In this document: positions 1-37,347 of the stretch, in pieces
Layout: each line of letters opens with the position of its first letter
Position numbering within the stretch: position 1 is the first letter of the stretch
Position numbers and translations under genes: made by a program
Source of the DNA: a virus
IMG/VR virus record: IMGVR_UViG_3300010150_000058
Span: 1 to 37,347 of that record
Direction: 5' to 3' (one strand)
Length of the DNA: 37,347 nucleotides
Notes under the pieces: model-generated
What the model was told of the DNA's origin: nothing
What the model saw: the letters and a program-made list of their open reading frames with translations, nothing else
Databases searched by the model: none

Positions 1-1737
1 ACCAGGATTATATGCAAGTTTAACTGCATTTAAGATAGCACCTCTATCACTTCCTGCTGGAGAGAACCATGGGAAGGAATTTGCATCAGTTCTGGCGCAA
101 AGTCCAGCAATATCCCCATTTAATGGGACATATCTGAAGGTATTATTAAATCTGTCATACATGTACTTATAACCACTATCAAATACACCATATGTTGATG
201 ATGTGATTGGTGAGTAGAAACTTAGAACATTATCTGTAATAGTATCAATATTTCTAATCGTTGCTTCAGTTTGTGTGGATGTATCAGTAATTGCAGATCC
301 TCTATAAGGAGAAATAAATGCGACTGAATCCTGCCTTGCTTCGGCAACAGCAATTAGTTTATTTGCTAATGCTTGTGCATCTTCTTTATCATATGCAGCA
401 GATCCCATAAGTAAGAAATCAACATCAACATCCTCTTCATTAACAAATACATCAATTCCAGAAATTACTCCTGAAAGATCTGAATTGAGGGCACCTGTGC
501 TAGTAATAGTTCCAATACCACTATAGTTAAGACCATTAGTCATCGCATTATTATAATTACCAATACTGGCAAAAGAAATGCCTTGAGCATTTTGATCCCA
601 ACTGGTATCTGATGCTTCATCAAATGTTCCCGAATCATATGCAGTAGTTACAATTCCTGCAGGTTCAGATCCTCCAAATACATACTCGGAATTTTCTGCT
701 AAGAACTTTCTCCAATATGAAGGAGATCCTGAAGAAAATGTTGCATCCTTCGCCTTAGAAAGACCTAAGTGCTTCTCTAAAACTGTTCCGGTGTTTCCTG
801 TAATCGAACCATCATCATCATAAACAATGACATGGAGTTCATCAAATCTCGAACCTCTATCTTCTCCATATTTGGTGGTTTGAGGTCTTTCGGCAAGTGA
901 GTTCCAATTTACTTTTGAACCGGATCCTAAAGTAACTTGTTGACTATCAAACCAGTCAGTTTGTCCGGTGTATGCAGTAGCACCAATACCACCAATAGCA
1001 CCATTTGCTGTAGTTAGACCAACAGTGCCACTATTCGAAAATCTGTAAACACCTCTGCTCTGATAATCAACATCAGTTATAGTTCCGCCAGCAGAAACAT
1101 GACTTAAAACTTTAACTGAAACTTGGTTCACTCCCAATTCAGTAACAATTCCTTTTAAATATCCATCTAAAGTTGTTGTTGTTCCGGCACCAGGAAGAGT
1201 TGAAGTTATGGATTGAGTTACACCTGCACCAACTGAAATATCACTAGTTCCGCCATTTATATCTTCAGTACTAATGCCAGTTAAAACTTGGTCTGCAAGT
1301 GCATCAATAATTGAAACTCTAATAGAATTTCCCCATGATCCGGGACTTTTTGCTGCAAACACTACATCAGTTATAGTATTTTCAGAATATCCTAGTTCAT
1401 TGTAATGCTGAAGACTTCTAATTTTAACTGATGGGGCGCTACCAATAAATCCATTCTTCATACTGGCGTCATCAGTTCTGATCACTTGAAGTGATCCGCC
1501 ATATGCTAGATAAGATGAAGAAACCATCCAATGTTCATAATGATTATCTACATCATATGGTTTTCCAAATGTGTTTAAAAGATCGTTTTCACTCTGAATA
1601 AGAGTGGGTTCTCCGACAGGTCCTTTCGCAAAAGGTGCTGCAATAGCACCAACTGAAGGAGAAACAGGATCGATTCTTCCTACAGTTAAGTCAACTTCTC
1701 TAATTAAAACCCCAGGAGATGCTAAGTTTAATGGCAT
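1..1737 (-). CDS. 18: Tail sheath protein gp18 (C-terminus cut by window edge)
   Basis: This is the contractile tail sheath subunit of a T4-like phage; it polymerises around the tail tube and contracts on infection. The frame is open for 579 codons from an ATG at 1735-1737 to the window edge, so the C-terminus is missing (T4 gp18 is 659 residues). The N-terminus reads MPLNLASPGVLIREVDLT, the typical sheath start. Later come GSWGNSIRVSIIDA, SYWRKFLAENSEYVF and VAFISPYRGS, with FNNTFRYVPLNGDIAGLCAR near the cut end; these are characteristic of gp18 and the wider sheath family. A ribosome site AGAGGA lies about eight bases before the ATG, and a late-type CTAAATA box lies about 40 bases before it. 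It follows gp17 and a small zinc-ribbon gene, as in cyanophages. Identification is firm. Confidence 0.95.
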   Translation of the reverse strand, partial: MPLNLASPGVLIREVDLTVGRIDPVSPSVGAIAAPFAKGPVGEPTLIQSENDLLNTFGKPYDVDNHYEHWMVSSSYLAYGGSLQVIRTDDASMKNGFIGSAPSVKIRSLQHYNELGYSENTITDVVFAAKSPGSWGNSIRVSIIDALADQVLTGISTEDINGGTSDISVGAGVTQSITSTLPGAGTTTTLDGYLKGIVTELGVNQVSVKVLSHVSAGGTITDVDYQSRGVYRFSNSGTVGLTTANGAIGGIGATAYTGQTDWFDSQQVTLGSGSKVNWNSLAERPQTTKYGEDRGSRFDELHVIVYDDDGSITGNTGTVLEKHLGLSKAKDATFSSGSPSYWRKFLAENSEYVFGGSEPAGIVTTAYDSGTFDEASDTSWDQNAQGISFASIGNYNNAMTNGLNYSGIGTITSTGALNSDLSGVISGIDVFVNEEDVDVDFLLMGSAAYDKEDAQALANKLIAVAEARQDSVAFISPYRGSAITDTSTQTEATIRNIDTITDNVLSFYSPITSSTYGVFDSGYKYMYDRFNNTFRYVPLNGDIAGLCARTDANSFPWFSPAGSDRGAILNAVKLAYNPG

Positions 1738-1775
1738 CTTTGTGTTCCTCTACAAGTGCAATATTTAACTAAAAA

Positions 1776-1782
1776 TATTTAG
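1776..1782 (-). promoter_or_regulatory. Late-type promoter box (CTAAATA) before gp18
   Basis: The minus strand reads CCTAAATATT in the 84-base gap between the zinc-ribbon gene and gp18. This matches the T4 late promoter (TATAAATA) in its cyanophage-like form. The distance to the gp18 ATG is about 40 bases, leaving room for a short leader with the AGAGGA ribosome site. Its intergenic position before an abundant late protein supports it; the short motif alone would be weak in AT-rich DNA. Confidence 0.65.
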
Positions 1783-1821
1783 GAAAAGGCTTACTTTGAA
1801 CGGAAAAACCGTGCATGAACA

Positions 1822-2052
1822 TTACCAGTCTGGATATTGCCAGTTAGCATTTGCTGGTTTTTTCTTTCTATTATCAGAAACTCTTTTTTTATTACATTCC
1901 TTACACTCATAAGAGTATGAAGAAGGAAATACGCCTCTATCTTTTCTAATCAAATAAAATTCGTCAATCAAGTTTTTTATTTCTTTGCAGGATCTACATT
2001 CTCTTTCCAAAAATAATATATGTTCTAATTGAATTTGATCATCTAAATTCAT
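1822..2052 (-). CDS. Small CxxC...CxxC zinc-ribbon-like protein
   Basis: A protein of 76 residues if translation begins at the ATG at 2050-2052; an in-frame upstream ATG at 2067 would add five residues but lies inside gp17. The lower start is preferred because it forms a TAATG overlap with the gp17 stop, implying translational coupling. Two cysteine pairs, CRSC and CKEC, about 30 residues apart, suggest one bound zinc ion. The second half is basic (CNKKRVSDNRKKKP), which fits nucleic-acid binding. Small proteins with this layout occur between gp17 and gp18 in related cyanophages by recollection. The cysteine pattern also resembles zinc-binding HNH nucleases, but no H-N-H catalytic motif is visible. 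Role unknown; a packaging or late-expression accessory is only a guess from position. Confidence 0.8.
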   Translation of the reverse strand: MNLDDQIQLEHILFLERECRSCKEIKNLIDEFYLIRKDRGVFPSSYSYECKECNKKRVSDNRKKKPANANWQYPDW

Positions 2053-3695
2053 TACATATAATCCCACATATAACTTCTGTCGCCATATTCATCTACATGC
2101 CAGGTATCGCCATCAGTATCCGTAAAAATAGTATCATTTAATCCATCTTCTACAAATCCAAATGGTGCCATGTCCTGTTCAATTTCATTTCTTTTCTCTT
2201 CATATAATCTTTTACGAACATCATTATTTGTCATTTCTTTAAAATATTCTTGTGCAACTAACCAAGAAAATAAAACTAGACACATTGCTAAATCATCATT
2301 ACAACCTTCCTCTGCCTCAAAAGTATTTCCTCTTTGGGAAAAAGTTGTAAGTTCTGATATGACTTCATAATCAGAAACTAATATTTTATCATCTTCTAAA
2401 AGTGTCTTTAAATTTGAACATCCTAGTTTTTTTACACCAGAAGTTGTTCTAACACCAAGTTGCGATCTTTTTCCACTAAATCCCTGACCAACAATTTGAC
2501 CATTTCTTCCTCTCATTGAGGCCATTAAAATATTAGGATACTCAAGATCGAAATGGAGAATATTTGCTACTTGATCTCCAATATCATTAATTTCTATAAG
2601 CATCCATGCACTATTATATCCTTTTGCGACTTCTTCAATAATATTGGGAAATAACATGGGTTTTATTTCATTATTCCTATATTTTGCTACAACTTTATAT
2701 GGAAACTCTGTTATATCAAAAACAATGAATGCAGAATAATCATTGCCCATACCACGAGCAACATCAACAGTCATTAGATAATTATGATCTTTTTCTGGAT
2801 TTGTATGGATATCAAGTCCGGCATTTTTTCTAATCGGTTCTTGATAAACTAAATTCCTTAATTTTGATGGGTTGATAAGAGTATTAATAGAACCCAAGAA
2901 TTCGCATTCAAACTCAACTTTGAATTGTGCTTCTGAAGTATTGGCAATTGTTTGCTCTTTCCATACAACATCTCTACCAGGAACTTCAGACCAATGAACA
3001 TCTGTAGGAGTATATTCATTTTTGCCATTCTCAGCATCATGCCACATGCGATAAAAATGATTCATACCCCTTGGAGTAGAAACAATAATTACCTTTGTAC
3101 TTTGTCCAGAAGAAATTGTGGGATAAACAGAAGCAAAGAAATCGTCGGCAATGTGATTTGGAATGAATGCAAATTCGTCGAGAAATATTACATTATATGA
3201 TCCGCCACGAACAGCAGAGGAAGAAGTAGAGTTGGATGAAATTTTAGATCCGTTTTCAAGTTCAAGAGATCCTTTATTCCAGGATATAATACCTTGTTGC
3301 ATCCACTTAGGTAGATTTTCATATGCAAGTTGCAATCTTCCCAATAAATCTCTTGCAGTAGATGCTTTGTTTGCTAATATAGCAATATTTACGTTATCGT
3401 TAAAAACTGCATAATGTAAAAGATATGATACGCATGTTGTAGATTTGCCAGTCTGGCGTGGCATTTTGCATATATTAAATCTTTTATCGTGAAAGTTTTG
3501 AATTAATTTTTCTTGAAATGGATAAAGATTGAATGGAACCAATCCGTGATCCAGGGAAACAATTTTAATATAATTTTTAGCAAAATATACCGGATCTTCT
3601 TTGCACTTCATGAATTCAATGATATTATCTTCTGTGAATTCAATTGCAGTATTTGCTTTTTTAAGATTTGGGTTACCCAAATATACTTCAGACAT
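2052..3695 (-). CDS. 17: Large terminase subunit gp17 (packaging ATPase and nuclease)
   Basis: The DNA-packaging motor: it docks on the portal, cuts concatemeric DNA and pumps it into the prohead using ATP. Length 547 residues (T4 gp17 is 610). The N-terminal ATPase shows Walker A PRQTGKST (about 79-86), Walker B VIFLDE (169-174) and a STPRG coupling motif (206-210). The C-terminal RNase H-like nuclease shows TVDVARG with Asp311, an acidic EIND at 368-371, and NDDLA with Asp467/468, matching the three metal-binding acidic positions of T4 gp17. The last 50 residues form an acidic, aromatic tail (ending SYMWDYM). Unlike T4, a 643-residue gene separates it from the small terminase. Nothing appears broken; activity is inferred from intact motifs. 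Confidence 0.97.
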   Translation of the reverse strand: MSEVYLGNPNLKKANTAIEFTEDNIIEFMKCKEDPVYFAKNYIKIVSLDHGLVPFNLYPFQEKLIQNFHDKRFNICKMPRQTGKSTTCVSYLLHYAVFNDNVNIAILANKASTARDLLGRLQLAYENLPKWMQQGIISWNKGSLELENGSKISSNSTSSSAVRGGSYNVIFLDEFAFIPNHIADDFFASVYPTISSGQSTKVIIVSTPRGMNHFYRMWHDAENGKNEYTPTDVHWSEVPGRDVVWKEQTIANTSEAQFKVEFECEFLGSINTLINPSKLRNLVYQEPIRKNAGLDIHTNPEKDHNYLMTVDVARGMGNDYSAFIVFDITEFPYKVVAKYRNNEIKPMLFPNIIEEVAKGYNSAWMLIEINDIGDQVANILHFDLEYPNILMASMRGRNGQIVGQGFSGKRSQLGVRTTSGVKKLGCSNLKTLLEDDKILVSDYEVISELTTFSQRGNTFEAEEGCNDDLAMCLVLFSWLVAQEYFKEMTNNDVRKRLYEEKRNEIEQDMAPFGFVEDGLNDTIFTDTDGDTWHVDEYGDRSYMWDYM

Positions 3696-3757
3696 AATAA
3701 TTATTCAGATTAGTTTTGTATCAACAAAATGCAAAAAGTTGCTGCACATTTTATAGA

Positions 3758-5689
3758 TCAGCATTTCCAGCGACGACGGGCCTTACAAATTGATTTATCG
3801 GGGGTTTTAGCGCAATTGATGTTATGCATGTCTTGCTGCCCCTTAGAACGGGCGCAGAAAGACTTTCTGCGCTTGGCATCTTTACTACCTTTTTTTGGAT
3901 TACCAGTTACTGCAGTCTTTAGTTTAGAACCTGGATTTTCACGTCTGTAAGCATTAACTGATCTCTGACTCATACCATCAACACCATCTTTACGATTTGA
4001 TTTCTGCCAGTCTTCTTTCACCTCTTGCTTACCATAAGTTTTGCAGGGATCTTTACCACATCCGCAGTTCTTTTTCTCAGGTTTTTCGTGGGTATAACCC
4101 ATCTTCTTCATACGAAGATGATCCTGTTCTGTTTCGGCATCATATCCCTTACCAGTTTTTTGATCATACATCTTATGGGATTTAAACTCTTTTTCTTGAA
4201 GATTTAAATCGGACCTCCAATCAGAGAAATGTGCTTTTACACAATTTGGATATCTCTTTCCAAACATTGTCTTCATACCCTTTTTCTCATATCCTTTCCA
4301 ACACTTTTCATCAAGATTAGCAGCAACTTTAGCAACTTGTTTAGATTGTTTTGCGTGCATTTTAGATGCACCTTTCAATTGTTTTGAAACTTCTTTAAGT
4401 TTGTCCAAAGTTGACTTTGCTTCACTCAAACCTTTCATGGGTTCTGTCTTAATAATATCAACGAATTCAAATTCCATTGTTTTGAAATCATCTCTCCAGT
4501 TGGAGTAATCGTAACTTTCTTTATTAATTTTATTGCCCCAGTTTTTGGCACCAACTTTACGACACTTGACTAGTGCTCCAGAAGCATATGCAGAAGGCCA
4601 CACAGAGTAACGAGATTTGACCTTATGGTAGCAAGCATCTTTCTTTCCTTCTTCAGTTACCATTTTCGCTTTACCTTTTCTATTGGGATTTGGATCTTCT
4701 TTACGCTTTTTCTTTGCTCTTTTTTCCCTTTCATCTTTACTCATGGCAGCACGATCATCTGCATCACGGCAAAATGGTTTAGTCTTCTGTCCTGGTTGCT
4801 TTGCACAAGGTTTTCCGTCATACTTGCCACCAGTCTGTTTCCAACCACCACCTTTGAACCAGTCGCGGAGAGAATAACCTTTGTCCTTGGCAGATTTACC
4901 ATCTCTTGCCTCTTCTAATTGTTCGACTTCTTCTCTTACTCTTGGATTATAATATGGATTTACATCATTACTATGTTTTTTACCTGTACTGGTAAATCCC
5001 GCCTCTCTTCTTTTCTTTTCAAACTCATACCGCTTTGTGGGAGATTTCCATTTTTTCTTTGGGACGGGTTTACCAGTAAACCCAATTTCAGTCTCATCTT
5101 TTTTCTTTGCAGATTTGCCTTGCCCATAATCAACAGATGGTGATTTTTTGTCCTCACTTTTTTTTCGTGCTTGCATGATCATTCCTGCCAAACCAGTTGC
5201 TGCCAAACCAGCACCGATTGCTTTCATTGTGGGTACTGCTAATGGTGCTGCTAATAGAGGCACTGCTTCATTGATTTTATCTGCATAACCAGCAGCAGCA
5301 TCAGTGTCATGTGCAGTATCAGTAATCTTTGCTTGCATCCAAGCAGGAATATCTTTCTCTTTCTTACCTAGTGCTTTTCTCAACTTTGCAATGTTTCTTT
5401 CTGCTTTTGCAAGTTGGGATTGTGCCATTGCAACTTCATGATCGCCAGACTCTTTATCCTCATTAGTGACGCTCCAACTTTCTTCTACTCCACCACCGCC
5501 ATCTCCTCCAGCATCAGAACCTCCATTTCCGCTACCATTGGAATCGTTTCCACTCTTATCTTCACTATCCTCTTCATGATCTTTATCACGCATAATCTGC
5601 CCACTAGACATTAAATGCCATCCCCTAGGAATTTTTTTACATTCTTTGTCTGTAAAGCAATAATAGTATCCTTTTTTACAAGATTTCAT
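3758..5689 (-). CDS. Basic, cysteine-rich modular virion-type protein between gp16 and gp17
   Basis: A 643-residue protein with no T4 counterpart at this position. The N-terminus has a short Cys/aromatic motif (YYYCFTDKECKKIPRGWH), then an acidic Gly/Ser linker (about 35-70), a helical segment (85-140), and a strongly hydrophobic stretch (about 143-172) that could be a membrane segment. A long Lys-rich part follows, with a block resembling the DUF5872-type family (about 262-345; YSLRDWFKGGGWKQTGGKY) and a second block, ACYHKVKSRYSVWPSAYASG, at 352-371. Two W-R-[DS]-D motifs occur at 398-401 and 490-493. The C-terminus (about 586-643) is Cys/Lys/Arg-rich and ends RRRWKC. Such blocks recur in marine phage virion proteins. 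A head-internal, DNA-binding or injected protein is inferred from basicity and location; function is not known. Confidence 0.85.
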   Translation of the reverse strand: MKSCKKGYYYCFTDKECKKIPRGWHLMSSGQIMRDKDHEEDSEDKSGNDSNGSGNGGSDAGGDGGGGVEESWSVTNEDKESGDHEVAMAQSQLAKAERNIAKLRKALGKKEKDIPAWMQAKITDTAHDTDAAAGYADKINEAVPLLAAPLAVPTMKAIGAGLAATGLAGMIMQARKKSEDKKSPSVDYGQGKSAKKKDETEIGFTGKPVPKKKWKSPTKRYEFEKKRREAGFTSTGKKHSNDVNPYYNPRVREEVEQLEEARDGKSAKDKGYSLRDWFKGGGWKQTGGKYDGKPCAKQPGQKTKPFCRDADDRAAMSKDEREKRAKKKRKEDPNPNRKGKAKMVTEEGKKDACYHKVKSRYSVWPSAYASGALVKCRKVGAKNWGNKINKESYDYSNWRDDFKTMEFEFVDIIKTEPMKGLSEAKSTLDKLKEVSKQLKGASKMHAKQSKQVAKVAANLDEKCWKGYEKKGMKTMFGKRYPNCVKAHFSDWRSDLNLQEKEFKSHKMYDQKTGKGYDAETEQDHLRMKKMGYTHEKPEKKNCGCGKDPCKTYGKQEVKEDWQKSNRKDGVDGMSQRSVNAYRRENPGSKLKTAVTGNPKKGSKDAKRRKSFCARSKGQQDMHNINCAKTPDKSICKARRRWKC

Positions 5690-5695
5690 TTATAC

Positions 5696-6127
5696 TTATT
5701 CTTCGTTAGTATTATTTAGAAAACCTTTTTTTAATAACTTAGATAAGTCTGAGGTTGATCCAACAAACAAGGCATTATTAGTCACATTAGTTGTCTGTTT
5801 AACATTATCTTCCTCAAGATCTTTGATTTTCTTTTGAAGATCTGCTAATTTATCTGTAGTATCTGCAACGTTCTTAATTAGTTGTCCTGCAACTTCATAA
5901 GCGCGTGGACTATCACTTTCTCCTGCAAGATCCATAATTCCATTAATTGCTTCTTGCCCTTTTTCAATTAATGAATATAAATTTGCTCTTGTATATTCAT
6001 AATCTTTTTTAATATCTCCTGGTTTCATTGACTCGGGATTTAGTTCCTGAGGTTTTATTATGGAAGTATTATCGTCCTCCATAGAAGTATTAAAGGTATC
6101 ATTCAAACTGTCAAAATTTTTAGTCAT
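5696..6127 (-). CDS. 16: Small terminase subunit gp16
   Basis: Recognises DNA and regulates the gp17 motor during packaging. The ATG at 6125-6127 gives 143 residues; an in-frame TTG at 6136 would add three and overlap the gp15 stop, but the ATG is preferred. There is no clear ribosome site, so coupling to gp15, whose stop is five bases away, is likely. The centre is helical (YTRANLYSLIEKGQEAINGIMDL, followed by a second helix with DTTDKLADLQKKIKDLEEDN), matching the coiled-coil core of T4 gp16 (164 residues). The tail reads NALFVGSTSDLSKLLK, a motif usual in cyanophage gp16. Position directly after gp15 agrees. Confidence rests on position and overall form, since small terminases are poorly conserved. 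Confidence 0.9.
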   Translation of the reverse strand: MTKNFDSLNDTFNTSMEDDNTSIIKPQELNPESMKPGDIKKDYEYTRANLYSLIEKGQEAINGIMDLAGESDSPRAYEVAGQLIKNVADTTDKLADLQKKIKDLEEDNVKQTTNVTNNALFVGSTSDLSKLLKKGFLNNTNEE

Positions 6128-6132
6128 ATTAA

Positions 6133-6933
6133 TCAAATATCAGATTGTTGCACGGGACTATATGCTTTTGAGTCTCCCAAATATTGCCAATCTTCATCTA
6201 ATGTCCAATTATCATCTGGTTCTGCATTAGAAGGATTGGGTTGTGCAGTATACCTCATTTCACGTTTTGCAGTTCTAATATCTGTATCAGAATACGTATC
6301 AACTTGAACTTTACGGATAAGAGAATCAGTGCTATCACTAATTGGTCCAAACAGATATGTTTTTGCGGTAAACTGTAGTGTATAAAGAATTAACCTTCGA
6401 GATGAAAAATCTCCTTCATAATCATCTCTAAAAGAAACAGAATCTAAAACGATTGGCACATCTTTCTTTTCATCAATAACATCTGTCATATCAACCGTAA
6501 CAGTAAATGATGGTTGAAAAAATGGTAAAATTTGTTCGACAATTTGGAGAACTTCATCATTAAACTTTGTCATTATATTAATTTCAAATCCAATATTATA
6601 TGGAATTGGCATATAAACTTTACGAGTTTTATCATCAGATCCAACCGATTTGAAGGTCTGTGTTATACCAACTTTTCTTGAAGAATCATATTTCAAAGAA
6701 TTCATTTCAAATGAAATTCTGGGCAATGTAATAGCAATGGGTTTATTGAGATCTGCTTGTTGCTCTAATCTCGCTAAAAACTTTTGTGTAGGTCCATATG
6801 ATAATGGAACTCGTATCTCACTAAAAGTATCACCTGTAGCATCCTTTGATTTGACAATTATGTTGTTAAATAAGTTGCCAAAAGCAATAATAGTTTTTCT
6901 TATGTTTTGATGATAAAAATAAGTTCCTAACAT
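6133..6933 (-). CDS. 15: Proximal tail sheath stabiliser gp15
   Basis: Caps the tail at its head-proximal end, stabilises the sheath and joins the tail to the neck. Length 266 residues, against 272 for T4 gp15. Family-like features include the N-terminal MLGTYFYHQNIRKTIIAFGN, the segment IRVPLSYGPTQKFLARL, and ITLPRISFEM; later VYMPIPYNIGFEINIMTKFND and LQIVEQILPFFQPSFTV are typical. The ATG overlaps the gp14 stop as TAATG, indicating translational coupling. It sits in the conserved order gp13-gp14-gp15-gp16. No insertion or damage is seen, in contrast to the neighbouring gp14. Confidence 0.95.
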   Translation of the reverse strand: MLGTYFYHQNIRKTIIAFGNLFNNIIVKSKDATGDTFSEIRVPLSYGPTQKFLARLEQQADLNKPIAITLPRISFEMNSLKYDSSRKVGITQTFKSVGSDDKTRKVYMPIPYNIGFEINIMTKFNDEVLQIVEQILPFFQPSFTVTVDMTDVIDEKKDVPIVLDSVSFRDDYEGDFSSRRLILYTLQFTAKTYLFGPISDSTDSLIRKVQVDTYSDTDIRTAKREMRYTAQPNPSNAEPDDNWTLDEDWQYLGDSKAYSPVQQSDI

Positions 6934-9191
6934 TAGTAATTACCGAATAAATTTGTTTCTGTGAAATCAATTATAGAACTAGACTCTGTTTGTATAGTAT
7001 CATTTTGTTCATATTTATCTTGATTTATGGGATTTTCTCCCAATTCGCCAATGGTATATCGTGCTGACGATGAAGATCCAATAATAACCTCACCATCAGT
7101 AAATGTGCCAGAAATATTACCAATTTTGAGGATATTTGTGGATGTATCCCATGATTTTACGTAAGCAGTTGATCCGGAAGATTCTCCAGTAACGACTTCA
7201 TTGAATATATAAGTTCCAATACCAGTTATTGTTGCTGGCGCTGCAATAGTAATAGATGGTGCAGAAGTATATCCAACACCAGAATTAGTAAGATATACTG
7301 AATCTACTATTCCTGCTGATGTTATATTTACAATTCCCGATGCTGCAGTTGTTCCGAGACCAACAACATCTGGACTGGAAAATGTTACAATTGGCGAATA
7401 ATTGTAACCAGAACCAGCATCTGTAATAGAAATTGAAGAAATTCCACTATATGTGGTATCAATTTCGGCCGTTGCAGTTGCCCCTATACCAGTAGTTCCG
7501 CTTATGATTACATTTGGAATAGATGTATATCCTGCACCAGAATTTGTTATGTATATATTATCAACAGAACAATAACTTCCTATACATGAAGTTATTGCAA
7601 CAGCAGTTGCAGTTATTGAAGGGTAGGCATCTTGAATGGATATTGTAGGAACTGAAGTATAATTAACTCCATTTTCGGTTAAAGATATTCCTGTTACATT
7701 ACCTGTAGAATTTAAAATAACATTTCCAGTGGTTGTGACTCTTTCACCATCTTGGAAGAATAACGTATTTGAAGAATTTTTACTTGTTGACGTTGGTGCT
7801 TCTGCTGGTTGTGATGTTGACCCAATACTAGTAAATCTTAATTCGTCAAGATAAATTTCATTATCAGAAAAATTTCCATTTGGATTTAGGGATACTCCAT
7901 CACTATTCATGAATATAGTATTAAATGTATCAGTTGAATACGAACTATTGATAGTATCGCCAAAGAAGTGAGCAGCAACTCTATGTGAGCCAGAATTATC
8001 GTCAGTTTGGGAAAGTCTTATCCAATTCCAACGATTAAAATTGCTACTATAATCTGATATTAACTCAACTGTAGTGAAACTATTATCAAAATCACTATCT
8101 GGTCTAGACCAATTTAGAGAAGTTGTTCCTCCACTAGTTGAAAAATATAAAGAGTATTTTATGCTATTATCGTCATTAGTGCCCCATTCCAGTATTGTAA
8201 CATCTCCCGCAGCAGCTGTTGTTGCATACAACCAAAATTCAATTGCTCCAGTTTCTCTTTCCGCCAATCCAGAAGTAGGTATAAGTAATCCAGAATTTTC
8301 TCCATTATATGATCTGGATCCAAATTTAACAATAGTGGTTTCATTACCTCCACCAGTTGGATCACTAAATGTAACTGTCGGTATATTCTTATGACTGGGA
8401 TAATATCCACTATTTGTAATTGTAGTACTAGTGACTGATCCTCCCACACTTACAGTTGCAGTTGCTGCAGCACCAACTGCCGTAGGAGGATCATCTATAG
8501 TTACTGTAGGGACTGTAGTATAATTATAACCATCTTCAATAAGATTGATAGTTTTTATATATCCACTATTCTCTCGTATTGTTGCCGAAGCAGAAGCTTG
8601 ACTACCCGATGCTAAAAGTGTTAAGGACTTAATGTATCCATAATCCTCAAGAGATTCATCAATCTCTCCTATACCTGTAGAAATCACAGATGAATGTGTA
8701 TATTCAAAGAGTTCACATTTCAACTCATATACGTATGTTTTTCCTAATTGATAGAATGGTTGTTCATGCTCAACAAATTTAATTTCAAATAATCTTTCAC
8801 CTAGAGGAAACCAAATCAAATCTCCTTCTCTAGGTCTTAAAGATGTAGTATTTTCTGACGTTGGTATTTCAGATAAAAGCGGAGAAATAAAATCTTCAAA
8901 TCTTTCTTTGGAAATAATTAAAGTAACTTCATCCTTCAATTGCATACCGAATTTGCTCAGTATGTCTCCAGATCCAGAATATCCTCCATAATTACTTAAG
9001 TATGCTTCAACTATAAACTTATCAGTAAATTTGGAGGAAGTAACTTCCCTTATAACTGTTTCTTTTCTTATCATCCTTTGAGGTAGATAAGCAATATCCA
9101 TTCCATACATGGATAATTGTTCATTTACTAATGACTGTATTAATCTTTGTTCAGATTCTGAACCATGCAGAAAAAATGGATTTAATGCCAT
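6933..9191 (-). CDS. 14: Neck protein gp14 with large LamG-like and repeat insertion
   Basis: gp14 forms the head-tail connector collar with gp13. Residues 1 to about 195 are clearly gp14 (MALNPFFLHGSESEQRLIQS; GDLIWFPLGERLFEIKFVEH; YVYELKCELFEY), and the last 35 or so residues (ENPINQDKYEQND to the FGNY end) are the gp14 C-terminus. T4 gp14 is 256 residues; this one is 752. About 530 inserted residues hold GxGY beta repeats (about 205-275 and 495-650), a central LamG/concanavalin A-like domain (about 285-455; ETGAIEFWLYAT, WIRLSQTDDNSGSHRVAAHF, DNEIYLDELRFT), and an 'SGSTAYVKSWD...GEVIIG' module (655-715). The insert probably projects from the neck and may bind glycans or stabilise the surface; that part is inference. 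The TAATG end couples it to gp15. Confidence 0.92.
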   Translation of the reverse strand: MALNPFFLHGSESEQRLIQSLVNEQLSMYGMDIAYLPQRMIRKETVIREVTSSKFTDKFIVEAYLSNYGGYSGSGDILSKFGMQLKDEVTLIISKERFEDFISPLLSEIPTSENTTSLRPREGDLIWFPLGERLFEIKFVEHEQPFYQLGKTYVYELKCELFEYTHSSVISTGIGEIDESLEDYGYIKSLTLLASGSQASASATIRENSGYIKTINLIEDGYNYTTVPTVTIDDPPTAVGAAATATVSVGGSVTSTTITNSGYYPSHKNIPTVTFSDPTGGGNETTIVKFGSRSYNGENSGLLIPTSGLAERETGAIEFWLYATTAAAGDVTILEWGTNDDNSIKYSLYFSTSGGTTSLNWSRPDSDFDNSFTTVELISDYSSNFNRWNWIRLSQTDDNSGSHRVAAHFFGDTINSSYSTDTFNTIFMNSDGVSLNPNGNFSDNEIYLDELRFTSIGSTSQPAEAPTSTSKNSSNTLFFQDGERVTTTGNVILNSTGNVTGISLTENGVNYTSVPTISIQDAYPSITATAVAITSCIGSYCSVDNIYITNSGAGYTSIPNVIISGTTGIGATATAEIDTTYSGISSISITDAGSGYNYSPIVTFSSPDVVGLGTTAASGIVNITSAGIVDSVYLTNSGVGYTSAPSITIAAPATITGIGTYIFNEVVTGESSGSTAYVKSWDTSTNILKIGNISGTFTDGEVIIGSSSSARYTIGELGENPINQDKYEQNDTIQTESSSIIDFTETNLFGNY

Positions 9192-9193
9192 AA

Positions 9194-10066
9194 TTATCCT
9201 ATAAAGTCATAAGGTGGTAATTCGTATTCTGCTGCCATTCTCTGTTTTAATGCAGTCAACTCTCTTTCTGCATCATCATATATTTCTCTACCATTCAATT
9301 CAACTCCACCAGGAAGTTTCACTCCTCTAAATTTTAATAAATTTTGTCCCCACTGTCTTTTAATTAAAGATGTTAAATATTTTTTAACAAAACTGTCATT
9401 ATATACTTGTGTGAATGATGTAGGATCTAATGCTCTGTAACAATCTAAAACAATAAAATTGCCTACTGTTTGCGATCCCCAATCAATATCCATATACAGT
9501 CTATCTTGCCTCTTATTAAATCTAATCTGCTTATCTGTTGTCAGCATATGATCGATATCTTCAAGATATCTTTTGGTCATTGAATATTGAAGCAATTCTA
9601 CAGAATTAAAATAATATAGATCATTTAGAAAGAGTTGATATTTAATACTAAACATTCCACCAGAAATAGAACTAGTATCAAATTTGAATATTCTTTCAAC
9701 ACCAATAACTGAATCTGGAACTTGTATAAAATTGGAATTTTCGTACCAGTTGGAAGTTATTGTACCAAGACCACTTACATCAGTTGATGTTGCGGTAGTA
9801 GTTACAATACCAACACCAGAACTTCCATCTACACTAGTTAATCCTGCAGAAGATGCACCTCTACCCCTATCTATATCAGATTGAGTAATCTGATACTTAA
9901 GATACATTCTTTCAACACCATCAAAGTGTCTCTCATTAAAATATTGAATTGTATCATCTACTAAATCATCTAATTGATCATCATCTACATTTATTTCTAA
10001 AACAGGATGTCCGAGTCTACGTAAGCAATAATCTATTAAACCTTGTTTTGTTGATGGTTTTGCCAT
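9194..10066 (-). CDS. 13: Neck protein gp13
   Basis: A head-completion neck protein that binds beneath the portal and, with gp14, makes the tail-joining site. Length 290 residues (T4 gp13 is 309). The start MAKPSTKQGLIDYCLRRLG, then DDQLDDLVDDTIQYFNERHFDG, and MYLKYQITQSDIDRG, are strongly characteristic of the family. The C-terminal half has MTKRYLEDIDHMLTTDKQIRF and LTSLIKRQWGQNLLKFRG, and ends in PPYDFIG. A short Gly/Ser/Thr-rich stretch at about 80-105 (SSGVGIVTTTATSTDVSGLG) looks like a small loop insertion of the same composition as the repeats in gp14 and gp7. It lies two bases upstream of gp14. Confidence 0.95.
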   Translation of the reverse strand: MAKPSTKQGLIDYCLRRLGHPVLEINVDDDQLDDLVDDTIQYFNERHFDGVERMYLKYQITQSDIDRGRGASSAGLTSVDGSSGVGIVTTTATSTDVSGLGTITSNWYENSNFIQVPDSVIGVERIFKFDTSSISGGMFSIKYQLFLNDLYYFNSVELLQYSMTKRYLEDIDHMLTTDKQIRFNKRQDRLYMDIDWGSQTVGNFIVLDCYRALDPTSFTQVYNDSFVKKYLTSLIKRQWGQNLLKFRGVKLPGGVELNGREIYDDAERELTALKQRMAAEYELPPYDFIG

Positions 10067-10072
10067 ATTTTA

Positions 10073-10414
10073 TTACCTCGTTATTGTCTTCGATACTAAT
10101 ACAGAACCCTGCAGAACTCTTGATATGTTATTATCAAGAGTTCTTGTCAATACAACATCATAAACATATCTTCCTGGTTTTAAATCTACAGTGTCAGATG
10201 GTTCTAAAGATATTGTAAGTTCTCCACTTGATGGTGTTACTGTTGTAGTAGCAAAACTAACAGCAGTGGTACTATTTGGGTGCTTTCTTATTTGTGAAGC
10301 ATAAGTATATTCGGATAAATTTAAAGCAGCACCTTCATCATCAGTTAAACTAAAAGTCTGTGAAAAACTTGTTGAAGTGTTTATTGATAAATTCAGTGCA
10401 AAAGGTGCAGACAT
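10073..10414 (-). CDS. Small virion-type beta protein
   Basis: A 113-residue protein upstream of gp13. It begins MSAPFALNLSINTSTSFSQT and continues with alternating polar and hydrophobic strands, for example GELTISLEPSDTVDLKPGRY followed by VYDVVLTRT. This is the pattern of a small all-beta, immunoglobulin-like or BppU-N-terminal-like fold found in phage baseplate and fibre-associated proteins. No enzymatic motif, membrane segment or signal peptide is present. It has its own late-type box about 25 bases before the ATG, suggesting strong late expression and a structural role. Its position between the DUF4815-type protein and gp13 is where T4 keeps genes 11, 12 and wac, but no similarity to those is visible. 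Exact role unknown. Confidence 0.85.
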   Translation of the reverse strand: MSAPFALNLSINTSTSFSQTFSLTDDEGAALNLSEYTYASQIRKHPNSTTAVSFATTTVTPSSGELTISLEPSDTVDLKPGRYVYDVVLTRTLDNNISRVLQGSVLVSKTITR

Positions 10415-10438
10415 TTACCTTTATTTTAAGTTCTTATC

Positions 10439-10446
10439 TATTTATC
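10439..10446 (-). promoter_or_regulatory. Late-type promoter box (GATAAATA) before the 113-aa gene
   Basis: The minus strand reads GATAAATA in the short gap between the 54-residue and 113-residue genes, about 25 bases before the ATG at 10414. It matches the T4 late consensus at seven of eight positions. The leader after it contains AAAGGTAA, a possible ribosome site. A new late transcript covering the 113-aa protein, gp13 and onward is inferred. Confidence 0.6.
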
Positions 10447-10447
10447 A

Positions 10448-10612
10448 TCAAATTATAGACAACACTTCCTGCTGCTTCAAATATAATTTAGCATAAGATT
10501 TAGCAATATCTTTTAAAAGTTCTAAAGATTCGATATCATTAATCTCAGAAGAAATTTTATAATATTCGAATTGCTTAGAAATTTTTTCAAGTTTTATATC
10601 ATCTGGATCCAT
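10448..10612 (-). CDS. 54-residue helical protein of unknown function
   Basis: A short gene read directly from the minus strand: ATG at 10610-10612, TGA at 10448-10450, 54 codons. The protein starts MDPDDIKLEKISKQFEYYK and continues ISSEINDIESLELLKDIAKS, then YAKLYLKQQEVLSII. It is almost certainly all helical and amphipathic, with acidic N-terminal and mixed C-terminal halves. Its start lies inside the end of the 68-residue gene (14-base overlap), so the two are probably co-translated. Similar 50-60 residue proteins with a '[S]YxKLYLKQQE' end occur in cyanophage genomes by recollection. No function can be assigned; a chaperone or adaptor for virion assembly is only a positional guess. Confidence 0.75.
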   Translation of the reverse strand: MDPDDIKLEKISKQFEYYKISSEINDIESLELLKDIAKSYAKLYLKQQEVLSII

Positions 10613-10805
10613 TGATTAACTCCTTTAATAAAGATTTGATTTCTTTTACATCATTTTTTAGTTGTTCAATTTCTTTTTTTGCGTTTATTCTACTAGAAGA
10701 ACTCTGCAAATACTGATCATAACCATTCAAATCTTTATTGATGATAGCACCAGTATTTGAATCTCTATAAAGATTTGAATGACCTTCAACTTTTACTAAT
10801 TTCAT
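10599..10805 (-). CDS. 68-residue coiled-coil protein
   Basis: A 68-residue protein whose ATG overlaps the stop of the 2518-residue gene as TAATG, so it is probably translated by coupling. The N-terminal half (MKLVKVEGHSNLYRDSNTGA, then IINKDLNGYDQYLQ) resembles the 'LVRDxxTGAIINKD' motif of small proteins common in cyanophages. The C-terminal half, from about residue 41, is a heptad coiled coil (AKKEIEQLKNDVKEIKSLLK). A similar motif pair is often found next to structural genes in this group. It may be a small oligomeric accessory or assembly protein. No catalytic or metal-binding motif is seen, and the function is unknown. Confidence 0.8.
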   Translation of the reverse strand: MKLVKVEGHSNLYRDSNTGAIINKDLNGYDQYLQSSSSRINAKKEIEQLKNDVKEIKSLLKELINGSR

Positions 10806-13800
10806 TATAACAATGCAATTGCGCGAATGTCTTTAAACCTTGGATATTTATCCATTTTTGTTGTAGACATAACAATTTTAATTGTAAATCCTACAAATGG
10901 TCCAACATTTGGTGCTGTATATTGATATTGTATAAATTCATTATCAGCACTACTAGAAGTAAATCTATCGGGCAAACCACTATTATTGGATAAATCAACA
11001 ATATCCAAAAATCCATCAGAATCTAAATCTGAAGTTAAGTTATTATATCCAGGGAACATTTCAAAAATTTTCAAAGTAGTATTCATTTCTGGTCTAATTA
11101 ATGAATACATAACTCTAAAATCAGCAGATTTGTGTCTATATGCACTAATATTCACTCTTAGAGTATTTGAAGGTCTTGCCAAATTAATAGTTTTTGAGAT
11201 GTAAACTGCCGCATGTGGATCCTCTATAAAATTAGAAGTCCTTTTATCCGAAATATAATCTGATATTGGATTATTAATCAGATATTTTGTATATTCTGCA
11301 GAAGCAGTATCCAAGAATATCATTGGAGATAAATTATAGTTTGTAGTAGAAAGACTCAATGATAAGACACTTGACTTGCTTTTTAATAGATTAGGTAAAA
11401 ACTCTTCAGTATTAACTTTCGATGTTACCATACTCAAAGAATTCATTTTATTGGGTTGATTTAATTCCACGTCTACATATGGTTGCTCCAAAAATGATGT
11501 TTCATTACCATTCACACTAGTTGCGCTCACAGATTTTAATTGTGCGGATATAGATGCCTCAGACTCTGGTGGCAGTATAGCACTTATGAATGGAGTTACT
11601 GTATCATAAAGAACATTTTCTGAAGCATATACATTGGTACCGCCAACACTTTTTTCCTTATTGAATGATAATGCAGGATTACTACCTGTAGAACCATCAG
11701 TATTTCTATTAACAGCTATAGGATTGCTATCAATATCTAAAGATCCTATTGGTATTTTAATATAATAAGAATTGATATCAATTCCAGTATCTACAATATT
11801 ATGCTTAGTGTTAATTCTGCGTAATGAAACACCACCACACTCATATTTTTGAATAAATGTCTCTGAAGGATGTGGCACTGCAATAGTGTCTTCAAGACCT
11901 CTAGAAAGTCCTCCAATTTCTGTACCACTTACGGAAGTATAACTCATTAACTCACTATTAACTATCAAATACCCAGGATTTGTACTTGAAACATCTGCAC
12001 CCTCAAATTGTTGGAATAGAGAAATATCTAAACTGCTAACGTTAATAGATTGAGAGTTTCTTGTAATTGATGAAGTAATTTTGATTTTTGATGTATCTGG
12101 TGATACTGCAGAAATTGAAACAATATTATTTGTAGCATACATTCCATGATCGAAATGATTTACTAGAGCATATGTCCCATCATAATAATCAGATAAATAT
12201 GTCTCCGATGACTGTATATGTGTGTTAGCAAGAGACACAGCACCACCACCATCATTATAGTAAATTAAATCCTGGAGGTTAAATGAATCGCCAGCAACAT
12301 TTGTCAGGTATAACGTATCAATACTACTATCATTACTTGTAATTGTGATTCTAGAATTTTCTCCACTAGGTACTGAAGAAGTTCCTGTTATATCAGAAGT
12401 AACGATTCCAACAACATCACCAATTGCATATCCTTTTCCTTTAGAAACTGGAGTTGCGCTGTCAATAATACCATTAGTAGCATTTACACTTAATGTTAAC
12501 CCAGATCCATTTCCAGTTATGTTGAATGTTGATACTGAAGAACTACCATTAGAATATCCTCTTCCACCAGTGTCAATGCTTACTGTATGTGCAAGACCAC
12601 CAACACTTTCAATAATACCCTGAACATAAGATTTAGTAGTATCTTGAATTTTTCTTCCTGCAGTTAAATCTGTAAGAAGACCTGCATCAGTTATGGTATC
12701 AATGCCAACTTTTAATTTTCTTGGAAGAATAGTTAATGGATTATTAGTCAGTTTACGAATATAACTATTTCCCTTTGAAAGTGGAGTGTTACCAAAATAG
12801 GCGATTCCCTCAGTAGATGTGAATTCTGCTTTATATAAAGTAAATTTCATATCTTCATACTGATCTGGTGTCCATGTAGATCCATTCTGAGATTTAAATA
12901 AACTGCCAATTGCAAACTGCTGTGTATATCTTACAGATTCAGCATCTGGTAAATTAGCAGTATTTAATGTATTTTCTCCCATTTTTGCAGTAAATACCTC
13001 ATATTCATCACTTTCTGGTGCCATCAAGACAATTGCATATTCTAAACCTGGAGGTAAATATATTGGATATGGGAAAGTTACCTTTGTTGCAACAGTTCCA
13101 TCAATAGATATATTGTCTCTTAAAATAGTTTCTCCATCAACTTTATCTGTTGGTCTTAGTGTTACTGGATCACCAATCATAGTTAACGTGGGAGTTCCAA
13201 ATTCGGTGGTTCTAATTTGGATTGTGATTGGAGCATTTCCAGAATCTACAGAAGCAAAAAATAAGTCAATTGAAGTTAGAAATGCTCCAAGTTCATCATC
13301 ATTGAATGAATTTAATCCCCTAGCAGTTCCAACCAAAAAAGTTTGCGCTAAAGGATCATCATGTCGCTGCTGCTCAATAATTTGGGTAATATTTTTAGTA
13401 ACTTTAGTTACATTGGTTATATCTTGAGTTACATTAGTAATATTATTAACGACTGGAGTCGGTGTCTCAATATTGGATATATTCTCATTCCTAACTGCAG
13501 TTAGAGTTCTTGTTCTAACCTGATTAGTTGTGGTTAAATTACCAGTTAACTCAATTACTCTTATCGTATTTTGGAATTTGTTAACAGTTCCTCTAGAACT
13601 ATATGTTGTTTCTGCAGAAGAAATATCCGTGGATCCAACAATGCCTAGACTATTTTCTTCGGAAGAGGATAGTCTGAAAGTTTTATTTCCTGTCGGAATT
13701 CTTACTGCTGGTACTGGATTCTCATGTGGTTCTCTGATAAAGAATGTGCCTATTACATCACCATAGTTATCTGTAACTAATCTAATATCTTTGACATATG

Positions 13801-16800
13801 CAATAGCACCGCTCGTCTCACCAATTAAGATTGCTCCTTTTAGAAGATATCCACCATATTCTTCACCTGCAGAATCATCTGATAAAGATAATGTGTCAAT
13901 ATTCAATGTAGTAGAAGATTGACTATATCCTGCTGGCATAGATTCATTTTTACTATATGGATTTACATCATAAACTCTATTTGGAGAGTTATATACCCCA
14001 GATTTATGATTAGATTCTGCAAGTCGGAATCTCATAATTTCAATAGCATCATCCCAAACAGATATATTTTCACCTACTTCAAAAACACCATCAGATCCCG
14101 GACTACTTAACTGAAGATCTTGTGTAATTTCAATTAACTTTGGCGTAATATCAATATTACTAATTCCATCTAAAGAAGCATAATACCTAGTAGATGCTTT
14201 CAAGTTTGAAGATGAAAATTCAGTATTTCTAGATCTCATAAATTGATCTATTTCACTATCAACAAATGTAGTTTCATTAGTTGAAGAGGTATCTGAATCA
14301 GAATCAGAGGTTACTATTTTGTTAATATTTCCCGTATCAGCATCACTTAGATTGAGGGTTGTAAATGTATCTCTATATTGATTTAAACCTAATGGAGCAC
14401 CTGTTGTATTATCTTGTAGATTTCCGAGATTAAGTGTTTCTGTTTGTATATTACTTTCTAAATTTAATGTTAAACTATGTGTAAGTGTTTTATTGTCTAG
14501 TTGTACGGTTCTTATCCAAATATCTTCAAAAGGATTCAATCGAATATCGCCAACATATTGAATAACATGGAATGGATTGACATTTGATACTCTCGTTGCT
14601 AACTCTTGCTTGACCCACTCTCTACTAGTGTAATTTAATGTTACAACATTTCCAGTTTTCTTAACTCTATTATCTAACAGAGTATAATCTTGTGAAGAAT
14701 CATATTCAGTATTACTTATATCACTTTCAGTCAAAACCTGATATGGAACTACATTCCTCATTTTCAGAGGGGTTAATTCCTTGGAGTCTTGATTAACTTC
14801 ACAAAAAGAGAAAGGTACATCAATGAAATCATTATTATTAAATGAATCTGCAAAAAATCCAGTTTTAAATCTATCAAATCCATCAGAATCTTTTATTTGC
14901 AATGCCTGAGTATTTAATTCTAGTAAAGATAATGATGTTACTTCTTCTAAAATTTCTACTCTGTCTTGTATTATACCAATATCTCTCATTGTATATCTTT
15001 TATTATCAATCATACTAATTCTTGCGTCACTAATATCAAAAAGATATGGTGGCAATAATATTGTAGCTAATTCTAATAAATCAGGAGATTTTTTGGGTGC
15101 TTTAGGTTGTAATGATGAAATTCCTTTTTCCAAAGAAAAAGTTCCAGTAGAATCTAAATACAATTTATCAATTCTAGGCAAGTATACATCATAGGAAATT
15201 AATGTTGCTTCGTTTGGTGTAATTATAACTTTTGGAGAATTTCCAAAAGATCTTCCATCCTTAGAAAATGGCGAACTAGTGCTGCTACTAAAATAAGAGA
15301 CCCTTGGTCTAAAATCTAAAATATCTGACGCTTTAATTCCAAAACGTCCTACACGAGGAATTGTAGATCCATAATTTTCCGCATCATAACTTAGTACAGA
15401 ATATAAATCGCCATTATCTACTGCATTTACATCATAGCGATCAAAAATAATTTTTATTTTTCTACTTGGTTCTGCTTCACCATTGATTCTAATTAACCTA
15501 GAGTAGTCATAATATTCATCTTTATGTCCTTTATCTAATTTAAACGAGGATGTTATATCAGTGTAAGATCCTGGTGTAATTGACTCAATAATGGCATCAG
15601 TATTTGTAGATCTAAATTTAACATTTTCTCCAATTTGAAATTTGGGACTATTTAAATATGCAATAGTTACACTATTAGTTGTTTTTTCGATAACTCTTGC
15701 AACAGATTGTGATGATAATCCTTCAAATTCTTCGCCTATCAATACATTATCGCCTACAGAATAAATTGAAGAAAAGTTAATTGTATCTAAAGATATAGTA
15801 CGACCATCCAATTCTTCATAAACAGCGATAATCCTAGCAACGTCTGGATACCTTAAGCAAATTTCTTCATCTTGAACTCTTAATCCATAATATCTATTAT
15901 ATGTCAATCCATCATTACTACTATTACTTGCATTAGATCCTGAACTCTTATATTTTGAAAGAGATACATCTAAAGTTTCACTTTTTTTAAATACCTTCGT
16001 TTTGCTTTGTATACTAGATTTTACAAATGATGCTGTTATTGAAGATATCGTTTTATTCTGAATATTATTAAATGTTACAGTTGTAAAATTATTTGTAAAT
16101 ACAACTTTATCTTGTGTCAAGGGTTCTATAACACCATCACTGTAATGAATAGAATATTTTTCCGCATCAAAGGCATCAAACTTTATCGTTCCAGAATTGT
16201 TTGCAAAATTAAAATCTCCAATAGATACGGATATTAATAGATCTCCTCCAACAGATGAATTAAATCCTGTTATCTGTGATGTAAATGTTAATTGAGATCC
16301 TGACAGATCTACGGTTTCAATAGTTCTATTTGGAAGAATTGAGTATAAGTATCCTTTTTCCGGATTTTCTATTTCCGAAGTTCCAATTTTAAAACTTACA
16401 TTTTCAATAGTGCCAGAATTTCCATCTGAAGCACTTGGAACTAGTCCAGAATTCACTCCAGATACATTTTTCTCTGGCACTAAAGTTAAACTATTGGTAT
16501 TGACAGCACTTACACGGTTGAAGGTTTCTGTAGTATCTGTTGGTATTGTATATTTTACTATATCTTTCACCTTTATTCCACTAAATGGTTTAGTGGATGT
16601 CAAAGTTGCGGAATTATTATCAACTCTTGCAATACTTACGCTATCATTGGCAGTATATCCTGGCGCTATTTTAGTTTTTAATATTACGTCCGCAAAAAAC
16701 TTTAAACTATTAGATGTATCAACAACAGATTTAATATCTTCAGAAGAAAATACTTTTAAAGATTTTATATTTCTTTTATTTTCTTCTATACCATCAATAT

Positions 16801-18361
16801 GAATTATCTCATTTTGAATAAACCTACCAGATTCTACTCTTACTTTTATAACTGCAGATCCAGAACCATCATTAACTGCATATCCAATAGCACCACTTGC
16901 TTGTCCAACTACTTTAGAAGATACTTTTATTTCAGAGCTAGATAAAGTGGTTCCTAATGTCAATTCTGTAAATAATGAGGAATCATAAACGTGAAGATCC
17001 CATGATGTTGAACTACCAGTATATGCAGCATCAGTAACTTTGAAAAGATATACATTAGCATCTCCTATCTTTTCTCCTTGAGCAGTCAATGTTGTGGCAT
17101 CTCTTCTCTGATCATAGAAATCTACATTTCCCTTCAATGTTGGACATCCATAAACATTATTTACTTTTAATCTATTTCCCAAATCAAATGGAACCAGAAC
17201 ATCACTAATAGTTTGAGTGTCTCTAGGTTTATCAACATCTATAACCGTACCAAATGTTTTATGAACATCATACCCTTTGACATAAGCCTTTCCGGGACTT
17301 ACTGTGAGACACATAAGATCATCAGAAGGGGTATTTTCTTGAGATGTTAGTTTTCCAGTTAAATATTTTCCATTATTACCAAGCAAATCATTTAAAGAAT
17401 TTGATAAAGATATGCTGAATGGATCTACAGTATAATTTCCAGACTCATCATATGTCCTCTTGGCAAGATAGTCCTTAATAAGATTATAATCTGTCTCTGT
17501 TTCAGTTTTCCTTAAAATACCACCTTCAACACGCAATAACTCTACAAAGTTTGTATCATTAAGATCTGTTAATTGCTTTTTAGTTAAAGATAGGTTTATT
17601 TTAAATCTATCTGCACCAGGAGATGAAAAATTATTAAATCCTTTAGCATTATCATATAATGTTCTATCTTCTTTTGCAGTTATAATTTCTTCGGATACAT
17701 TTAACCCTATTCTATATGATGGGAATTGAGAATAATATTCTAAAATTAAAGTTTGTTTAGATACTGATACAAAATTACCTCGTATAAAATAAATGCCATT
17801 ATCAATAGATACTACAGATCCAATATCAGTTGCATTAGAAGAAATTAATGATGCAAATGGAGATCCACTAGATATTGTAATATTGTTTATACCATATGAT
17901 ATTATTTCTGTTGATAATAAACTTTCTCCATTTAAAAATGTACCGCCAGATAACCCATTATCAGAATCTAAGTACTTTACATATATTGTAGTATCAGAAA
18001 CTTGATTATTTGGAAAAACTACAGATTTTACTGTAGCTGTAAGTCCAGAAGTTTGTCCTCTTATTTTTTTTCCAATATACTTTTCAAGATACTGTGAAAT
18101 TTCTACACCAAAAGAAAGTGTGTTTAATTTTACTGCATGATAACTAGAGTCATAATGTATTCCGCCAGGTATTACTTTTGATCCCTCTTTAAATATATGA
18201 CTTCCAAAGGTCTCAACCTGATTTTGGAGTATAGATTGAATAGTATTTAATTCTCTAGACTGAATTGGTCTACCTGGATTAAAAAGAACTTTATAAAAAT
18301 TCTTATCAGCATCAAAATCGTCAAAATATGGATTTATGTTAAGATTTGTTTTTTGTGCCAT
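10805..18361 (-). CDS. Giant DUF4815-type virion structural protein (baseplate or tail fibre)
   Basis: A 2518-residue protein in the slot T4 uses for genes 9-12. The N-terminus (NINPYFDDFDADKNFYKVLF; GRPIQSRELNTIQSILQNQV; FGSHIFKEGSKVIPGG) fits DUF4815, a domain at the start of many phage baseplate and fibre proteins. Long beta-rich middle sections follow, including SGA modules (QTSGLTATVKS near 100; GETSGAIAYVKD near 1510). An Asn/Thr/Val coiled coil lies at about 1640-1668 (NITNVTQDITNVTKVTKNIT), then DDPLAQTFLVGTARGLNSF, typical of cyanophage virion proteins. The C-terminus (ISAYRHKSADFRVMYSLIRP; FPGYNNLTSDLDSDG; YPRFKDIRAIALL) is also a recurrent virion end. Likely a baseplate-attached, possibly trimeric fibre; receptor binding is inference. 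It starts four bases after the gp8 stop. Confidence 0.88.
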   Translation of the reverse strand: MAQKTNLNINPYFDDFDADKNFYKVLFNPGRPIQSRELNTIQSILQNQVETFGSHIFKEGSKVIPGGIHYDSSYHAVKLNTLSFGVEISQYLEKYIGKKIRGQTSGLTATVKSVVFPNNQVSDTTIYVKYLDSDNGLSGGTFLNGESLLSTEIISYGINNITISSGSPFASLISSNATDIGSVVSIDNGIYFIRGNFVSVSKQTLILEYYSQFPSYRIGLNVSEEIITAKEDRTLYDNAKGFNNFSSPGADRFKINLSLTKKQLTDLNDTNFVELLRVEGGILRKTETETDYNLIKDYLAKRTYDESGNYTVDPFSISLSNSLNDLLGNNGKYLTGKLTSQENTPSDDLMCLTVSPGKAYVKGYDVHKTFGTVIDVDKPRDTQTISDVLVPFDLGNRLKVNNVYGCPTLKGNVDFYDQRRDATTLTAQGEKIGDANVYLFKVTDAAYTGSSTSWDLHVYDSSLFTELTLGTTLSSSEIKVSSKVVGQASGAIGYAVNDGSGSAVIKVRVESGRFIQNEIIHIDGIEENKRNIKSLKVFSSEDIKSVVDTSNSLKFFADVILKTKIAPGYTANDSVSIARVDNNSATLTSTKPFSGIKVKDIVKYTIPTDTTETFNRVSAVNTNSLTLVPEKNVSGVNSGLVPSASDGNSGTIENVSFKIGTSEIENPEKGYLYSILPNRTIETVDLSGSQLTFTSQITGFNSSVGGDLLISVSIGDFNFANNSGTIKFDAFDAEKYSIHYSDGVIEPLTQDKVVFTNNFTTVTFNNIQNKTISSITASFVKSSIQSKTKVFKKSETLDVSLSKYKSSGSNASNSSNDGLTYNRYYGLRVQDEEICLRYPDVARIIAVYEELDGRTISLDTINFSSIYSVGDNVLIGEEFEGLSSQSVARVIEKTTNSVTIAYLNSPKFQIGENVKFRSTNTDAIIESITPGSYTDITSSFKLDKGHKDEYYDYSRLIRINGEAEPSRKIKIIFDRYDVNAVDNGDLYSVLSYDAENYGSTIPRVGRFGIKASDILDFRPRVSYFSSSTSSPFSKDGRSFGNSPKVIITPNEATLISYDVYLPRIDKLYLDSTGTFSLEKGISSLQPKAPKKSPDLLELATILLPPYLFDISDARISMIDNKRYTMRDIGIIQDRVEILEEVTSLSLLELNTQALQIKDSDGFDRFKTGFFADSFNNNDFIDVPFSFCEVNQDSKELTPLKMRNVVPYQVLTESDISNTEYDSSQDYTLLDNRVKKTGNVVTLNYTSREWVKQELATRVSNVNPFHVIQYVGDIRLNPFEDIWIRTVQLDNKTLTHSLTLNLESNIQTETLNLGNLQDNTTGAPLGLNQYRDTFTTLNLSDADTGNINKIVTSDSDSDTSSTNETTFVDSEIDQFMRSRNTEFSSSNLKASTRYYASLDGISNIDITPKLIEITQDLQLSSPGSDGVFEVGENISVWDDAIEIMRFRLAESNHKSGVYNSPNRVYDVNPYSKNESMPAGYSQSSTTLNIDTLSLSDDSAGEEYGGYLLKGAILIGETSGAIAYVKDIRLVTDNYGDVIGTFFIREPHENPVPAVRIPTGNKTFRLSSSEENSLGIVGSTDISSAETTYSSRGTVNKFQNTIRVIELTGNLTTTNQVRTRTLTAVRNENISNIETPTPVVNNITNVTQDITNVTKVTKNITQIIEQQRHDDPLAQTFLVGTARGLNSFNDDELGAFLTSIDLFFASVDSGNAPITIQIRTTEFGTPTLTMIGDPVTLRPTDKVDGETILRDNISIDGTVATKVTFPYPIYLPPGLEYAIVLMAPESDEYEVFTAKMGENTLNTANLPDAESVRYTQQFAIGSLFKSQNGSTWTPDQYEDMKFTLYKAEFTSTEGIAYFGNTPLSKGNSYIRKLTNNPLTILPRKLKVGIDTITDAGLLTDLTAGRKIQDTTKSYVQGIIESVGGLAHTVSIDTGGRGYSNGSSSVSTFNITGNGSGLTLSVNATNGIIDSATPVSKGKGYAIGDVVGIVTSDITGTSSVPSGENSRITITSNDSSIDTLYLTNVAGDSFNLQDLIYYNDGGGAVSLANTHIQSSETYLSDYYDGTYALVNHFDHGMYATNNIVSISAVSPDTSKIKITSSITRNSQSINVSSLDISLFQQFEGADVSSTNPGYLIVNSELMSYTSVSGTEIGGLSRGLEDTIAVPHPSETFIQKYECGGVSLRRINTKHNIVDTGIDINSYYIKIPIGSLDIDSNPIAVNRNTDGSTGSNPALSFNKEKSVGGTNVYASENVLYDTVTPFISAILPPESEASISAQLKSVSATSVNGNETSFLEQPYVDVELNQPNKMNSLSMVTSKVNTEEFLPNLLKSKSSVLSLSLSTTNYNLSPMIFLDTASAEYTKYLINNPISDYISDKRTSNFIEDPHAAVYISKTINLARPSNTLRVNISAYRHKSADFRVMYSLIRPEMNTTLKIFEMFPGYNNLTSDLDSDGFLDIVDLSNNSGLPDRFTSSSADNEFIQYQYTAPNVGPFVGFTIKIVMSTTKMDKYPRFKDIRAIALL
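10845..10852 (-). promoter_or_regulatory. Possible intragenic late-type box (GATAAATA)
   Basis: GATAAATA on the minus strand lies inside the 3' end of the 2518-residue gene, 40 bases before the ATG of the 68-residue gene. Spacing is right for a promoter serving the small genes downstream. However, several such matches are expected by chance inside AT-rich coding DNA, so this is a weak call. Confidence 0.3.
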
Positions 18362-18364
18362 TTT

Positions 18365-19951
18365 TTAAAATTCTAGAATAATTTTTACGTCTTCTTTTTG
18401 TCTAGAGTTCCTTGATACCAAGGGTCTGTTATCGATAAAAATAATATCTCCAGATGTTTTATTTATTTCAGGTTCTGATACGCCAGAACTGAAAGTTGAA
18501 TCTAGGGTTATCAACTTATTATTTACAGTAATACTACTGAGATTGAAAGTCGTATCTATGCTTGCAACAAAATTTCCGCTAGATCCATTAATTGAATTTG
18601 TGCCTCCAAAATCTAAGATTGCATTAGATGCTGTAGTTGTAACTCCAACATAATCTGCTTGATCAAATGTGGTAGGGTTGTAAAATAAAGAACGATCTTT
18701 AAAATACTTTAAAACTGACGTTTCGCCGTCATATGAGGCAACATATCCTTGAGCAACTCCTCCTTCAACTGTTTGTGTTATTTTTTCTCCAACATCTGGT
18801 GAAGTAGAACCATCACTCAAAGTAACTTTCAGTGAGTATACCCCAGAAAAAGTAGAATCTGTATAAGATTCTGTTGATATAAATTTACTTGGATTTTTTA
18901 AAATTCCAATTTGTGCAAATTTGGTGTCCAAAGGAAAGTCCTTTGTTGATCCATCAAATCTAGAATATGCTAGAACTTTATCTGCACCCAACTCTCTATA
19001 AATATCATACCCATGACCTTTAGATGGTGGAATTATTGGAATCAGTTTAGCCGGAGTTGTATATGTGTCACTAATTTGAAGTGGTCCTAAATCTACAACT
19101 CCATAAGTATACCCAGATCCTCCAGAAGTGACTGTTGTTTTTAATATTTTCCCAGACGTATCGGTTTCAACAAACACTTTAGCACCACTTCCGTCACCAT
19201 AAATGTCAACTTCTCCAGAAGTATATCCACCACTCCCTCTTTCATCTATATATACAAATTTTATTTGATTCTTATTTATATCTGAGTCTGCATTAGATCT
19301 AATATTTGATATCTGAGTATTTGTTGATGTTGCCCAATCATTAGGTAAAGGTATAAATTCAACGGAATCAAATTTTATAATATCTGAAGGTGATACTGTA
19401 AATAAGTATTTCCAGAGATACCCATCACCACTAGAACCTGCTTTTGATGGTTCTAAATCTGTAAATGTTGGTTTATCTTGAGACTGAGTTCCGCCAGTAT
19501 TAATTCCACTCGAATCATTGCTAAGACAAATATATACTTGAAATTGATCATTCATTACATAATAATTTGAATCATATAATCTACTTCTATCTGTCACTGC
19601 AGTTCTATTGGCGACACTGTAATCATGACGATACATATCATAAGTAGTTCCCTGCTTCCATTCAATTTTTCGTACACATCTACGAATATTTTCGGGAATT
19701 ATTCTTTTTCCATATAAAATAGTATCTCCATAATGAGGCAAGTAATCAAAATTATCTACTGGGTTTGGTAGTATTGAATCATTAGCATTTACACCTTCAG
19801 TATTATCCCAATTAGCATTTCTACCATATCCCGATACTCCAGGATTTGCCAATCCAACAAAAATATAATAATAATCACTTCCGTTAGATATAGTATCTAC
19901 AAAATTATTTGTAGATAGTATTCTAAATTGATCTGTAACGAACGCAGGCAT
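18365..19951 (-). CDS. 8: Baseplate wedge protein gp8
   Basis: A baseplate wedge component that binds gp7 and gp6. Length 528 residues, against 334 in T4, so it is enlarged. The N-terminal part is the conserved cyanophage gp8: MPAFVTDQFRILSTNNFVDT, YYYIFVGLANP, DTILYGKRIIPENIRRCVRK, TTYDMYRHDYSV, NYYVMNDQFQVYICL and GYLWKYLFTVSPSDIIKFDS. The extra length lies in the second half and contains a GxGY repeat (about 265-285, TTVTSGGSGYTYGVVDLGP) and an 'SGA'-like module (about 385-415, GGVAQGYVASYDGETSVLKY). It is preceded by a good TATAAATA box in the 30-base gap after gp7, but has no Shine-Dalgarno-like sequence before its ATG. A two-codon reading frame, ATG GTT TAA, lies just before the start. 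Confidence 0.93.
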   Translation of the reverse strand: MPAFVTDQFRILSTNNFVDTISNGSDYYYIFVGLANPGVSGYGRNANWDNTEGVNANDSILPNPVDNFDYLPHYGDTILYGKRIIPENIRRCVRKIEWKQGTTYDMYRHDYSVANRTAVTDRSRLYDSNYYVMNDQFQVYICLSNDSSGINTGGTQSQDKPTFTDLEPSKAGSSGDGYLWKYLFTVSPSDIIKFDSVEFIPLPNDWATSTNTQISNIRSNADSDINKNQIKFVYIDERGSGGYTSGEVDIYGDGSGAKVFVETDTSGKILKTTVTSGGSGYTYGVVDLGPLQISDTYTTPAKLIPIIPPSKGHGYDIYRELGADKVLAYSRFDGSTKDFPLDTKFAQIGILKNPSKFISTESYTDSTFSGVYSLKVTLSDGSTSPDVGEKITQTVEGGVAQGYVASYDGETSVLKYFKDRSLFYNPTTFDQADYVGVTTTASNAILDFGGTNSINGSSGNFVASIDTTFNLSSITVNNKLITLDSTFSSGVSEPEINKTSGDIIFIDNRPLVSRNSRQKEDVKIILEF

Positions 19952-19969
19952 TTTAAACCATTTTTTTAT

Positions 19970-19977
19970 TATTTATA
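19970..19977 (-). promoter_or_regulatory. Late promoter box (TATAAATA) before gp8
   Basis: An exact T4 late consensus TATAAATA on the minus strand, located in the 30-base gap between gp7 and gp8. It ends 18 bases before the gp8 ATG, so the transcript would have a very short leader of roughly a dozen bases. Exact match plus intergenic placement make this the best late promoter in the window. Confidence 0.75.
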
Positions 19978-19981
19978 AGTG

Positions 19982-22900
19982 TTAGGTTGAAGTTGTTCTT
20001 TTCTTTAGTGAACCAGTATCTCGCAATCCAGCACCAGCACCTCTTCTTTGAACTGTAGGATATGTTCCTAATCCAGATGTAGTATAAGAAGTGATTGCTA
20101 TAGAAACTGGATTATTAGATCTAGTAAATCCAGATATTTTTCCCCAAGAGAATTTTCCAACAGGATTTAATAATGTTCCAGTAGTTCCAATACCAACCTC
20201 ACCACTAATATTAGTATCACTCTTAACATTACAAGTAATTATTCCTGTAATAGTATCAATACCATGAACCTTATAAATGTTATTGAGGAATTGAGTACTA
20301 ATCCCAATTACTTCAGTATCATTATTATCATTAATTGATGTTATACCATTACCAATTCTAGTGTCAAATATATGAATAGGAATTCCTTCTGTTATAGATG
20401 TATAATTATCATTAAGAGCTTTTAGTGTGAATTCTAGTGCTAATGGTGCTCCATTAGTTCCTGTTGTTGTAGCAATTCCTACAATAGACCCACTCAGACC
20501 TTGAACAACATTTGCATTAGTTAATAATTCACTTTCAAAAGTTGGAAAATCTAATATAACTTGTGGTGGATTTGTACTTGTATATCCAGATCCAGGATTA
20601 ATTACAGTGACAGAATCTATATTGCCATTTGACACAGTTACAGAAGCTGTTGCCGTGGTTCCAATACCAACGTCTCCTGATGTTCCTATACCAACATTAT
20701 ACCATTTCCTATCACTTCCAATACCAATTATGGGATTTGAAACATTAACAGATGGTGCGTTAGTATATCCAATACCAGCATCAACAATATCAAATGATGA
20801 TATTGTCCCTGTAGCAGAAACGATTGCTGTAATAATTCCAACTTTATTATTATCTTGATTTGGGACAACCAAAACATCAATTTTCTTTAAATTTACAGCA
20901 TCTTCATAATCAAAAAATTCAGAATTATCTAAGTATAATACAGTATCTGTAGTATTAAAGTCTGTTATAACCTTTGCTGTCGGATATACTTGAGTTGCCA
21001 AAGAATCTCTAGACTTGTAGTAAGTTTGTTGATTTATTACAATATCTTCTTTTTGCCTAATCCAATCGATAGGTTTTAAATTAATTTCATCTATGCCATC
21101 TCCATAATATAGATTTGTCTCAAGTATATCTGCATTAACAATATCGTAAATAAGTCTCTTATCTTGCTGCTTAGTAATATCCAAATATGAATTATTACTT
21201 TGTATTTGTAGTGTATCACCGATTTGTATTATTTCATTTACATCAACTCGTGAAGAATCTTCTCCCCTAGTTCCAACATAAAAATAGATTTTAACATCAT
21301 CTTCAACTTTTGGTGCAGTTAGGAATCTAAATGCTGATCCCCCAACAAATTGATATGCAATTCCAGGTTCTTGCAATATACCATTAATAAAAATTACTAA
21401 TAATGAATCAAAGTCGATTGCAGAAGAAGTTAAATCATTAGGATCTTTAGAGAAAGATAATAACTCAGTTTCGTAATATAATGGATAAACTAATCTTGAT
21501 CCATTCTGATAAGGTTTGATACTATCAATCAAATTCATCTCTCCAAATTGCCATGCAGCAACACTATCATTATAAGTATTCAAAACATATAATTGGAATT
21601 TTTCTATTGGTTCGGAAAGATGTCTATCTGTGACTATTCCAGATACGGTTAATACATCGCCAGTCTCAAAAGCATATCCTGCTCTTGCAACACTAAATGA
21701 AGACACTTCGAATAATGTTGATCCAATACCAACAGAACCTGACTCATCAATACCTGGAGAAGGTCCAACTTCAACATTCATAAGCATATTAATTCCAACT
21801 TCTGTGGTAGCACCCACTCCCAATCTAGAAACTCCAACAACTTCGAGATTATCATATGATGGGTTTGAAATATTTAATATAGGATATGTATAATTTGTAC
21901 CTCCATTAGAAACATTAAATGATAATGTTCCCCCTAAACCAACAGTGACATCAACAACACCGCCAGAACCGACCATAGATCCTGCATCTATCGTTATAGT
22001 ATCGTCTGTGTATGCAGTAATATCGGTTGCAATACCTGCTAAAGGATCTGTTGCTCTTGGATAACCAATAACAAATTTATGACCATCAGAGGAGCAAGTA
22101 AACTTTAATGATCCTGTTGTTACAGTAATATCATCACCAGTATCCAATCCATGATTTTCAATGACGAGAACCATATTTCCAGTTACAGGGTTATAAGTTG
22201 CAAATGTTGGAGTGAAATTATTTCCACCACTTTGAACAGAATTTTCATCGCTTTCTACAAATTTATGAATATAATCTTCTGCAGCGTCTTTTACAGAAAC
22301 TGAGGCTGTATCTTGTCTATATCCAGATCCATTCGTCAACCGACTATTCCATACAAATACTGTTCCATATCCAACATAATAATGTTCCAATGTTGAAATG
22401 CCTACATTTAAACTAAATGATTCTGTTCCAATTCCAATAATATCAGTAACATCATCATGCAATGGAAACTCTGATGTAATTCCTGTATTAGAATTACATG
22501 TGAATGCAAGTCCAACCAATTTCACTTGATTTGCCTTAGATTCTACTAACTTATAAATCTCTTCTTGTGGAGAAGTTATTGTCAAATGTCCCAGATTATT
22601 ATCATAGGTTGCTGTAGTTATAGCAACAGTCTTTCCTGTAGATGCCACACTAATAACTGGATTTAAAATAGTTCCATTGTCATCAATATTTAATTTTACC
22701 TTAGCACCAACAAGAGGAGCATATCCAAGACCTGCAGTAGATCCAAGAGAAACAATAATACCACCTCTAGGCAATTGATTTTGGTTTATATCCGAATCGG
22801 AAATTGTCAATACATCTAAATCATCTCTGAGTCCAGAAAATACTACACTTGAAATGCCTGCAGGAATATCGCTAACTATTTTAAAATTGTGATTTGTAAT

Positions 22901-25900
22901 ATTTTCAGTAAGAGGAGTTTGGAATATTCCATTAATAAACAATATACCATTTCCAGAAGTTGTTCCTAAACCAACTGTACTTATTCCTTGAGATTTTAAT
23001 TCAAAAGTAGTTGTTTTTCCGTCAAATTCATTTGAAAAATCATCAAAAATTTCATTTGTAGTATAATTTTTCCTCAGAAAAGTTCTACCATTAAAAGTTG
23101 CTCTTGCTCTGAATAAATTTGATTCATCTTTTGTTGACAAATCTCCAACATTTCCTCTTGGAGGATTAGTAAAGTGTATAGAATCGCCAACAATGTTATA
23201 TGATCCCTTGTAAAGTGAGACACTATCTCCAATATCATGAGATGTTGCAGCACTGCCAACACTACCACGTTTTACCTCTACAACATTTAAATCTCCAGTA
23301 AAATACAAGATAGGTCCGGAAGTTGATGTTCCTATACCAACATTCAATACTTGCATATATTCATCATCAACTTTTATGATATCATTTGGATTTATTGAAC
23401 TTATACCCGATAAAGTTACAAAAGTATCTGCAATTCCTACATTTTTATCAGAGATTGAATGACTAATGTCTGTATATAATAAAGGATATTGTGCCAAATC
23501 ATTAATGGTTATTAAAACCTTTTCATTTTTCTTATACATTTCAAATTCATGTGCATTACCTTCACCCAAATAAGATGAAAACTGTATTGCAATATCATTA
23601 TTTGCATCATATTCACTTAAAGCAACTTTGAAATTGTCATTATCAATTTTTATTGCATAAACTTCAGTAGACAATCCAACATTACTACTAGTATGAATTG
23701 CACTATTTCCTAATCCAATAAATGTTGACTTTGGTGTGTAAATTAATCTTTCGCCAGTACTAAAGAAATGATTATTTAAAGTAAACTGCCCTGTAGTAGG
23801 GTCGAATTTAGTTTGGTCAAAAGGATCAAAAGACTTATTGAAAATTGGAACATTATCATACTTTAAAGGAAAATCAAGTCTATTTCTTTGAGTGGAATTA
23901 ACGCCAAAATATTTTGCAACACTAAAAGATTTATTTAATGATCCAATATCCAAATCTAATGGAATGTTTATTTCATCTAAAAATGTATAGAATGAGTAAT
24001 CCAGTTGTGTAATAGTTAAATTTGAATTGGAATATTCATCATTTCTTTCAAATTCTAATTTCAGATTATTTTGATTAAGACTAGTTTTAAATACACCCAT
24101 TGTATTACCAATAGAAGTAATAGGTCCTTCAACTATATACGAGTTTTCACTATCATGTATGTTTACAATTTGATGCAAAGAAACAGTATTCCCAATACTC
24201 ACTCTAGCTAATGTCTTTATTGTAGAAAATAATTCTCGATCATAATACCTGGTTGTGACAATTCCCACACTGGTTCCAGTTTCATAAACAGAAGTATCTA
24301 AAACTACAGTTCTTTCAGAATTATCATCCTGCCTTTGAGATTTAAATCTATAGGTTCCTACACCAACTGGACTACTCTTAAATTGATACGATTTTGTTCT
24401 TACTAGTGTGTTAGATATCTCATCACAATAAAAACTCAAGTTTAAATTATTTGAACTTTTTTTAATTCCGAATGTTCCCAATCCGATAGATGATATATCA
24501 TTATCTGATGATTCAAAATTTGATTCTGAAAATATAAACTCTGTACCATCATATAATGACACAATTTCATAATATTTTGATTGATTAGAATCTAAATCTA
24601 CTACGTGCGCTTCTACCATTATAGAATCATATGTAGTTAAATCATAGGAAGTAATTACATCTTCGGTAATTTTACTTCCAACATTTTTTTGATTTGTAAA
24701 AATATCTGCAGCATCGAATGATAATAAATTTTCATTATCATTAAAATTAGTATATTTTTCATTAAAAACCTTTATTTCATAATCAATATCATAAGGATTA
24801 TTTGGATAAAAATATAAATCCAAATCACCAGTATCAGTTGCAACTGGTGATATTGTCATATAAGTTTCAGAATTTGAATTATTATTATGAGATAGTTTAT
24901 CTAAACTATAAACATTTTCTACTCCATCATATAATGATACAATTTCAAAATATGCTAACTGATTATATCCTTTACTAATACTATTATTTGTAGTTTTTAC
25001 TTGGACTAAAGTCTTATAGAAAGATCTTCTATCCGATAAACTTTTTATAATTAAATTTGTATCATACTCTTCATCATCTTCACTACTAAAAAGTGGACTT
25101 ATGTCATCAATTTGAAGAACTCTATTTGACTGTGAGAGGAAATAGTCTGATAACTTTATATTTTTAAATTGAATAAATTTACTTCTATCGTTTAAAGGAC
25201 TAAAATCAGTGACAACATCAAAGTTCTTAATTGTATCTACTCTAGTTTGAGAAATAAATGATTGGAGACTTTCAACAACGCTACTGTTAGTTAGACCAGT
25301 TGTTAATATACCAGAAACATTCTGTTGAATTTGGGTATCTGCAAAGTTTTTGGTTCCTATTGGATGAACGATAGTATTAATTGGAGTTTTTATTTCATCC
25401 CAAGTTTTTTCACTTTTAAGAGTATATGATAAATTCTGATAATAATCATTATCAGAAATAACTTGTGTATCTGTATTAGTTTTTCCAGAATCACTATCCC
25501 ATCCATAATCTTTAGTAGAAGATCCAGAGATGAGATAGTATCCATTAATTAAAGATACATCAAAAATATCTGCTCTAAATCCAGAACTCTTTCCAATTAT
25601 AGTGACTCCAGTGTCTAACTTATAATTTCCATTCAACTTCAAATAATCTTTATTTACCTCCCCTACTGTTAATCCAGTTTCAATCATCAATCCAGATTGA
25701 TCAAGTATAAAAATTTCTTCTTTAATGAAGAATGCCGAATAATCTTGGTTTGCTACAAATGAAGGATAATCGGTAGATTTAATCATTGTAGCAAAGCTGT
25801 CTATTTGAAATGTGACTGCAATACCCGGATCTCCAAATAATTTAGGTATTTGGATAGTAACTTCTCCTGGATTAGAATTTGAGGTGTAGTCAATTACATC

Positions 25901-28900
25901 AAAAAATTCAAATCCATGATATTCGGAATTGTATCCAATCCCAGTATCTTCTAAAATTTGTATATCCTCTACAAAAACTTTGTCTCCTACTTCAAAAGGA
26001 TCTTCCACATATCCCAAAATGGGAGTTTTTAATAAGCATGTTATTATGCCAGTGTTACTGCTATCAACTTCAATAATTCTTATTCCATTTGCATTGTTAA
26101 CAGACTTAATTGATACTTGTCTTTCAGGTAATCCAGTAACTGGTGCTGATATTTCAACTGCCGTTATATTTGCATTACCAATACCAGATCCTGATATTTC
26201 TGCAGTTAGAAGTCCCCGATCAATTTTTTTGCCAGTATCAGAATCAACAATTACTAAAGATGGGGCATTTGGGTATCCACTTCCTCCATCAACAACTTCT
26301 ACAGATTTTAAAAACTGCGAATTAACCAAACTTACATTCTGCGATGTCTTTAAAGCTGGTGATATGGTATTGTCAATACTATATTCATAACCATAATTCA
26401 ATTCACTATAATCGATAAGTTTTCCTACACTTTTCGATCTTAGTGCTACTAATAGACCAGTTCCATTTGCAGAATTTGATCCCGCATAATATGGAACATT
26501 ATTATATAAATTTCCTTCGCTAATAATTTTTAAATCATATACAGATCCAATTCCTGTCAATGAATTGGTAGTATATTCTAATGTTGAGCAATCTGCACTA
26601 CTATACGATAGTCTTTCTGGAACATTATCTAGAAAAATATCAAATTTAGTATCTTGGACGTTAGATATTAAATATTTTCCACTATATGCACTATTTTTAA
26701 ATAAAATTTTCGATTTATGTGACGTATTTATAACTTTCGACTCTGCATTCACCAATGAATAGTATAATACATCGGGTAAATTATCATTATATCTTAAAGT
26801 TAGGGATGCTTCTGAAGATACTCCTACAATACCAACACCAGATGTGGAAAATTCTAATGTATTTGATGTTGAAATAAATTCATCATTTAAGTCTTCATCA
26901 TAAAAAAGATTTAGTTTATAGTTTTCTAAAGAACTATCAGATAAGTCAAAGACTAAATTATTGTTCCTAACCAAGTTTATATTTGGTTGAATTAATGAAA
27001 TTTCTTGAGTTCCTATACCAACGCTATTAATAGAAACTAATCTTGGCAATTCTGATATAGAATCTTTATAAGTTTCGGATAATCTTATAGTATCGATATC
27101 AACTTTATTGACATAATATACTCCTTCATTTAATCCAGATGGAGTTGAAGTTGAAATATAATAGACCTCATCACCACTAGAAAGCAGATGATTTTCTATA
27201 CTTATAGAATTTGTGTTTATGTCTATATCTGTAAGTGTACTAAATCCTATAGTTTTTAAAGACAATGAATTTATTTCTGGTATGTACTTTACATCCACAA
27301 ATGTGGTATTTCCAACACCCACATTTAGCTTTGGAGAAACTTTTAAATCAATTAAATCGCCAGATGTTAGATTGTGGAAAGTTGATATTGAAACTGTAGT
27401 TAGATTTTGATATACAGTAGAAATTTCTTCGTTATATGCAGATTCAAAATTATAATCATAATTATTTGATCCAACATTAGAATTAGATGGAAAATAAAGT
27501 CCATTCGTAGTAATTGTCAAATTAGAAGAAGTTACTATGCCAATATAATCTTTTGACTTATTGATTATATAAAGTTTTTCTGGAAGTACTGTATTTAATA
27601 AAATTGATGTATTGGAATTTGGATCATCTTGTACTGTAATTGATGCTGAATTAGTAGAACCTTTATATAAAAGAACCTCTTGTCCAGTATGAAAACCGTG
27701 ATTTGGTAAATAAATGCTTTGAGTTTGTATATTTTTAGTTATTAACTCGCCACCAAGATAAAATGATCGTGAAGTGGTGATTCCAGAGATTGTTCCAACA
27801 CCAATGGATTGGGCAGGATTAAAATATCTTTTATAATTTTCAATATTATTATTTGATTCAATATTAGAATTTATTCTTATAATGTTTGGTAAAAAATTGA
27901 CAGTGGATAATGATGTACTTGCTCCACTAACTCCAGTTTTCCTACATCGTACTATCTTTTTATCTGGAAAATAATTGAAAATAGTAAAATACTGATCATT
28001 TGATTCTCCCTTAATTTCAATAGAACTTCCAATAGATACCATTTTGGGGAAGTTTTGTAGTTTAATATCAGTAACAATTCCAGTTACATTTGGATGATGA
28101 GTTCCTGAAGTTGCATTTGGATCATAGGATGGAATTTCTTCATCAAGTTTAGTAGAAAAGGTATCAACTTCTGCAACGTAATCTCCATTTAGAGGTTCAA
28201 AATTTGTTGTTAATCCAGTAATACTAATTACAGTATTATTTACTATATCATGGGATGGTAATATTCGTATAAAACTGCTAGAAGCATTATAAGGATATAC
28301 TTTTGCATTAGTATACTTTATATAATTATTTTCTATATTATCAATTTGTTTTCCATAAATTGACCCAACTTCAGATACAAATCCATATCCAGATGAAGAT
28401 GGAGAATTTTCAAAGTTTAATGTGTCACCAACCTTAAAATTAGATCCAGCTTTAATTATTTCGTATGAATCTATAGATCCTTTAGTGACAGAATTTATCT
28501 CTACAGTATGACTATTAGATGAACTATTGGAGGGGAAGAAATCATATCCTGCATATGCATCTTGCACTTTATATGGAAATGTATTTCTGAATAGTGAACT
28601 ATTTTCAAAGTCAAACGATTGGTTTAGTATATTATTATTATTATCATCTACCAACTTACTTCTGTAATTAATACCAATAAAATATGGAAAAGATCCTACA
28701 TTTTCATTGTTTGGATTCAATATGGCAGTTGCAAAATATGCATAAACGCCATTTGGAAATTCTGGTGTTTTGCACCATCTACCGTTATGAATATCTAAAT
28801 CGCCACTATTATTAAATTTATAGTCATCTATAAAATAACCTTCTGGAAATTCTGAATTTGTTGGTCTATTTGTAATATTGCTGAGACTCTTATTATATCC

Positions 28901-31900
28901 AGAAACTAATCTTTTAATTATTGTTGGATTTTCTGGATCTTTATATCCAAGAGGTCCATAAATTGGATTTCCGTCATAAGCCCAACCAATAATTGATGAG
29001 TGACTCGTTTCATTATCATTAAATTCATTTTTTAACAAGTCCGAGTATCCACTTACAACATACTGCAACTCATTATTAATGTTTTTATATAAAAATTCAT
29101 ATGAAGGATCTCTTCTGTCCGAATATTGAATTCCATACTTATATGAATTATCAACAGTTAAGGATCTAACTCTTGCATTTATAATTGCATTTTTCCCACT
29201 GAAAACTGGAATGATTTTTATGTCATCAAAAGAATAATTGGCACCAGATTCTATGACATGAACAGTAGATACTCTATTATTGGAAATTTCTGCTCTAAGA
29301 ATTGCTCCAATACCTTTATTGCTGATTACCTGCAATTCTGGGACAGAATAATAATCATAACCTCCATAATTTACAATTACCCTATCAATTTTACCTGCAG
29401 AAGTAACTACAGGAGTAAAAGATGCTTCTTTTCCTTGCTGTATAATTACATTAGGCGATTCTTCAATATTTAATAATGTAGATCCATATCCACTTCCCTC
29501 TTCATATAAGTATGCATCAATAATACCTCCTTTTACAACTGGTGTAGTAACAATACTAGATGCAACCTGTTCCCCATCGGAAACATAACTAATTTGAACA
29601 CTAATATCCGGATAATTGAAATATTGGTAACCACTTCCACTAGATCCTATAGAAACGTATTTTTCTCTAGAATAAAAAGAAATGTCTGTTCCACCGACAC
29701 CAGCATTACATACTCTAAACGAATCATCATCAACTTTTAAAATGTAGTATTGATTCGTTGTAGAAATTCCAGATATAGAACTTGTTTCAAAATCATACGT
29801 AACTAATTCTCCAGAAGAAAATCCGTGGTTTTTGAAGGTTATAGTATCATTGATGGTTGAAATGCCTGATTGCTTTACCGTCAATTTTCTATTAGTAAAT
29901 CCTTCACCGGGATTTTCGACAATTATTGAAGATATTACATTTCTAGGTTCAGTTTTAAACTTATGTATACCAGAATTGCCTTCTGTCGATAACCCTACAG
30001 TATTAATTCCACTCCTAAAGTCTGATAATGTTGGATATAGTTCAACAGTTGATGGATTTATTACCTTGACAAAAAATGGAGTATTATTAGTTAAATAACC
30101 AGTACTCACATTCAATCCACCAAAGTTGGAAATACCAATTTTTTGATTATTAATATCATTAATATCATAAAAAACTTTTTCGCCGCTAAAAAAGTTATGA
30201 TTTGTTAGAAATGTTATAGTCTCATCATCAAAACTAAGTCCGCCACCATCAGATAAGGTGCGAGCATTAAAGAAAACTTCTCTAGAAAATGTTTTTGTAT
30301 TGGCCTTTAATTTTGCATTTTTTCCATTTCCCCCACTTATTGTTACTATAGGAGAATCTGATTCAAAATCAATATTATCAATATATACTTTTTCTATAGA
30401 TCCTTGCAAAACGGGTTGTATTTTAGCAGATCCACTTTCTAACTTTAAATTTGGTGGATTTATTACATCATAACCAGAACCTGAGTTAATTGTATCTAAT
30501 TTTTCTAATGGTCCATAATAAATTTTGCTATTGCTTACAGATCCCAATATTTCCACACCATTTATTAATGTACCAATTGGTTTTGATTCAATTTTTTCTC
30601 CAGATGTAGATAAATTTACATAATATGGTATCTTTTTAAAACTTTTTGATGAAGAAATTTTGTTAGTAGATGTTATTTGATCTGATAATGTAAAAGTATG
30701 AGTTCCTTCTGGAAGTATATTACTTCCTAAGTAAATAAAATTATCTGTAGGAATTGAAGAAGGGGAAAGGTATAATTTTATATCCAGAAAATTTGATATC
30801 GTTATATAATATTCCCCTTTCTCCAAACCATTGATAGGATTTTCTCCACTATGAGAATAAAATACTTTATCACCATTAATAAATGATGATATCGAATTAA
30901 ATCTTATTGTTGTATAAGAATTTTTACTCTCATCATAATTTATTATACTATTTGCTGTAGACTTTACAACATCTTTTGTAATATTATAAGATGGTAATGA
31001 ATTTGATGCTACGTATAAATTTTCTGAATTTTCATCATAAAGGTTAATAATATTAGTAGTTAAATTATTATATTTTAGTGGAACTTGAGTACTTTGAGCA
31101 AAATCTAATTTTCTGCGGATATCATAACTTCCAAAAGAATTTAATGAAGATAATCCACTACTAAAAGTTATTTCATTATCAAAAATATCATTAACAGAAA
31201 CATCTGAGAGTGTAGTTTCAACTATTTCAGTATTTCTTTTTAAGAATTCTACCCTATCACCAACTTTTAAAAATGCTCTATCTAGAACTGTACTTGTTGT
31301 TGCAGTAGATCCCTCAAAGTTTACAGAGTCAAGTTCAATTCTTACACTAGTATTGTAAATGAAACTATTAGAAATAATTTGATCTCTGGTATTATCATCA
31401 GTATTTTTTATATTTTTACCAAAAGAATCGACAGATATAGTTTCTCCAACAGAATTTATATGCGTTTTGTTATTAGATGTATCTAATAAAATATCAGACA
31501 ATGATCCTAATAATCTAAATTCTACTTTTTTTGTAGAATCTCCATTTTCATAAGCATAATAAGTGGAATTGCTGTGAAGATTAGAAGTTTTTACAATATC
31601 TAAGTCAATATAATTACTTGTTGTGGTGTAACACCCAAGAAATTGATTTACAGTTTTTTCAGTATAAAAAATTTCAGTTCCAGCATAAAAAATACTACCA
31701 GTTTGCTCAAATCCAATAGTTGAATCTACTGTCAATACATTTGCATTATCTGACAAATTTATTGAATCTACTAGTTTTGTAGATGGTGTAGGTGCAAATA
31801 CGCTTGTTAATTCATCGTTAGATTCTTCAAATCCGACATATAATAAAATTCTATAGAATGTACGTCCATTTTTTGTGAGTATTTCTATTTCGGAAATAGA

Positions 31901-32719
31901 TCCAAAAATATCAGGATTAGTATTTTTAAATAATTGTTGTCCAACAATATTTGAAGGATCTCCAGTAGATATTAATTCGGTTAGTAACTCTTTTCTTCTA
32001 CGAAAATCTGAATTTGAAGACTTAATTACATAATTTTCAAGATCTATAATTTGGGGTTCTATATTAAAAAGTGATTTGAATAAAAGTCTAAACGATTCTA
32101 AACTTCCTTTAGATCTATACAATGATGTTGTATTTTTTAAAAACTTATTTACATCTAATCCTTCATATAAATCCGTAGTTTCTAGTTCATTTAGTAATGA
32201 TGTCTTTATTTTACTATAAAATTCTTTTAAAAATAAGACACTTAAGTTGATAACTTCACTTTCACTGACATGAGAGGAGATATTTGTAGAACTAAAGTTT
32301 AAATTTTTTCCATACTCATCAATTCCGCTAAAATTTCTAATACAATCAACAAAACTAGTTGGTGTTTTTGATTTATAGGTGATAATTTCACTACCAATTT
32401 GAAGTAATCCGTAATTTTTTGGAAATCCTTCAGTATCTGCTACAAAAATTTCAGGTGTAATACCATTTTCTAATGTTGTCGTGACATTTTGCGTTAAATT
32501 TGTAGTTCCATTTAAAATTTTAGACGTGAAATTGTCTAATTTTAAATAATACGGCAAATTTTCTACAATATCTACATTACCACCTGATATTTCTTGGGAA
32601 ACATAATACTGTTTTAAAAATTCTGAAAACTTTGGATTTTCTGAAGAGATAAATTCAGGTATTTGACTATTTAAAATATCCTGGATTTGGACTTTATTTT
32701 CAAAACTGGTTTGTATCAT
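19982..32719 (-). CDS. 7: Giant gp7-like baseplate wedge protein with repeats and YHYH domain
   Basis: A 4245-residue protein in the gp7 position between gp6 and gp8; T4 gp7, which nucleates wedge assembly, is 1032 residues. The first 330 residues carry the cyanophage gp7-like head: IPEFISSENPKFSEFLKQYY, NLSVLFLKEFYSKIK, SLYRSKGSLESFRLLFKSLF, IDLENYVIKSS. The middle is beta-rich: GxGY repeats (about 740, 1020-1130, 2140, 3600, 3975, 4035) and NHxFxxGE units (about 840, 965, 1670, 1840, 2980, 3520). A YHYH-type domain lies at about 1235-1350 (GWAYDGNPIYGPLGY, GDLDIHNGRWCKTPEFPNGV). A segment at about 3535 reads KFTCSSDGHKFVIGYPRATD. The C-terminus (GKFSWGKISGFTRS, PTVQRRGAGAGLRDTGSLKK) is the family end. 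Ribosome site AAGGA precedes the ATG. One uninterrupted frame, no sign of decay. Confidence 0.88.
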   Translation of the reverse strand: MIQTSFENKVQIQDILNSQIPEFISSENPKFSEFLKQYYVSQEISGGNVDIVENLPYYLKLDNFTSKILNGTTNLTQNVTTTLENGITPEIFVADTEGFPKNYGLLQIGSEIITYKSKTPTSFVDCIRNFSGIDEYGKNLNFSSTNISSHVSESEVINLSVLFLKEFYSKIKTSLLNELETTDLYEGLDVNKFLKNTTSLYRSKGSLESFRLLFKSLFNIEPQIIDLENYVIKSSNSDFRRRKELLTELISTGDPSNIVGQQLFKNTNPDIFGSISEIEILTKNGRTFYRILLYVGFEESNDELTSVFAPTPSTKLVDSINLSDNANVLTVDSTIGFEQTGSIFYAGTEIFYTEKTVNQFLGCYTTTSNYIDLDIVKTSNLHSNSTYYAYENGDSTKKVEFRLLGSLSDILLDTSNNKTHINSVGETISVDSFGKNIKNTDDNTRDQIISNSFIYNTSVRIELDSVNFEGSTATTSTVLDRAFLKVGDRVEFLKRNTEIVETTLSDVSVNDIFDNEITFSSGLSSLNSFGSYDIRRKLDFAQSTQVPLKYNNLTTNIINLYDENSENLYVASNSLPSYNITKDVVKSTANSIINYDESKNSYTTIRFNSISSFINGDKVFYSHSGENPINGLEKGEYYITISNFLDIKLYLSPSSIPTDNFIYLGSNILPEGTHTFTLSDQITSTNKISSSKSFKKIPYYVNLSTSGEKIESKPIGTLINGVEILGSVSNSKIYYGPLEKLDTINSGSGYDVINPPNLKLESGSAKIQPVLQGSIEKVYIDNIDFESDSPIVTISGGNGKNAKLKANTKTFSREVFFNARTLSDGGGLSFDDETITFLTNHNFFSGEKVFYDINDINNQKIGISNFGGLNVSTGYLTNNTPFFVKVINPSTVELYPTLSDFRSGINTVGLSTEGNSGIHKFKTEPRNVISSIIVENPGEGFTNRKLTVKQSGISTINDTITFKNHGFSSGELVTYDFETSSISGISTTNQYYILKVDDDSFRVCNAGVGGTDISFYSREKYVSIGSSGSGYQYFNYPDISVQISYVSDGEQVASSIVTTPVVKGGIIDAYLYEEGSGYGSTLLNIEESPNVIIQQGKEASFTPVVTSAGKIDRVIVNYGGYDYYSVPELQVISNKGIGAILRAEISNNRVSTVHVIESGANYSFDDIKIIPVFSGKNAIINARVRSLTVDNSYKYGIQYSDRRDPSYEFLYKNINNELQYVVSGYSDLLKNEFNDNETSHSSIIGWAYDGNPIYGPLGYKDPENPTIIKRLVSGYNKSLSNITNRPTNSEFPEGYFIDDYKFNNSGDLDIHNGRWCKTPEFPNGVYAYFATAILNPNNENVGSFPYFIGINYRSKLVDDNNNNILNQSFDFENSSLFRNTFPYKVQDAYAGYDFFPSNSSSNSHTVEINSVTKGSIDSYEIIKAGSNFKVGDTLNFENSPSSSGYGFVSEVGSIYGKQIDNIENNYIKYTNAKVYPYNASSSFIRILPSHDIVNNTVISITGLTTNFEPLNGDYVAEVDTFSTKLDEEIPSYDPNATSGTHHPNVTGIVTDIKLQNFPKMVSIGSSIEIKGESNDQYFTIFNYFPDKKIVRCRKTGVSGASTSLSTVNFLPNIIRINSNIESNNNIENYKRYFNPAQSIGVGTISGITTSRSFYLGGELITKNIQTQSIYLPNHGFHTGQEVLLYKGSTNSASITVQDDPNSNTSILLNTVLPEKLYIINKSKDYIGIVTSSNLTITTNGLYFPSNSNVGSNNYDYNFESAYNEEISTVYQNLTTVSISTFHNLTSGDLIDLKVSPKLNVGVGNTTFVDVKYIPEINSLSLKTIGFSTLTDIDINTNSISIENHLLSSGDEVYYISTSTPSGLNEGVYYVNKVDIDTIRLSETYKDSISELPRLVSINSVGIGTQEISLIQPNINLVRNNNLVFDLSDSSLENYKLNLFYDEDLNDEFISTSNTLEFSTSGVGIVGVSSEASLTLRYNDNLPDVLYYSLVNAESKVINTSHKSKILFKNSAYSGKYLISNVQDTKFDIFLDNVPERLSYSSADCSTLEYTTNSLTGIGSVYDLKIISEGNLYNNVPYYAGSNSANGTGLLVALRSKSVGKLIDYSELNYGYEYSIDNTISPALKTSQNVSLVNSQFLKSVEVVDGGSGYPNAPSLVIVDSDTGKKIDRGLLTAEISGSGIGNANITAVEISAPVTGLPERQVSIKSVNNANGIRIIEVDSSNTGIITCLLKTPILGYVEDPFEVGDKVFVEDIQILEDTGIGYNSEYHGFEFFDVIDYTSNSNPGEVTIQIPKLFGDPGIAVTFQIDSFATMIKSTDYPSFVANQDYSAFFIKEEIFILDQSGLMIETGLTVGEVNKDYLKLNGNYKLDTGVTIIGKSSGFRADIFDVSLINGYYLISGSSTKDYGWDSDSGKTNTDTQVISDNDYYQNLSYTLKSEKTWDEIKTPINTIVHPIGTKNFADTQIQQNVSGILTTGLTNSSVVESLQSFISQTRVDTIKNFDVVTDFSPLNDRSKFIQFKNIKLSDYFLSQSNRVLQIDDISPLFSSEDDEEYDTNLIIKSLSDRRSFYKTLVQVKTTNNSISKGYNQLAYFEIVSLYDGVENVYSLDKLSHNNNSNSETYMTISPVATDTGDLDLYFYPNNPYDIDYEIKVFNEKYTNFNDNENLLSFDAADIFTNQKNVGSKITEDVITSYDLTTYDSIMVEAHVVDLDSNQSKYYEIVSLYDGTEFIFSESNFESSDNDISSIGLGTFGIKKSSNNLNLSFYCDEISNTLVRTKSYQFKSSPVGVGTYRFKSQRQDDNSERTVVLDTSVYETGTSVGIVTTRYYDRELFSTIKTLARVSIGNTVSLHQIVNIHDSENSYIVEGPITSIGNTMGVFKTSLNQNNLKLEFERNDEYSNSNLTITQLDYSFYTFLDEINIPLDLDIGSLNKSFSVAKYFGVNSTQRNRLDFPLKYDNVPIFNKSFDPFDQTKFDPTTGQFTLNNHFFSTGERLIYTPKSTFIGLGNSAIHTSSNVGLSTEVYAIKIDNDNFKVALSEYDANNDIAIQFSSYLGEGNAHEFEMYKKNEKVLITINDLAQYPLLYTDISHSISDKNVGIADTFVTLSGISSINPNDIIKVDDEYMQVLNVGIGTSTSGPILYFTGDLNVVEVKRGSVGSAATSHDIGDSVSLYKGSYNIVGDSIHFTNPPRGNVGDLSTKDESNLFRARATFNGRTFLRKNYTTNEIFDDFSNEFDGKTTTFELKSQGISTVGLGTTSGNGILFINGIFQTPLTENITNHNFKIVSDIPAGISSVVFSGLRDDLDVLTISDSDINQNQLPRGGIIVSLGSTAGLGYAPLVGAKVKLNIDDNGTILNPVISVASTGKTVAITTATYDNNLGHLTITSPQEEIYKLVESKANQVKLVGLAFTCNSNTGITSEFPLHDDVTDIIGIGTESFSLNVGISTLEHYYVGYGTVFVWNSRLTNGSGYRQDTASVSVKDAAEDYIHKFVESDENSVQSGGNNFTPTFATYNPVTGNMVLVIENHGLDTGDDITVTTGSLKFTCSSDGHKFVIGYPRATDPLAGIATDITAYTDDTITIDAGSMVGSGGVVDVTVGLGGTLSFNVSNGGTNYTYPILNISNPSYDNLEVVGVSRLGVGATTEVGINMLMNVEVGPSPGIDESGSVGIGSTLFEVSSFSVARAGYAFETGDVLTVSGIVTDRHLSEPIEKFQLYVLNTYNDSVAAWQFGEMNLIDSIKPYQNGSRLVYPLYYETELLSFSKDPNDLTSSAIDFDSLLVIFINGILQEPGIAYQFVGGSAFRFLTAPKVEDDVKIYFYVGTRGEDSSRVDVNEIIQIGDTLQIQSNNSYLDITKQQDKRLIYDIVNADILETNLYYGDGIDEINLKPIDWIRQKEDIVINQQTYYKSRDSLATQVYPTAKVITDFNTTDTVLYLDNSEFFDYEDAVNLKKIDVLVVPNQDNNKVGIITAIVSATGTISSFDIVDAGIGYTNAPSVNVSNPIIGIGSDRKWYNVGIGTSGDVGIGTTATASVTVSNGNIDSVTVINPGSGYTSTNPPQVILDFPTFESELLTNANVVQGLSGSIVGIATTTGTNGAPLALEFTLKALNDNYTSITEGIPIHIFDTRIGNGITSINDNNDTEVIGISTQFLNNIYKVHGIDTITGIITCNVKSDTNISGEVGIGTTGTLLNPVGKFSWGKISGFTRSNNPVSIAITSYTTSGLGTYPTVQRRGAGAGLRDTGSLKKRTTST

Positions 32720-32720
32720 A

Positions 32721-34664
32721 TTAATTCCTTATTATACTTCCATTAGAATAACTTGACTTGTAATAATCACTAGTGGAGAAGAGAACACCGGTCGTATTTT
32801 CTCCAGATGAAATAACATCTTTAATAATATTTATTTTAGTTTTTGAAGTGCTTAATGACAGGTAAAGATCTTTTAATCCTATAATATCATTAGACTCTGG
32901 AAAAGCTTGAATTTCAATAATATTATTAGGAACTTCTGTACTGATAATATTAATAGCACTTATTTTAATTTCTCCGGTCACATAATCTACAGTACCTGCA
33001 GATTTAAGTATGACTATGGGTGAAATACCTGGAGTAGATGATGGTTTTATAACTGCAATTGTACCTTTCAACTTATCACTATTTGGTATATCAGTAAAAT
33101 AAACAAATTCATTATTAGCGACTCTAGAATTAACTCTAAATCCGGTTGATTTTATATTCCCACCTTCAGGATTTACATAAAATCTATTCCCAAAACATAA
33201 CTCATATTCACTAAATTGATTTATAAGACAATTTAAGTTTCTTCTAATAATTACTCTAGTGATATTTGATGTAATAGCAGTATCTGACTCATCAATTAAA
33301 TTGATTGCCTTACTATACTTAAATCTTCCTCCTCGTTTTGATGAGTATAAGGAATTGCCAAAAGTTGTTAATGAATTTTGTACTTTAGATTTAATTGCAA
33401 GTGGTGTGGATGACTTGGTTGTGTCATAATAGATACTTGAATCGAGTTCAATATACAATACTTTAATATCTACAATTTTTTGGTTGATACCGGTAATTGA
33501 ATACTGCTTTAATTCGGATAGAATGTTTTTCTTATCAAAATCTGAAATAATTAATCCATTTTTTGGTTTGATTGCAATAGTTACTGAACCATATTCTGGT
33601 GGATCTAATTCTTCTCCACCAATTACATTCACCACATCTGCATTTGGATAGATATTTGTCTTAATAATAGACTCATAGTCTCTTGCTGTTACTGCACGAT
33701 ATTGTGATGAGTATATTCTTGGTGCATAATATCTAATTGAATCTATACTTTCAATATCCGATCCATTTCTGGAAGGTTGAACTGTTTGGACATTGATGGC
33801 ATTTGTTGCTTGTATCGAAATTATATTTTGAGAAGATTTTTTCCCTTGATATGATCCAGAAAATGAAAATTCTGAGACACCATTGCCTTCAGAACCATCT
33901 GTTACAATATAATGAACAACAATTTCCGATCCATTTTCTAATTTTTTGCCGAATACACCATCTCCGAACAATAACTCATATTTTTCATCTTTAACTTCCT
34001 GAATTAGATATATTTCAGACTCACTATCTACTGTAGTTATATTATCGACTAAATTATATTTTTTACCTGTTCCAACCGAATCAATATTCCTTACATACAC
34101 TCTTATAGTACTTGTATCAATATAGGGATTCTGTAAAATAAATCTTTGATCTAGAGATCCATCAACAGTAAATATTTTATTTAAATATCTACCCTGATAA
34201 ATTTGTATATTGGAAAATGAGGCTACATTACTAGAATTAACAGTTTGACTAATCTCTTCAGTAATTGAGAAAATATATGACGAATTGTTTGATGATCCAA
34301 CACAAATTAATTCTGGTTGGAGAATAATTGATGTAATTGGATCATCAAGAGATGATTGTTGAATTTCAAGATCAAATGATACGATTGCTGTTGCTGCTTT
34401 TTTTGATTTTGGAACATATCCAATGTTTCTTGCTAAGGAAACGACATTCTCTCTAATCGTAGCAGAGTCTAGAAAGACTTCATTAACTGCTAAGTTTGAG
34501 TTGAATGCATTAATATAAGTATTATACGCTAATGTGTCGATTAAGACTGAGAAGTTTGATCCTTCAAAATCATAATCGGTAAAATTAGAATTAGACCTCA
34601 AATAATCTTTAATTGAGGTCTTTATTTGATCAAAATCTAAATTTGTGTAATTTGTAAAAGGCAT
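32721..34664 (-). CDS. 6: Baseplate wedge protein gp6
   Basis: A core baseplate wedge protein that forms the ring joining wedges together. Length 647 residues (T4 gp6 is 660). The start MPFTNYTNLDFDQIKTSIKD, then FTDYDFEGSNFSVLIDTLAY, AFNSNLAVNEVFLDSATIRE and NVVSLARNIGYVPKSKKAA are characteristic of gp6 and the wider baseplate J-like family. The central ELLFGDGVFGKKLENGSEIV and the RYYAPRIYSSQYRAVTARDY segment, with ALNIYPNADVV-like residues after it, also fit. Unlike gp7, gp8 and gp14 it is not enlarged and carries no GxGY repeats. It starts one base after the gp25 stop and ends one base before gp7, so translation is probably coupled across all three. Confidence 0.96.
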   Translation of the reverse strand: MPFTNYTNLDFDQIKTSIKDYLRSNSNFTDYDFEGSNFSVLIDTLAYNTYINAFNSNLAVNEVFLDSATIRENVVSLARNIGYVPKSKKAATAIVSFDLEIQQSSLDDPITSIILQPELICVGSSNNSSYIFSITEEISQTVNSSNVASFSNIQIYQGRYLNKIFTVDGSLDQRFILQNPYIDTSTIRVYVRNIDSVGTGKKYNLVDNITTVDSESEIYLIQEVKDEKYELLFGDGVFGKKLENGSEIVVHYIVTDGSEGNGVSEFSFSGSYQGKKSSQNIISIQATNAINVQTVQPSRNGSDIESIDSIRYYAPRIYSSQYRAVTARDYESIIKTNIYPNADVVNVIGGEELDPPEYGSVTIAIKPKNGLIISDFDKKNILSELKQYSITGINQKIVDIKVLYIELDSSIYYDTTKSSTPLAIKSKVQNSLTTFGNSLYSSKRGGRFKYSKAINLIDESDTAITSNITRVIIRRNLNCLINQFSEYELCFGNRFYVNPEGGNIKSTGFRVNSRVANNEFVYFTDIPNSDKLKGTIAVIKPSSTPGISPIVILKSAGTVDYVTGEIKISAINIISTEVPNNIIEIQAFPESNDIIGLKDLYLSLSTSKTKINIIKDVISSGENTTGVLFSTSDYYKSSYSNGSIIRN

Positions 34665-34665
34665 T

Positions 34666-35067
34666 TTATCTCGTTGCCTCTAGAATGAAAGTAAACTCTT
34701 GTGTTGGAATGTCTTGTCCGATAATATCAAATACTATAAGTACTTCTAAAGCATTATCATCATAATCTAAATCAATATCCACTTTAACATTTTCGACTCT
34801 GGGTTCGAAATTATTGATTGAAGTGATAATTTGGTTTTCAATTACACCAATTGTTGCAAAATCTATATTATCAAATAATGATGATTTTACATCACTTCCA
34901 AATGATGAATTAAAAAATTTTTCATTTGGAATTGTTTCGACAATATTACGAATAGATCTTGTGATTGCCCTTTCATTTTTTAAAATGGCTAGATCTTTTG
35001 TTACAGGATGTGGTTCAAATGATAAACTAATATCTTTAAATGATCTTGATATTCTTTTTATTGCCAT
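34666..35067 (-). CDS. 25: Baseplate wedge protein gp25
   Basis: A small sheath-initiator and wedge protein at the baseplate, binding gp6 and related to type VI secretion TssE. Length 133 residues, against 132 in T4. The sequence begins MAIKRISRSFKDISLSFEPH, has LAILKNERAITRSIRNIVET, and the family signature FFNSSFGSDVKSSLFDN followed by INNFEPRVENVKVDID with the conserved E-P-R. The short upstream gap holds a late-type CATAAATA box overlapping the stop of the 60-residue gene and a 14-base perfect palindrome near the expected transcript start. No strong ribosome site is visible. It is first of the compact gp25-gp6-gp7 run. Confidence 0.96.
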   Translation of the reverse strand: MAIKRISRSFKDISLSFEPHPVTKDLAILKNERAITRSIRNIVETIPNEKFFNSSFGSDVKSSLFDNIDFATIGVIENQIITSINNFEPRVENVKVDIDLDYDDNALEVLIVFDIIGQDIPTQEFTFILEATR

Positions 35068-35073
35068 TCGGAC

Positions 35074-35087
35074 AAGACTATAGTCTT
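35074..35087. repeat. 14-base perfect palindrome in gp25 leader
   Basis: AAGACTATAGTCTT is a perfect palindrome between the CATAAATA box and the gp25 ATG. It could be a protein-binding site or, in RNA, a five-base-pair hairpin with a four-base loop at the extreme 5' end of a transcript starting about seven bases past the box. A 14-base palindrome is uncommon by chance, but function is unknown. Confidence 0.5.
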
Positions 35088-35091
35088 CAAT

Positions 35092-35099
35092 TATTTATG
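35092..35099 (-). promoter_or_regulatory. Late-type promoter box (CATAAATA) before gp25
   Basis: CATAAATA on the minus strand, overlapping the stop codon of the 60-residue gene and 24 bases before the gp25 ATG. It matches seven of eight positions of the T4 late box. The position before the baseplate operon supports it. Confidence 0.6.
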
Positions 35100-35277
35100 A
35101 CTCATCGCGCATCTTTTTTGCAGTATCATGATATACCTCTTGAATACAGTGCTTTTCTGCCTCTTCATTGCATTCATCTTCTTTTGGTAATCCATTCCAA
35201 TAATCACTGATGAGGTGTGTAGTACCCCATGTTTTATACATATAGTCCTGATTTCTATCGACAGGTGAATTGCCCAT
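35095..35277 (-). CDS. 60-residue protein of unknown function
   Basis: A small acidic protein, MGNSPVDRNQDYMYKTWGTT followed by HLISDYWNGLPKEDECNEEA, ending HCIQEVYHDTAKKMRDES. The 'WGTTHL[IV][AS]DYWNG' stretch recurs in small proteins upstream of gp25 in related cyanophages by recollection. Two cysteines and several His/Glu residues are present but form no recognised metal site. The second half looks helical. It has a clear ribosome site (CGGAGAA) and a late-type box AATAAATA about 57 bases upstream, so it opens the structural block. Its leader holds a seven-base-pair hairpin. Function unknown. Confidence 0.8.
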   Translation of the reverse strand: MGNSPVDRNQDYMYKTWGTTHLISDYWNGLPKEDECNEEAEKHCIQEVYHDTAKKMRDES

Positions 35278-35299
35278 GTTTCTCCGGTTTTATAAGAAA

Positions 35300-35323
35300 A
35301 TAGAACTTTTTAAGGGGTTCTAT
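35300..35323 (-). other. Leader hairpin before the 60-aa gene
   Basis: On the minus strand, ATAGAAC and GTTCTAT (seven base pairs) enclose a ten-base loop CCCTTAAAAA and are followed by TTTCTTATA. It lies between the AATAAATA box and the CGGAGAA ribosome site, so it would form in the 5' leader of the transcript. It could protect the mRNA end, or act as a weak attenuator because of the U-rich tail. Structure is seen; role is inference. Confidence 0.45.
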
Positions 35324-35333
35324 CCCTAACTAC

Positions 35334-35341
35334 TATTTATT
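35334..35341 (-). promoter_or_regulatory. Late-type promoter box (AATAAATA) opening the structural block
   Basis: AATAAATA on the minus strand lies nine bases past the stem of a rho-independent terminator and 57 bases before the ATG of the 60-residue gene. The terminator-then-late-promoter arrangement is expected where an earlier-expressed block ends and a late block begins. Confidence 0.6.
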
Positions 35342-35346
35342 TTTTT

Positions 35347-35374
35347 AATAAAAAAGATCCCCTTAAGGATCTTT
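35347..35374 (-). terminator. Rho-independent terminator
   Basis: On the minus strand, AAAGATCC and GGATCTTT form a perfect eight-base-pair stem with a six-base loop TTAAGG, and the 3' arm continues into TTATTAAAA. The transcript thus ends in a GC-containing stem and a U-rich run. It begins six bases after the TAG of the 42-residue gene, so it ends the small-gene transcript. The A-run on the other side could make it work in both directions, but no plus-strand gene is present. Confidence 0.8.
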
Positions 35375-35379
35375 ATAAT

Positions 35380-35508
35380 CTAGTCACAATGATGTATGTG
35401 ATGATCTGTATGAGTACCTAGAATATATGGATGTCCTAATTCCCAAATAATCATTGAAACAGATGAAATAATTGTGACTTGAAGAATCTTTTTAAGATTA
35501 ATTCTCAT
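35380..35508 (-). CDS. 42-residue membrane-type peptide with His-rich tail
   Basis: A small gene read from the sequence: ATG at 35506-35508, TAG at 35380-35382. The protein begins MRINLKKILQVTIISSVSMI, continues IWELGHPYILG, and ends THTDHHIHHCD. It has a basic N-terminus, one hydrophobic segment (about residues 8-23) that could cross or anchor in the inner membrane, and a tail with five His and one Cys within ten residues, which could bind a metal. The ATG overlaps the stop of the 45-residue gene as TAATG. The terminator follows six bases after its stop. Function unknown; not a recognised holin or lysis protein. Confidence 0.7.
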   Translation of the reverse strand: MRINLKKILQVTIISSVSMIIWELGHPYILGTHTDHHIHHCD

Positions 35509-35645
35509 TATCCTCTGCCTTGTCCACGATAACGCTTTCGAGTCTTGTTACGAGAAGTTGGTCCATACTTAGTATGCTTTCCCGTTCCTTGACGAGACTT
35601 TTTGGGACTCGCTTCCACATAACCACCACCTTTACGAATTGCCAT
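35508..35645 (-). CDS. 45-residue very basic Gly-rich protein
   Basis: A small gene: ATG at 35643-35645, TAA at 35508-35510. The protein starts MAIRKGGGYVEASPKKSRQG, continues TGKHTKYGPTSRNKTRKRYR, and ends GQGRG. Lys, Arg and Gly dominate, with no acidic cluster and no hydrophobic core, so it is probably disordered and nucleic-acid binding. Proteins that open 'MAIRKGGGYVEASPKKSRQG' recur in cyanophages by recollection. A ribosome-like site AGAGGA lies a little far upstream of the ATG. The stop overlaps the next ATG (TAATG). A role in binding host or phage RNA/DNA is inference. Confidence 0.75.
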   Translation of the reverse strand: MAIRKGGGYVEASPKKSRQGTGKHTKYGPTSRNKTRKRYRGQGRG

Positions 35646-35651
35646 AAGACT

Positions 35652-35813
35652 TTAATCCTCTATAATAATTTTATATGTAATGGAACTTGGGTCAGGTGTT
35701 CCTGATGAATAAAACCCCTCTGCATAATCTTCCATGAGATCAAAGTACTCTTCCTCAGAAAGATGAGAATGTTTTAACTTACCTTCGATGTAAACGTCGT
35801 ACTTCTCTCTCAT
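35652..35813 (-). CDS. 53-residue acidic protein of unknown function
   Basis: A small gene: ATG at 35811-35813, TAA at 35652-35654. The protein begins MREKYDVYIEGKLKHSHLSE, continues EEYFDLMEDYAEGFYSSGTP, and ends ITYKIIIED. It looks like a small alpha/beta fold: a first strand (YDVYIEGK), an acidic helix (SEEEYFDLMEDYAE), and a last strand (ITYKIIIE). Similar tiny proteins with an 'EEEYFDxMEDL' helix are known in cyanophages by recollection. It starts four bases after the glycosyltransferase-like gene and was probably transcribed with it. Function unknown. Confidence 0.75.
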   Translation of the reverse strand: MREKYDVYIEGKLKHSHLSEEEYFDLMEDYAEGFYSSGTPDPSSITYKIIIED

Positions 35814-35817
35814 AATA

Positions 35818-36570
35818 TCAGATCACACGAGTCTTTTCGTGCCCAACGCGAATGCGAGGATCACACCAAATCTCAAATCCTGCTTCCTTTGCATCGAGAC
35901 AAAACGAAACATCTTCGCCACACATGTCCTGTACTTCACCACTCTCAAAAACTTGCATCTTTGGTGCAAACCATGGATATTCAAGATTCTCAAAAATTCC
36001 TTTCTTAATTAAAAGCCATCCGAATCCTGCATAATCTACAGTAAATGGTTTACGCCGCTTTGAAATACTCTCCCCAGTCTCATGATTCATGACTCCCCCA
36101 TTGTTACGGAAATCATCCTCCTCCATCCAATGTGCAACACTTGTAGTTGTTCCATCTTCTGTCATATACCAACCACTTGCAATGTCTTGATCCATTAATA
36201 CTAATTGCCAAAACTTCTCTGTGTTAAACACAATATCACTATCAATCCATAATTGATAATCATACGGTAACTTACCATCCCATGGTTTCTGCTTTGGTCC
36301 ACGCAATACATTCGCACCTAAACATTTGCATCTCGCAAAGTTTACCATTGAACTGTAATCTTGCGAAATTTGAATACTTGCTCCTGCTTGTACTAAGTCA
36401 AAACATAATTGAACAAAGTTCTTGAGATAAGTATATGAAACTCCCCTCCCAGGTAGACAGAATACTACTGACTTACCACGAACCATTTGTTTTGCTAAGT
36501 CATAATCCCATTCTTCTGTATCTTTCTTCGTGACGGGAGCTTTTGCTTTTACAGTAAATCCTTTTGCCAT
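35818..36570 (-). CDS. GT-A-fold glycosyltransferase-like protein
   Basis: A 250-residue protein with the layout of a nucleotide-sugar-dependent glycosyltransferase. It has an early strand and loop (VVFCLPGRGVSYTYLKNF, about 35-52), a middle NFARCKCLGANVLRGPKQ, then LWIDSDIVF (about 108-115) with the D-x-D metal and sugar-nucleotide motif. A later AGFGWLLIKKGIFE (about 176-189) and C-terminal CGEDVSFCLDAKEAGFEIW with DPRIRVGH resemble the acceptor-site end of family 2-like enzymes. Similar proteins are common in cyanophages. The substrate is unknown; modification of host surface or phage protein is possible. A sigma70-like promoter lies just upstream, so it may be expressed early from host polymerase. 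Confidence 0.8.
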   Translation of the reverse strand: MAKGFTVKAKAPVTKKDTEEWDYDLAKQMVRGKSVVFCLPGRGVSYTYLKNFVQLCFDLVQAGASIQISQDYSSMVNFARCKCLGANVLRGPKQKPWDGKLPYDYQLWIDSDIVFNTEKFWQLVLMDQDIASGWYMTEDGTTTSVAHWMEEDDFRNNGGVMNHETGESISKRRKPFTVDYAGFGWLLIKKGIFENLEYPWFAPKMQVFESGEVQDMCGEDVSFCLDAKEAGFEIWCDPRIRVGHEKTRVI

Positions 36571-36593
36571 AATCGAATGATTTTTACTTCAAT

Positions 36594-36622
36594 ATCATAC
36601 CACTTATATAGTGATTAGTCAA
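36594..36622 (-). promoter_or_regulatory. Sigma70-like promoter before glycosyltransferase gene
   Basis: On the minus strand TTGACT (-35) and TATGAT (-10) are separated by exactly 17 bases. Each hexamer matches consensus at five of six positions. It lies in the 53-base gap and ends 24 bases before the ATG, with the upstream gene's stop just before the -35. The spacer holds an inverted repeat, CACT-N5-AGTG, at 36601-36613, which could be an operator. Likely an early or middle promoter read by host RNA polymerase. Confidence 0.72.
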
Positions 36623-36623
36623 T

Positions 36624-36818
36624 TTAATGTGATGAGTCGCATATTGTCGATTTTGAGTAGTTGAGTTCCTCAAAACTCAGATCCTCAATGTCGTACTCCG
36701 TTTTCATAAGACCTACCATCCCTTTGATATTATTCCAGGCTTCTCTGAATTCATCACTATCTAATCCATAGTATAAACATTCATTCCCTGCGTAAATGTG
36801 ATACATCTTTTCAGTCAT
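36624..36818 (-). CDS. 64-residue protein of unknown function
   Basis: A small acidic protein, MTEKMYHIYAGNECLYYGLD followed by SDEFREAWNNIKGMVGLMKT, ending in a Glu-rich strand-like segment (IEDLSFEELNYSKS). The 'YxIYAGNECLYYxLDxxEF' opening resembles small proteins found widely in cyanophages. An in-frame Met at position 5 is possible, but the first ATG follows a very strong ribosome site (AAAGGAGGT with five bases spacing) at 36824-36832 inside the end of the AbrB-like gene, so the start is firm. It is one base downstream of that gene and surely in the same transcript. Function unknown. Confidence 0.82.
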   Translation of the reverse strand: MTEKMYHIYAGNECLYYGLDSDEFREAWNNIKGMVGLMKTEYDIEDLSFEELNYSKSTICDSSH

Positions 36819-36819
36819 C

Positions 36820-36987
36820 TCATACCTCCTTTAATACTAATTGATCACTATCAATGATCCATTCAATCTCTGTACCCTCATACCATTCGAGATCATTGAT
36901 CATCCACTCAGGTATTGTAACATAATATTCGCTAGTCGCTGGATCGATCTCTACAGTCGAAAAATTTTTGGCGGAATTTTTTTCCAT
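36820..36987 (-). CDS. AbrB/MazE-like small protein
   Basis: A short protein resembling the swapped-hairpin AbrB/MazE/SpoVT DNA-binding fold: FSTVEIDPATSEYYVTIPEW, then MINDLEWYEGTEIEW and IIDSDQLVLKEV. These give beta strands, a 'IPEWMINDLEWYEGTEIE' turn and a last strand, as in cyanophage MazE-like proteins. The frame extends to an ATG at 37050 (76 residues), but the extra 21 residues come from A/T runs and a TATAAT-like box, and no proper ribosome site precedes that start; the ATG at 36985-36987 (55 residues) is preferred. Neither start has a good ribosome site. It may regulate transcription, for example at the sigma70-like promoter downstream; no toxin partner is seen nearby. Confidence 0.72.
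   Translation of the reverse strand: MEKNSAKNFSTVEIDPATSEYYVTIPEWMINDLEWYEGTEIEWIIDSDQLVLKEV
36824..36832 (-). promoter_or_regulatory. Strong ribosome binding site for the 64-aa gene
   Basis: AAAGGAGGT on the minus strand, five bases before the ATG at 36818 and overlapping the last codons of the AbrB-like gene. It is the strongest Shine-Dalgarno match I see in the window and fixes the start. Confidence 0.8.
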
Positions 36988-37008
36988 ATCATTTGCTACT
37001 ATTTTTGA

Positions 37009-37038
37009 ATTATATATGGAATCTGATTTTTTTGCGAA
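37009..37038 (-). promoter_or_regulatory. Possible sigma70-like promoter for the AbrB-like gene
   Basis: TATAAT at 37009-37014 on the minus strand is an exact -10 match. A weak -35 (TTCGCA, four of six) lies 18 bases before it and overlaps an A7/T7 inverted repeat. If used, the transcript would start just before the ATG at 36987, favouring the shorter protein. Weak because the region is very AT-rich. Confidence 0.4.
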
Positions 37039-37044
37039 AAAAAT
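37026..37044. repeat. A7/T7 inverted repeat
   Basis: Seven T, the triplet GCG, and seven A (plus strand) form a perfect 19-base inverted repeat including the flanking A and T. It lies over the possible -35 of the AbrB-like gene. It may bend DNA, form a hairpin or bind a regulator; it also makes slippage during replication possible. Confidence 0.6.
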
Positions 37045-37090
37045 TCTCATTCCCTTTGTATTTTATTGAGTGATTTTGTAATCCTTTGAA

Positions 37091-37097
37091 ATTTATA
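37091..37097 (-). promoter_or_regulatory. Possible late-type box upstream of AbrB-like gene
   Basis: TATAAAT on the minus strand (within CTATATAAATTTC) in the non-coding gap, about 40 bases before the ATG at 37050. It matches seven of eight late-box positions but differs at the last base. If active it would favour the longer protein. Weak. Confidence 0.3.
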
Positions 37098-37221
37098 TAG
37101 AGTCTTATATCTTATGGTCGTCCGTAACACTTTGTAGACTCATGGTACCTACGAAAAAAAGGAAGGGGGGGGTATAAGGACTGCTGATAACGCATAATCG
37201 ACTGATCAGCACTGCTAATCG

Positions 37222-37270
37222 GTAACACTCTGAAATAGTGTTACTTAAGGGGAGGATTAGTCCCCTTAAG
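37222..37270. other. Two abutting perfect hairpins after the truncated gene
   Basis: GTAACACT and AGTGTTAC (eight base pairs, seven-base loop) span 37222-37244. CTTAAGGGGA and TCCCCTTAAG (ten base pairs, seven-base loop) span 37244-37270 and share one base. They lie two bases past the stop of the gene at the right edge, in its 3' untranslated region. Neither is followed by a U-run on either strand, so a simple rho-independent terminator is doubtful; transcript end protection or processing is possible. The rest of the 222-base gap (37051-37272) holds a C8 run, a T7 run, an imperfect TGCTGAT/ATCAGCA stem, and no gene. Confidence 0.65.
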
Positions 37271-37272
37271 TG

Positions 37273-37347
37273 TTAATCTGCCTCGGTATAAACCCAGACG
37301 TTAAATTCTCCAACATCGATTCTTTCGTCCCTTAAGTGAGAATAATC
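37273..37347 (-). CDS. C-terminal end of an unidentified protein (cut by window edge)
   Basis: The last 24 codons and TAA of a minus-strand gene that begins outside the window. The visible end reads DYSHLRDERIDVGEFNVWVY, then TEAD. It is called coding because the frame is open to the edge, the composition is balanced, and the hairpins directly follow its stop. Too short to identify. Confidence 0.6.
   Translation of the reverse strand, partial: DYSHLRDERIDVGEFNVWVYTEAD

Follow-up and report, generated by a model that had tools for sequence, protein, structure and literature searches.

A probable dedicated early promoter with a gene-specific spacer element ahead of a conserved glycosyltransferase-like gene of cyanomyoviruses

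The DNA analysed here (the window, a stretch of 37,347 bases) is a virus record with T4-like genes, for instance a gp25-like gene and other baseplate genes, and the virus is related to phage T4 and belongs to a group infecting cyanobacteria. Early and middle transcription of T4-like cyanophages has been described as still unclear (available text of PMC2984593), and the locus studied here raises the question of whether a host-type promoter in front of one glycosyltransferase-like gene is a genuine control site, when it would be used, and whether a small AbrB/MazE-like protein encoded nearby acts on it through its spacer. Based on its conservation among relatives, we consider it likely that the site is an early promoter dedicated to a glycosyltransferase-like gene conserved in cyanomyoviruses, combined with a gene-specific element in the spacer.

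A sigma70-type site conserved in most sampled relatives

The sequence TTGACT-N17-TATGAT (TTGACTAATCACTATATAAGTGGTATGAT) is found at 36594-36622 on the minus strand, where it matches the consensus at 10 of 12 positions, has a spacer of 17 nt and a TG one base before the -10, and ends 23 nt from the ATG (36570) of the glycosyltransferase-like gene (Table 1). Both letter patterns named by the earlier note, namely this promoter ahead of the glycosyltransferase gene and a CACT-N5-AGTG repeat inside its spacer, are present. Its statement that all other good boxes in the window are of the late type is not quite right, given a TTGACA-N15-TATGAT at 26560-26534 inside a gene of 4245 codons, and further promoter-like sites in a loose scan, at chance level (123 in positions 18000-37347 vs 119.2 in shuffles).

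Table 1. Features of the glycosyltransferase-like locus, in window coordinates
Feature	Position	Strand	Basis or remark
-35-less box CATATATAATT before the AbrB-like gene	37008..37018	-	TATATAA in 124/127 distinct upstream regions
AbrB/MazE-like gene, start placed at M22 of the listed ORF	36820..36987	-	alignment, profile
64-aa gene, phrog_2626, directly upstream of the promoter	36624..36818	-	profile match
-35 hexamer TTGACT	36617..36622	-	TTGAC kept in relatives (site choice favours TTGAC)
Conserved spacer word [CA]TANATAA, here CTATATAA	36604..36611	-	distinct-spacer count and column logo
CACT-N5-AGTG inverted repeat	36601..36613	-	overlaps the conserved spacer word; own conservation not clear
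-10 hexamer TATGAT, TG one base before	36594..36599	-	commonest -10 in relatives, 113/237
Predicted transcription start, G 7 nt past the -10	36587	-	predicted; column G in 70% of 104 non-redundant regions
Glycosyltransferase-like gene, 250 aa, phrog_1574	35818..36570	-	profile 1.5e-119
53-aa gene, phrog_3252, likely same unit as the glycosyltransferase-like gene	35652..35813	-	profile
45-aa basic ORF, likely same unit	35508..35645	-	ORF
42-aa ORF, likely same unit	35380..35508	-	ORF
Terminator-like hairpin with T-rich tail, possible unit end	35353..35374	-	5 such sites in the region vs 5.2 expected

The window alone is compatible with a chance match in AT-rich DNA, since its counts lie close to expectation: exact hexamers at a spacing of 15-19 are expected 0.13 times and a match is present in 12 of 100 shuffles, while TTGAC-N16-18-TATRAT occurs twice compared with a mean of 0.56, and two occurrences were reached in 15 of 100 shuffles. 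It is conservation in relatives, and not the counts in the window, that lifts the promoter above chance. Relatives were collected by protein scans with the window enzyme, the AbrB-like protein and the enzymes of S-SCSM1 and P-SSM2 as queries, keeping per scan the best 80 of at least 599 relatives for the three enzyme queries and of 94 for the AbrB query, so that close relatives dominate the sample. Together with 15 named phage records that were added to these loci, this gave 332 loci plus the window, of which 331 had an enzyme match and 329 a usable start; from these came 241 upstream regions, each 90 nt or longer and none identical to another.

A sigma70-type promoter was present at the glycosyltransferase-like gene in 237 of these 241 upstream regions, with a spacer of 17 (214) or 18 nt (23); the best-scoring site was taken per region and TATGAT was counted as a full -10, both of which inflate the conservation of the -35 and -10. 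Scored against the plain TTGACA/TATAAT consensus, 236 of the 237 passing regions have at least 10 of 12 matches and the remaining one has 9. The same search passed 41 of 1205 shuffled upstream regions and 11 of 213 windows placed 420-520 nt upstream. These controls, at 3-5%, make a chance match extremely improbable in view of the 237/241 conservation. The stretch from the -10 to the ATG measures 22-24 nt in 194 of the 237 regions, and the columns of the spacer and the leader played no part in the choice of sites. The sequence and its position are thus established, and its architecture is fixed in most sampled relatives, with near-consensus hexamers, a spacer within 16-18 nt and a place directly ahead of the gene, as in a sigma70-type early promoter. 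Locus L082 is 99.94% identical to the window across 3293 nt and is not an independent witness.

Four of the 241 regions failed. Two of them (L029 and L033) carry HNH endonuclease genes (PF13392; at 3519-3995 and 2339-2833, respectively) between the promoter and the start codon of the enzyme gene, and their full promoter lies about 500 nt upstream, before the inserted gene. The other two (L070 and L163) do not fit the promoter. Among the 15 named phages the promoter is clear in 11, i.e., P-SSM2, S-SRM01, S-T4, Bellamy, SynMITS9220M01, S-SCSM1, S-CAM9, S-B05, P-TIM68, Sf-CH8 and DSL-LC02, while S-SSM6a and Sf-FS3 pass the score unconvincingly. ACG-2014f (L163, upstream of 2501) has kept TACATA and a partial -10 (GTATGA) and lacks TTGAC, and its promoter is either decayed or different. 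No such promoter is visible in S-TIM61 (L171), which stands outside the 241 regions as it has no aligned ATG. As isolates of ACG-2014f form a large share of the 104 phage records with the enzyme gene, the promoter is less universal by records than by IMG/VR contigs. The failures in ACG-2014f and S-TIM61 narrow the universality of the promoter and not its nature. We also observed that in several relatives (e.g., L161 and L165) the TGA stop codon of the upstream gene lies inside the TTGACA box; these upstream genes are either AbrB-like, ending in D, or phrog_2626, ending in SY.

A second conserved word within the spacer

The spacers contain a further conserved word. TANATA, starting at positions 4-9, occurs in 159 of 203 distinct spacers compared with 5.8 in shuffles (max 13). 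A column logo of 104 regions less than 75% alike gives [CA]TA.ATAA at spacer positions 5-12, and in the same regions an A before the -35, mostly G or T directly before the -10, and a G 7 nt past the -10, which in the window falls on the transcription start that the earlier note had predicted. The word is asymmetric, with CTATATAA as its form in the window, and its variable base (n=159) is T in 55, G in 51, C in 42 and A in 11. It is missing in 46 of the 237 regions, including the palindrome-bearing lineages L025 and L255.

The inverted repeat seen in the window spacer behaves differently from this word, with a mean best arm in spacers vs shuffles of 3.28 vs 3.29 (n=50) and 3.37 vs 3.31 (n=101). 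Arms of at least 6 occur in 5 spacers of the n=101 set vs 1.75 in shuffles (max 5), and 4-N5-4 repeats in 13 of 203 spacers vs 6.5 (max 14). A slight excess is possible, and an operator role of the repeat is not supported at this near-shuffle level.

A composite 29-base pattern of the hexamers and the word was used to scan IMG/VR by DNA alone, which gave at least 120 matches. Among the 120 matches listed, 118 stand ahead of the glycosyltransferase-like gene, 114 of them at 20-39 nt, 2 at 40-59 nt and 2 at about 500 nt with an HNH insert; of the remaining two, one lies directly before an enzyme gene that matches from residue 14, and the other (L424) is not followed by an enzyme gene. The protein scans had already yielded many of these contigs, so that this is a blind search and not a new sample. 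A looser form of the composite occurred six times in six of the 15 named records, always at the enzyme gene (reversed control, 2), and was absent in the other nine. The full composite pattern is thus almost confined to the glycosyltransferase-like gene. The word alone does not qualify as a general cyanophage promoter class, as CTATATAA is rare in four genomes (3-5 copies each on the gene strand), in which ATAAATA is frequent and strand-biased. In other promoter-like sites of the 15 named records, CTATATAAT serves as the -10. The spacer word is best read as a second, gene-specific element, apparently under selection.

Candidate readers of the spacer and the leader

The AbrB/MazE-like gene had been placed immediately upstream of the promoter; a 64-codon phrog_2626 gene (36624-36818) intervenes. 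An alignment of 14 AbrB-like sequences, in which M22 is invariant and the preceding stretch is variable or absent, indicates that the true start is probably residue 22. The Pfam match of the window protein is below the cut-off (0.0038), its model is poor (mean pLDDT 54), and a fold search with this model gave no useful match. The possibility that this protein binds the repeat in the spacer and represses the promoter draws on the resemblance of 13 of the 14 aligned members to MazE_antitoxin at E<=0.1 (best 8.7e-6), on the presence of the AbrB-like gene no more than 1.5 kb upstream in 146 of the 241 regions (one of the four scans used this very protein as query), and on the TATATAA letters that also precede the AbrB-like gene in 124 of 127 cases, as autoregulation would need. 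The small AbrB-like gene in the cluster and the AT-rich, operator-like words likewise resemble autoregulated AbrB/MazE operators. Unlike in such operators, the spacer word is independent of the AbrB-like gene: it occurs in 119 of 146 regions with the gene within 1.5 kb vs 59 of 77 without (Fisher p = 0.39), where 'without' requires an upstream sequence of 700 nt or more and 18 shorter regions were left unclassed. The classing is imperfect: P-SSM2 falls among the regions 'without' the gene, although a phrog_661 match (69258-69410) is located about 1.5 kb upstream of its enzyme. A phrog_661 match (E 0.01) is absent in six of the 15 named phage records, and three of these six (Bellamy, SynMITS9220M01 and P-TIM68) have a TANATA spacer word; S-SCSM1 shows just ACATA, and S-SSM6a and Sf-FS3 lack a convincing promoter. 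Moreover, the spacer repeats are near shuffle level and not conserved together with the regulator, and the TATATAA box also stands before phrog_2626 genes for which no AbrB-like gene was found (56/65). With the word equally common where no AbrB-like gene is nearby, we reject AbrB adjacency as its cause and consider repression through the spacer repeat, a form of the AbrB control raised in the earlier note, very unlikely. Judged by these comparisons, the spacer word does not appear to be, in general, an AbrB operator.

The AbrB-like protein could alternatively bind a palindrome around the transcription start and not the spacer, which we regard as unlikely. Palindromic arms of at least 6 occur in 26 of 102 distinct leaders (-10 to ATG) with an AbrB-like gene vs 4.4 in shuffles (max 9), and in 6 of 68 without vs 2.5 (max 9), counts that are inflated by lineage kinship; a further 14 leaders, one with such arms, were left unclassed as their upstream DNA was too short. 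Several letter families (TGAATCGATTCA, AAGTAACGTTACTT, GTTGTACGTACAAC and TTGTAATTACAA) take about one place, which would fit such binding. At odds with it, the central 8 bases of none of 32 leader palindromes recur in the upstream DNA examined, and the leader of the window has no palindrome worth naming. The AbrB set gave z values of 2.4 and 2.9 at centre u10.5, with equally large values elsewhere among 88 centre tests, so that symmetry about a fixed centre does not stand out. As AbrB operators, the leader palindromes are suggestive only. Perfect palindromes near the predicted start were seen in L006, L010, L025, L047, L057, L264 and others, mostly AbrB-bearing loci.

The spacer word might also be an overlapping late or middle promoter, in which case the gene would be transcribed from the sigma70 promoter early on and from the word at a later stage. 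For T4-like phages without MotA, an overlap of early with late promoters has been proposed (available text of PMC2984593), the first gene of the neighbouring cluster is preceded by similar letters that lack a -35, and the AT-rich TANATAA looks like the late promoters of T4-like phages, given as NATAAATA in cyanophages (PMC2984593, in the text available). The word differs from these late promoters at the deciding position, where A is the rarest base (11/159), which argues against a hidden late box, and there is no ATAAATA at 36594-36622; the rarity of CTATATAA in the four genomes compared with the frequent, strand-biased ATAAATA points the same way. A late box in the spacer is therefore rejected. 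T4 middle promoters share a regulatory element upstream of the -10, the MotA box (available text of PMC5780444); the present site differs from them in having its word inside the spacer and a good -35, with TTGAC present and conserved where a MotA box would replace it, and cyanomyoviruses are described as lacking motA and asiA homologues (PMC2984593, in the text available). Overall, we judge an overlapping late or middle promoter improbable.

The gene-specific element in the spacer of the sigma70-type promoter has a partial counterpart in the box before the AbrB-like gene, where no TTGAC promoter was found in any of 127 distinct upstream regions. TATATAA precedes phrog_2626 in 56 of 65 cases when no AbrB-like gene was found, and in 0 of 30 when one lies upstream, which ties the box to the leading gene of the cluster, be it AbrB-like or phrog_2626. 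The box resembles the spacer word and also an ordinary -10. We tentatively consider, as a reading with chances well below even, that one factor common to cyanomyoviruses, or a phage-modified host polymerase, reads TANATAA at both cluster sites, i.e., within the glycosyltransferase promoter spacer and in the -35-less TATATAA box before the first small gene. Upstream of this box, CTACAAAGTGTTACGG or variants were noted (window 37139-37116, minus strand), and words of this type recur within about 90 nt before AbrB-like genes at many loci; an Rfam search of the window at gathering cut-offs gave no match. Several phages also have a second promoter-like family in which TTGAC is directly followed by TATATA or TAAATA, as in P-SSM2 (235229), Bellamy (201942), SynMITS9220M01 (186569) and S-T4 (61686).

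The predicted transcription unit and its probable timing

Relatives of the enzyme occur in 104 phage records (judged by how their names begin, chiefly Synechococcus, with 83, Prochlorococcus, with 6, and cyanophage, with 6), and are 78-90% identical to the window enzyme in an alignment of 32 sequences (the window and 31 chosen relatives). A Pfam search with the window enzyme found no family. Its designation as a glycosyltransferase, based on a phrog_34859 match (1e-5), on the name that some depositors gave to the relatives in these records, and on the best fold matches of a low-confidence model (mean pLDDT 56.4) to chains of human lysyl hydroxylase LH3 (E 3.6e-4, TM 0.48 by query), seems reasonable, although weakly based. 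LH3 chains hold a glycosyltransferase domain. As a side observation, set beside this weak match to a lysyl hydroxylase, three of the 15 named phages have genes annotated as dioxygenase-type close to the enzyme gene (P-SSM2, L160, at 3312-3953 and 5086-5679; L167 at 1-445; L173 at 1426-2091).

We propose that host RNA polymerase with its primary sigma factor would read TTGACT-17-TATGAT and begin transcription near 36587, giving a transcript that would span the glycosyltransferase-like gene plus the small genes that follow, probably as far as 35353-35374. A terminator-like site followed by a late-type box (35340) lies between this unit and the baseplate genes, with ATAAATA boxes at 35340 and 35098 before gp25, and the unit would be read ahead of the late promoters that serve the baseplate genes. 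The word [CA]TANATAA would most likely be recognised by a protein or by a modified polymerase, which would thereby tune the promoter.

Sigma70 use, the start site, early timing and the end of the unit are inferred from the DNA. The site resembles T4-type early and cyanobacterial SigA (sigma70) promoters in its TTGAC-17-TATRAT arrangement with a start expected about 7 nt downstream, in its short leader and in the location of the gene outside the late block; unlike in those promoters, here the promoter of one gene, and a conserved word in its spacer, are kept in most sampled members of a phage group. In most named records, plain TTGAC-N18-TATRAT sites lie largely on one strand (W04 and W10 are mixed), as is expected of early promoters in genomes read mainly one way. 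Cyanomyovirus early genes may be transcribed by the unmodified host sigma70 polymerase, and sigma70-like early motifs were reported in S-PM2 and Syn9 and not found in S-RSM4 (both in the available text of PMC2984593); cyanophage sigma70 promoters have also been predicted with BPROM (available text of PMC3037559). In cyanophage Ma-LMM01, early, middle and late genes all have sigma70-like sites (available text of PMC5780444), so that the promoter type alone cannot fix the timing. Of the suggestion that this is an early or middle expressed unit, perhaps controlled by the AbrB-like protein, early expression thus gains indirect support from the conserved sigma70-type promoter, and AbrB control through the spacer is not supported. 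Judged by titles and the beginnings of abstracts, no paper treats the glycosyltransferase promoter, most subscription papers being outside this search, and the literature searched contained no published expression results for the glycosyltransferase-like gene.

The locus offers a test object for early and middle control in cyanophages, with one site and one gene in several cultured phages, and with natural variants available that have or lack the AbrB-like gene and the spacer word. If a common factor does read TANATAA at both sites of the cluster, these would form a two-site, gene-specific circuit, which would partly answer how cyanophages without MotA run their middle phase.
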